The notes under the pieces were generated by a model that made no database searches, was not told the origin of the DNA, and saw only the letters and a program-made list of their open reading frames with translations. A stretch of 64,000 nt of DNA from Scylla paramamosain (taxonomy: Eukaryota; Arthropoda; Malacostraca; Decapoda; Portunidae). The DNA is taken from NCBI RefSeq assembly GCF_035594125.1, contig NW_026973714.1, positions 1 through 64,000 of the forward strand, read 5' to 3'. Below, in pieces: positions 1-64,000 of this stretch (its first letter is position 1; every line of letters starts with the position of its first letter). The translations under genes were made by a program, and so were the position numbers.

Positions 1-552
1 TTTTAATTATTTATCTTTTATTTTTTTTTAAGATTGATAGGTACCAAATCGCCTAAACAAATAAAAATTAGTCAATATAGAAGAAATAAAAGATGCAATT
101 ACAAACGTTTATTATGAGTGTTTTTGATCGTCGTAGGTATCAGAACGCTAAAACACGTGAATAGTACAACAACATAATAGAATAGTACACCAATAGAACA
201 TAATAGAAAAGAACAGTTCGACATTATCAAATACGTGTATTATGAGTCTTTTTCATCATGTTAGGTACCAAAGCGCCCCCCACCGAAAAAAAAAACAAAA
301 ACATAAAGAACCATATATGTAGAAACAGAGCAACATTAGAAAAAAGCGTATAATGACTTTTTTTTTTTTTTTAGGTACGTAAACGCCTAAATAATGCAAA
401 GCACACTATATGGGAAAGGAAAAGAACTTTACCAAAAACGTGGCTTTTAACTGTTTTCAGCTTCTTTCCTACCAAACCGCTAAGGCGCATGGAAACCACC
501 CATTATGGAGAAACAGAACTTTATCAAAAACGTCTATTTATAGAGTTTTTGA

Positions 553-616
553 GATTCTTAGGTAGTCAAAACGACAAAATGCATGCAGCATTTTGTCGTT
601 TTGATACCTAAGAATC
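553..616. repeat. Foldback palindrome inside the satellite
   Basis: Arms 553-582 and 588-616 are reverse complements apart from one inserted base, with a 5-base loop. The palindrome covers the conserved TTAGGTA...AAAATGC part of a monomer, so one half-monomer is followed at once by its inverted copy. This looks like a template-switch event rather than a functional hairpin. Confidence 0.85.
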
Positions 617-903
617 CTATCCTATGGGATAACGAAACGAGATTACCAGAAACGTGTCCTTTCCTTATGTTTTTCAGCATATCAGGCACCATAACGTTAG
701 AAAGCATGTAAAATATTATAATAATAAATAATAACAAATAATAATAGTAATAATAATAATAATAAATGTATGCATACAACCCTATATGGGGTAGCGAGAC
801 GATATTGTCAAAACCGTATCATTTCAGTGCTTTTGAGAGTATTAGGCATCAAAACGAAAAAAAAAAAAGTATGGAAAAAACACTCCTTAGGGGAAAACAA
901 AAC

Positions 904-905
<2 letters not shown>

Positions 906-993
<88 letters not shown>
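906..993. repeat. (TA)n microsatellite
   Basis: Almost pure TA dinucleotide run of about 88 bp inside a satellite monomer, with one TT interruption near 942. Confidence 0.95.
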
Positions 994-995
<2 letters not shown>

Positions 996-3842
996 AAAAA
1001 CAGAATAACGTTACCAATAATGTGTATTATGAGTGTATTTTACCATGTTAGGTACAAAAACGCCAGTGTATGTAAAACATACGTATGGAAACGAAAACAA
1101 TATTACCAAAAACTTGTCTTTTGATTGTTTTTTTAACTTCTTTCGTATCAAACCCTAAAACACATAAAAAAATCATTTATAGAAAAACATAACAACTTTA
1201 TCAAAAACGTCTATTATTATTTGCCAAAATGCAGGCAAAGCACCCTATATGGGAAAAGTAAACATCATCAAAGTCGTGCCATTTTAGTTTTTTTTTTTTT
1301 TTTAAGCTTCTTAAAGTATCAAAAGATGGATAAAAATACCCTTTCTGGAAAAAAAAAAATAGTTTTGAGTGCTTTTGAGATTATTAGATACAAAAACGCA
1401 AAAAAACACATGTACAGTAGCCAATATAGGGAAAGTAAACGCTATGATCACAAACTTCTCTTATGAATATTTTTTAGGTTCTTAGGTATTGAAACGCTAA
1501 AACACATGAAAATCTCTCGTTTTGAGAAGAAAAACATCTTTACAAAAAACGTTTATTATGAGTCTATTTCACCTTGATACTTCACAAACTGAATAAATGC
1601 ATACAAAGAACGCTATGTGAAGAAACAGAACTATGATACACAAGCATTTTTTTTTTCTGTGTTTTTAAGCTTCTTAGCTAGAAAAAACGCCAAAATATAC
1701 ATGAAAATTCTATATTTGGTAGCAAGACACCTTTATCAGACACGTTTAATTTGAGTGTTTTTGAGCGTACAAAAAAAAAAAAAAAAAATGGAAAACACCA
1801 TTAATGGGAAAACTAAATCACTGAATCTAAAAACGTGCTCTTTCAATGTTTTTTTTGTTTTAAGATTCTTTGCGTACTAAAATGCTAAAATGGCATGAAA
1901 AACACCCGTTTTGGAAAAGCAGAATATTTCCAAAAACGTGTTTTATTTATTTTTATAAAGTTTTTATGGTTCAAATAAAAAGCACATGCAAAGAAGGTAA
2001 TATAGGGAAGCGAAAAATGATATAATCATAAACGTGTATTGTGTGTGTTTTTCAGGTTCTTAGACATCAGAACGCTAAAACATGTGAATAATAATCTATA
2101 TTGAGAAACAGAACAAACATTACTGTGTATTATGATTCTTTTTCATGATGTTAGGTATCAAAACGCCAAAGTGCATGCAAAGCACCTATTGAAATAGGAA
2201 ACAACATAACCAACAACGTGGCTTTTGAGTGTTTTTCAGTTTCTTTTCATACCCAAATCCTAAAATGCACACAAAATACTATTTCTGCCAAAACATAAAA
2301 ATATTGCCTAAAAATACTGGTTTGAGTGTTTTTTTGAGTTTATTAGATACCAAAACGCCAAAACACATACAAAGTAGCCAATATGGGGAAACTAAACAAA
2401 AATTTCAAGAAACTTTTCTTATAAACGTTTTTCAGGTTCTTACTCGTACCTACTGAAAAGTTAAAACACATGAAATATCACTTTATTTTGAGAAAAGAAA
2501 CATCATAAAAAAAAAAGATGTGTATTATGAGTTTGTTTCACATGTTAGGTAACGAAATGCCAAAATACATAAAAAAAAAACTATATGAAGAACCAGAACT
2601 AATTATCAAAATCGTGCATTTTCAGTATTTCTTTTTTTTTTTTTTTAGCTTTCTAGCAAAATGCCAAAATCCATACAAATAACTCCATATGATGTAACGA
2701 GACGACTTTACCAGAAACATGTCACTTCAATTATTTTTTTTTAACATAGTAGACACCAAAATGCTAAAAAGTTAAAAAAAAAACACCATATAAGGAAACT
2801 CAAAACAACATAAATCGAAAAATTGCGTGTCGTTTGAGTGTTTTTGAGATTCTTACGTACGAAAACAGTAAAACGCATGCCACACACCCATACTGGAGAA
2901 ACAGAACAACATATCCAGAAACGTGTGTTTTAGGAGTTTTTTTTTTTTTTAGTTTGTTAAGTACCAAAACGCCTAAACCCATGCAAAGTAGCTAACGTAT
3001 GGAATCTAAATTATATAATCACAAAATATGTATTATGAGTGTTTTTGATATTGTTAGATATCAGAACGCTAAAACACGTGACTTTATATTGAGAAGTATA
3101 ACAAAATTACCAAAAACATATATAATGAGTTTTATTAATAACACCATGTTACGGTACCAAAGCGACAAAATCTATACAAAACACCCTATTTGAAGAGACA
3201 AAACTATTTATTTTTACTTCTTAAGTACTAAAACGCCAGATTACATGTAAAGCAAATCACATTATCATGCTAAAAAGCTTGGAAAACACCTTAAATGAAA
3301 AAAAAAAACTAAGCAGCGTTTTTAAGCTTTCTGGTGTACTAAAACTATATAAAAATGCATGGAAAACTCCCTCTCTGGAGAAAAAGAATAATATTGCGAA
3401 AAACGTGTATTTTAACGTTTTATGAGTTTATTAGGGTACCAAAAAATGCCAATACACATGCAAAAAGTAACCAATATGGAGAAAGTAAACGCTATTACCA
3501 CAAACTTGTCTTATGAATGCTTCGGAGGCTCTTAGATATTGAAACGCTAAAACAGCATGAATATCACTCTGTATTGAGAAAAGAACAAAAAAAAAAAAAA
3601 AACGTGTATTATGAGTGTGTTTCAGTATGATAAGCACTAAAACGCCAAAATACGCAAGAACAACCCTATTTCAAGAAAAAGAACTACAAGACCAAAGTCA
3701 GGTGAATTTAAACGTTATTGAGCGTCTTAGTTACCAAAACATTACCACAAACTTGTCATTTAGGTCTTTTTTGGAAGCATTAGCACCAAAATGCTAAAAA
3801 AAAAAAAAAGTGAAAAAAATATCCTTCAAAGAAAACAAAAAA

Positions 3843-3866
3843 AAATAAATATAAATAAATAAATAA

Positions 3867-3908
<42 letters not shown>

Positions 3909-3929
3909 TAATAATAATAATAATAATAA
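3843..3929. repeat. (AAAT)n/(AAT)n microsatellite
   Basis: AAAT repeats pass into AAT repeats with one GAT interruption. The run sits where a monomer would have its A-rich segment, so it probably grew out of the satellite. Confidence 0.9.
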
Positions 3930-6900
3930 ACGTGTCCTTTCGAATGTCTTTGAGACTCTTATGTACTAAAACGCTAAAACTCATGCCAGACACCCTTTCT
4001 GAAGAATCAGAGTAACATTTACAGAAACGTGTTTTAAAGTTTTTTTTTTTTTTTTTCATTTTGTTAGGTACCAAGCGCTTAAACACATGCAAAATAGCCA
4101 ATACAGCGATACCAAAATATATTAATCACAAACATGTATTATGAGTGTTTTTGATGTTCTTAACTATCAGAACGCTAAGACACGTGAATACTATTTTGTA
4201 TTTGGAAATAGATCAGTATTACTAAAAACGTGTATTATGACTCTTATTCACCAATCAATACAAAGAACCTTATATAAAGAAATAAAACAACAATACAAAA
4301 ACCCTGTATTATGACTGTTTTTGAACTTAGTAGGTATCAAAAACGCCAAACTGCATGTAAAGCATACTATATGGGGAAAAAAAAAAAAACATTACCAAAA
4401 CTTTTTCTTTTGACAATTTTTTTCAGCTTCTTTCGTACCAAAACGTTTAAACGCATGAAAACACCCTTTATGGAAAAACATAATAACTTCATCAAAACTG
4501 TCAAATTACGGTGTATTATTAAGTATGTTTCACCATGCTAGATACTTTAGAAATATACAAATTCATATAAAGAAATAGAACATTACTAAAAACTCTGTGT
4601 TATGACTGTTTTTGAACTTGTTAGGTACCAAAAACGCCTGAGTACATGTAAAACTTACTGTATGAAAAAAAAAAACGTATGAAAAACGTATGAAAAAAAA
4701 AACGTTAAAACGCATAAAAAGCATCCTTTATGGAAAAACAGAACAATTTTATCAAAAAAGAAAAAAATCTATGCTGAGTGATTTTAAGCTTGTTAGACAC
4801 AAAAACGTCAAAATGCAGGCAAAACAGCCGATATCGGAAGATTATGCATGCAAATTATGCGTGCAAAAAAAGCCTTTGAAAAAAAAAAAACATAATGAAC
4901 AGTATTAACAAAAAAAAAGAAAAAAAAAGTTTTGAGCGATGTTTTTGAGATCATTAGGTATCAAAACGCCAAAGCACATGCAAAGTAGCCAATATGGGGA
5001 AAAACTAAATGCTATTACCACAAACTTGTCTTTTTAATATTTTTTTGAGGTTCTTTAGGTACTGAAACGCTAAAACACATGAAAATCACTCTGTACTGAG
5101 AAGAAACGTTATATTATGAATGTATTTCACATACAAAGGATGCTATATGAAGAAACAAAATTTCATTAGACAAACATATTTTGTTAGTGTTTTTGATCTT
5201 CTTAGGTATAAAAACGCCAAAATGTTCGCGAAAACACTATACATAAACGTGGCTTTGAGTGCTTCTCTTTTCAGCTTCTTTCGTTGCAAAATGTTAAAAG
5301 CCATAAAAAAAAATAACCTTTATGGAGAAATAGAACTTTATCAAAAACGTCTGTTTGAATGTTTTTAAGCTGTTAGGATACCAAAACGCCAAAAATGTAT
5401 GCAAAGTACACTAAAGGGGTAACGTGAAACGATATTACCAGAAACGTGTTATTGGTTTGTTTTTGCATATTAGGCACCAACACGTTAAAAAAGATGGATA
5501 ATACACTATTATTATGTTAAATCTAAACAAAGACCTAAATCCAAAAATATATTAAAAAAAATTATAAAAAATTGTTCCGTTTAAGTCTTTTTGAGCTTCT
5601 TACGTATCAAAAACTCTAAAAATGCATGCAAAACGCCCTTTCTGGAGAAACAAAAAAAAAACTTGTGTTTTGAGTTTTGAGTTTATTAGGTACCAAAAAA
5701 TGCTAAAACACATTATAAACAGCCAATATAGGGAAATTGCATGCTATTATCGCAAACTTGCCTAATAAATGTGTTTGAGGTTCTTATTTACTGAAAACGC
5801 TTAAACACTTGAATGTCACTCTATATTGAGAAATAGATCTTTATAAAAAAAACGTATAATATCAATTTTATTCATCATGTTATGTACCAAAGCACAAAAA
5901 TACATTAAAAGACCTTCAGATGAAAAAAAAAAAACCAAACAACATTACCAAAAAATCGTGAAATATTATGTTTTTTTTTCTTTTTTTTTTTAGCTTTTTA
6001 GGTACCTAAACGCCAAAATGCATGCAAGCAAACCTATATAGTGTAACGACATTACCAGAAACGTATCATTTGAGTGTTTTATAACTATTTAGGCACCAAA
6101 ACACTAAAAAGCATGGGTAACATCCTTTATGAAAAAAGAAAAAAAAAAAATCGAAAACGTGTACTTTGAATGTTTTTGAGATTCTTTTTTTCTGTTTTTC
6201 AAGTTTTCATTAGGTACCTAAACGCCTAAACACACATACAAAACGAAATTATATAATCACAAATTATGATATAATCATAAACACAAATGAGTGTTTTTAA
6301 TAGCATACGAGAATAGTACTCTATATTGAAAAAATAGAACAACATCACCATAAACGTTTATTATGAGTCTTATGCACCATGTTAGAAACCAAAAACGCTA
6401 AAAATGCATACAAATAACATGATATGAAGAAAAAGAACATTACTAAATAACCTGTATGATGCCTGTTTTAGAACTTGTTAGGTACCAAAATGGTAGAAGA
6501 AAAAGAAGATTACTAAATAACCTGTATGATGCCTGTTTTAGAACTTGTTAGGTACCAAAATGGTAAAGTGCCTGAAAATAAAAACAGTTTGACCAAAAAA
6601 CATGGCTCTTCTTGTGTTTTTCACCTTCTTTCATATCAAAACGTTAAAACGCATGCAAAACACACTATGGAAAACAGAACAAATTCATAAAAAACGTCAA
6701 TTTTGAGTGTTTTTGTACTTGTTGAATACCAAAACGTCAAAATGCATACAAATGACCATATATGGGGTAACGATACAGACATTACCAGAAAAGTGTCATT
6801 TGCGTGTTCTGAGCAAATTAGGCATAAAAAAAAAAAGTGGAAAAACATCCTATTTGTGAATTTTTTTTTAATCGTGTCTTTTGAGTATTTTTGAGCTTCT

Positions 6901-8378
6901 TACGTACCAAAACTCTAAAATGCATGGAAAAAAGACACTTTCTGGAGAAACAGAACATTAGCAAAAAAAAAAAAAAAAAAAAATTGTTTTGGGATTTTTT
7001 TTCAGTTTTTAAGGTACAAAAACGACAAAACACATTGAAAGAAGTAACATATATGGAAACTAAACGCTATTACCAGAAACTTATCTTATGAACGTTTTTG
7101 AGGTTCTTAGGTGCTGAAACAGTAAAACACATAAATATCATTCTATAATGAGAAAAAAAACATTGTTGCAAAAAAAAACTTGTATAATTAGTGTTTCACC
7201 ATGTTAAGTACCAAAACATCAAAATGCATACAAAGAACCCGATATGAAGAAACCACTTACGTAACCAAAATTCGTGTATTTTCAAAGCTTGCTTGTACTT
7301 GTTGAATACCAAAACGTCAAAATGTGCATACAAATGATTCGATATATATGGCGGTAACGATACGACATTACCACAGGAAAAGTGTCATTTGCGTGTTTTT
7401 TGGACGCAAATTAGGTACCAAAAAAGCCAAAAGTATGTTAAACATCTACATAATCGTGAAATTTTTTTTTTTAACGAGTCCTTTCAGTTTTTTTTTGAGC
7501 TTTTTCAGAATCTTACCAAAACTCTAAAAACGCATGCCAGACACTGTTTCTGAAGAAACAGAATAACATTAGTCCAAAAAACGTGTGTTTTAAATGTTTT
7601 TCTGTTTTTAAGGTACAAAAAAACGACAAAACACATTGAAAGCAGTAAATATATGGAAACTAAACGTCATTACCAGAAACTTATCTTATGAACGTTTTTG
7701 AGGTTCTTAGGTGCTGAAACAGTAGAAACACATAAAGAGTACTCTATTCTATATCGAGAAAAAGAACATTGTTGCAAAAAAACTTGCATAATTAGTGTTT
7801 CACCATGTTAAGTACCAAAACATCAAAATGCATACAAAGAACCCGGATATGAAGAAACCAATTTACGTAACCAAAATCGTATTTTCAGTGTTTTTGGAGC
7901 TTCCTGGTTACCAAAACGCTAAAATGCATGTAAATCATTCGATATGTGGCGATAACGAGACGACATTACCACAGGAACATGTCATTTCGGTGTTTTTTGG
8001 ACGTATTAGGTACCAAAAAAGCCAAAAGTATGTTAAGCATCCACATAATCGAAAACGAGTCCTTTCAGTTTTTTTTTTTTTTCAGAATCTTACCAAAACT
8101 CTAAAACGCATGCCAGACACTGTTTCTGAAGAAACAGAATAACATTTCCAAAAACGTGTGTTTTAAATGTTTTTCTGTTTGTTATGTGTACCAAAACACC
8201 TTAAACACATGCAAAGTAGCCAATATAGGGAAACAAAATTTTATAATCACAAACGTGTATTATGTTTTTTTGGCGTTCTTAGCCCTCAGGAAGTAGAACC
8301 ACCTGAAGAGTACTCTATATTCAGCATATTGGGCAATAAAACGCTAAAAAGCAGAAAAAAACACCTCTTAGTGAGGTC

Positions 8379-9014
8379 TAAAGCACTTGTTCAGGGTGTG
8401 TTGTGAACTTATCATTAAACCCAGCTGTGACCTCACAGAACCTTTGTGTCTCACAACACATGGGGCCAGTCACAGCCTGTCCTTTAAAGTCAACTCTCTT
8501 GCTTCACACAAAATTACAAGCACCTAATTACAGACACACCCCTCACTCAAAATTCAAATTTATTATGGCTATTCCCACACCAGCCTCGGAGTCCCACCTG
8601 GGAGGGAAGCACAATTATCCCCAGGTCAGACTGCTCTTTTGTTATCGACCCTAAGTGTCTTGACACACCTCAACTTTTTTTAATTAACTCCTGCAACATT
8701 CGCGGTCTATTCCTTTCTAATCTATAGATCTTAATTTTCAATCTGAGAACACCACCTCTTTTCTACTAAACCTCATCTTCTTTTCCTCACTGAAACACAA
8801 GTGTCTGAGGCAACTGATAGTAGCCCCTTTCTCTGTTCCTTCCTACTTTCTCTATCCTCATTTTTTATCCAAAGCTGGATGTTGTGTTTATGTGTGGAAA
8901 GACTTAACCTGCTCTCGTGCCCACGCTATTGAATCTTCCGAGTTTTCCACCATCTGGCTACAACTAGAGTGTCACTCTCAAACTAAAGTTATCTGTGCTG
9001 TATACCTCTCACTT
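8379..9014 (+). mobile_element. Jockey-like LINE, 5' segment, copy 1 (3' truncated)
   Basis: This segment starts at TAAAGCA and is closely similar to 14617-15755 and 18444-19672. It holds the untranslated leader (CATTAAACCCAGCTGTGACC) and the start of a coding region, including a degraded piece matching residues just before the endonuclease core of the other copies. It then returns abruptly to satellite near 9014. The reading frame is broken many times. Losing the 3' side is the opposite of normal LINE 5' truncation. Family assignment comes from the better preserved third copy; boundaries are within about 15 bases. Confidence 0.7.
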
Positions 9015-12000
9015 AAAACTACTTCATATTACACGAAAACACTAAAAATCATGGATAACACCTTATTTCAACACCTTATATCAAAACTGTGTCTTATTTA
9101 TTTATTTAGTTTCTTATTTACCTAAACGCCAAAATGCATGTAAATATCTGGACATGTGGCAACGAGACGACATTAAAAAAAACGTGACATTTCTGGTAGT
9201 TTTGGACGTATTAGGTACCAAATGGTAAAGAAAAAAATAATAATAAAAACATCCTACATAAGAAATGAAATAAATATGACTGAAAACGTTTGAGTATTTT
9301 TGAAATTCTATACGTACCAAAACTCTCAAATACAGACTATACACCCTTTTCGGAGAAAGAGAACAACATTTGTGTTTTAAGAGTTTTCAGTTTGTTAGGT
9401 ACCAAAACGCCAAAAATGCACGCAAAGAACCCCATATGAAGAAAAAATTTCAAAAGCCTGTAATAAGGCTGTTTTTCAAGTTAATGAATACGAAAACGCA
9501 AAAATGCATGCCAAACAAACTATAAAAGAAAAGAAAATAACATTAACAAAAACGTGGCTTTGGAGAGGCTACCTTCTTTCTTACCAAAATGCTAAAAAGC
9601 ATGCAATAACACCTTTTATTGAGAAACATCAACAACCTTATATCAAAAACGTCTATTATTGAATATTTTTTTTGAGTTTGTTAGGTGCCAAAACGACAAA
9701 ATGCATGGAAAGCACCTTATATGGGGTAACGTAACGACATTACTAAAAAGGTGTCATTTAAGTGTTTTTGAGCACATTAGGTAGCAAATGGTGCAAAGAA
9801 AAAATGCTAATAAAAGCATTGTACATATTAAATGACATAATTGTCATATAAATGTTTTTTGAGTATTTTTGAAATTCTTAGGTACTGAAACGCTACAACA
9901 CATGAATATTAATCTATATTTCGGAGAAACAGATCACATCATTACCAAAAACACGTATTGTAAGAGTTTTCACCATGTTAGGTACCAAAAACGCCGAAAA
10001 CCATAAAAAGAACCATATATGAAGAAAACAGGACATTACTGAAAGCATAGACATCAGGCTGATTTTGAACTTTTAATGAAAACGAAAAACTCCAAAATGC
10101 ATGCCAAACAAATCGATATGCGGTAAGGACAAAACAGTAGTAACCGGAAACGTGTCATTTTGAGTGGCTACCTTTTTTGACGTGTTAGTCACAAATGAAA
10201 AAAAAAAAAATGGAAAATGCCCTACATGGGAGAACCAAAACAACATAATCGAAAACGTGTCCTACAATGTTTTTAAAATTCAGTACTTATTAGGTGCCAA
10301 CATCGACAAAAATGCGCATGGCAAGCACTTTTTCCCTAAAACGTAACAACATTTCCAAAAACGTATGTCATCTAAGTATGTTTCATTTTGTTAGGTATTA
10401 AACACCTACACATGCAAGCAGCCAATACAGGAAAACACAGTTCTACAATAACAAACGTGTATTGTGAGTGGTTTTGAAGTTCTTAGGTATCAGAAACGTT
10501 AAAACACGTGAATATTAGATCTATATTCAGAAATAGATCACAACATAACAAAAAATCTGTATTATGTCTTATTCACTCATGTTAGGTAGCAAAACGCTAA
10601 ACCATACAAAAAACCCTATATGAAGAAAAAGAGCAATAATAACAGAAATCCTGTATTATCAGTGACTTTTAAACTTCTTAGGTACCAAACACTCCAAAAG
10701 TGCATGCAAAGCAATCCATATGCGGAAATGAAAACAAAGTAGTACCGGAAGAACGTGGCATTTTGAGTGATTTTTGGACGTGCTAGTCTTTCAAGAAAAA
10801 AAATGAAGGAAATGCCCTACATATGGAGACCAAAGCAACAGGATCGAAAACGTGTATTTTGAATGTTTTTGAGTCTGCATAGGTAACAAAAAATGCCAAA
10901 ATGCATGCAAAACACTCCTTTATCCATGGTGTAACATTACCAGAACGTATGTTCTCATTTGTTGTATTTTGTTAGCATATTAGACACACAAAGAAACAAA
11001 ACGCTAAAAGCATATGTGCCCCATATGGAGCACCAACACATATTTAAAATAACAAACGTGTCTTGTTAGTGGTTTTCTAGCTTCTTGGACGTACCAAAAC
11101 TTTAAAGCATGTGATCTTAAAATAATCTATTCTATAGAAACAGAACATTACCAATATCTGTAGTGCGTTTTAAGCTTATTCATCATGTTAGGTACCAAAA
11201 CACCGAAACACATGCAAAGTACATAATATATGGAAACAAAATGAGCAATATTTCCACAACCTGTGTCATAAATGTTTAAACTTGGGACTTAGAGTACTGA
11301 ACACAAAAATATCACTATAGTACATGAAAAAATAAATAAATAAAAATGAAAAAAATAAATAAATAAATAAAAAAACATTAATTGTGAGTGTATTTCAACA
11401 TACAGGGTAATAATAAAATGCCAAAATGTATACGAAGTACCCCATGGAAAGAATAACATTATGAGAATCGCATTTTTTCAGTGTTTCTGAGCTTCTTAGT
11501 TACCAAAACTCCAAAATCCACGCAAAACATCTTATATGGTGTAACATTACCAGAAACTTGTCATTTCGTGTGTTTTATGGAAGCATATTAGACACCAAAA
11601 TGTTAAAAAAAAAAAACAAAAAAAAAAAACATGGATAAAAACACCCTACATAGGAAACCAAAACAACAAAATCGAAAACATGTCTTTTAGGAATGTTTCT
11701 ACAATCCATGTATCGAAACTGCTAAAACGCATGTATTCCAGATACCCTTTCTGGAAAAACAGAAGAACATTTCAGCCAAAAATGATGTAGTTTTAAATCT
11801 TTTCCAGTTTGTTATTTTACCAAAATGCCTAAACACATGAAAGATAACCAATGTATGGAAAGAAAAAGATATAATGCACAAAGGTGTATTATTTGTGTTT
11901 TTAACGTTCTTAGTTATCAAGGAACGATAAAACACGTGAATAGTACTCTATAACAAACAAACAAAAATGGTATCATTAGTGTTATCCACCATGTTAGGTA

Positions 12001-12245
12001 CCAAAACGCTAAAATACATACAAAGAACCAATATATGAAGAAATAGAACATTACCAAAACCTTTATTATGGCTGTTTTTTGGACTTGTTGAGGTATTAAA
12101 ACACCAAAATGCATGCAAAGCACACTATGTAGAAAGAAGGAAACAACAATGCAAAAATATGGCTTTTGAGTGTTTTTTAGCTTCTTTCGAGCCAAAAACA
12201 TGAAAACGCATGTTCTGTTTCAGGAGAAACAGAACAGACATTGTT
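9015..12245 (+). repeat. Degenerate ~93-bp satellite, block 2
   Basis: Continuation of the same satellite in the same orientation, with TTAGGTACCAAAACG-type boxes about every 90-100 bp and variable A-runs. Apart from an AAAT-rich patch near 11.33-11.37 kb, nothing else is recognised. Confidence 0.85.
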
Positions 12246-13034
12246 ATATAACAAATACAGGGGCACCCCAACGTTGTGTTCTGGCTCCACTACTTTTTGT
12301 ATTGTACACAAATGACTGCAGAAGTAAATATAAAAGTTGTTCTATAATTAAATATGCAGATGACACGGCAATAGTGGGAAAAATCAGTAATGATGATTCA
12401 CGAGAGTTCCTGAAGCTAAAGATTGAAGACTTTGTTACATGGTGCAATAATAACTTTTTAAATCTAAATGTAAAGAAAACAAAAGAAATGATAATTGAGT
12501 TTCCTCACAATTAACACAATTCCAGATCCACTAGTCATAGCCAATGAGCAAGTTGAAAGAGTACATGAATATAAATATCTTGGCGTAATAATTGATGACA
12601 AATTAACAGGATCTTCAAATACAACTAAATTATACAAAAATGTAAACAGAGAATTCATTTTCTAAGAATATTGAAAAACATCCATATAGATCAATCAATA
12701 TTATCACTATATTTATAAATCAAGTAATTGAATCCATTTTGAGTTTTGCTATTACAGTATGGTATGGATCCTTGTTGTACATGTACGAGTACAAGATAGA
12801 AAATAAACAAAAAAAATTGTAAAGAACGCTGGTAAACTTAAAGCTAGAACTGATTCCCTAGATGATATATATATTACTGATGGTGATAAAACAACTAAAA
12901 ATAAAATTATGAATGATGTCCAGCATCCACTGCACTGCCTATACAAGTTCCTGAGATCTGGTAAAAGACTTGCCCTCCCAAAGCTGCAAACTACTAGATT
13001 TAAAAATACCTTTGACACATTCCTAAGAGTATAG
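12246..13034 (+). pseudogene. Rex1/CR1-like LINE reverse transcriptase, 5'-truncated and frameshifted
   Basis: Begins inside the RT palm with a PQ-x-CVL-x-PLLF motif followed by YADDTA, the catalytic Asp-Asp box, and a WCNNNFLNLN segment typical of the CR1/Rex1 group. The frame shifts near 12.51 kb, giving the thumb segment (YLGVIID at about 12.58 kb). It shifts again before a C-terminal part with KLQTTRFKNTF and a stop near 13034. Only the C-terminal third of an RT is present, as expected for a 5'-truncated copy. Not functional. Confidence 0.75.
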
Positions 13035-13226
13035 ATCTCTTCAATTCCTTTGCTTCCCGCTAACTTTTTGTTTTATGTGTGTGAGTGTGTATTTTTAATG
13101 ATGTATTATTTTTAGTATATTATATTATATGTGGATGAGCTATTGAGCAAGCCAAAGAAGATTTTCATGTTGTATGTAATTCAATGTGACAATAAAAGCT
13201 TACTACTTACGTACGTACTTACTTAA
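13035..13226 (+). repeat. 3' UTR and ACTT-type tail of the Rex1-like LINE
   Basis: Non-coding 3' end after the RT stop, finishing in AATAAAAG and then a short ACTTACTT/ACGT simple-sequence tail rather than poly(A). Such microsatellite tails are known for Rex1/CR1-group elements. Satellite resumes directly afterwards. Confidence 0.6.
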
Positions 13227-13340
13227 TCAAAAACGTCTATTTACACTGTTTTTGACCTTGTTACGTTGGAAAATGCCAACAAATGCAAATGGCGTAACGA
13301 GACCGAAATTACCAGAAACGTGGCATTTGTGTGTTTTTAA
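13227..13340 (+). repeat. Satellite remnant between two insertions
   Basis: About one monomer of the ~93-bp satellite (ATTACCAGAAACGTGGCATTT near its end). It ends with the TTAA (13337-13340) used as the target site of the following element. Confidence 0.7.
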
Positions 13341-14196
13341 CCCTTAAACTGCGCAATTATGATTTCAGGATAGCTGCAGGGTGCGCAAAAAATGGCAAAA
13401 AATTAACTTTGCTTGCAAACTATCTTTGATCTTTTGAAACTCAAAGGAAAGTAGAGCACTGAAATGTGAAATAAAAAATGAAAAAAAAATACATTGTGGG
13501 AATGGAACCAGCCGGATACTAAGGAGGTGGCTGAGACAACAGAGTTCTTGTAGCGGCTGGGGCCAGCGACAGGGAGCTGGGAAGGTGTCAAAGAGATCAT
13601 TTTCCTGTTCTTTTCTGCCAGTGTGAATCATCAGGAAGTGGTTGAGAGTGGATTCCTCAGAATCTTCTATCAATGGTAAAAATTTTGGATGGTGTCAATG
13701 GCAACTATTACGGGCTTTGCCTGGCAGTGAGGAAGCGGCAGCGTGCTCCTGACCTTGAGAGGCAGGAGTGTGTCTTATGATTTCTGGCTTTCTCTACAAC
13801 TTCTCCTGGCCTCAGAAGTCTGATTGCCTGTAAATAATCCCCTCTACATCATCAGGAGACACACACACACACACCTCCCCTGAGTCCAAGCTTCTTACCA
13901 TCTTCTTCTTTTTACGACATCTGCCTTCCCCCATGGCCAATGAATGTGGGAGCCAGGAGGCTGGCCAGCATCGGAAGATGATGACGAATGTACCGTCTTC
14001 CATGACTGCCTAAGGCTGAGACAATAATGCCTATATGGAGCGAAAGAGAGATGGTATGTTGCCAAATGATGTTCATTGGATTTTACGGTGGCTGTGCGGG
14101 AACTTTTGAAATGCAGCTTAGAAAACCTGTCATCTTAAGATGTCTCGCGCAGTTGGTCGAACAGCATCTTAAGATGGGTCTGGCGCAGTTTACGGG
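13341..14196. mobile_element. Non-autonomous piggyBac-type DNA transposon (856 bp)
   Basis: Flanked on both sides by TTAA (13337-13340 and 14197-14200), the piggyBac target duplication. Terminal inverted repeats are CCCTTAAACTGCGC at the left and its complement with one mismatch at the right. The right subterminal region carries CATCTTAAGATG twice, and a second GCGC-containing motif lies inside the left end. No transposase is recognised; minus-strand frames of 60-100 codons have no known motif. Its termini differ from the coding piggyBac at 42390-46108, so it belongs to another family. Confidence 0.85.
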
Positions 14197-14200
14197 TTAA

Positions 14201-14616
14201 GGATATAAGACACCAATAAGCTAAAAAGCGATGGGAAACATCAAATTTGGGAAAACTAAACATAATCAAAATCGTCTCATTTTTTTTTTTTAGCTTATGT
14301 GCCAAAACTCTAAAACGAATAAAAAAAAAAAAAAACTCTGTAGAAACCCAAAACATTAACAAAATCATGTTTTGAGATTTTTTTTTTTTTAGTTTATTGA
14401 GTACCAAAACGACAAAACACATGCAATGTAGCCAATATGAGGAAACTAAATGCTATTACCATAAGCTTCTCTTTTGAATAATTTTTGAGGTTCTTAGATG
14501 CTAAAATGCTAAACACATGAATATAACTTTATATTAAGAAAAGAATATCATTACAAAAAAAAAAAAAAGTGTAGTATCAGTGTGTTTCACTGTTAGGTAC
14601 TTCCCAGTGACGTGTC
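14201..14616 (+). repeat. Degenerate ~93-bp satellite, block 3
   Basis: Four to five monomers in forward orientation with GTACCAAAACGACAAAACACATGC-type boxes and long A/T runs, cut by the start of the next LINE segment. Confidence 0.8.
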
Positions 14617-15755
14617 TAAAGCATTCATTGTTCAGGTGGTGCTGTGAACTTACTCATTAAACCCAGCTGTGACCTCACTGAACGATTCCTTTTGTGTCTC
14701 ACAACACAAGGGGGCAGTCACAGCCTGCTCTTTAAAGACAACTTCTACTCTTCCTCCACACAAAACTACAAGCACCTAATAACACACACACCCTTCACTC
14801 AAAAATTTTAAAATCATCATGGCGACTCCTACACCAGCCTCCGGAGTCCCCATCTGGGGAGGGGACCATAAATGTCCCCAGGTAGGACTGCCTTTCTGTC
14901 GACGATCCTAAGTGTCTTCACACCCCTCAACTTTTTCTTCAATAACTTCTGCAACATTCGCGGTCTAAGATCTGGTACATTTTCAAATCTATAGAACACC
15001 ACCCTCTCCTCTTCTCTAAACCTCATCTTATTTTTCCTCATTGAAACTCAGGTTTCTGAGGCAACTGACAGTAGCCCCTTTTCTGTTCCCTCCCTACTTT
15101 CTCTATCCTCATTTTCAATCCAAAGCTGGATGTTGCGTTTATGTGCGCAACGACTTAACCTACTCTCGTTTGCCCACGCTCTTGAATCTTCCGAGTTTTC
15201 CACCATCTGGCTACGACTACAGAGTCACTCTCAAACTAAATTTATCTGTGCTGTATACCTCTCAACTAACTCCTCTGACTATAAGAAATTCTTTGACTAC
15301 TTAATTTCTAAGAGTGGAGCACATTCTGACCATCTTCTTTTTTGCAGAGATCCCCATTCTTGGAGACTTCAATGTTCACCACCCAGCTTTGGCTTTCCCT
15401 CTCCCTTCACTGAACAGCCTACAACTTTGCTATCCTCCACGACCTAGAGCAATTGGTGCAATGCCCTACTCGTATTCCTGACTGTCTTGGAGATACGCCC
15501 CCAACATTTTTCACCTTTTCCTGACCTCTAATCCTTCTGCTTATGCTGTCACCCTCTCTTCTCCGTTGGGGTCCCTCCGATCACAATCTCATATCTGTAT
15601 CTTGTCCTATTGCTCCAATCCCTCCTCAGGATCCCTCCCTAAGTGAAGATGCCTCTGGTGTTTTGCCTCTGCTTATTGGGGAGTACCTGAGGAGGTATTT
15701 TGCTGATTTTCCTTGGAATGACTACTGCTTCCGTGTCAGAGACCTGTCTTTGTGT
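14617..15755 (+). mobile_element. Jockey-like LINE, 5' segment, copy 2 (3' truncated)
   Basis: Same 5' start and leader as copies 1 and 3. It continues through the endonuclease region: a degraded LGDFNVHH motif near 15.36 kb and a SDHNLIS motif near 15.58 kb, both hallmarks of the AP-endonuclease-like domain. Several frameshifts break the frame. At about 15755 it stops mid-coding and satellite follows after an A-run, so the 3' end including RT is missing. A broken remnant. Confidence 0.8.
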
Positions 15756-16309
15756 ATGAAAAAAAAAAAAAACATAACATTACGAAAAACGCGTATTTAG
15801 GGTCTTTTTCAGCTTCTTAGGTATCAAAACGTTAAAATCATACAAAACACCCTATATGGACAAACAATAACATAACCAAAAATATGTATTTTGAGTAATT
15901 TTAGCTTGTTAGGCACAAAAATGGGATAATGCATACAAAATACCCGATATGGTGAAACAAAACGTAATTACCTGAAACGTTTATTATTATGAGTGTTATT
16001 GACCATAGAAAACAAAACGTTAAAACGCGCCAATAACACCTCTATATGTAGAAACAGAACAACATTATCAGAAACTTATTTTTGACTGTTTTCACATTGT
16101 TAGGTACAAAAACGCCAAAATACATGCAAAGAACTTTTATTAGTGAAAATCAGAAACGACATTACCAGAAACTTGCTTTTTTTTTAGTGTTTTCATCGTT
16201 TTAGGTACCAAAACGCTAAAAAGCATATAAATAAGCAAAAACATGTCTTTTGTCTTTAGGGCTTCAATATCAAAATGTTAAAAATGCATGCAAAACATAT
16301 TTTTGTTGA
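15756..16309 (+). repeat. Degenerate ~93-bp satellite, block 4
   Basis: Forward-orientation monomers with TTAGGTA(C/T)CAAAACG boxes; no other feature seen. Confidence 0.8.
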
Positions 16310-16409
16310 CTGGGGACAAAATTGACTGGGACTTCTTAGCTGGCATTTCAGTGGGCATTTTTTTTATTAGATTTTTGTTGCCCTTGGCCAGTATCCTTCC
16401 TACATAAAA

Positions 16410-16503
<94 letters not shown>
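16310..16503 (+). mobile_element. Jockey-like LINE 3' tail with poly(A) and (TA)n
   Basis: About 95 bp match the reverse complements of the 3' ends at 24229-24320 and 62477-62575 (shared core GTTGCCCTTGGCCAGT). A poly(A) of ~13 bases follows, then a (TA)n run to about 16502. This is an extremely 5'-truncated insertion of the same family whose RT is seen at 63030-64000. Confidence 0.8.
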
Positions 16504-16505
<2 letters not shown>

Positions 16506-18354
16506 CATAGAAAAACGCGAAAATGCATGAAAAAATAGTCTATGTGGGTCAAAGAAAAAAAAAATATTAGAAATGCGTATTATGAGTGCTTTTGAGCTTC
16601 TTAGGTACAAAAACTTTAAGACGCATACAAAGCACTATCTATATGGAGAAACAGATTAACGTTACCAAAAAGGTCTATTTTTTACACCAAAATGCCAAAA
16701 TGCATACAAAGCACACTCTATGGTAAACTGAAACAGCATATCTAGAAACATATCTTTTGAGTGTCTTTTAGAGAGCGTTTTATTTATAAACGAAACGGCA
16801 TTTCGAGAAACATGTCTTTTCAGTGTTTATGGACGTAATAGGCACTAAAACCCCTAAAAAAAAAAAAAACATGGAAATCACTACATGGAAAAAAAAAATA
16901 TACATATATTATCAAAAATCAATTTTGATTTTTTTTTTTTTATGCTATTTACGTATCAAAACGCTAAAACGCATTTAAAACACCCTTTTATAGAGAAACA
17001 ATAACTTTATCCAAAAGTGTTTTTGAGCTTACTTCTGAAGAAATCCACGCCAAAATACATGGAAAGTACATTATATGGGAAAAACAAAAGAATATTACGA
17101 GAGACGTGTATTTTGAGTGTTTTTGAGCTTCTTAGATACAAAACCACGGTAAAGCTCTACGACATAGTACTCTATATGGAGAAACAGAATAACATGTGCA
17201 CTTTGAGTGATTTTCACATTGTTAGGTACCAAAACAAAAACAAAAATAAAAAGCATGGTAAAACGAAACCACTTTTCCAGAACAATGTCTTTTGAGTGTT
17301 TTTTTTTTTTTTGGCGTGTTAGCCACCAGAACGCTACAAAGAATTCAAAGTAACATATATGGAAAAACAACAATACCAAAAATGTCTCTTCATAGCTTTT
17401 TTTTTCTAGATAGTTACGTACCAAAACGTTAAAAAGCATGCAAAACACCCTTTATGGAGAAAAACAGAATAACATTACCATTCTATAAGGGAAAATCGAA
17501 AGGATAGTTGCTAGAAACGTGTATTAAGAATGTTCTTGAGTATCTTAATAGAACTGTATATGAAAGAAAACAGAACAACATTACTAGAAACATGTATTTT
17601 GAGTGCTTTTACATTTGTAGGTACCAAAATGCCAAAATCCATTACAAGAAACGCATATTTTAAGTGATTTTGTGCATGTTTAAAAAGAAAACGCGATAAA
17701 GCATAGAAAGCACACTGTATGGGAAAACAAATCACTCCCAAAAACGTGTCTTTTGAGTGTTTTTCAAACGATATTAGAAGAAACATATATTATAAGTATT
17801 CCTAAGTTTAAGAACATCAGAAACACGTAATACACGTTTCTTGTAATATCGTTTAATTTCTGAAATACGGTACTTTCCATACACTTTGGTATTTTTTGTA
17901 CGCAACAAACTCAAAATATTGAAAATTCCCTTTTTCTGGTAATGCTATTTTCTTTCTCTATAAACGGTATTTTGCAAGCTTGTTAGCGTTTTTGGTCCGT
18001 AAGAAACTCAAAAACACAAAACACTCAAAAGGTACATTTTTTAAAAATATCCCAATATAGGTTGCTTTCTATGTATTTTAGCATTTTGGGACCTAAAAAA
18101 AAAATGAAATGCATGAATAGTACTTTATATGGAAAAAAACACTCCCAAAAAACGTTTGTTTTGAGTGCTTTTTACATTGTTAAGCACCAAAGCGTGTAAG
18201 TGCATGCAAGGCATTCTGCATGAGGAAATAAAAGGACATTACGAGAAACGTGTATTATTAGCGTTTTTTTTTTTTTTTTTTAGATATTTTTGGCATTTTG
18301 GTACCTAACATTGTGAAAATACTCAAAATAGACATTCCTGTTAAAATTTTTTAT
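16504..18354 (+). repeat. Degenerate satellite, block 5, with inverted segments
   Basis: Forward monomers run to about 17815. From about 17820 to 18100 the consensus appears on the opposite strand (ACACGTTTCTTGTAATATCG, then TTTTTGGTCCGTAAG-type boxes). Forward monomers return, and another reverse piece (TTTTGGTACCTAACA) occurs near 18.29-18.31 kb. Orientation therefore switches several times near this edge of the array. Confidence 0.75.
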
Positions 18355-18443
18355 GCTGTAAATGCTAATCTCGGCATTTACTATAACTGGTGTTTAAGCA
18401 GCAAACTAACAGTCAATTTTAGCAAAATTTATTATGTTATTCA
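18355..18443 (+). pseudogene. Short CR1/Rex1-like RT fragment
   Basis: About 28 codons translate to a segment with YNWCLSSKLTVNFSK, the conserved region after the YADD box in many LINE reverse transcriptases. It joins directly to the 5' start of the next Jockey-like segment. Too short to classify further. Confidence 0.5.
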
Positions 18444-19672
18444 TAAAGCACTGGATCAGGGGTACTGTGAACTTATCATTAAACCCAGCTGTGGCCTCAC
18501 TGAACGTTTCCCTTTCTGTCTCACAACACAATGGGACAATCACAGCCTGCCTTCTAAAGACAACTCTCTTCCTCCACACAAAACTACAAACACCTAATTA
18601 CACACACACTCTTCACTCAAAATTAAAATTATCATGGCGACTCCTACACCAGCCTCGGAGTCTCCATCTGGGGAGGGGACCACAAATCTCCCCAGGTTAG
18701 ACTGCTCTTCTGACATCGACTCAAAGTGTCTTGACACCCACTCTCAACTTTTTCTTCATTAACTTCTGCAACACCTCTCCTCCACGAAACCTCATCTTCT
18801 TTTCCTCAGTGAAACACAGGTGTCTCAGGAAATTGACAGTAGCCCCTTTTTCTTTTCTCTCCTACTTTCTCTATCCTCATTTTCAATCAAAAGCTGAATG
18901 TTGCGCTTTTGTGCGCAACGACTTAACCTGCTCTCGTGCCCATCCTCTTGAATCTTCCAAGTTTTCTACCATCTGGCTATGACTACAGAATCACTCTCAA
19001 ACTAAATTTATCTGTGCTGTATACCTCTCACCTAACTCCTCTGACTATAAGAAATTATTTGATTACTTAACTTCCAAAGTGGAGCACATTCTGACTCTCT
19101 TTCCTTTTGCGGAGATCTCCATCCTTGGAGACTTCAATGTTCACCACCAGCTTTGGCTTTCCTCTCCCTTCATTGATCATCCTGGTGAACTAGCCTTCAA
19201 CTTCGCTATCCTCCAGGACCTAGAGCAATTGGTACAACACCCTACTCGCATTCCTGACCGTCTTGGAGATACGTCCAACATTCTTGACCTTTTCCTAACC
19301 TCTAATCCTGCTTATGCTGTCACCCTCTCTTTTCTATTGGGTTCCTCTGATCACAATCTCATATAATTATGTATTTTGTCCTATCACTCCAATTCTTCTT
19401 CAGGATCCCCCTAAGTGGAGGTGCCTCTGGCGTTTTGCCTCTGCCTGTTGGGGGACCTGAGGAGGTATTTTGCTGATTTTTGTTGGTATGACTACTGCTT
19501 CCATGTCAAAGACCCGTCTCTGTGTGCCGAGTGCATAACAGAGGTGATAGTGTCTGGCATGGAGGCGTACATTCCTCACTTTTTTCGACCTAAACCTTTC
19601 AAACCTAGGTTTAACACAGCCTGTTCTCGTGCTATACATGATAGAGAGGTGGCCCACAAAAGGTACTTAAAC
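18444..19672 (+). pseudogene. Jockey-like LINE, copy 3: leader plus endonuclease domain
   Basis: Best preserved of the three 5' segments. After the shared leader, ATGGCGACTCC near 18.63 kb probably starts a degraded N-terminal part. The endonuclease region has [12 protein letters not shown] near 19.12 kb and GSSDHNLI near 19.35 kb, the catalytic GDFN and SDH motifs of apurinic-type endonucleases that nick target DNA. A further segment (PHFFRPKPFKPRFN) links endonuclease to RT, which is absent. The frame is interrupted at least three times. The LTR of Gypsy element C begins exactly where this copy ends, so C probably inserted into it. Confidence 0.8.
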
Positions 19673-19977
19673 TGTAGAGCGGGGATCGGTACAGAAACTT
19701 CCAGACAGGTGCCGTGAGTTTATTTGCAGGGCGCTGTTCACAGGCGCAGTTAGATTCCTCAGACACGGTCACAGCAAGTATACAACAACAGAGGCCCAAA
19801 CTCCAGGTGGTGCTTAAATCACAATAAAGGAAAACCATTGTAGGCGTGTGTTTGTGGTGTTTTAGATAGGCGTCCAGTCAGCCGGATGACCGAGACCATG
19901 GCAGTACCCAACGAGGTGTAAACCACATTACTGGAACCTACCTCGAACTTCTAATGGTGTATCTATGTACTCCTACA
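19673..19977 (-). repeat. LTR of element C (3' LTR on the minus strand)
   Basis: Starts TGTAGAGCGG and ends CTCCTACA on the plus strand, i.e. canonical TG...CA ends, 305 bp. Next to it on the internal side is a purine-rich tract on the minus strand (complement of ATACTCCCCTC), the expected polypurine tract. The same first 15 bases recur at 24213. Confidence 0.75.
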
Positions 19978-20003
19978 ATACTCCCCTCAAGAACGGAGTT
20001 CAC

Positions 20004-21470
20004 CTAGTAATATAAATTGTGAGGGTGTTGATTGAAATACACTGTCCTCCCTGAACGAGTTGTATGAGGGAAGTTAGGTATGGTATGGCGAGGAAGATCA
20101 GACTGGAAATGAGCAGAAGGGGAAGGTGTAGAAGCAGAGATATCAGGCAAAGGAGATGAATTAGAGTCTAAGGTAGACGTAGTCAGGTCATCTCTATCAT
20201 TAGATGTTGCTTGTCTGGTGATTGGTATATAAGCTGGCTTCAGACGGTCAATAGATACAGATGTGTCACCCTGAGGAAGTCTGAGGATGAAATATTTCGG
20301 GTCACGTTGTATTACTTCATAAGGTCCCGAATAAGGAGCTTCTAAACTTTTGCGAACTTTGTCAATCCGCACCCAGACCTTTGAACATGAAAACAGAACG
20401 TTAGGAACATATGGTTTAAATGAGGAGTGACATTCACCTGATGAAAAGTTATAAAAATCAATGGCCTGCATTTCTTTAATCAAGTGGTGTATAGTATCTT
20501 TGTTCATTGATATTGGCGAGTCTTTAGTGATAATTGCAGAAGGACACAACATATGAGTTCCTGTGACAGCAGTGAATGGCGAGTAACTGGTCATATTAGG
20601 TGTCAAACGATATCCAAGTAAGACTATGGGCAAAGCATAAAACCAGTTCTCTTGTCTAGCACATATCACTGAATTTAGAGAGCGGTGATGGCGTTCAATG
20701 ATACCGTTCGCTTGAGGATGATAAGCAGTTGTTCGCATGTGATGGAAGCCAGTAATTGAGGAAAGCTCAGAAAACAACTCACTTTCAAATTGAGCACCTC
20801 TGTCTGTCACTACCTGTAGCGGGACTCCAAAATGAGAAATCCAACCAGCCACAAATGCAATAGCGACGGAGCTCGCGGTGGTGTCTATTACAGGTATAGC
20901 TTCCGTCCATCTTGTCGCTCTGTCAATGCAAGTCAGAAGGTAACTGTATGGGAGAGGGTATGGGTAGTTAGGAAGAGTAGCAGGAGGCAATGGTCCAACA
21001 ATATCTATATGAACAGTCTGGAAGCGATCAGTAGGAGTAGAAATAGGAGAAACTGGTGATATTGTGTGTCTGTGTGTTTTAGCTTGTTGACACTTAAGAC
21101 AATTCGTTACAAACTCCCTTATATCTTTGTTCATACAAGGCCAGAAATAACGTTGTTTAATTAGTTTAGCAGTGGTCTTAATACCAGGATGAGATAGATC
21201 GTGTAATGAATGAATGACATTTATCCTAAGAGAAGAAGGAACAAACGGTCTTGGTGCGTTGTTAGATGTGTCGCACCATAGAGTAAGATTAGAGGGCAAG
21301 GTATAATTGGATAATCTTTCCTTGTACAAACCGACCTTGGTGTCACCTTCCTGGGAACGAGCTATGCCACACAAGTCGAAAGAATCAACTGAAATTGCAC
21401 ATGATGGTCTTGATAAAACAATCGGCAACAACATTGTTGTCCCTATGGATGTACAGTACAGATGATACAT
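20004..21470 (-). pseudogene. Element C integrase region of pol
   Basis: Open for about 488 codons. In order: a zinc-binding HHCC region (HDLSHPG...CLKCQQAK), the catalytic core with HIDIVGPL, VVTDRGAQFE and GIIERHHRSL (the Asp, Asp, Glu triad), and a C-terminal GPY/F-type module (YSGPYEVI...DRLKPAY). Integrase inserts the cDNA into host DNA. This is the longest intact part of C. It is called a pseudogene because it is the 3' part of a polyprotein frame broken upstream near 21.4 kb. A Ser/Pro-rich tail ends 21 codons past HTTRSGR. Confidence 0.85.
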
Positions 21471-22852
21471 ATTCAGAGATTAAAGAAAGTTGCCGTTGTT
21501 GCCTATCAGACTTTGCAACTGACTTAGAATGAAAGGCAGAAACTAAAGGTTTATGGTCAAGGAACAAGGTGACCGAGTGGCCATCAATGAGTGTTTTAAA
21601 GTGAATGACAGCCAAATAAGAAGCTAAGAGTTCTCTGTCATAGGTGGAATTGGTTTTCTGAGTGTCAGAGAGCTTTTTGGAATAAAATCCTAGAGGCGTA
21701 GGCGTAGGCGGGTCATCTATAATCTGGTATAGAGCTGCGCCAACTGCGAAGCTCGAGCTGTCAGTCACAAGCTGGTAATCTGTTGCCTTCTGAGAGGGAT
21801 AGGGCGAGGGTAGGACAAGTAACTAGGGCTTGCTTCAAATTGTTGAAGGAGTCCCTTGCAACATCTGTCCATAAGAGAGATTTAGAAGATGGATTATGCT
21901 GTAAGAGTTCTGTCAATGAATAAGCAACATCGGCAAAATTAGGGATCATTTGTCTAAAGAAATTTAGCATCCCCATAAAAACGGCGCAATGCAGTTGAAG
22001 TTTGAGGTAAAGGAAACTCTGAAATTGCAGTGACGCGGTTTTGAGGTGGTCTAATTCCATGAGCACTGGCCTCATAGCCAAGGAAGGTGAGCGATGACTT
22101 GAAAAATTCACATTTATCTATAGATAGTCTTAAGTTGTGTTTTGCTAAAGTAGAAAGAACAGTCTTAACATCAGCAATGTGTTCTTCAAGAGCTGTACTA
22201 GCTACTAAGATGTCATCCAAGTAGGTGAAAGTGTTCTTAACATTAACCAATATGGTGTCAATGAAGCGCTGAAAAGTGGAACCTGCATTTTTAAGACGAA
22301 AGGGCATATACAGAAATTCAAACAGACCAAACGGTGTGCATACTGCAGTCTTAGGTACATCGTCTTTGGCCACAGGGATCTGTAAGTATGCACGCCTGTA
22401 AATCGATCTTTGAAAATATGGTCTTACCCTTAAGTGACATGGTGAGACAGCGCAAATGTGGTATGGGATATTTATCATTCACAGTTACGTTATTGAGTCC
22501 GCGATAGTCACCACAAGGTCTCCAAGCACCAGGCTCCTTCTTAGGCACGAGATGCAGAGAAGACGCCCAAGGTGCGTTAGAGCGCCGAATGATTCCGGCA
22601 TTAAGCAAAAACTTATATTTCATCTTTAGACGCTTTGAGTTTCTCACCTGTCAAAGGTCTTGCTTTGAAATGTATAGGAGGCGAGTCACCTGTATCAATA
22701 CGATGGTGTATAGTTTCCACAGGAGGTGTAGTGGCTGACAACTGCAAAGGTGAAGTGAGAACCGGAAACTGAGGAAGGAGTTCAGCAGCTTTTGAGTCTA
22801 CCCCCATTATAATTAACCAAATATGAAGAAATAGGAGAATAAGAAACTTCAA
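21385..22852 (-). pseudogene. Element C reverse transcriptase and RNase H, frameshifted
   Basis: Read leftwards: RT fingers with an [12 protein letters not shown] segment (~22.65 kb), [11 protein letters not shown] and [11 protein letters not shown] (~22.5 kb), FSKIDLQ, TPFGLFEF, then TYLDDILVA (~22.22 kb) carrying the YLDD site, FLGYEAS, and a connection segment. RNase H has VTDSSSFAVGAAL (~21.75 kb) and LFLDHKPLV (~21.55 kb). Frameshifts lie near 22.62, 22.40, 21.97 and 21.76 kb. It matches the CsRn1/Kabuki group of Gypsy RTs by the GDYRGLN block. Non-functional. Confidence 0.8.
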
Positions 22853-22895
22853 GAGGAATCTTACATTGGGTAGAGGAGTCTATTAGCGACTGGTT

Positions 22896-23200
22896 TTAAT
22901 AGTCTACTATTAGTGAGTTAGCTGCAAGAAAATCGGTTCCCAAAATTGGATGTATAACGTCAGCAATGATGAAAGACCAAGGGAAGGAATGCCTAATACA
23001 TCGTATCCCAAGGTCTACATCGACTTCACCATAACAATGTATGGGTTTACCTGAAGCATTAGTAAGAGTAACAGCAGTTGGCCTGAGGAACGGAGTAAGT
23101 TCTGATTCATTAGGAAGCAGCGAAAGTGATGAACCAATATCTATCAAAAATTGGCAATTCTTGCAGCCGATTGTGGCACTTACTTTAAGTGGCAGTCCGA
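22896..23200 (-). pseudogene. Element C aspartic protease
   Basis: Contains FLIDIGSSLSLLP, where the usual active-site D-T-G is D-I-G, and ILGTDFLAANSLIVDY, the second conserved protease block. The Thr-to-Ile change and surrounding frameshifts show decay. It would have processed the Gag-Pol precursor. Confidence 0.7.
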
Positions 23201-23338
23201 CGGTCGCAACTGATATTTCTTACAGACTGCCCTACTAGTTTCCCACCCTGGTGGAATACGCGAGTGGGAGAAGAAGAACGAGAATTAGGATGAGAATCTG
23301 ACAAAATATTAGAAGCTGTAGAAGAAAGTATACACCAT

Positions 23339-24074
23339 CGTTTACATGATTTTGCCCTGTTACCATAAGACAGATGGGTACCTGCACACCTGAGGACGCT
23401 GCCCTTCATGAAAGGCGCGCACTCCAATGGGAAACACAAGTTCTAGAAAATACATTATCCTGACAAGCTGAAGTGAAATTTGGGCCTCTATACCATTATC
23501 TCTGTTCCGGTTCGCAGGCCTGGACCCTTGTCTACCTTCCACCATGGAAACATTAGCGCTGTTGTTTACACTTGCATTACTTGAGCCATAGGCCTACAAT
23601 GTCTCAGCTACACAAGCCATTTCCTCTAGTGTAGAGCTCTCCTCATATGTCACTAGGAGAGGTCTGATGCTACTAGGTAGTGCTTTAAAAAAATTTCAAC
23701 TTTATAAAGGAATCATCCATCCTTAGTTCAGCAGCTATTTTACGCAACTCTCTCAAATACCTGGAAGGTCTGTCACACATTATGTTATTTTGATTAACAA
23801 GAGAGTCAAAAAGTTCAGGTTTTGACCTGGTGAAAAGAGATATCAAAGATTGCTTTAATTCACCATAGTCTGAAGAATTGATGACTTCATCACTCAATTG
23901 ATTGATTACTCTAAGTGGCAAATTTGATAATATATGGTGAAATTTAATACTTGAAACAGTGATCTTGGCAAGAACAAACTGTGATTCAATTACTGTAAAA
24001 CACACCAGATGTAAGTAGCGAACCCTCGTCCTGCTTCGGCATAGTTCCAAGGGCATAGATTCCAAACAAGACAA
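23339..24074 (-). pseudogene. Element C gag
   Basis: The N-terminal half (23.69-24.05 kb) has a capsid-like helical region with a conserved SSIKFHHILSNLP segment. Downstream, in another frame, is a Cys/His finger of form C-x3-H-x9-C-x3-C (CAGTHLSYGNRAKSCKRWC at ~23.34-23.40 kb) rather than the CCHC knuckle. Unusual CHHC-type fingers are known for CsRn1-clade Gag. Frameshifts near 23.68, 23.55 and 23.4 kb break it. Confidence 0.65.
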
Positions 24075-24192
24075 AAGTTAAAATAATAGAGTACCTGGAC
24101 GACCAGCATATAGTCACTGTGTAGTTATAGTCTGCCACCAATCACCACAGTCCGTAGGCCGTCCCTGCTCCACGATGATCACATCACGTCTA

Positions 24193-24210
24193 GTCACTCC
24201 GGGGTAACCA
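24193..24210 (-). other. Candidate tRNA-Trp primer-binding site of element C
   Basis: Two bases inside the LTR end, the minus strand reads TGGTTACCCCGGAGTGAC. This resembles the complement of a tRNA-Trp 3' end (about 14 of 18 by memory of that tRNA), the primer reported for CsRn1-type elements. Confidence 0.5.
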
Positions 24211-24227
24211 CTTGTAGAGCGGGGATC

Positions 24228-24962
24228 ATTTTTTTTTTTTTTTTTTTTGTAGGAAGGACACTGGCCAAGGGCAACAAAAATCTAATAAAAAAATTGCCCA
24301 CTGAAATGCCAGTCCCATAAAAGGGTCAAAGCAGTGGTCAAAAATTGATGAATAAGTGTCTTGAAACCTCCCTCTTGAAGGAATTCAAGTCATAGGAAGG
24401 TGGAAATACAGAAGCAGGCAGGGAGTTCCAGAGTTTACCAGAGAAAGGGATGAATGATTGAGAATACTGGTTAACTCTTGGCATTAGAGAGGTGGACAGA
24501 ATAGGGGTGAGAGAAAGAAGAAAGTCTTGTGCAGCGAGGCCACGGAAGGAGGGGAGGCATGCAGTTAGCAAGATCAGAAGAGCAGTTAGCATGAAAATAG
24601 CGGTAGAAGACAGCTAGATATGCAACATTGCGGCGGTGAGTGAGAGGCTGAAGACAGTCAGTTAGAGGAGAGGAGTTGATGAGACGAAAAGCTTTTGATT
24701 CCATTCCTGTCTAGAAGAGCATTATGAGTGGAACCCCCCAGACATGTGAAACATGCTCCATACATGGACGGATAAGGCCCTTGTACAGAGTTAGCAGCTA
24801 GGGGGGGGGTGAGAAAAACTGGCGGAGACGTCTCAGAACACCTAACTTCATAAAAGCTGTTTTAGCTAGAGATGAGATAGTGAACAGGTGTTTAGAGCAG
24901 ATGAGAATGAGAAGCTGACAGATATTTCCATAACTAGGGAGATAGTGGAAACAGGAGATAGA
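24228..24962 (-). pseudogene. Jockey-like LINE 3' end (RT C-terminus, UTR, poly(A)), minus strand
   Basis: Plus-strand T-run at 24229-24248 is the poly(A). It is preceded on the minus strand by a 3' UTR and the RT C-terminus in two or three frames: [16 protein letters not shown] (~24.81 kb), SKAFRLINSSPLTDC, YFHANCSSDLANCMPPLLP, and FSGKLWNSLPASVFPPSYDLNSFKREVS near 24.4 kb. The first motif is identical to the last residues at the window end (63.95-64.0 kb), so the two pieces overlap and belong to one family. 5'-truncated as expected. Its insertion removed most of one LTR of element C. Confidence 0.8.
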
Positions 24963-25881
24963 TAGGCTAAAAAAGTTCAAGTCACCAGGACCTGATGAAA
25001 TATATCCCAGAGTACTTAAGGAATGTAAAGAGATTATTAGTGAGCCGTTAGTTTCTGTCTTTTAGGAAATCACTGGAGTCGGGTGAGGTACCAGTAATGT
25101 GGAGGCAGGCTAATGTAGTACCCATCTTTAAGAAAGGAGATAAAACTTTAGCGTCTAATTATAGACCTGTCAGCTTAACTTCAGTCGTAGGTAAAATGTT
25201 AGAGTCAATAATAGCGAGGAACATTAGGGAACATTTAGACAAACATAACTTGATAAATCAGTCACAGCATGGCTTCACGAAGGGGAAGTCTTGCCTGACA
25301 AACTTATTAAGTTTTTACAGTAAGGTGTACGAGGCAGTAGATAATGGTGATAGTTATGATATCTTATATCTGGACTTTAGTAAAGCATTTGACAAGGTAC
25401 CCCATCAAAGGCTCCTGAGAAAGGTTAGGGCACACGGGATAGATGGGAAGGTGTTAGGCTGGATAGGATCATGGCTTGGTAACAGGCGACAGAGAGTGGT
25501 AATAAATAGCTCGAAATCCGAGTGGGGTCATGTAATTAGTGGGGTACCACAGGGATCAGTATTAGGGCCATTGTTATTTCTAATGTATATCAATGACTTG
25601 GATAGTGGAATTAGTAGTGATGTTAGTAAATTTGCGGATGACACAAAGATAGGTAGATTAATTAGGTCAGAATCGGATGCCATCGCCTTGCAGGCAGACT
25701 TAGATAGAATGAATGAATGGACGGATAGATGGTAAATGCAATTTAATATCAATAAATGCAAAGTGCTTAGCGTAGGTAGAGGAAACCCACACAATAGGTA
25801 CACATTAGACAACCAAACTCTGGTAGGTAAAGGGTACGAGAAAGATTAGGAATTATAGTTAGCTCTGAACTCCGTCTAAGG
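24963..25881 (+). pseudogene. CR1/L2-group LINE reverse transcriptase fragment
   Basis: Starts inside the RT with FKSPGPDEIYPRVLK. After a one-base shift near 25.06 kb it runs open through [51 protein letters not shown] and KFADDTKI (25.63 kb), i.e. RT blocks through the catalytic Asp pair. TAA at 25733 then interrupts it before MQFNINKCKVL. The hAT end at 25882 cuts it off before the C-terminus. Most of the RT core (212 codons) is uninterrupted, so this copy is younger than its neighbours. Confidence 0.85.
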
Positions 25882-27795
25882 CAGTGGTTCCCAAACTATC
25901 TTACCTGACGCCCCCTTTTTGCTTCCAGTAGACCCGCACGCCCCCAGTGCCTCTTTTTTTTTTTTCATATGAAATGATTCTTACATTTATTTCTTAGCAT
26001 TGTTCAGGAAAACATATTTGTTTGTATTACATTTTAATAATGAAAGCCACTCAAACAAATAATAGTACATTCCAGTAACTAAAAAGGAAACATTTGGTTC
26101 AAAATGAGCGAAAAAAAAGGTTTGAACATTAGCAAATTGGCAAAATTGAGTTGCAATTTTAAGAAAAAAATAATTTGAAAACATGGCATATAATATTTGG
26201 AATGACTCATGAGACTAAGGCAAAATTTATGAACTAATTTAGTGAGATGGATGCTGCTGCTTCTTCCTCACAAGATCAGAAATTCTAGGATTGAAGGATG
26301 ACAGCGCACAACGCAAGTCATTTTCTACATCAAGTCGGTTGCGCTGTTTTGTTTTCAGAACAACAAGAGCTGAAAATCCTGCTTCACAAAGATAAGTAGA
26401 AGAAAAGGGAAGAATCACACGAAGTGCTTCTTCACCTATTTTTGGGTACATGGGGAGATATTTCACCCAAAACTCTTCTAACTTAATTGTTTCAAAGTCC
26501 CTTTTCGCGCTGGAGTCACATTTCAAATCGATGGCTTCCTCTTGCAGTGATTCCAGTAACAACTCCACATCAGTGTTAAATGGATTCTGCACCAATGTCC
26601 AAAGAGAATTCTCCATTGAGACATCTGGAAAATAGTGTATAAATTCCTCAGCAAGGGAATGCAGATGTGATAAAACCTCTTTTGTCACGTCATACTGCTC
26701 ATTGTTTCTCTTCTCAGATAAGAGCTCATTCAGATGTGAGAACGATGAAAAGTTCCCAACTTGTACTTTTCGTTTCCAAAGATGAATTTTTCGGTGAAAG
26801 CTCTGATCACATCAGTGTGCAATGATGTTTGTGTTTCTTCCTTGTAGCTTCAAATTGAGGTTGTTGATAGCCTCAAAAAAGTCCACAAGGTATGCTAGTG
26901 AGAGCTGAAAGTCTTCCTCTCTGAATGCTTCATACAGTTTGTCTTGTTTCTGCTTCTGCAAGAAAATTTTCACTTCATCTTTGAGCTCGTAAAGACGACT
27001 CAGCATGTTTCCCTTGGAAAGCCAGCGGACTTCGGTGTGAAACAGGAGAGTCTTGTAATCAGTGCCCAAATCTGAGCAAAGAGCTGCGAAAAGCCTAGAA
27101 TTCAAAGAGCTATTCTTTACAAAATTCACCACTTTTATTTCCAAATTCAGTGAACTGCGTAGATTACCAGGCAGAGTTTTGCTTGCTAATGATTGTCTGT
27201 GGATAACACAGTGAGTCCCAGTTACAGCAGGATTTTTTTTCTTTCACCAGCTTCACAAATCCAGAGCGAGATCCAATCATTGATGGGGCACCATCAGTAC
27301 AAACACCGACTAATTTTTCCCATGAAAGACCGTGCTCTTGGAAAAACTCATCAACCTTTGAAAAAACATTGATGGCCTTTGCTGTTGTCTCCAGTGCTGC
27401 TGAGAAAAGAATTTCTTCTTTCACAGTTCCTTCATCCACGAATCGAGAATAAACAAGCAGCTGGCAGAGGTGAGCAACATCAGTACTTTCATCGCACTGT
27501 ATTGCAAAGAAGCGAGATGCTTTTATTTTGTCCAAAACTTGTTCTTTTATGTCTTCTGAAAGTTCGTCAATGCGACGCTTCACTGTGTTATCTGATAAGG
27601 AAATCTTTGATAACTTTCTTTGGCTTTCTTCCCCAAGCACAGTATTTGCAGCACTCAAAATGCAGGGTTTTACAAGAGTCTCCCCCACAGAGTGAGGCTT
27701 CTTTGTTTTTGCAATAAGTAGTGACAGCTCGTAAGATGCTTCCACCAGTTTCCACGTTTCTTGAAAAACACTGCTTGAGTCCAGCTTCATACGAT
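25882..27795 (-). mobile_element. hAT DNA transposon fragment (Charlie/ZBED5-like)
   Basis: One terminus is visible: CAGTGGTTCCCAAACTAT at 25882, a typical hAT terminal inverted repeat. The flanking 8 bases are GTCTAAGG. The transposase reads from right to left on the minus strand. The other terminus and second target duplication are absent; near 27.80 kb the sequence passes into a Penelope-like fragment on the opposite strand. Confidence 0.75.
26239..27795 (-). pseudogene. hAT transposase, three frame pieces
   Basis: From the right: a piece with KLVEASYELSLLIAKTKKPHS, ETLVKPCIL, FFAIQCDESTDVAHLCQLL (catalytic-core Asp region) and VGVCTDGAPSMIG (second catalytic Asp region). A middle piece follows with LLFHTEVRWLSKGNMLSRLY. 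The C-terminal hATC dimerisation part is EEALRVILPFSSTYLCEAGFSALVVLK. These are diagnostic of the hAT family related to domesticated ZBED5-type genes. Frame breaks lie near 27.16 and 26.75 kb. The N-terminal BED finger is missing at the Penelope junction. Inactive relic. Confidence 0.85.
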
Positions 27796-28383
27796 TCAGC
27801 AAACAAAGAGAATAAAGATCCCTGTACAACCAGCGAAAGAGAGAGGTATATATGTGTACCAAATTCGGACAAGGCTTCCATAATCAATAAATATTTGTCT
27901 AAAACAGGATTAAAAATAGCAACATTAGCGGGAGAGAAAATTGGTGAGCTAACGAGGACTAAAGAGACCGGACTTGTTAATAATAACAGCGTAGTGTACA
28001 GCATACCATGCAAAGGTTGTACAAAGCAGTACATAGGAGAAACAGGCAGGGGACTTAAAACAAGAATAGCAGAGCATAGGAAAGATGTTTTAAAACACAA
28101 CACATCAAACTCCCTTGTATTGCACATAGAAAAATGTAAACACCTACCAAAATGGGAAGAGGCTAAAGAAATTAGAGTTGGATTGAAGAAAAGAATGAGA
28201 AAAGCTATAGAGGGAGCCCTCATAACAACTAGGGCGGGTAATTCTGCCAAATTGGCCCTCAGGTCAGGTACAAGGAAAATCCCCAGTAAAGGCTCATCAC
28301 GTAGGCGGATAATGCCATCTAGGAAAATAAAATTAGGTGAGCTACACGCCAGGATGGCAATACTCTGTACGAATGCCAAATGA
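27796..28383 (+). pseudogene. Penelope-like element C-terminus with GIY-YIG endonuclease
   Basis: Open to TGA at 28381-28383. The core SIPCKGCTKQYIGETGRGLK followed by RIAEHRKDV is the GIY-YIG endonuclease of Penelope-like elements, with the preceding CxxC and catalytic Tyr, Arg and His visible. The RT that normally precedes it is absent because the fragment joins antisense hAT sequence near 27.80 kb; the start codon of the open frame lies within hAT sequence. The last ~60 residues are Arg/Lys-rich. Confidence 0.85.
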
Positions 28384-28435
28384 GAAAATTTTGTATGTTG
28401 TTATAAATAGTGTGTTTTCACTCATGTAAATCAGT

Positions 28436-28475
28436 CTCTCTGAGGATGGCTATTCAGCCGAAACGTTAGAGATTA
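28436..28475 (+). ncRNA. Hammerhead-ribozyme-like core of the Penelope element
   Basis: CTGAGGA (28440-28446), a GGCT/AGCC stem with an ATTC loop (28448-28459) and GAAAC (28460-28464) give the CUGANGA...GAAA core order of a hammerhead. CTCT and AGAG flank it and could pair. Hammerheads are documented in Penelope-like elements near this position. Stem I and the cleavage site are not clearly resolved, so activity is unproven. Confidence 0.5.
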
Positions 28476-28533
28476 AAAGAATCCTAACTCCTCCCTGGGT
28501 CTTTATCCCCCTTCCTAAACCCTCTCTGTTATA

Positions 28534-28640
28534 TATACGGTTTAAAACATGGAATTCCATTCCTGAGCAAACCAAAATTCATACATCATTGAAAACATTT
28601 AAAAAACACTATAAACAACATATAATTTCCTCATACTGAC
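28534..28640 (+). pseudogene. LINE RT C-terminal scrap
   Basis: About 30 codons with WNSIPEQTKIHTSLKTFKKHYK and a stop near 28640, the typical last block of CR1/Rex1-like LINE proteins. Nothing else of that element is present. Confidence 0.5.
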
Positions 28641-28884
28641 GTCTTTCTCTATTAATACTTTTATTTTCGTTTTCTTTTCTTATTTTCTTCATCCAATATT
28701 TGATTATGAAATATCTTCAGATAATAATCTCATGATTTCTACCGATAATGTAATTACATACATAAGTATACTGAAAATATTATTCATTTGTACTTTGTGT
28801 GCATATACATCACAAATCCTTCTTTCTTTCTTTCTTTATTTATTTATTTTTATTTTACTGCCCAAAAATTGGGCTGCCTAAAGA
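28641..28884. other. AT-rich stretch without a gene
   Basis: No coding or RNA feature seen; includes CTTT then ATTT simple repeats at about 28821-28855. Confidence 0.6.
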
Positions 28885-28923
28885 GTATAGATCAGGGGTT
28901 CTTAACCTTTTGATGGTTCCATA

Positions 28924-30090
28924 TGTAGTGCTGGAAATTAATTATGTATATTTCTATTTCTTTTTTTTCTAGGCTAAGGCCCATGTAATGTGCGGGGATG
29001 ACCAGACAGTCTCAGTATCATGTGACTAACCCCCCCCTTCCCCTCCTCTCCTCAGTTTCCTTTTGTCCTTACTTTTTCTCCCTCTCAGCGTCACTGTGTT
29101 GACCACTTCTATGATAAATTTACCCCGTGAATAAACGTAATTTCTCCTGCTTGGCCAGGTTATAGAGGCGAATTTTTCACCTAATTCCAGAGAATGGGGA
29201 GCCCTTAATACGATAAAATTAATTCTATAATGGTAAGGTCTTAAGCCAGCTCAAACAAATCCCAGATAATTACGTCACGCCAATGAGGTTGACGAATCTG
29301 ATAAGTCTTCTTTGCTTCGCCGTCCTCTTACCCCTGTTGCTACGCAAGCCGGGAAGAGATACCAGACCTTGACTAATTCCCCAATTGATTTCAAAAGTCC
29401 ATTGAATTAAACTTCTTAAAGTAACAACTATAAAGTAAACAGTAACTTAATTATTCATATTTTTCATCCCTGAACTCACAACCTAGTCGCCCCCCCCACT
29501 AACACAAAATTATAACTCTTAATAAATTTCCCCACTGGAAACCTTTATCCTTAGTTTCCCGCCTATTTCCTCACAAGCAAAGCCAGTCTCTCTCGGATTC
29601 TCCTCAGTCTCTCTCGGATTCTCCTCAGATATTCCTGTTGATAAACTATTGTTCTGTGTGGATAGATATTCACATTTTTTCGTTCCTTTTGTTGATTCTC
29701 TCCACGTGACTAGTGCAACCACCTGGTTCGAGATCACCGTGTGAGACTGTCCTCAGGTCTATACATACCTTTTAGGTATATTTTTTATTTATTTATTTAT
29801 TCTCTGGTCTCCCTCGCAATTCAGTAGTCGCGAAGATATCTCCATCGCAGTTTTATGTAACTGAAGAGTACGCTACCATTCTTTTGTATTTCTGGATTCC
29901 TTTTTTTTATTATTATTATTCGGATTATTCCATTATCAATTAAAAATCTATAAAAGTGTCAATATTTGTATTTCTTTTAATCCAGTGATAGGATTTGTGA
30001 TTATCGTCTGCCACAAGGGAACATCACTCGTGGGCACTAACTGAAGGTGACTTTTATTTTATATATTTTTTTTTTTTCGTGGGCACTAAA
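28924..30090 (+). repeat. 5' LTR of element A (1167 bp)
   Basis: Starts TGTAGTGCTGG and ends GTGGGCACTAAA. Nearly identical to 55526-56697, with few substitutions and T-run length changes. The boundary with the internal region is set by the 3' copy and the CATA duplications, giving TG...AA rather than TG...CA ends. A second GTGGGCACTAACTG lies about 50 bp inside the end, like a copy of the LTR/primer-site junction. Confidence 0.85.
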
Positions 30091-30091
30091 C

Positions 30092-30118
30092 TGGTGAGCA
30101 GCGGTGGCATTTATTTCG
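30092..30118 (+). other. Primer-binding site of element A (tRNA-Leu-like)
   Basis: TGGTGAGCAGCGGTGGCA begins one base after the LTR. It aligns with the tRNA-Leu-complementary site of element B with an inserted A and substitutions, so it looks like a mutated version. Confidence 0.6.
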
Positions 30119-30157
30119 CGACTGACCGAAAGAGGTGGAGACTGGAAATAATTGTAA

Positions 30158-30682
30158 ATGTTGAAGGTGGCACTTGTAGGGCATAGCCAGATTCCCCGGC
30201 ATCTAAAGGTAACAAATGTGCAAATTAGGATATTCAGAGTCCCTGGAGCAAAGGCTAGAACTTTCTTTGAGGATGATCGGTTAAATCGAGTACTCGGGTG
30301 GGAACATGACTTGACCATCTTGTGGATAGGCAGCAATGACATAGAAACATCTACCAATCCCGCTAGGATTTTCTCCGATGTTAAGAACATCATCAAAGAA
30401 ATCACTGCCAAATGCCAATCACTAGTGCATGTCTGCCAAATTGAACCCAGGACCAACCCTAAGGGAACGTCAGTGGAGAAATATAAGAAATTCCAAGTAG
30501 GAATCAATAATAGAGTAAAGAGAGCCCTGAAGACCCCAAACATTCATTTTAATAATATTCAATTTGTACAAGAACTGAGCGAGGATGGTGTTCACTGGGA
30601 CGAGAGAGGCCAAGCTCAAGTAATCAGTAAGATCAAAAGAGTTATTGAAGGTCACAGTAGCGATAGAGAGGCAGTGGAGTAG
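30158..30682 (+). CDS. SGNH/GDSL-hydrolase-like ORF of element A
   Basis: 174 residues from ATG to TAG, first ORF after the primer site. Block I VGHSQIP (nucleophile Ser10), a Gly at residue 30, block III WIGSNDI (Gly58, Asn60) and block V DGVHW (Asp143, His146) give the full SGNH catalytic set. The fold family comprises esterases/lipases acting on acyl esters; the substrate here is unknown. No signal peptide or membrane segment is seen, so it would be cytosolic. Gag starts 118 bases downstream. Element B carries a homologue (~40% identical by eye) at the same place. Esterase domains are known in CR1-type LINE ORF1; I know of no Gypsy precedent. Confidence 0.8.
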   Translation: MLKVALVGHSQIPRHLKVTNVQIRIFRVPGAKARTFFEDDRLNRVLGWEHDLTILWIGSNDIETSTNPARIFSDVKNIIKEITAKCQSLVHVCQIEPRTNPKGTSVEKYKKFQVGINNRVKRALKTPNIHFNNIQFVQELSEDGVHWDERGQAQVISKIKRVIEGHSSDREAVE

Positions 30683-30800
30683 AACACAATGTCCTGGAAG
30701 AAGAAAACCTGAGCGCATACTGTGTATCGCAGGTCACCTAACAATCAAACTGAGAGATTGTGTTCTACACCCAGTACGTTAAACTTCCATGTGAGCAAAG

Positions 30801-31621
30801 ATGACTGATAATGTTCGCCTCCCAAGGGGTGGATTAGACCCGTGGCAGGACTTAATGGATCATAACACCAGAGAGAGCCTGGGAGCAGTTAAACATGAAA
30901 GTAAAGGGAAAGACTTGAACACTTTAGAACAGGAAGTAGAGGAACTAAAGCAAATCTTAAATCAACAAAATCAGGTAATTGGGCGCTTGGCTAACATCCC
31001 TAATTTACACAGAGCACCTAGCACTCCCACCAAACCCCGAGATATCCCAATTCTTGAACTCCACCACCTACAAGGTCTTGACTCAACTACCCAACTGCAA
31101 ATTTTCATTGAACTGGTGGAGCAAAGTAGCAATGAGGACACCTGCAAAGTGCAAATTGCAAAGAGTAGGGTCAGCAGCGAGCTCGCGGCTCTCATACATA
31201 ACCATCAAACCTTACATCATTGTCACACCTGGAATAGTATTAAACAATTGCTTCTATCACAATTCTCCCAAGAGGTTAACTTTGACAGGGCGTGGAGAGA
31301 CATAGACGCACAGACATATGACTGGGTAGAATCTCCCCAAGCATTTGCCAACAAATTCACTTGCAAATATGCCACCCTAGAGACGAGCTTTCCAGGAGAG
31401 AAACTCCCTAAATGTGAGAAAATTATCAAAAGAAAGTTGTGGCAGGGCTTAACCCAAGAAGCAAAGGCTAGACTAGAAGGTTTCCTGGATGAGGATTATC
31501 CTCTTGATAAATTTATTGACAGGGTAGAACATGAGCGCCAACTGCTCGAGGCTGCCCATACTTCCCCCATTGCTAGAATTAAACCTGAACTGGGAAAATC
31601 TAGATCAAAACCCACTGGTAG
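30801..31621 (+). CDS. Element A gag, N-terminal part (interrupted by B)
   Basis: From ATG at 30801: an acidic N-terminus, a coiled-coil-like stretch (LEQEVEELKQILNQQNQVI, residues ~35-53), then a capsid-like domain (AKSRVSSELAALI, NFDRAWRDID, DWVESPQAFANKF, KRKLWQGLTQEAK) with close counterparts in B. It is cut at 31621 by the LTR of B, whose GTAG duplication ends the coding part. Reading continues in frame at 40569 if B and one duplication are disregarded. Gag would form the particle shell packaging element RNA. Confidence 0.85.
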
Positions 31622-32982
31622 TGTAACGCTCCTTTTTATTATTTCTGTGTTTCTTTGAGTCTCCCCAATAATTGTTTTCTTTTGTAGCTTGCGGTGAAGA
31701 GGAGGATAATAGCGGTAATTAAAGGTTTAGTAATTATATGAAAAAGTATATTTATAAGGCGTGTATTCGTGGGAGTGATTTAAAAGTCTTGAAACATTTG
31801 TTATAAATAGTCTTTACTTATTTCAACTGTGGTTTTCTCTAATCAGTGGTAATACGAATAATAGGATTACATCATGTTGCGTCAGCCTACCAGTAACTCA
31901 TAAGGTGTCATTTCCTAGCTTATAAAATATGTTAGTAATTTAGAATTCAATTATTAACTTCAACTAATGTCCAGCCTATATGCTCACCTTGCTAGCCAAT
32001 TATTCCTGCATTTTTATTTAAACTCACGGTTCAGTAAAATTATTTGTGAAAGAAGAGAGAGAGAGAACTAGTTAAGGTTCCAATAACTTCAGAGGCCTGG
32101 GGGTGTTGAGGGAGAGAGCACAGAATGGCGTCTCCCTTCCCTCTGGCAACAGGTGGGTCTCGTAGCTCTGAAATATTTGATTTTTCTTTTATTTAGAAGT
32201 GAATATTACTGTGTTCATGTTTATTATTCATGTCTCTAGTGAAGATATAGTGACTGTACGTGTTGACAGAATGGCGTCTCCCTTCCCTCTGGCAACAGAA
32301 TGGCGTCTCCCTTCCCTCTGGCAACAGATAAAATAGCCGGTGTTGGTCCCACGTGGAGACAGGCCACAGAGTCTTGGGAAAGTGTTAGCCATGTAATGTT
32401 TCTTTAGTCAAGTATAATCTACTGTGAATGTGTTGTGAGCAATATTATTGCCGTAGAGAAGTGATGGATGAAGGCTGTGACGCTATTTAGGGATATAACG
32501 GTGCCCAGAATCAATGGTACTCTTGAGGAGTTATAAAAGTAATTATTTTCTTGTGTATTCGTAGTGTTAAGTAACGGAGTATAAGTGTATATGCCATACC
32601 AGAATTTCAAGTGCCTTATTTTTTTTTTTTTCTAGATTAACCACTCGATAGTGTCATAGTGGGTCAGTCAACCCAAAGAATCCCATCAGTATTATTCATT
32701 TAATTATTTTTTTGCTATTTTTATATTTTTCGTTCCTCCTAATAAAGCCACACTGTAGGTACTGTGTGATAATTAACCTCTCCCTACCCTCTGGCCATGA
32801 CGATGAAAGCGAGAACCATTACCAATCAAAAATGTTTTCTTTTTTTCTATTGTGTGTGCGTGCTTCACTTCTTCTCTCTTCCTCTTCTTTTTTCTTCTTT
32901 ACCGTGAAGATCTTTGCCTCGTCTCATTAGAGCTCTGATCGGACCGGTGAGGAGAAGGGAGGAGGGGGGGGGTGGCGTTACA
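31622..32982 (+). repeat. 5' LTR of element B (1361 bp)
   Basis: Begins TGTAACGCTCC and ends GGCGTTACA (canonical TG...CA), nearly identical to 39206-40564. It contains a ~30-bp motif, ATGGCGTCTCCCTTCCCTCT followed by GGCAACAG, three times (about 32122-32152, 32268-32297 and 32298-32327, the last two in tandem). The first copy runs into GTGGGT, a possible splice donor. Short open frames inside the LTR are not supported as genes. Confidence 0.9.
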
Positions 32983-32983
32983 C

Positions 32984-33004
32984 TGGTGGCAGCGGTGGGA
33001 TTCG
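32984..33004 (+). other. Primer-binding site of element B (tRNA-Leu)
   Basis: TGGTGGCAGCGGTGGGATTC starts one base after the LTR and matches the complement of a metazoan tRNA-Leu 3' end including CCA, from memory of that tRNA. It primes minus-strand DNA synthesis. Confidence 0.8.
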
Positions 33005-33071
33005 CTGTAGTCTTGGCCAGTCGTATTGGGAGAGACAGAGTACTGGCAGTTGGGTAATATTGGGTCAAGTA

Positions 33072-33608
33072 ATGTTCAAAGTGGCTGTTGTAGGTCATAG
33101 CCAGGTACCACGTAGGTTTGATGTGGAAGTGGAGAATTCAGAAGTAAGGATATATCGTGCAGGAGGAGCAAGAGCTAGGAATTTCTTTAATGATGAGAGA
33201 TTGAATCACGTCTTGGCATGGAGACATGACCTCACTTTCCTCTGGTTAGGAAGCAATGACATCAATCCTAATACACAGCCTTGTGAATTAACAGATACAA
33301 TTCTGAACATTGGCAAAGAAATTGAACGAAATTGCGGTTCGAAGGTTATTTTGGTAGAAATAGAAAATAGACAGTATCCATCTAGCAGACCAGTAATTCC
33401 GAATGAACGCTATAAAAAGATAAAACGTGCAGTGAATGCCGCTTTGCTTAAAAGTAAACAGTTCTTGTGTATCAATTTTAACAGTTTTGTGTTTACCCTT
33501 GGAAGAGATGGAGTACATTTCGAAACCAGTGCCAAGGCTCAAATTCAACAAAAGTTGGCTATGAATATTAGCAAAGCCAAAGCTTGTCTATTTGGCCCTG
33601 TACACTAA
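33072..33608 (+). CDS. SGNH/GDSL-hydrolase-like ORF of element B
   Basis: 178 residues from ATG at 33072 (no in-frame ATG upstream after the primer site) to TAA. Catalytic blocks: VGHSQVPR (Ser10), AGGARARNF (Gly), FLWLGSNDI (Gly60, Asn62) and GRDGVHFE (Asp146, His149). Gag starts only 8 bases after the stop, so gag may be translated by reinitiation or from another mRNA. The element is intact and young and the same catalytic residues survive in the diverged relative A, which argues for selection. Possible roles (membrane or lipid interaction, RNP function as suggested for LINE ORF1 esterases) are inference. Confidence 0.85.
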   Translation: MFKVAVVGHSQVPRRFDVEVENSEVRIYRAGGARARNFFNDERLNHVLAWRHDLTFLWLGSNDINPNTQPCELTDTILNIGKEIERNCGSKVILVEIENRQYPSSRPVIPNERYKKIKRAVNAALLKSKQFLCINFNSFVFTLGRDGVHFETSAKAQIQQKLAMNISKAKACLFGPVH

Positions 33609-33616
33609 AGTTCAAC

Positions 33617-34837
33617 ATGGATCGCATAGAGTCACTAATAGATATGGAGGAGAATGAAGAATACGGTGGAGTTAGATGGGAAAATCCAGAGCAGGGAGAA
33701 TCAGAGGTCAATGCCAATCAGGTAATGATAGATACAATGAAGTTTATGGTGGCTAAACTTGAAAATATGTCAATGAGAATTGATGGATTGGAGGACTCGC
33801 TGAGTAGGGCAGTTCCCCCAGAGGGAGGAGGTACTCCAGCCGTTCTTTCAAACAGTCAGTTGCAAGTTCAAACCTCACTCCCTAGTCATTCCATGCCATT
33901 AGCCCCAGTCATGACAAGTACCCCTGCGAAGTCAACCTCAGAGGTTAGAGTCAAGCCGGAAGTGGCTAAGTCGCGAGTTGATGGGGACTTGGCGGTTATG
34001 ATTCACACAGCGCAAAGACAAGGAGAAGTAAAGGTATGGGAGGACTGTAAGACATACCTAACCAAAGAGTTTGGCGTGGACCTGAATTTTGATCAAGCTT
34101 GGAGACAGAGTGACTCTTTTCACTATGATTGGCTAGAAAACCCTCAATCCTTTGTTCACAAGTTCAAATGTCACTATGCAGCTATCCGAGGGACATTTCA
34201 TGGTGAAATTCTACCTGATCGAGACAAGCTTCTCAAACGTAAGTTATTGCAGGGATTCCCCAAGAGCAGTAAAGATCTTCTTGAGACGTTCATGGATGAC
34301 AATATTCCCTTGAACAAATTCCTTGGACATGTAGAAAATGAACGGATCTTGCTAATGCAAAAACATGCGTCAGTCAATTCAGTTCCTAATCATCCTGGGG
34401 AGGATACCTCTCGTTCTTGCTCTCGCAGTAACTCGCAGAGTTTAGCCAGCATCCAATCAGATATTTCCTCTCCCCAGTCTGAAAATAATTTGTCAAAAAT
34501 TGCTGCTAAACTAGATCAGTTGCAACAACAAATAAGTAGGTCATGTGTCTCCAAAGCACCTTCATCACCTCGCAAATTCTGTGCATTTTGCCAAACTGAA
34601 ACTCATTCCCTGAGAGATTGTTGGAGGAAACCAGAAAGGGGACACTGTTTCGATTGTAGGAGGTACGGCTGCCGTCGGGGTAATCCCACATGCCCGGGAA
34701 AAACCCCACGGACACCTTCAGTTCCCCAGAAAAATGATGGGAGAACAAGTGCCCTTCCCAAGAAATCCCAGTCAGTCCGTAACACACAATTGACAGAAGG
34801 AACACCCAACGTATCAGTCGGTGATTCTACTCAATGA
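33617..34837 (+). CDS. Element B gag
   Basis: 406 residues from ATG at 33617 to TGA at 34835-34837. The N-terminus is acidic with a short predicted coiled coil (MKFMVAKLENMSMRIDGLED). The capsid-like part (residues ~130-260) has NFDQAWRQSDSFHYDWLENP and RKLLQGFPKSSKDL, then a Ser-rich linker. Near residues 320-355 is one CCHC knuckle, C-x2-C-x4-H-x4-C, followed by a second finger with Cys in place of His (C-x2-C-x4-C-x6-C). The region after the fingers is basic. The TGA is followed by CTAG and pol continues in the same frame, so a fraction of ribosomes may read through. Confidence 0.9.
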   Translation: MDRIESLIDMEENEEYGGVRWENPEQGESEVNANQVMIDTMKFMVAKLENMSMRIDGLEDSLSRAVPPEGGGTPAVLSNSQLQVQTSLPSHSMPLAPVMTSTPAKSTSEVRVKPEVAKSRVDGDLAVMIHTAQRQGEVKVWEDCKTYLTKEFGVDLNFDQAWRQSDSFHYDWLENPQSFVHKFKCHYAAIRGTFHGEILPDRDKLLKRKLLQGFPKSSKDLLETFMDDNIPLNKFLGHVENERILLMQKHASVNSVPNHPGEDTSRSCSRSNSQSLASIQSDISSPQSENNLSKIAAKLDQLQQQISRSCVSKAPSSPRKFCAFCQTETHSLRDCWRKPERGHCFDCRRYGCRRGNPTCPGKTPRTPSVPQKNDGRTSALPKKSQSVRNTQLTEGTPNVSVGDSTQ

Positions 34838-34842
34838 CTAGG
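34835..34842 (+). promoter_or_regulatory. Putative gag-pol readthrough stop (UGA CUA G)
   Basis: The only stop between gag and pol. UGA followed by CUAG is the best-known context favouring readthrough in animal mRNAs. The homologous position in element A (40861) also has an in-frame UGA followed by CUC. Confidence 0.7.
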
Positions 34843-37800
34843 CCGAGAAGATCTATCACCTGTAGTCAACCTCATAGTTAGTGGTAAACTATGTTCTGCG
34901 TTACTCGACACAGGTAGTTGTGTAACCCTAATCCGGCGAAGTACGGTACGTAGGCTGAGTCTTGAAATAGATAAATCCAGGTGTTTGCCATCATTAACAG
35001 CGGTAAATGGAGATCCGTTAAGAGTTCTTGGGATGGTAAAAGTTGAAATTCATGTGGGAGATCAAGAAGTGTGCAAACAGTGGATTTCAGTAGTGCCAGA
35101 TTCATACCTCCAAAGAGATTTGTTGCTAGGTTGTGATGTTATTCAGCGGTCAAGATTAACTTGGAATCCGCGGGAGAAGATGATGCTTTGGGGAGGAACC
35201 TCATATTCTGTTTCTCATGTCCGTAAGACTCAAGTTTGTGTAGGAAGGGTTTGCCAATCTCTTCCCATGAGCGTTCAATGTGAAGAGAAGAGCCGAGTTC
35301 AGCTCAAAGATATGGTTCATCTGAAGCCCCACCAGGGTAAAGTAATTCAAGTTGAGGTTGATGAACACTCGGGATCGAGTCTGTTGGTATATCCTCAATC
35401 TCGACATTCTTCTCAAACCTGCCCGTTGTTAGTAGAAGTCAGTGAAACCCAAACCATTCCTGTACTTGTAGACAATTTGTCCAAGGTACATAAGTTCCTA
35501 AAGACAGGTACAGTATTGGCCTATTATGAGAAATATTCTGGTCCAGTCGAGGATACATCCTCACAAGTGTGCCACACCCGTATTGAGAATGAGTTGGAAC
35601 CTCAGAATGATGTGGTAGAAGGAAATGGTACCCGAGCAGAACGTTTGCAGAGTCTCATTAATCAACAGAATTGGGCTCACCTCGCGAATGATCAACAAAA
35701 ACAATTGTCCAATGTAGTGTTATCACATGAGAAGCTGTTCATGTTAGAAAAGAAGGACATAGGCACCATCTCGGGTGAACCTGCCCACATTGCCGTGTCC
35801 GACCCAAACCCTTGCCAATCTCCTATGTACTGTTATCCTGAACATGCTAAGATGTTAGTATCTCAAATGCTAGTGGAGATGGAGGAGAGAGGTGTGATTG
35901 AGCCTTCGAGTGCAGCATGGCTGTCTCCAATTGTCCTCGTGAACAAACCTGATGGGAGTAAGAGAATGTGTTTGGATTTTAGACAGGTGAACGAACAGCT
36001 AGCTGCGGATCTTTACCCATTACCTCGGCTTGAGGATTTGGTCAATGTCGCGGCAGGTCACCAGTACTATGCCACACTAGATTTAAAGGATGCATACTTC
36101 CAGGTAGTCTTGGATGAGGAAAGCCGAGATCTAACAACTTTCTCTGATGGAATATCACTGTATCGTTTCCGTCGGTTACCGTTCGGACTGAGTTGCGCAC
36201 CCACAATCTTTTCTCGCAAGATGGCCGAAATCTTGACGCCTTTGTTGCGTGAGGGATGGGTCAAAAACTATCTAGACGATATCATTCTATGGGCCGAGTA
36301 CTTCGACCAGCTAATGGAAAGATTGGGTAGACTGTTCGCCTTGTTAGAGGAGAAAGGTATCAAGCTGAATCTGACTAAGTGCGACTTGGTGAAGCAGGAG
36401 GTGAAATTTCTAGGTCACCTAGTTTCTAAGGATGGAAGTACTCCTGATCAGAAAAATCTAGAAGCAATTAGAGAACAAGCTCCACCTAAAAATGTCAAGC
36501 AAGTTAGGAGATTTATTGGCATGTGTGGGTTTTATCGGAAATTTGTACCCAATTTTTCAAAGATAGCCATGCCTCTCACAAATCTCATGAAAGGGGATGT
36601 AAAGTTCAGTTGGACGGATGAACGTCAGGTTGCATTCGAGGCTCTCAAAACAAAACTTATGTCAACACCCATTTTGGCTAGTTATCAACCTGAAATTCCT
36701 CTGGTGTTAGTCACAGATGCTAGCGATGAGTGCGTAGGATCGGTACTGCACCAAGTTCAACCTGATAAAAGTGTCCAACCTCTAGGTTACTATTCTAAGA
36801 AGATCAGTAAGTGCAAGCAGAAGTATTCAGTCACCGACAAAGAAGCGTTAGCTGTCGTGTTAGCTTGCCGTCATTTCCACCATTACCTTTGGGGAACCAA
36901 CTTTGAGATTCAAACCGACCACCAACCGCTCACTACTATCTTCCGTAGGCGGACTAAGTCGCCCAGAGTAACTAGGTGGATGCTGGAAATGCGCGAGTAT
37001 CACTTTCGCGTAAAGTATGTAAAGGGAAAAGATAATGTAGTGGCTGATCAGTTGTCGCGTCCTGTTAGGCTTATTACACATCAACCCAACGTTACCTGGT
37101 TAGGCCTAACCCGAGAGGAATTCATTAAAGGGCAGCGCGAAGATCCAACTTGGAATGAACTCTTAGACTACTTGAAGGGTGGGGTGTTGCCAGGGCGAAA
37201 GATTGCTAAGGCAACCCTTGATCAGTTTGAAGTTCTGGATGGTGTGTTGCACTATGTTAGAGAGACCAAAGATGGCAGTCTAAATTACACTGTAGTAGTA
37301 CCCCGACACCTAGTCAGAAAGGCACTAGAAGTTGCTCATGATCAATCAGGACATTTTGGGCAGTTCAAATCCATCAAGCAGGCAGAAGGGTTGTTTTATT
37401 GGCCTACTATTAAGTCGGATGTAATACAGTATCTTAAAGAGTGTCTAAACTGCCAAAAATTCAAACACAACCGAGGAATGTCACAGCCATACCGAGAGTT
37501 ACCTATAGTGTCACAGCCATTGGAGAGGATTGCCATTGATCTCACTGACATGACCAATGGACAGGAGGGTCAAAGGTATATCCTCACCATCATAGACCAC
37601 TTCTCTAGGTATGTAAAATTTTATCCTCTAAAAACAAAACATGCTCAGGGTATAGTAGCTAAGCTTTCCCAATACATCTCTGACTTTGGCCGGCCACTCT
37701 CCATCCTGTGTGACAATGCCTTGGAGTTCACGGGACGAGAACTAAGAACCTGGGCTGGTCTTCATGGGATAGAACTGCTCTACACCACTCCCTATCACCC

Positions 37801-38449
37801 CCAGTCAAACGGACTCATCGAGAGAATGCACCGGACCCTGAAGACCGTGCTGTCCCAAATGTGCAAGGGTTACCCTTTAAGGTGGCCCGCCCTTCTCAGT
37901 GAATGTCAGTCACACATGAATCTGGCAGTACATAGCAGCACGGGGGTCTCTCCATATGTAGCATTCTTCGCAAGACAGCCACCTCGTTTCGTCACGGCGC
38001 CTCTCCTGACGGTGCAGTCTGAAGATAGTGACGTTCAGCAACTTAAGCGCATGATTAAAGACGCTAGTGTGACGTCACAGAGGAGGTACCGTGCAGTGGC
38101 GAACAGAAAACGACGTGATGAAAAGGTCTCAGTTGGGTCCTTGGTGTGGGTGAAATCAGAAACTCCGTTGCCTGGTACCTCTACCAAATTGAACGCTAAG
38201 TGGAAAGGACCATATCGAGTGAGTGAGGTAATCAGGGACGGTCAACTGTATGTAGTGGAGGACCCCTATTCTGGGAAGTTAGTACAAAGAGCAGCAGAAA
38301 AGGTGAAACCGTATGTGAGCCGGAGTGAAATTATTCCGGAGTTGGAGGAGAACTATTCAGACGGATGTGTTGAGGAGGAGGAGGAGGAGGATCAAGACCT
38401 CCCTCCCCACCGCCGTCGACCTCCCAGACGTCTTATTGAGGAGTGCTAA
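34838..38449 (+). CDS. Element B pol: protease, RT, RNase H, integrase
   Basis: About 1203 codons in the same frame as gag, directly after its UGA; no ATG until 34985, which lies past the protease active site, so readthrough rather than separate initiation fits. Protease: LLDTGSCVTLI (Asp codon 34907). RT: WLSPIVLVNKPDGSKRMCLD, FGLSCAPTIF, NYLDDIILW (YLDD 36269-36280), FLGHLVS. RNase H: LVTDASDECVGSV and QTDHQPLTTIF. Integrase: HHCC finger (HDQSGHFG...CLNCQKFK), core Asp/Asp/Glu in IAIDLTDM, LCDNALEF and LIERMHRTLK, and a WKGPYRV GPY-type C-terminus. It ends with an acidic then Arg-rich tail. Everything needed for cDNA synthesis and insertion is open. Confidence 0.93.
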   Translation, partial: LGREDLSPVVNLIVSGKLCSALLDTGSCVTLIRRSTVRRLSLEIDKSRCLPSLTAVNGDPLRVLGMVKVEIHVGDQEVCKQWISVVPDSYLQRDLLLGCDVIQRSRLTWNPREKMMLWGGTSYSVSHVRKTQVCVGRVCQSLPMSVQCEEKSRVQLKDMVHLKPHQGKVIQVEVDEHSGSSLLVYPQSRHSSQTCPLLVEVSETQTIPVLVDNLSKVHKFLKTGTVLAYYEKYSGPVEDTSSQVCHTRIENELEPQNDVVEGNGTRAERLQSLINQQNWAHLANDQQKQLSNVVLSHEKLFMLEKKDIGTISGEPAHIAVSDPNPCQSPMYCYPEHAKMLVSQMLVEMEERGVIEPSSAAWLSPIVLVNKPDGSKRMCLDFRQVNEQLAADLYPLPRLEDLVNVAAGHQYYATLDLKDAYFQVVLDEESRDLTTFSDGISLYRFRRLPFGLSCAPTIFSRKMAEILTPLLREGWVKNYLDDIILWAEYFDQLMERLGRLFALLEEKGIKLNLTKCDLVKQEVKFLGHLVSKDGSTPDQKNLEAIREQAPPKNVKQVRRFIGMCGFYRKFVPNFSKIAMPLTNLMKGDVKFSWTDERQVAFEALKTKLMSTPILASYQPEIPLVLVTDASDECVGSVLHQVQPDKSVQPLGYYSKKISKCKQKYSVTDKEALAVVLACRHFHHYLWGTNFEIQTDHQPLTTIFRRRTKSPRVTRWMLEMREYHFRVKYVKGKDNVVADQLSRPVRLITHQPNVTWLGLTREEFIKGQREDPTWNELLDYLKGGVLPGRKIAKATLDQFEVLDGVLHYVRETKDGSLNYTVVVPRHLVRKALEVAHDQSGHFGQFKSIKQAEGLFYWPTIKSDVIQYLKECLNCQKFKHNRGMSQPYRELPIVSQPLERIAIDLTDMTNGQEGQRYILTIIDHFSRYVKFYPLKTKHAQGIVAKLSQYISDFGRPLSILCDNALEFTGRELRTWAGLHGIELLYTTPYHPQSNGLIERMHRTLKTVLSQMCKGYPLRWPALLSECQSHMNLAVHSSTGVSPYVAFFARQPPRFVTAPLLTVQSEDSDVQQLKRMIKDASVTSQRRYRAVANRKRRDEKVSVGSLVWVKSETPLPGTSTKLNAKWKGPYRVSEVIRDGQLYVVEDPYSGKLVQRAAEKVKPYVSRSEIIPELEENYSDGCVEEEEEEDQDLPPHRRRPPRRLIEEC

Positions 38450-39205
38450 TGTGATGCACGAACTCAGGAGTGAGGAGAAGTGAACAGTGTTATAATGTAT
38501 AGGATGTGAGGGTTAGGAATGAAGTGAGTTAAGAGCAGGAAATCCTCATCCATCACAAGTGTTCGAAGGTCAGTGACACTGTCTCAGCCACAAATAGAGT
38601 GGGGCATTTCGGGAAAGTCGTCCCCAAATTCTCGTCGTGTCAAAACAGTTCATACCAGATGGTAGCTTATGTGTTTCAGTTCGGGGAAGTGTACCCCATT
38701 CTTGTGGGCTTTAGTTCGAGAAGTGAGGTTTCCAGGGAACGTCGTACTTGGTTACTTCCTCCTCAAGTTACAGTCATCACCTCTAACGGGTCCTAAGTTT
38801 CCCTTGAGGACGTATTACCCCAGTCTTCGTTGTAGTAAGAGGAATGATTTGTGTGAATGTTGGCGAATGTGTCGAATGCTGCGAATGTAATAGATTATTC
38901 CTTTTCTATGAGACGGGGAATAAAGAGAGTGACGGAGTTAGTCAGGTGACTTCTCCATAGATTACCCGTAGAGCAGAGGGTGACTGGGGTCCAAGTTCTC
39001 TTTTCCTGTAAGTATTCTGTATGTGAAAGGTGTTGGTACAATTTCCTACGGGAAGAAATGTACGAGTCAGGTGACTCAAGGGTAAGTGGTTGAGTCAGTG
39101 TCAGGTGTTTAGTAGACCTTATGTATGGATAGGATAGGGAAAGTGTATAGGTAGGATTTTGCATGTATTCTTCACCGTGAGTTTAACTCTGGGAGAATGG
39201 GCGTG
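38450..39205 (+). other. Element B 3' non-coding region
   Basis: Between the pol stop and the 3' LTR; GT/AG-rich, no long frame, no envelope-like ORF. The last bases (GGGAGAATGGGCG) are a weak polypurine tract. Confidence 0.7.
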
Positions 39206-40564
39206 TGTAACGCTCCTTTTTATTATTTCTGTGTTTCTTTGAGTCTCCCCAATAATTGTTTTCTTTTGTAGCTTGCGGTGAAGAGGAGGATAATAGCGGT
39301 AATTAAAGGTTTAGTAATTATATGAAAAAGTATATTTATAAGGCGTGTATTCGTGGGAGTGATTTAAAAGTCTTGAAACATTTGTTATAAATAGTCTTTA
39401 CTTATTTCAACTGTGGTTTTCTCTAATCAGTGGTAATACGAATAATAGGATTACATCATGTTGCGTCAGCCTACCAGTAACTCATAAGGTGTCATTCCCT
39501 AGCTTATAAAATATGTTAGTAATTTAGAATTCAATTATTAACTTCAACTAATGTCCAGCTTATATGCTCACCTTGCTAGCCAATTATTCCTGCATTTTTA
39601 TTTAAACTCACGGTTCAGTAAAATTATTTGTGAAAGAAGAGAGAGAGAGAACTAGTTAAGGTTCCAATAACTTCAGAGGCCTGGGGGTGTTGAGGGAGAG
39701 AGCACAGAATGGCGTCTCCCTTCCCTCTGGCAACAGGTGGGTCTCGTAGCTCTGAAATATTTTATTTTTCTTTTATTTAGAAGTGAATATTACTGTGTTC
39801 ATGTTTATTATTCATGTCTCTAGTGAAGATATAGTGACTGTACGTGTTGACAGAATGGCGTTTCCCTTCCCTCTGGCAACAGAATGGCGTCTCCCTTCCC
39901 TCTGGCAACAGATAAAATAGCCGGTGTTGGTCCCACGTGGAGACAGGCCACAGAGTCTTGGGAAAGTGTTAGCCATGTAATGTTTCTTTAGTCAAGTATA
40001 ATCTACTGTGAATGTGTTGTGAGCAATATTATTGCCGTAGAGAAGTGATGGATGAAGGCTGTGACGCTATTTAGGGATATAACGGTGCCCAGAATCAATG
40101 GTACTCTTGAGGAGTTATAAAAGTAATTATTTTCTTGTGTATTCGTAGTGTTAAGTAACGGAGTATAAGTGTATATGCCATACCAGAATTTCAAGTGCCT
40201 TATTTTTTTTTTTTCTAGATTAACCACTCGATAGTGTCATAGTGGGTCAGTCAACCCAAAGAATCCCATCAGTATTATTCATTTAATTATTTTTTTGCTA
40301 TTTTTATATTTTTCGTTCCTCCTAATAAAGCCACACTGTAGGTACTGTGTGATAATTAACCTCTCCCTACCCTCTGGCCATGACGATGAAGGCGAGAACC
40401 ATTACCAATCAAAAATGTTTTCTTTTTTTCTATTGTGTGTGCGTGCTTCACCTCTTCTCTCTTCCTCTTCTTTTTTCTTCTTCACCGTGAAGATCTTTGC
40501 CTCGTCTCATTAGAGCTCTGATCGGACCGGTGAGGAGAAGGGAGGAGGGGGGGTTGGCGTTACA
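39206..40564 (+). repeat. 3' LTR of element B (1359 bp)
   Basis: Near-identical copy of 31622-32982; includes the three ATGGCGT(C/T)TCCCTTCC motifs, one with a C-to-T change. Followed by the GTAG duplication and then gag of element A. Confidence 0.92.
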
Positions 40565-40568
40565 GTAG

Positions 40569-40863
40569 CCCTGACCCAATAACTCAAAATCCCCCAGACC
40601 TAACAAATGCAACATCCAAGGAATCAAAGGAAATTTGGGAACTTAAGCAGCAGATTAAAAGTCTCACTGATCAAGTAGGAAGGTTGAGAACCTCCCCCTC
40701 TCCAACACAACCCGCTAAATATTGCTCACACTGTCAAACCCATAGTCACACGCTGAGGGAGTGCTGGAGAAAACCTGCCCGTGGATCATGCTTTGCCTGT
40801 AGACAGCATGGGTGCTGGAGAGGAAATAAAGACTGCCCCGGAAAACCAAATCAGAATATATGA
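40569..40863 (+). CDS. Element A gag, C-terminal part with zinc fingers
   Basis: Continues A gag after B. A helical stretch (EIWELKQQIKSLTDQVGRLR) is followed by CSHCQTHSHTLREC (C-x2-C-x4-H-x4-C) and a second finger CFACRQHGCWRGNKDC with Cys replacing His, the same pair as in B. It ends at TGA 40861-40863. Protease follows in the same frame, so the gag-pol stop is conserved between the two elements. Confidence 0.88.
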
Positions 40864-42389
40864 CTCACCCAGGGACTCACATCCCCCGCTATCAATCTCA
40901 TAGTTAACAAGAAAATTCTTAAAGCTGTCATTGACACTGGTAGCGGCTATACTTTAATCACAAAGGCTGCGGTAGAGAAATTAGAAGGAGCTATATCACA
41001 AAGGCGAGCAGTACCTATACTACAAGGGGTAACTGGTTCACCCTTACGAATCTTGGGGATGACCTTACTAGAGATAGGAGTAGGTGAAGAGACTATACAC
41101 AAACAATGGTGCCCTGTAGTCCCGAATAGCTACCTTGATGCTGACGTCTTACTCGGGACAGACATACTTTCACAAGCTCCTTTTCAATGGAATGGTAAGA
41201 CAAATACAGTAAAGTGGGGTAAAACCACATACCTTGTTAATCATATCAAAAGGCAGAAAGGCAAGGTGGAATGAGTTCACGAGGTACCTATTCTTCCTAC
41301 CACTCCAAGTCAAACAGATCACATCCGTCTAACTCATACCATCAAACTTGATCCCTACCGAGCTCAGTTTCTTCCTATCTCGGTGAAAGAAGACCCAGGA
41401 GAAACTTTGTTAGTCCAGCCTCAGCCATGTTTAACGCCTAATCATCACCCCTTGATTGTAACAGTAGATGAGAATAAAAAGGTCCCCCTCCCATTTATTA
41501 ATGATACTAAGGGCCAGAAAACAGTCAAACCAGGAACCCTATTAGGCACTTTTGAAAACATCTCCTCCCCGACGGTCAAAGTCATCCACCAAAAGCAAGC
41601 CACTCCTTCCCTAGAAATCCACAATGATCTGTTGCCACACAACGACCAAACAAGGTGTCAAGAGTCAAAGAGTAGGCCACAAAGACTCGAGGAGTTGATA
41701 AGACAACAGAAATGGAATAACCTTACTAGAGAGCAGAAAACAATCTTAAAAAATATCATTCTCAATCACCATGATTTATTCATAGTAGACAAAAACGAAC
41801 TTGGATTAATGAAAGGGCCTCCTGCTAAAATTAATATCTCTAATCCAGAGCCTAGTCGTGGTCCTAGGTACCGATACCCCGAGGAAGCTAAAACCCTGAT
41901 ATCAGACATGTTAACAGATATGGAGAACAGAGATATCATTGAAAAATCTACATCTGCATGGCTCTCTCCTATAGTATTAGTCAATAAACCGGATGGAAGT
42001 AAAAGAATGTGCCTTGACTACCGACATGTCAACAAACACTTAACTACTGACATTTACCCGCTTCCCCGCCTAGAAGAATTAGTTGAACAAGCAGCTGGCC
42101 ATCAGTTCTATGCCACGCTAGATATGAGGGAGGCTTATTTTCAAATTCTATTGGAGGAAGGTAGCAGAGACCTCACAGCCTTCAGTGATGGGGTGACTCT
42201 CTATAGGTTTAAAAGGCTACCTTTTGGATTAAGCTGTTCTCCAGCTATCTTTACTAGACATATGGCCTCATTGTTAGCTCCTCTCGTGAAGAAGGGTTGG
42301 ATGAAAAATTACTTAGACGACCTAATCATTTGGGCTTCAGACTTCACCACACTCAGCGAAAGACTCAGTGAAACTTTCGCTTTACTTAA
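40864..42389 (+). pseudogene. Element A pol, part 1: protease and RT N-terminal half
   Basis: In frame with gag after the UGA. Protease motif AVIDTGSGYTLI (~40.93 kb) and LLGTDILSQAPFQW. A nonsense TGA at 41272-41274 breaks it where B has sense codons; the frame then reopens. RT blocks: WLSPIVLVNKPDGSKRMCLD, FYATLDMREAYFQ, FGLSCSPAIF and NYLDDLIIWA (YLDD 42310-42321). Coding is cut at the TTAA 42386-42389 by the piggyBac element. Apart from the nonsense codon this part looks intact. Confidence 0.88.
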
Positions 42390-42884
42390 CCCGTAAAGTG
42401 TTTAGTACGTATATATACGTTCGGGAGGGAAAGTGTTTAGTACATATATATACGATCATCGTTTTCTTTTACTTCACGGCACCTAAACCTGTAGAAATGG
42501 TTCAAGATGTCTTTTCTATGCCTAAATATGATTTTGAAAGCTCACTCTCATTTTTATTGTATTGCTGTGGTCTATTACATAGAAGGTATCCATGACCACG
42601 AATGATTTATTGAAAAAATAGGTATATTTATAAAAATATGTTAGTGGTGTCATAATTACTTATCAATATACTCAAAATACTGTTCAGTAGATCAGCTATT
42701 TTTATATTATTCCAACTTGAATAGCAATTTCAATATATTTTGTGTTCATGCGTACAGTCACCGTCGGTTGTGTTGGCAGCCCTGGGGCGTGAGGCGCCGG
42801 GTTGGCGGGCTGGCCCGGCAATGAGTCATGATAGCCAGACACGCTGCTACACCCTCGCTGTTAGCACGTGTTGTCCTGTGCACC

Positions 42885-43243
42885 ATGCCGCGGGGCTTGA
42901 CATCGGCGCAAATAGAGAATATTCTCTATGACGATAATGTCACAGAGTTGGGGGACAGTGATCTCTCTGAGGAGGACGATGAAGATGACTCTGATTACAT
43001 ACAATCAGACAGGGGGAGTGGTGATGAAAATGAAAGTGAATCTGCTCCTGCTCATTCCAGCAAGAAGCGGAAAAGGGATGGTGGGGAGTCCGGGCTTGTA
43101 GTAGGTGCTTCCTCACTATCAGCTTCTCAGCCACTGCATGACCTCGCTAGTCAAGCGCACACACCATCTACATCCCAAGCTCAACACCAAACAATAAATG
43201 CTGATGCTGATGTACAATGGGAATGGAGAGATGGGCATGACTT
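42885..43243 (+). pseudogene. piggyBac transposase N-terminal part (before frameshift)
   Basis: ATG at 42885 in a good context (CACCATGCCG) starts a 120-codon acidic region: LTSAQIENILYDDN, then a Glu/Asp-rich stretch (LSEEDDEDDSDYIQSD), a basic KKRKRDG patch that could be a nuclear localisation signal, and WEWRDGHDF. Acidic N-termini are usual in piggyBac transposases. A one-base shift near 43235-43250, next to a TTTT run, separates it from the catalytic part. Confidence 0.75.
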
Positions 43244-44737
43244 TTGCCCACTGATTTTCAGTTTGATCTTCATGGTCGTGGTATACCACATGGACTCGTT
43301 CATGATGGCAGCACAGAGAGTGAATATTTTAGGTTGTTTTTCACGGAAGACATAATGGCTCATATAGTCAAAGAAAGCAACAAGTTTCATGGCTTTATGA
43401 TAGCAGGTAAAATACTCCATCCACACTCTCGTTTCTTGCAATGGCAGGACACAGATGTAAAAGAAATGTACTCATTTTTGGCTTTAGTTATGCTGATGGG
43501 GCTCACTCCAAGGGAAAATTATAAGGAATACTGGTCGACAGATCCACTTCTTCGCCAGCCTATTTTCAGTAAAATCATGTCAGTAAACAGGTTCATTGCT
43601 TTGCTACAGGCCTTACACTTCCAAGATAACACTCAGCCAACTGATGATGACAAAATGAGAAAAATAAGGCCCATCTTTAACTACATTTGCCATAGTTTCA
43701 AGTCATCATTCAAACCATTTCAAAATTTAGTTATTGATGAAAGTTTGGTTCTGTGGCGTGGTAATATACACTTTCGCCAGTACATCCCATCCAAGCGCCA
43801 CCGATTTGGCCTAAAACTATTTGTTCTTTGTGACTGTGAAACTGGCTTCATTTTGGACATGATTTTGTACACTGGGGCAAGAACAAACATCAAAGAGAAT
43901 AAGAAGTTGGGCATATCAGGAAGCGTTGTCAGTACCATGCTTGAGTCTTACCTTGGTCAAGGACATATACTTTTTGTTGACAACTGGTACACCAGTCCTA
44001 CACTGCTCCACTATCTGCATGAGAGAATGACTGGGGCCTGTGGTACGGTAAAGCCAAATCGCAAGTTTATGGCCAAATTCCCCATCGGACTGCAGAAAGG
44101 CGATGTTGTTCACAAGCAGGCAAACAACATTCTTGCAGTGAAATGGAAGGACAAGAGAGACGTTCATCTCCTCACCAGTGTCCATGAACCAAAGTTGCAA
44201 ACGAGTGAGAACATTGACCATTCCACAAAAACCTTCATCGACAAACCTGAATGTGTTATTGTCTACAACCAAAACATGCGCCTTGTAGATAAAAGTGACA
44301 GCATGATGTCATCTGTGGAATGTTCAAGGAAAACAATGAAATGGTACAAAAAGATGTTTTTTCATCTGATTGACTGTGCTGTCCTCAACGCCCATATTCT
44401 ATACCAGGTCAAAACTGGCGAGAAGCCGACACTCCATGACTTCACAAGGGAGGTAATAAGACAGCTTCTTGAGCAGTATTCGGAGCCTCTTCCTACAGCA
44501 GGACGACGACGAGCATCTCATGGTGACGATCCTACACGTCTCACAGGTCGTCATTTTCCCAAGTATATCCGACCTACAGCTGCCAAGAAAAACGCCCAAA
44601 AGCCTTGCCACGTCTGCCGCACCACCACACTCCGGCCAAAGCAACGCAAAGATACGAGGTTCATGTGTGTGCCCTGCGACACGGCTCTTTGTCTGGACCC
44701 GTGTTTTGAGGTATATCACACTCTCAAGATATACTAG
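43244..44737 (+). CDS. piggyBac (PGBD-type) transposase, catalytic part
   Basis: 497 residues, open. The DDE_Tnp_1_7 domain begins with FRLFFTEDIM and continues YSFLALVMLMGL. The three catalytic aspartates are recognisable: VIDESLVLW (Asp165), FVDNWYTSP (Asp246) and LVDKSDSMM (Asp349, with Asp352). The C-terminal Cys-rich domain (residues ~455-495, CHVCRTTT...CVPCDTALC) binds terminal repeats in characterised piggyBac transposases. The protein cuts and pastes the element at TTAA. The first in-frame ATG of this frame is an interior position; the natural start is at 42885 in another frame, hence the one visible lesion. Confidence 0.88.
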   Translation: MPTDFQFDLHGRGIPHGLVHDGSTESEYFRLFFTEDIMAHIVKESNKFHGFMIAGKILHPHSRFLQWQDTDVKEMYSFLALVMLMGLTPRENYKEYWSTDPLLRQPIFSKIMSVNRFIALLQALHFQDNTQPTDDDKMRKIRPIFNYICHSFKSSFKPFQNLVIDESLVLWRGNIHFRQYIPSKRHRFGLKLFVLCDCETGFILDMILYTGARTNIKENKKLGISGSVVSTMLESYLGQGHILFVDNWYTSPTLLHYLHERMTGACGTVKPNRKFMAKFPIGLQKGDVVHKQANNILAVKWKDKRDVHLLTSVHEPKLQTSENIDHSTKTFIDKPECVIVYNQNMRLVDKSDSMMSSVECSRKTMKWYKKMFFHLIDCAVLNAHILYQVKTGEKPTLHDFTREVIRQLLEQYSEPLPTAGRRRASHGDDPTRLTGRHFPKYIRPTAAKKNAQKPCHVCRTTTLRPKQRKDTRFMCVPCDTALCLDPCFEVYHTLKIY

Positions 44738-44820
44738 AGTGGTATAGATAATTGTAAATAATGTATATACTATAGAGCATAGGAAAATATGTTTCATTTG
44801 CTGCTAATGAAAGACAGAAG

Positions 44821-45045
44821 TTTATAATACGGAAACCTGAAAGTTTACAGGTACAGGATTTTTTTTCCCCATGGCCGTTTATAATACGGAAACCTGAAAG
44901 TTTACAGGCACAAGTTTTTTTTTTCCCTATGGCCGTTTATAATACGGAAACCTGAAAGTTTACAGGCACAATATTTTTTCCCTATGGTCGTTTATAATAC
45001 GGAAACCTAAAGTTTACAGGCACAAGATTTTTTTTCCCTATGGCC
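44821..45045 (+). repeat. Four tandem ~57-bp repeats in the piggyBac 3' region
   Basis: Units beginning TTTATAATACGGAAACCTGA at about 44821, 44878, 44936 and 44990, each ending in a T-run and CCCTATGGCC. They differ by a few substitutions and T-run length. Confidence 0.9.
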
Positions 45046-46108
45046 ATGAGATGCGTATTTGCGTGTCAACAGTTAGTTGTAGGTACATTAGCCAATACAC
45101 TTTTCCCTATGTAAGCATCAATTGCCACATTATTTCTGCTGTCTTTTATGCACATGTGCTTTCATATCATTCATTCCTCATCTTACTTACTTTGGCCCAC
45201 AGTAGATAGATAGAAGTATAGAACTGTAGTTGTAGTTAGTGTAGTGTTAGCTATACAGGCAGCCTCGTTGGGTCCAACAGGGTTGTTGCTGTCTGTTTCT
45301 CCTTTGTATTCATTCCTGGCTCGGAACCTGAGTCATCAGTTTCCCAGCCATACAGATTTTCATGGGGATATGCTACAGTCCAGAGGTAATACACAATTAC
45401 CTCTTAGATATACTTGTAAAACTGGGATGTTATGTAAATTGTACAGTAGCAGAGCAATACCACAAATTGGTCGGCAGCAAATGCAAAGACGCGGAAGCTA
45501 CGTAGTAAATGGGAAAATGTTTTGGGTATGTGATCAGCTGGCGGGCGAGGGCGGGCGGGCTGTGGTATGCAGGAGTACCAACATAAAAAAACATAAAATT
45601 CGTATAATGGGTTATTTGAGCAGCTGTGTGTAATTTTTTTGTTGTTGGTGTTACAAAACATGTTATGCTTGTGCAATGAAGGGATAATATTGTGCTACTT
45701 ATATACACATAGAGAAAATATAGTCTGTACGAGCGTGATAAATTTGGTACTATGATATGACTATAGAAAGGCTAGACAAACAATCCTCAGATATATTTTA
45801 CAAGAAACTCAAACTAAACAATATATAGTCATGGAAGAAGCATTCACAGTGTGTCAGAAATAATAAATAAGAAGCGGAAGTTACATAGTACTGTTCTACA
45901 TGTTTCGTCTTACGCACCACCACTGGAGTATTGGTGCCACGCGTGAAAGGACTCACAGAAAACGACAGCTTACAGGGAACACACATATATCGCATTTATA
46001 TCGTTCAAATCAGCTATTTTTTTGCAATTTTATAAGACAATAATATTATTTGGCCAAAATCCAACCCCACATGACCTGTTTCACTCCTATAAAGCAACAC
46101 TGTACGGG
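45046..46108 (+). other. piggyBac 3' non-coding region
   Basis: No protein motif recognised. One frame of 129 codons (45244-45633) has no piggyBac-like or other known feature and starts with a non-ATG codon, so it is not supported as a gene. Ends at the terminal repeat. Confidence 0.6.
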
Positions 46109-46112
46109 TTAA

Positions 46113-47765
46113 AGAAAATGGAGTCAAGCTTAACTTATCTAAATGCGAAATGGCAAAGACTGAAGTTACGTTTCTTGGTCATAAAATTTCACAAGAAGGT
46201 ATTCAACCCGACCCAAAGAATGTAGAGGCAGTATTGGAAATGAAACCGCCCACTAAGGTCAAGGAAGTGAGACGATTTTTCGGTATGGCAGGATTTTATA
46301 GGAAACACATCAGTAATTTCGCTCAAATAGCCACTCCACTTACCAACCTAACGAAAAAAGATCAACCTTTCCTTTGGACAGACAAGTGTCAGGAGGCATT
46401 CGATACTTAAAAAGATCTCTTGCCCAGGCCCCTATACTAGCGAGAGCGCAAAGTAACCAGCCATTCATTTTAATAACTGATGCCAGTAATACCCACGTAG
46501 GAGGCGTCTTAAGTCAAACTCAGGAGGATGGGTCCGTCAGACCTTTGGGCTATTTTTCAAAAAAATTTAACTCCACTGAGAATAGGTACTCAGCTACAGA
46601 TAAAGAAGCCTTGGCAGTACTTCTCTCTTGTAGACACTTCCATCATTATTTGTGGGGAACTAGCTTCACTATATTCACAGATCATCAGCCCCTTACTAGT
46701 ATATTTAAGAGAAAGACCAAATCTGCCAGGATGAACCGCTGGATACTAGAGATGAGAGAATACCAATACAACATCCAATATGTGAAGGGAAAGTATAACT
46801 ACGTGGCCGATCAGCTCTCTCGCCCAGTGAGGATCATTCAGCGATGTCCTACTCCAAACTATTTAGGCCTAACTTTAGAACAAATCAAGATTCAACAAAG
46901 GGAAGAAATTAAGTGGAGAGACATGATAGAGTATCTGGAAGGAGGGTCTATACCTACCAAAAAGTATCATAAGAGTATATTGCACCAGTTCACCATAATT
47001 GATGAGTTGCTGTACTACGCTAAGGAAAACATTGATGGCAGCATTCATTATTCATTGGTAGTTCCTCAGGTTCTGATTCCTAAAGCTTTAGAACATGCAC
47101 ATGAGCTTTCTGGCCACCTGGGTCAGAAAAAGACAATTAAAAAGGCCGAAGAATTGTTTTACTGGTGTAATCTCAAGTTTGACGTAACCCAGTACGTAAA
47201 GAATTGCCTTACCTGTCAAAGATTTAAAACCTCTCCAGGGTTACAGCAGCCTTATCAGGAATTACCTTCAGTAGAGAAGCCCTTAGATAGGATAGGTATA
47301 GACCTGACGGATATGATTGCAGGCAGTGGTGGCTACCGATATGTGTTGACTATCGTAGATCACTTTAGCCGATTTGTGAAGTTCTATCCACTCAAAAACA
47401 AACTATCAGAGGGAATTGTAGAGGCGCTGCAGCAGTACATTACCGACTTCGGGACTCCTCATTCCATCGTCCTGGACAACGGGGGCGAGTTCACCTCCCA
47501 GATCTTCCAACAATTCTGCCAGCAACACCTCATCACCCTCTGTTACACCACTCCCTACCACCCGCAAGGGAACGCCATCACTGAACGACTCCATCGCATG
47601 CTCAAATCCATCTTGGCTTCCATGTGCTGAGGTTACCCGCTACGGTGGCCTCGCCTACTCCCTGTGTGTCAGGCCACTATGAATGCCGCCGTCCATACCA
47701 GTATCGCCCAACAACCTTTCTTCGCGTTTTTCTCCCGGCATGCGCCCCGAGTGGTGGGTGCCAGG
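46113..47765 (+). pseudogene. Element A pol, part 2: RT C-terminus, RNase H, integrase core
   Basis: Resumes right after the piggyBac duplication, in frame with part 1. RT: TFLGHKIS, RRFFGMAGFYRKH. A frameshift near 46.40 kb separates RT from RNase H (ILITDASNTHVGGVL, FTDHQPLTSIF). Integrase: HHCC finger (HELSGHLG...CLTCQRFK), catalytic IGIDLTDM, IVLDNGGEF and AITERLHRML. A TGA at 47628 interrupts before the C-terminus; coding similarity to B continues to 47765, where the next element is inserted. B keeps sense codons at both lesions. Confidence 0.88.
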
Positions 47766-48371
47766 GGTCACACACGTGACTACTCTACCACGGAACCAGG
47801 TGCCTGCCTCTCAACTCGTGGCGCTGCCACGTGTATAGCTTGAGGCATACTGGATACGTGACCTCTAGCAGGCTACCAAGCCGATAACGAGGGGTGGAGT
47901 TCCATCGAGCTTCAGTCTCCTCCTAGGGTCGCTACAGCTCTGAGGTCGCCTTGGCATACGCTGGGAGCCTCATATACACTCGAGAGCGGTGGTAAGAGTT
48001 ACACCAGTGTTACACACCCACACACACACACACAAACACATTTATATTTATTTTCTATTATGTATATGTAAAGGTGTTTATTTTTGTAATTTGTATCTAT
48101 ATGCATTTACTAACTTGGCTTAAGTTATTAACTGAACCAGTCTTTTAAGTTATTCAGTCCAGTTCAGATTGCCACTCCTTGTTACTTACTTTTACTTACT
48201 TAAATAATCTTCAATTTTGTATTGTTACTTAATTTAAGGGTTAACTTTAAGATATTAAATAGCATTTAAAATGTCTCCTTTTCTCTTTTCTTTTAACCCT
48301 TCCATTGTTAGTGTGAGCAACACCCCTTCATGGTCCATCCCCTAGAGTTCAGTGTATGCTCACACGTAACA
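47766..48371 (+). repeat. 5' LTR of the Gmr1-type element (606 bp)
   Basis: Ends CTCACACGTAACA; begins GGTCACACACG where the 3' copy has TGTCACACACG, so the first base probably mutated from T. Carries a (CA)n at about 48007-48042, shorter than in the 3' LTR. Few other differences from the 3' copy. Confidence 0.88.
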
Positions 48372-48373
48372 AT

Positions 48374-48391
48374 TGGGGGCCTGTCCGGGAT
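48374..48391 (+). other. Primer-binding site (tRNA-Pro-like)
   Basis: TGGGGGCCTGTCCGGGAT, two bases after the LTR; complementary to a tRNA-Pro 3' end except for about two bases. Confidence 0.75.
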
Positions 48392-48995
48392 ATTACACAT
48401 GTTTACACATACATATAACTACACTAGTTCCTTTCCTGCTCTCGAGTGTATATGAAGTTGTGCTTATTTCTTTGTTGGTGAATTTTTCCGTTTTTCCGCT
48501 TTAAAAGTACGCGAGGTACCGGCGTCTAGTCATAAAAGCGTTAAAAACCTAACAATTGATTTCCTCAGTGTTGCTTTAGTTTCGGTTCGATTCCCCTAGT
48601 AGTGACCTTCACCCCGAACTCCGAGACTCCTTAAAACTTGGGAACTTGCGTTCCACTCTTTGCTTGAAAGCAGCGAATACGGCAAGCCATTACAAGTGCT
48701 TAAGTGTTAGTTCTATGGTAGTCATTTTGGGGCAGTGATTATCGCTACACTTCTTCGATTCGTTGCCTCTTCAGAAGCACAGTTAAGGCGTTGCTAACCT
48801 TGACTCAACTAGACTAAAAAACGAGTCTCTGTCGATGCACGCGGGTCAACTCATTTCCCTCCGACTCGTGGTTTCGAACCTGTCGTTCACGCGGGTCCTT
48901 CCGACTCGTGGTGGCGAACCTAGGTCTTGGATCAGGTTTCAGTGTAGGGCTCAGACACACTTGATTTGGTTCAATTGACCTCACGCTCATTAATC
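48392..48995 (+). other. Leader of the Gmr1-type element
   Basis: About 600 bases between primer site and gag ATG, containing a repeated CGCGGGTC(A/C)...CCGACTCGTGGT motif near 48.84-48.91 kb. Possible packaging signal; function unproven. Confidence 0.5.
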
Positions 48996-51900
48996 ATGTC
49001 GCATGAGTTAAACTTGGACGCATTTTGCAGTAATCCCTCTGTGGCGGAGCTACAAACTGCCAAAGTGACAAAGAATGATTTAAAGTACATGGCCCGACAG
49101 TTTGATCTCTCATATCCGTCTGACATTCGGAAGGAAGAACTCCGAACTCAAATCCTAGTTCACCTTGGAGGTGAAGCCACTAGTGCTGCTTCACAGCACG
49201 ACGCCAGTTTAATGCTCGAACTCGAAAAGCTGAAACTAGAGGCAGCAAGAGAAAGAGAGAGAGAAGAGAGAGAACTAAGGCGAGAAGAACTAGCTTTTCA
49301 AAAAGAAAAAGCGGAAAGAGATCTGGCATATGTAAAAGAAAAGGAGGAAAAAGAAAGAGAGGAGAGAGAAAAAGAAAGAGAGGAGAGAGAAAAAGAAAGA
49401 ATCCACGAGACCCAACTCGCACAATTAAAATCTCGATCAACCACCACAGCTGACCTCAAACAAAAGTTAACTAAATATCTCTCACTACTCCCTCAGTTCT
49501 CTGACAAAGACCCCGAAACTTTCTTTGGACAGTTCGAGGACACAGCAGTACATTTTGAACTGCCCCGAGAAGACTGGCCTTGGCTTCTTAAACCTAAACT
49601 CAGCCAAAAGGCTTTAACTATTTTGAACGGCCTCGAAAACAACACGGATTACGACTGTGTCAAACAGGGCATCCTAGCGGCGTACTCCATTACCACAGAA
49701 GGATACCGTCAGTCTTTTCGAAAAATGTTCAAAACTCCGCAACAAACCTATCTAGAGTTTGCCTCAGAGAAACTGACGGCTCTCAAGCGTTGGCTTAAGT
49801 CAGCCGCGATAACCACGTACGACGAATTAGTAAATCTCTTAGCCTTAGAAGAGTTCATGCGTAAGCTCCCTTACTCAGTAATGTTACACATCACCAACAA
49901 AGAAGAAACAGATCTTCTCAAAGCCGCTCAGTTAGCGGACCTTTTCTCCCTGGTGAATCGCAAGGCAACCTCAGACAAGCTGACCGAGACTCCTAGTGGT
50001 AAGATAAACTCAGGTAACTCAGGGGTTGGTAAAATGACCGGCAGTAGTACTCGACCACCTCTATTTTGTGCTTTTTGTAAACAGCCGGGGCACCTCATAA
50101 AGAACTGTCCTAATCCCAAGTGCAAGGTAGCTCAAACATATCCTGCCAAGCCAGTTGCTTCCATACAAGCTCTTCCCTCCTTCCCTGTACCTAAAGACTT
50201 ATTTGAGCCTTTCAGGTCTGTAGGCACCATCAGCATTGATAACAAGGATCACCCAGTTAAGATTGTCAGAGACACCTGTTCAGCTCAGTCCCTAGTGCTG
50301 AAGTCAGCAGTCCCTGGTATTGAACAGTGTTACACAGGTGAAAAGGTATATTTAAAAGACTTCCATGACCCCTTCCCCATTGCATTAGCTAAAGTACATC
50401 TTGATAGCCCACTAGTAAGAGGTGAAGTGATAATAGGAGTTAGTGAAGAACCAGCCTTACCCATCCCTAATGCTCAACTACTCCTTGCTAATGACCTAGC
50501 TGGCAGTAAGATGACTCCCCCTTTGGTAATTAGTGACACAATGCTGATGGATAACCCCACTGTACAGTTAGAAGAGCAACAACCAGGCTTATTCCCTGTT
50601 TGTGCCACTACTCGTGCACAAGCAAGGAAATCTGATCAGTGTTTCTCACTTCCAAAGAAGAGCCCATCCCCACTTGAACTCAATCAAATATTTTCTGAAA
50701 AACTTCTCATTGAGGCTCAACAGGAAGACACTACTTTGACTCAATTTCATGACAAGGTTATCCCTCCAGATCAAATTACTCATTACCCTGCCTTTTACAA
50801 ACAGGATAGAGTTCTCATGAGAGTGTTCCGGCCCTCTAAGGTCCCAGATGATGCTGCTTGGGCAGAAGCCCACCAGGTGGTTGTGCCTACCATACTCAGA
50901 CATTCCATACTAGAGATCGCTCATGAAAGTTTTGCTGGTCACTTGGGCATCAAGAAGACATGTGAGAAGATCCTCGCTGACTTTTACTGGCCAGGATTAA
51001 GGGAGGATGTGAAGAATTACGTCAGTACTTGTCATCTCTGCCAGATAGCGGGTAAACCTAACGTAACTATCCCACCCTATCCTCTCCAACCTATTGCTGT
51101 TCCCTCAGAACCATTTCATAAAATAATAATTGACATTGTGGGGCCTCTTCCAAAAACCAAGAAAGGTAATGAATATATCCTAACAATTCTTGACCCAACA
51201 ACTAGGTATCCCGAAGCCTTTCCGATACGTAAAATCAACACCAACACTATTGTGTCCAAGCTAAACCACTTCTTTACTACCTTCGGGATTCCTCAAACCA
51301 TTCAGAGTGACCGAGGAACTAATTTCACTAGCGTTCTCTTCACAGAGGTGTCAAAAGAGCTTGGTATCGCACAAACCTTGTCTTCTGCCTATCACCCGCA
51401 GTCACAGGGCGCTCTAGAAAGATTTCATCAGACACTGAAAGGACTTCTACGCAAATTCTGTCACGAGCAGGAGAGCGAATGGGATGACGCACTCCCCTAC
51501 ATGCTTTTTGCCATCAGGGAAGCACCTAACGAGAGTACAGGAGTTTCCCCATTCGAGCTCCTGTTCGTTAGGAAAGTGCGGGGACCATTAAGGAATATTA
51601 AAGACAAATTGTTAGATTCCACTACCCACAAACTTGTCTCTGTAACTAAATACTTGAACAACCTTAAAGCCACACTCACTAAAGTTCGCACCTTTGCTGA
51701 TAACTTACACAAATCTCAAAATACCATGAAGAAACACTTTGATCAGAAGGCCAGAGTTAGAGTATTTGATAGAGGTGATCAAGTCCTTGCATTCATACCC
51801 ACACCTAAACACCCATTACAAGTAAAGTATCATGGACCCTATGAGGTAGTGGAAAAGGTAGGAGATAACAACTACATCATAAACACTCCAGACAGCCGAA

Positions 51901-52526
51901 AGGCAACACAGTTAATACACGTTAATCTCCTAAAAATGTATAAATGTACAACCCCTGTGACTGGCGCCCAACCAACCCCTAGAGTAGCTTCCTGTGGTAT
52001 CATTGAACCCCAGGAGGCTGACTCAGAGTTAAAACCTGCCTCTGTGTGTTCATTGATGTATGATAAATGTATTACCACTGAGATTGACACAAACACCATA
52101 CATCCCAAGGACACGCAAAACAACACCTACATTATCCAACACTTAGATGATCAGCTCCGTCATCTTTCATCCTCTCGAGCACTGGATATCTCAAGATTGA
52201 TCTCTCAGTATGACGTGTTCGGTGACCATCCTAAAATCTGTAATGTCCTCCGCCATGATGTGAAGGTGCTTCCAGGGACCTTCCCTATCAAGCAGTCTCC
52301 CTACAGAGTCAACCCCCGGAAACGAGAACAGATGCAGAAGGAGGTCCAGTACTTATTAGAGCAGGGCTTGGCTATACCCAGCAGCTCCCCATGGGCATCA
52401 CCCTGCCTCCTAGTACCCAAGGAGGACGGACAACTGCGATTCTGCACGGATTACCGACGGGTCAACGCCGTCACCATTCCTGACGCCTATCCTCTGCCTC
52501 GGGTAGACGACCTGATAATTATATGA
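48996..52526 (+). CDS. Gag-protease-integrase-RT(N-term) polyprotein, Gmr1-type
   Basis: About 1176 codons from the first in-frame ATG (48996) to a stop caused by a frameshift. Order: N-terminal gag; a long charged coiled coil rich in Arg/Glu (~49.23-49.41 kb); capsid-like domain; CCHC knuckle [14 protein letters not shown] (~50.07 kb); protease-like region with [10 protein letters not shown] (D-T-C instead of D-T-G) and LLLANDLAG; then integrase: HHCC finger (HESFAGHLG...CHLCQIAG), catalytic [16 protein letters not shown] and [10 protein letters not shown], and YHGPYEVV. Only after this comes [19 protein letters not shown] and [10 protein letters not shown] (~52.4 kb). One continuous frame links integrase to RT, excluding a chance junction of two elements. 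Confidence 0.9.
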
Positions 52527-53796
52527 AGTAGGTCAAGCCAAATTTGTTACTAAGCTGGACCTATTAAAAGGGTATTATCAAATAGCCCTTACTGAAAGAG
52601 CTCAGATAGTCTCTGCCTTCATCACCCCTTTTGGACTTTTCCAGTATGTAGTAGCCCCATTTGGCATGAGGAATTGCCCCGCTACTTTCCAGAGGGCAAT
52701 GAACAAGGTAATGCAGGGATTAAAAGGAGTGCTGGTTTACTTAGATGATATTCTTATTTTTTCACATGACTGGGATGACCACCTGTACCAGATCCAGAAT
52801 GTGCTCAGCCGTCTGCAGGAAGCGAACCTCACCGTGAAGCTGGCGAAGTCTACGTTCGGAGCTGCCACCGTCTCCTACCTAGGACATCAGATTGGACAAG
52901 GCTCCGTCCGGCCCAAGACCGCTAACGTCGACGCAGTACTGAAGTACCCAACTCCCACTACTCGACGCGAGCTCTGCCACTTCCTGGGCATGGCGGGGTT
53001 CTACCAGCGTTTCTGTCCAAACTTCGCAGACGCAGCTGGGCCACTTACTAGACTAACTAGTGGGAATGTGGCGTACGAATGGACCCCTGCCTGCCAACAT
53101 GCCTTCAATCAACTTAAGAACTTGCTTGCTCGGGAACCGGTTTTGCGTGCGGCCGACTTCAGTAAACCCTTCACCATACATACTGACGCCAGTGATCACG
53201 CTTCGGGTGCCGCCCTCCTGCAAGAATCTGACGGAATCTTTCACCCAGTCGCCTACCACTCCGAGAAGTTCAACATCCATCAGAAGAATTACAGCACTAT
53301 CGAGAAAGAACTTTTAGCCATTATCTCTGCCATCAAGAAGTTTGAGTACTATCTTCAGTCCAACACCCAGCCACTCCAAATCTACACTGACCACAACCCT
53401 TTGACTTTTCTCAACAGGAACCGCTTCACTAACCAACGTCTGCTACGGTGGTCTCTACAGCTCCAGCCTTACCACATTGAAATGCACCATATTAAGGGAC
53501 TGGACAACTGCCTTGCTGACACTTTGTCTCGCCTTCCCACTACGCCTCGCATCACTACCTGTCGCGACCCTGAGGACCCTAGGATCCTGTTGCCGGGGAT
53601 GCAGTCGTGCCTTGTGAACCGGTCGATGGAGGCAGCTGAGGGCCGAGCACTGCCAGAAGAACCATCTACCAGGCCCCAGACTACACACGTTCTGGTGGAA
53701 TCAACCTTCACGGGACAGGAACCACCTCACTTCTCTAATGACGCAGAGTCATTCCTTCTGCGTCATCCTAAGAAGGGGGGAATGTCACACACGTGA
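52525..53796 (+). CDS. Gmr1-type RT core and RNase H (after frameshift)
   Basis: Continues RT in another frame: VGQAKFVTKLDLLKGYYQ, TPFGLFQYVVAPFGMRN, VYLDDILIFSH (YLDD 52738-52749), YLGHQIG and FLGMAGFYQRF. RNase H follows with IHTDASDHASGAAL and IYTDHNPLTFL, ending DTLSRL. No integrase follows; a ~90-residue tail runs to a stop just inside the 3' LTR. The shift from the upstream frame is one base in an AT-rich run near 52.52 kb (mutation or sequencing error). Confidence 0.88.
   Translation, partial: EVGQAKFVTKLDLLKGYYQIALTERAQIVSAFITPFGLFQYVVAPFGMRNCPATFQRAMNKVMQGLKGVLVYLDDILIFSHDWDDHLYQIQNVLSRLQEANLTVKLAKSTFGAATVSYLGHQIGQGSVRPKTANVDAVLKYPTPTTRRELCHFLGMAGFYQRFCPNFADAAGPLTRLTSGNVAYEWTPACQHAFNQLKNLLAREPVLRAADFSKPFTIHTDASDHASGAALLQESDGIFHPVAYHSEKFNIHQKNYSTIEKELLAIISAIKKFEYYLQSNTQPLQIYTDHNPLTFLNRNRFTNQRLLRWSLQLQPYHIEMHHIKGLDNCLADTLSRLPTTPRITTCRDPEDPRILLPGMQSCLVNRSMEAAEGRALPEEPSTRPQTTHVLVESTFTGQEPPHFSNDAESFLLRHPKKGGMSHT
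53770..53782 (+). other. Polypurine tract of the Gmr1-type element
   Basis: AAGAAGGGGGGAA immediately before the 3' LTR; primes plus-strand synthesis. Confidence 0.85.
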
Positions 53797-54408
53797 CTAC
53801 TCTACCACGGAACCAGGTGCCTGCCTCTCAACTCGTGGCGCTGCCACGTGTATAGCTTGAGGCATACTGGATACGTGACCTCTAGCAGGCTACCAAGCCG
53901 ATAACGAGGGGTGGAGTTCCATCGAGCTTCAGTCTCCTCCTAGGGTCGCTACAGCTCTGAGGTCGCCTTGGCATACGCTGGGAGCCTCATATACACTCGA
54001 GAGCGGTGGTAAGAGTTACACCAGTGTTACACACCCACACACACACACATAAACACACACACACACACACAAACACATTTATATTTATTTTCTATTATGT
54101 ATATGTAAAGGTGTTTATTTTTGTAATTTGTATCTATATGCATTTACTAACTTGGCTTAAGTTATTAACTGAACCAGTCTTTTAAGTTATTCAGTCCAGT
54201 TCAGATTGCCACTCCTTGTTACTTACTTTTACTTACTTAAATAATCTTCAATTTTGTATTGTTACTTAATTTAAGGGTTAACTTTGAGATATTAAATAGC
54301 AGTTAAAATGTCTCCTTTTCTCTTTTCTTTTAACCCTTCCATTGTTAGTGTGAGCAACACCCCTTCATGGTCCATCCCCTAGAGTTCAGTGTATGCTCAC
54401 ACGTAACA
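53783..54408 (+). repeat. 3' LTR of the Gmr1-type element (626 bp)
   Basis: TGTCACACACG...CACGTAACA. About 20 bp longer than the 5' copy because of a CA-repeat expansion at about 54030-54076. Followed by CAGG and the resumed pol of element A. Confidence 0.9.
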
Positions 54409-54412
54409 CAGG

Positions 54413-54844
54413 CTACCCGCAGTTGATGGTGACGAGCAAGACGTGGATGTGGTCCACCGGCTGATCCGGGAAACACACGAGAAAATGACTCGGAAATACC
54501 GTAATGCGGCCAACAGGAAACGCAAGGAGCAGAAGGTAGACATTGGGGCGTTGGTGTGGGTGAAGCGAGAAACTACAGAGTCAGGAGTGTGTAAGAAACT
54601 GTGTGTTCGTTGGGACGGCCCATATAAGGTGGTGGAAGTTTTAAGAGGAGGCGGTGGTTATGTGGTGAAAGACCCTTTCTCGGGAAAGATGGTGCAAAGA
54701 GCGGCAGAAAAGATCAAACAGTTTCACAGTGAGGAAGAGTACGTAGTTGCGGCTCAAGACACAGTGTTCCAATCTGATATAGAAACTGAAGTGTTACCGC
54801 CTAGAGTGCGTAACCGTCCCAGACGCTATATTGAGGAATGTTAA
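54413..54844 (+). CDS. Element A pol, C-terminal part
   Basis: Resumes in the frame interrupted at 47765. It aligns with the end of B pol: RNAANRKRKEQKVDIGALVW, WDGPYKVVEV (the GPY module helping integrase target chromatin), PFSGKMVQRAAEKIK, and a terminal RNRPRRYIEEC matching RRPPRRLIEEC in B. Stop TAA at 54842-54844. This shows that A once carried a complete pol. Confidence 0.88.
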   Translation, partial: LPAVDGDEQDVDVVHRLIRETHEKMTRKYRNAANRKRKEQKVDIGALVWVKRETTESGVCKKLCVRWDGPYKVVEVLRGGGGYVVKDPFSGKMVQRAAEKIKQFHSEEEYVVAAQDTVFQSDIETEVLPPRVRNRPRRYIEEC

Positions 54845-55525
54845 TGTCGCTGGAAGAACGGTATAGAAAAGAGCAGAGTGCTTGGGGTAAATAGAGTCCC
54901 CCCCCTTACTTTTGCATGGTCTGGCTGGACTGGTTGTAATGAATCGAGGTATGACGGGTATGGGTACTATGTGAGAGGTGATGTAAGAATTTGAGAAGGA
55001 ATAAGGAACCACTTTAATTCGCAGACTACTACTGCACTCGACAACCGGTTCGGGCCATACTGTGGTGGTTTACTTCAGGACGTGGCGAGCGCTTCGCGTA
55101 ATCATCTGTAGTATCTCGTGGTGTGAGTGAATGTGTGGATGAGTAAATGACTGTTCAAGTGGAAGGAACCGAGTACTGGGGTGGCCGAATCTCGTTTCAG
55201 AGAGTGACAGAGTGACTTAAGATTAAGTCCTTACACCATAGGAGGTCAAGAGGCTGGTTGGGGTGGAATTTTTTTTCTTCCTTGAGATGAGAGAAAGAGC
55301 CGAGTTATGTCTCCAAGGGACATTGTGGTGATATGGCCCACAAGCCATTGTATGGGAGGGAATGTCAGAGTTATTTCCCGACAGAGATCACGTGCAGTTC
55401 GTCAGCCTGGCTTGGTTGTGTGGTGGTGAGGGGAGGTTCTAATTACTCGGATGTGAAGGTGTTATTTTTATTTTGGTAAGGAGAAAAGAGAGAGGTGAAA
55501 AATTCTAGAACGGATGAAAGGCTCG
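54845..55525 (+). other. Element A 3' non-coding region
   Basis: Between pol stop and 3' LTR. GT/AG-rich with a C8 run near 54.90 kb; no frame resembling an envelope protein. Confidence 0.65.
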
Positions 55526-56697
55526 TGTAGTGCTGGAAATTAATTATGTATATTTCTATTTTTTTTTTTTTCTAGGCTAAGGCCCATGTAATGTGCGGGG
55601 ATGACCAGACAGTCTCAGTATCATGTGACTAACCCCCCCCCTTCCCCTCCTCTCCTCAGTTTCCTTTTGTCCTTACTTTTTCTCCCTCTCAGCGTCACTG
55701 TGTTGACCACTTCTATGATAAATTTACCCCGTGAATAAACGTAATTTCTCCTGCTTGGCCAGGTTATAGAGGCGAATTTTTCACCTAATTCCAGAGAATG
55801 GGGAGCCCTTAATACGATAAAATTCATTCTATAATGGTAAGGTCTTAAGCCAGCTCAAACAAATTCCAGATAATTACGCCGCGCCAATGAGGTTGACGAA
55901 TCTGATAAGTCTTCTTTGCTTCGCCGTCCTCTTACCCCTGTTGCTACGCAAGCCGGGAAGAGATACCAGACCTTGACTAATTCCCCAATTGATTTCAAAA
56001 GTCCATTGAATTAAACTTCTTAAAGTAACAACTATAAAGTAAACAGTAACTTAATTATTTATATTTTCCATCCCTGAACTCACAACCTAGTCGCCCCCCC
56101 CACTAACACAAAATTATAACTCTTAATAAATTTCCCCACTGGAAACCTTTATCCTTAGTTTCCCGCCTATTTCCTCACAAGCAAAGCCAGTCTCTCTCGG
56201 ATTCTCCTCAGTCTCTCTCGGATTCTCCTCAGATATTCCTGTTGATAAACTATTGTTCTGAGTGGATAGATATTCACATTTTTTTGTTCCTTTTGTTGGT
56301 TCTCTCCACGTGACTAGTGCAACCACCTGGTTCGAGATCACTGTGTGAGACTGTCCTCAGGTCTATACATACCTTTTAGGTATATTTTTTATTTATTTAT
56401 TTATTCTCTGGTCTCCCCCGCAATTCAGTAGTCGCGAAGATATCTCCATCGCAGTTTTATGTAACTGAAGAGTACGCTACCATTCTTTTGTATTTCTGGA
56501 TTCCTTTTTTTTTTTATTATTATTTGGATTATTCCATTATCAATTAAAAATCTATAAAAGTGTCAATATTTGTATTTCTTTTAATCCAGTGATAGGATTT
56601 GTGATTATCGTCTGCCACAAGGGAACATCACTCGTGGGCACTAACTGAAGGTGACTTTTATTTTATATATTTTTTTTTTTTTTTCGTGGGCACTAAA
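55526..56697 (+). repeat. 3' LTR of element A (1172 bp)
   Basis: Near-identical to 28924-30090; followed by CATA and the right part of the hAT-type element. Confidence 0.9.
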
Positions 56698-57114
56698 CAT
56701 ACCCCCAATGGATTGTCGAATATGGTCCCATACCCCCTTCACTTGACTGTTCAAATAATTATCACCAATCCTATTATTTGCCAGTATGTCTTCCAGATAT
56801 GAGTATTTCAATCGCTTGAATTTACTGTACTTTGGATACGGATTACTAGGAAAAAAACATAACCATTGATAATTTGATTATTTTTTTACTGAAAGCAAAA
56901 TTAATAAAGTTATAGTTCCGTTTTATTATTTAAACTTTATTTAAATTTAAAACACTGGAAAGAGTCAACCGCCGTCATGTAGGGTAGCGCGCGCATCGCA
57001 CTGGCAGAGGGGGAAACTACCAGTACCCAGAAATCGAGTCCCAGACCCCCGGCCTTTGGTTCCCATACCCCCAAGGGGTTTCGATACCCCCGGTTAAGAA
57101 CCCCTGGTATAGAT

Positions 57115-57490
57115 AATTCGTGCGCAGCTGAGCATTACAAATGTCATGTGCAATACTTATAGCTATAATGAAATGTTTCAAGTGTGTCATCATCATCATC
57201 ATTCAACATTATAAAAAAAAAAATACTTCATTATTATCAGCCTCTATAATCTAAGAGCACAGGCATGGTCGTCGGGTTTCAAACAAATTTCTAATGTTCT
57301 TTTATTTTGGATTGCAATAAAAGTGCGTTGTCACTAGCAATTGTTGAAAGGAAATAAATAGCTATCATTTAAATAATAAATAAATCATATTAACATGTTT
57401 CACTTTGGCAGTCTAGTAGTTTCCTCAACTGTAATCAGTTGAGAAAATCATTTGTGGGCGGCTCTCTCACTTTCAGAGTAATTACCTCAC
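57115..57490. other. Stretch without a gene
   Basis: Genomic flank right of the hAT-type element; includes (CAT)n at about 57187-57202. No coding feature supported. Confidence 0.5.
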
Positions 57491-57602
57491 CTCAGGTAAT
57501 TGAGGGTTCTTGAAGGTAATTCTTAAGGTCCGAGAATTTTCAAGGTAATTTTCAGGTAATATGACGAAAAGTGCAAGGTAATTAAGGTAATTTTAAGGTA
57601 TG
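57491..57602. repeat. Cluster of AAGGTAATT-like motifs
   Basis: CAGGTAAT, AAGGTAAT, CAAGGTAATT, CAGGTAAT, CAAGGTAATT and AAGGTAATTTT occur in about 110 bp with irregular spacing. It could be a degraded short tandem repeat or clustered binding sites. Confidence 0.6.
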
Positions 57603-57892
57603 AATGAAATTCGGCTGAAATATGGCAAGGCATGCGTGTTGAATTTTTTTTTTTTTTTTCCTTTTTCCAGAGCCTCACACGTTCGAGACTGGTTGGCTGG
57701 ATGCAACATGCGCCCTGTTGGCCTGCCTTGCGGTAGAGTTGCCAATTTGTTGATTTTGTCAATATATTTAACGATTTTTAAAGCCTTTTGATTTTATTTG
57801 ACTTGATAAATTTATTACTCTAAACAAGCATCAAACAAATAAGAATATGGATATTGACAATAAGTCACGGTTTACGACGAGTGGCGTCACCT

Positions 57893-57909
57893 GGCGGGAA
57901 AATTTGAAA
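57893..57909 (+). promoter_or_regulatory. E2F / CDE-CHR-like promoter element
   Basis: GGCGGGAAAA is an E2F-type site; with TTTGAAA it forms GCGGG, four bases, TTTGAA, the spacing of CDE-CHR elements in G2/M cell-cycle promoters. It lies 83 bases before the candidate start codon. Confidence 0.45.
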
Positions 57910-57991
57910 CCAGGAGAGATTTCACACGACACCGGCAAAGCAAGACCATCCTGCGCTGGCCAGACTTCACCTTAAGACTTGTGAGTGCAAG

Positions 57992-58017
57992 ATGAGTACA
58001 ATTATTACAAGATCAAG
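57992..58017 (+). CDS. Candidate first coding exon of a host gene
   Basis: ATGAGTACAATTATTACAAG starts a nine-residue frame (MSTIITRSR) that runs into a strong splice donor, AAG|GTAAGT, at 58017/58018. With the E2F/CHR-like element upstream and no repeat signature in 57.83-58.02 kb, this resembles the first exon of a cell-cycle-regulated gene whose later exons lie beyond the window or in a large intron. No downstream exon was recognised. Alternative: chance. Confidence 0.3.
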
Positions 58018-58023
58018 GTAAGT

Positions 58024-58890
58024 GGCAGTGTTCATAGATATATGGGTGTGTTAGAGTAAGTTAATGGTCCTCTTGGTGCTTTGGAATTTCAGATAAAACA
58101 GTCAAAAGACAGAACAGTGGTGAATCTTAATATGGTGTATGTTTTATTTTAACCCATGTGAACCTGCAGCCGGTCATGAAAGTTGACACCTTCAACACCT
58201 GAGGAGCATTGCTCACCAGTTATAAGTAAGATAACAGTTACAATGAGGAAGGAGGAGAAATACAGGCGTGTTTCAAGGATCTGATCATTGTAACACCATC
58301 CCTGAGCTCTTGCCTTCCGGTGTTGTAGGCTTGCTACCCATGCTTGTCCTGGATATTAAACATATATCTTTAAAAGTTAGACATTGTATTAGTAAGACTT
58401 CCATAAACAATAAAACACCTGATATATTGCAATAAGGGGTTTTTAAATATTTTGATGTGATGCTGAGGGGGTGTTAACGCTCATGGCATGCATCTTTATG
58501 TATTGAACATACTGAAATGTGGTGTCAACAAACCCCTCAAACAAGCTGTCCTGTGAGCATTGGGGGGTTTTGGGTGGTAGAGAAGAGAATAAATGAAATA
58601 TAGGCTTTCAGATTTTTTAAAATGTAATAAGTATAACTTCCACTTTTGAACATTTCCTGAAAAACTAGTGCAAACGTAACATAACTGCCCCTGGACTCCC
58701 TCCCCCCTTTAGGGACACTAACCCAACTGGGGAGCTTCGTTGCCCTCGACCGCCCATGGTATTTAGTGGTGTCCTTCAAGGTTCAGCCTGGAGGCCTGCT
58801 CTTTTTCAAATAGATATAAACCATTTAGCTACATCTTTACATTGTTAATGCAAAATTTTTGCACAGGATCTGAAAACTCCTTATTACTGT
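58024..58890. other. Possible intron; no feature recognised
   Basis: Mixed-composition sequence without coding signal; if the exon call is right this is intron 1. Confidence 0.4.
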
Positions 58891-58893
58891 TCA

Positions 58894-58953
<60 letters not shown>
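58891..58953. repeat. (CT)n microsatellite
   Basis: Pure CT run of about 63 bp. Confidence 0.95.
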
Positions 58954-58956
<3 letters not shown>

Positions 58957-58957
58957 G

Positions 58958-59510
58958 CAGGATACTGATGATTTGAATGTGGTTGTAAAGTTATGGGGTC
59001 TTTTCCTTCTCCCAGATATATGTATTACACTAAAATTTGATAGAGGTCTAGCTCTGCATGAACCACACAATAATTTTTATATTGGCAACAATCCTATACC
59101 ATTTACTAATTTGACCAAAGACTTATGAATTTAGGTTGATACTAAGCTGAAGTTTTATGACCATAGTGGAAATACACGGTGACTGATATATCAGAAAGTG
59201 TTGCTTCTGATTTACTCAACTCATTAGTTTGCAGCTCTCAGGATATTATATCTTTATGCATTGCACATATGAGTACAGTTGAGTAGCGTGGAACACTGGC
59301 TACATTTAGGGACAATAAGCTGCTGGATTTGATCCAACAAAGGTGGACAAGAAATGTAGAGGGCTTGGAGGATCTTTCCTATGGGGAAAGGCTTAAAGCA
59401 CTGGATCTCTTTTATGTGCATGGTAGGATATTGTGGGCTGATCTTATTGATTGTTGGAAGACCTTGCATGATGCTGCCCCTTTGACTACCAAATTGTTCC
59501 ATTAAGCACC
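58958..59510 (+). pseudogene. LINE RT C-terminal half, decayed
   Basis: Shifting frames contain DTKLKFYDH, then LLDLIQQRWTRNVEGLEDLS, YGERLKALDL and LWADLIDCWKTLHD, the C-terminal region that follows the catalytic core in CR1/L2-like LINEs. Many stops. Confidence 0.6.
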
Positions 59511-59516
59511 AGAAAT

Positions 59517-59666
59517 GGAAAAAGGATGGAGGTTTTAGGATGATGCTTAATTACAAATATTTCAAAATAGAAAATTTCAAACAGGCAATTTGGCTTATTA
59601 ACAATTATTATTCTATTTTGAAATATTTGTAATTAAGCATCATCCTAAAACCTCCATCCTTTTTCC
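59517..59666. repeat. Foldback: perfect 56-bp inverted repeat
   Basis: Arms 59517-59572 and 59611-59666 are exact reverse complements by eye, with a 38-base loop. Confidence 0.9.
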
Positions 59667-59879
59667 TCTGCAGAAAAAATTGGGGATATAATTTTTCCTC
59701 TTATTTGTGTGTTTCCTCGATAACAGTTATAACACCATATGTACTCGTACAACCTTCCCAGAAATTCTAATAAAGCTGAGGTGGCACTAAAATAATGACT
59801 AGATGTTAACCACCTGTGAAGAATTTTTTGTTTTAATAACCAACCAAACTATGAGGCATCTCTCACAATTATCTTCTTT

Positions 59880-60560
59880 CCAATACCAAAGTGTTTTATT
59901 AGATTTGGAGGAAAAAAAGGCAAACCTAGTATTGGTCCCTTAAGGTCTCCATCCAGGCAGGTTGTCCATGATGCCAATGCTCTGACTGAATTATTTGCAA
60001 CCTCCTTTGTATCTCTGTACACATCAGGCACTCCTGAGTCCTAAGATCCACATCAAGAATCTCATGGTACTATTTCAGACCTTGTCATTACCACTGACAG
60101 TGTTAGGCTTGCATTTAGCAAACTAGACAACTGTCTAGTTTGCTCTCTGTCTGCAGACAGCATTTACCTGATTCTCCTCATATCTTGTATTTCTGTATTG
60201 GTGTATTCACTTTTATGAAACTCCCATTTTTTCTACAATATTGGCACTTTACCTTAGATTTGGAAAATATTCCAGGTTATACCAGTTTTCAAGAAAGGCT
60301 CCTGTTATGACATCCTGAATTATAGAGCTGTGTCCCTAACTTAAGTTTGTGTCAAATCAATGGAACATATAATCACTCAATTTATCTATGAATATATTAA
60401 ATCTCATGATTTTTTTATTAAGGACCAATTTAAGTTTAGATCAGGTAGATCAACAAAGAACCAGCTAATATTAACTTACAAGATCATCACCAAATAGGTG
60501 GACTAAAACTATAATGGTGAATTTATATTATTTGACTATTCAAAAGCCTTTGAATAGTCA
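59880..60560 (+). pseudogene. LINE RT N-terminal half, decayed
   Basis: Frames contain ALTELFATSFVSLYTS, a FGKYSRLYQFSRKAP segment, then KDQFKFRSGRSTKNQLILTYK and FDYSKAF, blocks of an RT from linker through the first catalytic Asp region. The matching C-terminal half type lies upstream (58.96-59.51 kb), so order is inverted relative to a LINE. Confidence 0.6.
60117..60144. repeat. Short perfect palindrome
   Basis: 13-bp arms AGCAAACTAGACA / TGTCTAGTTTGCT with a 2-base loop; GTCTGCAGAC follows at 60148-60157. Confidence 0.85.
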
Positions 60561-60590
60561 AATAATATAAGTTCACCATTATAGTTTTAG
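60503..60590. repeat. Foldback: 42-bp arms, 4-base loop
   Basis: Arms 60503-60544 and 60549-60590 are reverse complements with one mismatch. The turn point lies within the RT block FDYSKAF, so the LINE sequence reverses on itself there. Confidence 0.9.
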
Positions 60591-61575
60591 TTTTGATTTT
60601 GTTTGTGACACTGTAATGATAACTAAGCTGCAGTGTCTGGGAATCAGGAGTCAGCTCAGTAAAGTGTATGAGCATTAAAGGTTGTGAGTGAGGATAAGTC
60701 ATGCTCATAGCATTGCTCATGTAAAAGAGGAGTAAAAATAACAACACACAGCTTGTTGGCATTACAGGGAATCAGCTGATCTTAAAGAATGAGGTGAAGG
60801 CTCTAACTGAACACAGCTTGGAGAATATAAAGGGAATAGAAGAAACAAGCAATGAAGTGGAAAATATTGAGTAAAATTTAAAAAGTATAAGATACTTACT
60901 GTAGGTCAGTTGAAGTATGCAATTTTATGAGGCAAATCACCTCTGCTGGTGGGAGCTTTCACATGAGATTAACTGCACTGCGCCACAGCACCAGACTTTA
61001 AAGACCATGATCACCCCACATGACACAAAATTTAGGCCTGTAATGACCATAACAAAATGCCAAAAAAAGAAAGAAAAGGGGGGAAGAGGAGGGCATGTGA
61101 AAGCTCCCCCCAGCACAGGTGATTTGCCTTGTAAAATTACAAGCATGCTTCAAATGACCTACGGTAAGTCTCGTATGCTTTTTAAATTTTACGTCATCAA
61201 ATCTCCTGTGCTGTGATTGAGCATTCCCATGAGGTTTTGAAGCCACATAAGTGTCGTATCTGAATGTAATTACTTGATTTGGACCCCTGTCACTAGAACA
61301 CATGCATTGTTGAAAAGAAACATGAATGAGCAAAGAAAGCATTCATTAATGGCAGTTACATGTACTGTGCCCAAGGAACATGGGAGATTTGTATAAATGT
61401 AGAAAACCAGTAATTATACCCTACAAGTAACTTATTAAATACACCTAATAAGGCCCAAACCACATCACAAATAGAGGAACATGAACAATTTGTATATAAA
61501 ACACCAGTCACCCAAGTAAGAGACATCAACAGTCAACGTGAAAGACAGTCTCCTGAAAAGGGTCTGATCCCTTAA
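60591..61575. other. No gene recognised
   Basis: Mixed-composition DNA; frames are short and without known motifs. Confidence 0.5.
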
Positions 61576-62470
61576 CAATTTGTTTATCATAAAATTTTGC
61601 AACTGTGGCCTGTTGAGTCCACCCAGCTTTTGCCATGATACATTTGATAGGTAAATCCTTTGCCCACCAAATCCTTTGCCTTTGAAGCCGCTGCCAATCT
61701 AATGCTGCCTGCTGTGAAAATAGAGGTGTCAGTCCCAGTCCTGCACAACATGACTTTAATCCATCTCGCTATAGTATCCTTAGAGACAGGCTTGTGAGGT
61801 TTAACAAAACTGATGATTAACTTATTCACTGCCTCTGGGATGTTGGGCCTGAGCAACTCTGTTTGGGTAATGTATGTGCACAGGGCCTCACACACACAGA
61901 GGCTAGCATCCTTTGCATAAGCCTTAAAAATAACACTTTGAATATTAAAGTTAGGTCTGCATTGTTTAATGTTGTCCCCTAACTGGATGGAGATAGATTC
62001 TTCAATGTGAATTCCGTTAAGCACAGGCAAGTGAAGTGTTTGTATTCTGGCTGTCTGAGTCAGTGCCATCAGCATAACTAGCTTGAGTGCGAGTTCCTTT
62101 AAAGAAAGTGTAGTCAAGGGGTACATAGAAGTGTGTGAAATACTGGTTGGACACCCCACATCTTGGTGTACCGAGGCTTGGGAGGCTGTAGGTTGAACAC
62201 CCCCTTTAAGAATCTGTTCATAAAGGGATGGCTACCTACCGGGGAATCCTTTTACCACAATGCCCAATGATGACAGTGCACCTCTCGCTGTGTTGATAGA
62301 ATTATAACCCACACCCCTGTGGAAAGTAAAGGTCAAGAAGTTTATAATGATTGGCACAGTGGGATTAAGGGGATCGATGTGCCCTCGACAACAAAATTGT
62401 GACCATCTCTTAAGATGTGGTTGGTACTGTTTTTCTGTACCTGGTTTCCAGGATGCCATGATGATATCTG
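61576..62470 (-). pseudogene. DIRS-type tyrosine recombinase
   Basis: Minus strand: N-terminal SAM-like domain SWKPGTEKQYQPHLKRWSQF (62.45-62.39 kb) and NSINTARGALSSL. After a frameshift comes the catalytic domain with LVMLMALTQTARIQTL (first Arg), VFKAYAKD-like, DTIARWIKVML and AGSIRLAAASKAK, where the usual HxxR is GxxR. In another frame is AGWTQQATVAKFYDK with the nucleophile Tyr (~61.59 kb). DIRS elements use this recombinase to insert circular cDNA. The His-to-Gly change and two frameshifts make it inactive. Confidence 0.82.
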
Positions 62471-62476
62471 CACCCT

Positions 62477-62578
62477 CTTTTTTTCTTTTTTTTTTTTGGT
62501 AGGAGGGACACTGACCAAGGGCAACAAAAATCCAATAAAAAGAGCCCACTGAAATGCCAGTCCCAGAAAAGGGTCCAG
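62477..62578 (-). mobile_element. Jockey-like LINE 3' tail inserted in the DIRS element
   Basis: Plus-strand T-run (62477-62497), then GGTAGGAGGGACACTGACCA and the UTR seen also at 24249-24320 and, inverted, at 16310-16405. It separates DIRS recombinase and RNase H sequence. Confidence 0.8.
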
Positions 62579-63028
62579 AGCGCTATGCCTCGCTCTTGGA
62601 GGGACTCCCGGACAGAAGGCATGCCATCAACTGAGTGTGCCTCATGAGGGAGTTCCCTTCTGGTGAGGACGAGTGCGTCAGATGTCCCTCCACTTCCTGA
62701 CCAGCCTGGGGTAATTGATCAGCTTGCCGAGTAGCATACCCATCCATGGCTGTGACGTCCAAACCGGAACCATTATCCATCCCTTTGCCTGTTCTGCCTG
62801 CATTTTCTGCAAGCACCTAGAGATCAATGAAAAAGGTGGGAAAAGATAAGGAAGTGCAAACTTTGCCCAATTAAGAGAGAAGGCATCAAAGTAAGCTGCT
62901 TCTGGGTCGGGTTTCCAGGAGCAGAAAGGGGTGATCTGCTTGTTCAGCTGGGAAGCAAAGAGATCAATAGAAGGGTTGCTAAAGATAACACAGATCAGCC
63001 TAAAAATGTGGACATGTGGAACATGAGA
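62579..63028 (-). pseudogene. DIRS RNase H / pol C-terminal region
   Basis: Minus strand: PSIDLFASQLNKQITPFCSW, KPDPEAAYFDAFSLNW, YLFPPFSLISRCLQKM and a VPVWTSQPWMGMLL segment, the conserved block at the end of DIRS pol just before the recombinase. Frame breaks near 62.82 kb. Part of the same element as 61576-62470. Confidence 0.78.
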
Positions 63029-64000
63029 ACAGGTCACCCAAGTCAAACTCTTTCAGCTCTGTCTGTCAACATCTACCTTTCCTTCTTGCTGGAAGTTTGC
63101 CTACATTCAACCTGTTCCTAAAAAGGATGACCGTTCTAATCCCTCAAACTACCGTCCTATTGCTTTAATTTCCTGCCTATCTAAAGTTTTTGAAACTATC
63201 CTCAACAGGAAGATTCTTAAACATCTATCACTTCATAACCTTCTGTCTGATCGCCAGTATGGGTTCCGTCAAGGCTGCTCTACTGGTGATCTTCTGGCTT
63301 TCCTTACTGAGTCTTGGTCATCCTCTTTTAGATATTTTGGTGAAACTTTTGCTGTTGCCTTGGACATATCAAAAGCTTTTGATAGAGTCTGGCACAAAGC
63401 TTTGATTTCCAAACTACCCTCCTACGGTTTCTATCCTTCTCTCTGTAACTTCATCTCAAGTTTCCTTTCTAACCGTTCTATTGCTGCTGTGGTAGATGGT
63501 CACTGTTCTTCTAAATCTATTAACAATGGTGTTCCTCAGGGTTCTGTCCTGTCACCCACTCTCTTCTTATTATTCATTAATGATCTTCTAAACCAAACTT
63601 CTTGTCCCATCCACTCCTACGCTGATGATACCACCCTGCACTTTTCCATGTCTTTTCATAGATGTCCAACCCTTCAGGAGGTAAACATATCATGCAGGGA
63701 AGCCACAGAACGCTTGACTTCTGATCTTTCTAAAATTTCTGATTGGGGCAGAGCAAACTTGGTATTGTTCAATGCCTCAAAAACTCAATTCCTCCATCTA
63801 TCAACTCGACACAACCTTCCAGACAACTATCCCCTCTTCTTCAATGACACTCAACTGTCCCGCTCTTCTACACTGAACATCCTCGGTCTGTCCTTTACTT
63901 ATAATCTGAACTGGAAACTTCACATCTCATCTCCAGCTAAAACAGCTTCTATGAAGTTAGGCGTTCTGAGACGTCTCCGCCAGTTTTTCTCACCGCCCCC
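63029..64000 (+). CDS. Jockey-like LINE reverse transcriptase, open to the window end
   Basis: One uninterrupted frame (codons in phase with CTCTGTCTG near 63055) of about 320 codons with no start codon, so 5'-truncated. Blocks: [61 protein letters not shown] and YADDTTL (~63.62 kb), then [19 protein letters not shown] and [14 protein letters not shown]. It ends in [16 protein letters not shown] at the last base. The final motif also occurs in the minus-strand copy at 24.8 kb, whose sequence supplies the missing 3' end of the family. No stop is seen, so this is the youngest Jockey copy here. Confidence 0.88.

What the first reader, a model, noticed from the sequence alone, without database searches (positions are those of the whole stretch)
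33072..33608. SGNH-hydrolase ORF as first gene of an intact Gypsy element (B)
Seen: a 178-residue ORF between the tRNA-Leu primer site and gag carries GHS, GSND and DGVH, the Ser, Gly, Asn and Asp/His set of SGNH hydrolases. Known: esterase domains occur in ORF1 of CR1-type LINEs. I know of no standard Gypsy/Ty3 element encoding one. Inference: an accessory enzyme acquired by an LTR retrotransposon lineage, perhaps acting on membranes or acylated partners.
Basis: partly seen in the sequence, partly recalled or inferred. Interest (0 to 1): 0.88.

Follow-up and report, generated by a model that had tools for sequence, protein, structure and literature searches.

The report
Esterase gene heading crustacean Gypsy retrotransposons
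Several lineages of Gypsy-type jumping genes in what is probably a crab or other decapod crustacean carry, as their first gene ahead of the capsid gene, a small enzyme of the SGNH esterase family, a layout that is real and conserved and may help the element handle membranes or lipids.

The parts
31622..32982 (+). element B 5' LTR (TG..CA)
   Evidence: 99.27% identical to 39206-40564
32984..33004 (+). primer binding site, tRNA-Leu-like (assignment recalled)
   Evidence: sequence; the leader aligns in 30 of 30 B-type loci (93-100%), though the exact 21-mer is in 8 of them; its first 19 bases are in 4 of 10 A-type loci
33072..33608 (+). SGNH-hydrolase ORF of element B, first ATG after the PBS, 178 aa
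33617..34837 (+). element B gag (CX2CX4HX4C knuckle), starts 8 nt after the SGNH stop; ends TGA followed by CTA
   Evidence: no Pfam gag match
34838..38449 (+). element B pol (PR, RT, RNase H, IN, GPY motif), same frame as gag after the TGA
39206..40564 (+). element B 3' LTR; TSD GTAG at 31618-31621 and 40565-40568
28924..30091 (+). element A 5' LTR
   Evidence: 98.4% identical to 55526-56698
30158..30682 (+). SGNH-hydrolase ORF of element A, first ATG after its PBS, 174 aa
30801..31621 (+). element A gag, N-terminal piece, interrupted by element B
40565..40863 (+). element A gag, C-terminal piece (zinc knuckle), ending TGA followed by CTC; first four bases are the TSD
55526..56698 (+). element A 3' LTR

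Best explanation
A group of Ty3/Gypsy retrotransposons, probably of decapod crustaceans, carries as a long-standing first cistron ahead of gag a stand-alone, apparently cytosolic SGNH (GDSL-type) ester hydrolase. SHOWN here by computation: the gene, its predicted fold, its conserved catalytic residues, its place between primer site and gag in several lineages, and constraint comparable to that on gag and protease. INFERRED: it is translated from the first AUG after the PBS; gag, 8 nt past its stop in B, is reached by reinitiation or another mRNA; and the enzyme binds or cleaves lipids or acyl groups so that Gag particles assemble on, leave or cross membranes, in the way proposed for the LINE ZfL2-1 ORF1p esterase.
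Against: No activity, substrate, expression or mobility data. Over all 26 distinct B sequences pN/pS is 0.77, close to neutral, so within B recent selection is not shown. Of 19 further loci picked for odd or divergent hits, six had no gag found within the piece fetched, one had a gag piece upstream only and one ran into unread letters. Five of the seven third-lineage loci have stops in the SGNH match. Element C, another Gypsy element in the window, has no SGNH match, so the gene is not needed for Gypsy mobility in general. Two of 109 family rows lack the nucleophile Ser (Cys, Ile). Family members were found by likeness to the query, so part of the conservation is built in.
Confidence: 0.6

Rival explanations
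1. Acyl-protein or small-molecule esterase acting on a host or Gag modification (for example deacylating or deacetylating a trafficking or defence factor) rather than on membranes.
For: Closest folds include acyl-CoA thioesterase TesA, carbohydrate acetylesterases and PAF-AH; the protein is small and apparently cytosolic. The ZfL2-1 authors list depalmitoylation as an option (PMC3905857 passages).
Against: Fold similarity gives no substrate; nothing here points to one.
Confidence: 0.2
2. Structural or RNA/Gag-binding role that uses the SGNH scaffold, with catalysis incidental (as in Oskar's non-catalytic SGNH domain).
For: Non-catalytic SGNH proteins exist (Oskar, named); natural SGNH-Gag fusion in one B copy (L020) and in Chionoecetes P0074.
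Against: Catalytic residues are among the 13 invariant columns of a 61-member alignment and nearly invariant over 122 sequences.
Confidence: 0.12
3. Passenger: a captured host gene carried without benefit.
For: Among all B copies pN/pS is 0.77, near neutral, as for young copies of any element.
Against: A-B divergence with saturated pS and pN 0.386; A copies 0.20; same place in several lineages; most A- and B-type frames without stops.
Confidence: 0.05

Closest known systems
Vesta LTR retrotransposons of bdelloid rotifers with GDSL esterase/lipase ORF3 (Rodriguez et al. 2017, PMC5408684; abstract, passages and section 3.1 seen)
   Same: LTR retrotransposon encoding a separate SGNH/GDSL enzyme besides gag and pol; membrane role only proposed there
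   Different: There it is ORF3 (which I take to mean after pol; the figure was not seen), the clones are 1.3 kb, and a dUTPase lies between PR and RT; here it is a 0.54-kb first ORF before gag, and the Pfam scan of pol lists no dUTPase. Sequence relationship not tested (no rotifer sequences at hand).
ZfL2-1 / CR1, L2 and RTEX LINE ORF1p esterases (Schneider et al. 2013, PMC3905857; passages seen; PDB 4c1b)
   Same: Retroelement-encoded SGNH esterase in the gag-like first position; the family profile matches 4c1b over nearly its whole length, E 3.7e-5
   Different: Non-LTR element; esterase joined to a coiled coil; the transposon-specific H191 and S228 align, by my reading, with W58 and E96 here.
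Ngaro-like YR retrotransposons with an SGNH ORF (PMC9210276, passages seen)
   Same: Retroelement with a separate SGNH ORF of unproven function
   Different: Tyrosine recombinase element; ORF after YR; split direct repeats instead of LTRs.
Cellular SGNH hydrolases (TesA/TAP, PAF-AH alpha, aryl esterase)
   Same: Fold and catalytic residues
   Different: About 13-20% identity in the structural alignments. Only two of the 157 listed family proteins have names, so whether cellular proteins are among the rest is not known.

Membership tests
SGNH/GDSL hydrolase superfamily | SGNH (flavodoxin-like alpha/beta/alpha) fold | tested here: met
   predicted model against solved structures
SGNH/GDSL hydrolase superfamily | Ser (block I), Asn (block III), Asp-x-x-His (block V) | tested here: met
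   Ser10, Asn62, Asp146, His149 present and conserved
SGNH/GDSL hydrolase superfamily | Gly of block II | tested here: inconclusive
   G32 is invariant in 61 rows and may be it; no structural superposition of the residue was made. Gly60 belongs to block III (recalled).
SGNH/GDSL hydrolase superfamily | ester hydrolysis | not testable with these tools
   needs an enzyme assay
Ty3/Gypsy LTR retrotransposon | LTRs, PBS, TSD of 4-6 bp, gag, pol in order PR-RT-RH-IN | tested here: met
   B; PR by its LLDTGS motif and similarity to A's Pfam-matched PR
Ty3/Gypsy LTR retrotransposon | RT clade assignment by phylogeny | not tested
   no reference RT set was built; GPY motif at pol residue 1124
Vesta-type LTR element with GDSL ORF3 | esterase ORF as ORF3 | tested here: not met
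   ORF lies before gag
CR1/L2/RTEX ORF1p esterase | transposon-specific H191 and S228 | tested here: not met
   W or F at the first in 121 of 121 ungapped rows; E96 at the second in B, by my reading of the alignment
Ngaro SGNH | tyrosine recombinase element | tested here: not met
   pol has an rve integrase
Troyka | 5'-CG..CG-3' termini and 3-bp TSD (PMC12440569, abstract and passages) | tested here: not met
   TG..CA and 4-bp GTAG

The most novel reading that the evidence does not exclude
An old, widespread clade of crustacean Gypsy elements relies on a dedicated first-cistron SGNH hydrolase as its membrane module: made ahead of Gag, it edits lipids or acyl groups so that env-less Gag particles can leave or enter cells, an envelope-free route for spread between cells and perhaps species.
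Probability: 0.12. Interest if true: 0.85.

Novelty: new variant of a known kind. Interest (0 to 1): 0.62.

Why it matters
Esterases are known from LINEs, Ngaro, Penelope-like and rotifer LTR elements and now appear in the first-gene slot of Gypsy elements, in lineages that differ by about half of their residues. Repeated recruitment with kept catalytic residues argues that lipid or acyl chemistry is a general, unexplained need of retroelements. A minimal stand-alone enzyme with many stop-free copies (31 of 35 full-length B-type and 63 of 67 A-type rows) is a convenient system for asking what such esterases do.

Tried and rejected
Recent capture of a host gene: rejected, since A and B SGNH differ at about 53% of residues with saturated synonymous sites and the family tree puts A, B and the crab protein P0074 in separate supported clades (the deepest forks are weak). 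Troyka and Ngaro membership: rejected on termini and integrase type. 'SGNH is a general Gypsy gene': rejected, because tblastn with 121 queries (120 family proteins and B, E <= 0.001) over the window found SGNH only in A and B, not in element C.

Led nowhere: viral-contig scan (none confirmed); PDB phmmer with the single sequence (best E 0.029); tRNA scans of the window and of 20 loci for a tRNA-Leu to test the PBS (no genes found); BFVD fold search, whose named rows among the 50 shown are phage or giant-virus proteins or unclassified viruses. A fold of gag failed and could not be run again. The 1841-aa open frame at one A-type hit proved to run into unread letters, not a fusion. The 4c1b match (E 3.7e-5) lies below a designed GDSL scaffold (1.5e-5) and only about threefold above a bacterial protein (2hsj, 1.2e-4), ranks 29th by Foldseek with TM 0.40 and is not among the 50 VIA rows shown, so it does not show common descent with LINE esterases. 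A first gag control for A covered only 4 loci because of a script bound (0.40); it was replaced.

Literature: nine searches of the open-licence PMC library. No title or abstract start in the listings (30 of 142 papers shown, 25 of 241, 15 of 44; complete lists in the others), and no passage that I opened in six papers, reports an SGNH/GDSL gene before gag in a Gypsy element. Most subscription papers and Repbase are not in that library, so a prior description is possible.

Full report
THE OBSERVATION. The ORF is at the stated place: ATG 33072, stop 33606-33608, 178 codons. It carries GHS at residues 8-10, GSND at 60-63 and DGVH at 146-149. The other five frames hold 4 to 20 stops. It is the first ATG after the primer site; gag, at 33617, is the twelfth. 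The element around it (B) is 8,943 bp with 1.36-kb LTRs that are 99.27% identical, TG..CA ends and GTAG on both sides. Pol has RT, RNase H and integrase Pfam matches; the protease was seen as the LLDTGS motif and by similarity to element A's protease, which does match Pfam. Gag has no Pfam gag match; I call it gag from its place, its CX2CX4HX4C knuckle and its likeness to A's. No ORF of 90 codons lies in the 756 nt between pol and the 3' LTR, so no env was seen. Gag and pol share a frame, split by TGA followed by CTA in B and by CTC in A, which looks like stop read-through (context recalled, not tested).

THE FAMILY. Three protein searches reported 11, 140 and 143 hits, the last two listing 120 each; one search scored only its 8000 best candidates. 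In all 157 distinct proteins were listed. Two carry names, both from crabs: Chionoecetes opilio (P0074) and Portunus trituberculatus (P0142). The rest are unnamed, so host range is open and 'decapod' for the window is an inference. Over 120 listed proteins plus A and B, gapped rows dropped, the positions read Ser10 107/109, Gly60 121/121, Asn62 121/121, Asp146 108/109 and His149 108/109. These were found by likeness to the query, so some conservation is built in. In a tree of 139 rows (proteins of 160-300 aa, plus A and B), A, B and P0074 fall in different supported clades, though the deepest forks are weak.

A SECOND ELEMENT. B is nested in the gag of an older Gypsy element, A (LTRs 28924-30091 and 55526-56698, 98.4% identical). 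A has its own SGNH ORF, 30158-30682, also the first ATG after its primer site and also before gag. A versus B identity is SGNH 46.5% (73/157), gag 35% and 52% (two pieces), PR 44%, RT pieces 50% and 58%, RH+IN 56%, last IN piece 47%. SGNH pS is 0.77 (saturated) and pN 0.386. So the gene appears to have aged together with the rest of the element.

THE GENOME. The window lies in a 1.21-Gb assembly. Of 271 candidates, 150 were scored, so counts are lower bounds. By my count of that table, 35 rows are full-length B-type (31 without stops) and 67 rows of 46-48% identity are taken as A-type (63 without stops). All 30 B-type loci that were returned have LTR, leader, SGNH and gag in that order; in five of them the gag match is 95 nt long. 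L001-L004 also share an A-type hit about 2.9 kb upstream, so they may be duplicates of one nested insertion, leaving at least 27 separate places. Ten A-type loci that I chose from the plus-strand rows all have leader, SGNH and gag. Of 20 further loci, chosen mostly for odd or divergent hits, L033 is the same place as L020. Of the other 19, 11 have gag downstream (L049 only after about 2.9 kb), one has a gag piece upstream only (L044), one runs into unread letters (L031), and six (L032, L034, L036, L040, L042, L047) show no gag, pol or LTR match in the 7-9 kb fetched; a very different gag could be missed. Those six match at 35-43% identity. L032, L034 and L042 have lost one or more catalytic residues, L040 and L047 have stops, and L036 is a partial match without stops. 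A third, A-like lineage (L038, L041, L043, L045, L046, L048, L049; SGNH 45-58% to A) keeps the same order, but five of its seven copies have stops in the SGNH match.

SELECTION. Among A copies SGNH pN/pS is 0.18 (9 distinct), or 0.20 against 0.52 for gag in the same 12 loci (8 and 10 distinct). Among B copies it is 0.77 over 26 distinct sequences and 0.58 between two subgroups of 2 and 24; in the copies where gag could be compared it is 0.58 for SGNH (16) and 0.58 for gag (18). So constraint on SGNH is at least like that on gag, but young B copies alone do not prove it. These are Nei-Gojobori counts pooled over pairs, without a tree.

EXPRESSION. Gag starts 8 nt after the SGNH stop in B and 118 nt after it in A, with ten AUGs between the two start codons in each. 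Plain leaky scanning is therefore unlikely; reinitiation, splicing or an internal entry site are open. One B copy (L020) has lost the stop and reads SGNH into gag, and Chionoecetes P0074 reads SGNH into an A-like gag (it may be a gene-model effect).

COMPARISON. Rodriguez et al. 2017 (PMC5408684; abstract, passages, section 3.1) report GDSL esterase/lipase as ORF3 in rotifer Vesta LTR elements. Xenopus Ngaro elements carry an SGNH ORF after the recombinase (PMC9210276, passages). The ZfL2-1 ORF1p esterase hydrolyses pNP acetate and binds negatively charged lipids (PMC3905857, passages). The family profile matches 4c1b at E 3.7e-5, but two residues described there as transposon-specific are W58 and E96 here. 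It works, I think, like the LINE esterases, without being shown to descend from them. A 2025 preprint on env-free cell-to-cell spread of Drosophila LTR elements (PMC11952523) was seen in a listing only.

VERDICT. A real, conserved accessory gene; new variant of a known kind. My odds: what it is, about 0.95; that it is an active enzyme, about 0.8; the membrane/particle role, about 0.5.

Noticed in passing
window 34835-34840 and 40861-40866: Gag and pol in one frame separated by TGA CTA (B) or TGA CTC (A): looks like programmed stop read-through, unusual for Gypsy (recalled).
   Followed up: partly
window 47767-54408: A third LTR element (C), nested in A's pol, with integrase before RT and a SCAN match in its gag part; no SGNH match.
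   Followed up: partly
window 43241-44737: piggyBac-like transposase (DDE_Tnp_1_7, E 3e-89) inserted in A's pol.
   Followed up: no
L032 683-3772: A 1029-aa open frame ends in an SGNH domain whose Ser and Asp are replaced (GHE, YGKH): perhaps a host gene that absorbed a dead copy.
   Followed up: partly
P0006: Family member with Cys in place of the nucleophile Ser and an N-terminal extension of about 80 residues.
   Followed up: no
G000 contigs C47, C52 and C135 versus the window (C98): Four contigs hold a B-type hit about 2.9 kb after an A-type hit; on C47 the B SGNH is identical to the window's. Haplotigs or segmental duplication of one nested insertion.
   Followed up: partly
L005-L030: The best gag match of these B copies starts at nt 342 or ends at nt 95 of the window's gag, so the window copy belongs to a minority subgroup with another gag segment; 21 of 30 loci have a CATAG form of the PBS (17 of them identical).
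   Followed up: no
window 20004-22478 (-), 25052-25735, 27718-28383: Remnants of another Gypsy element (integrase by Pfam), and a LINE reverse transcriptase and a GIY-YIG-like ORF recognised by eye.
   Followed up: no
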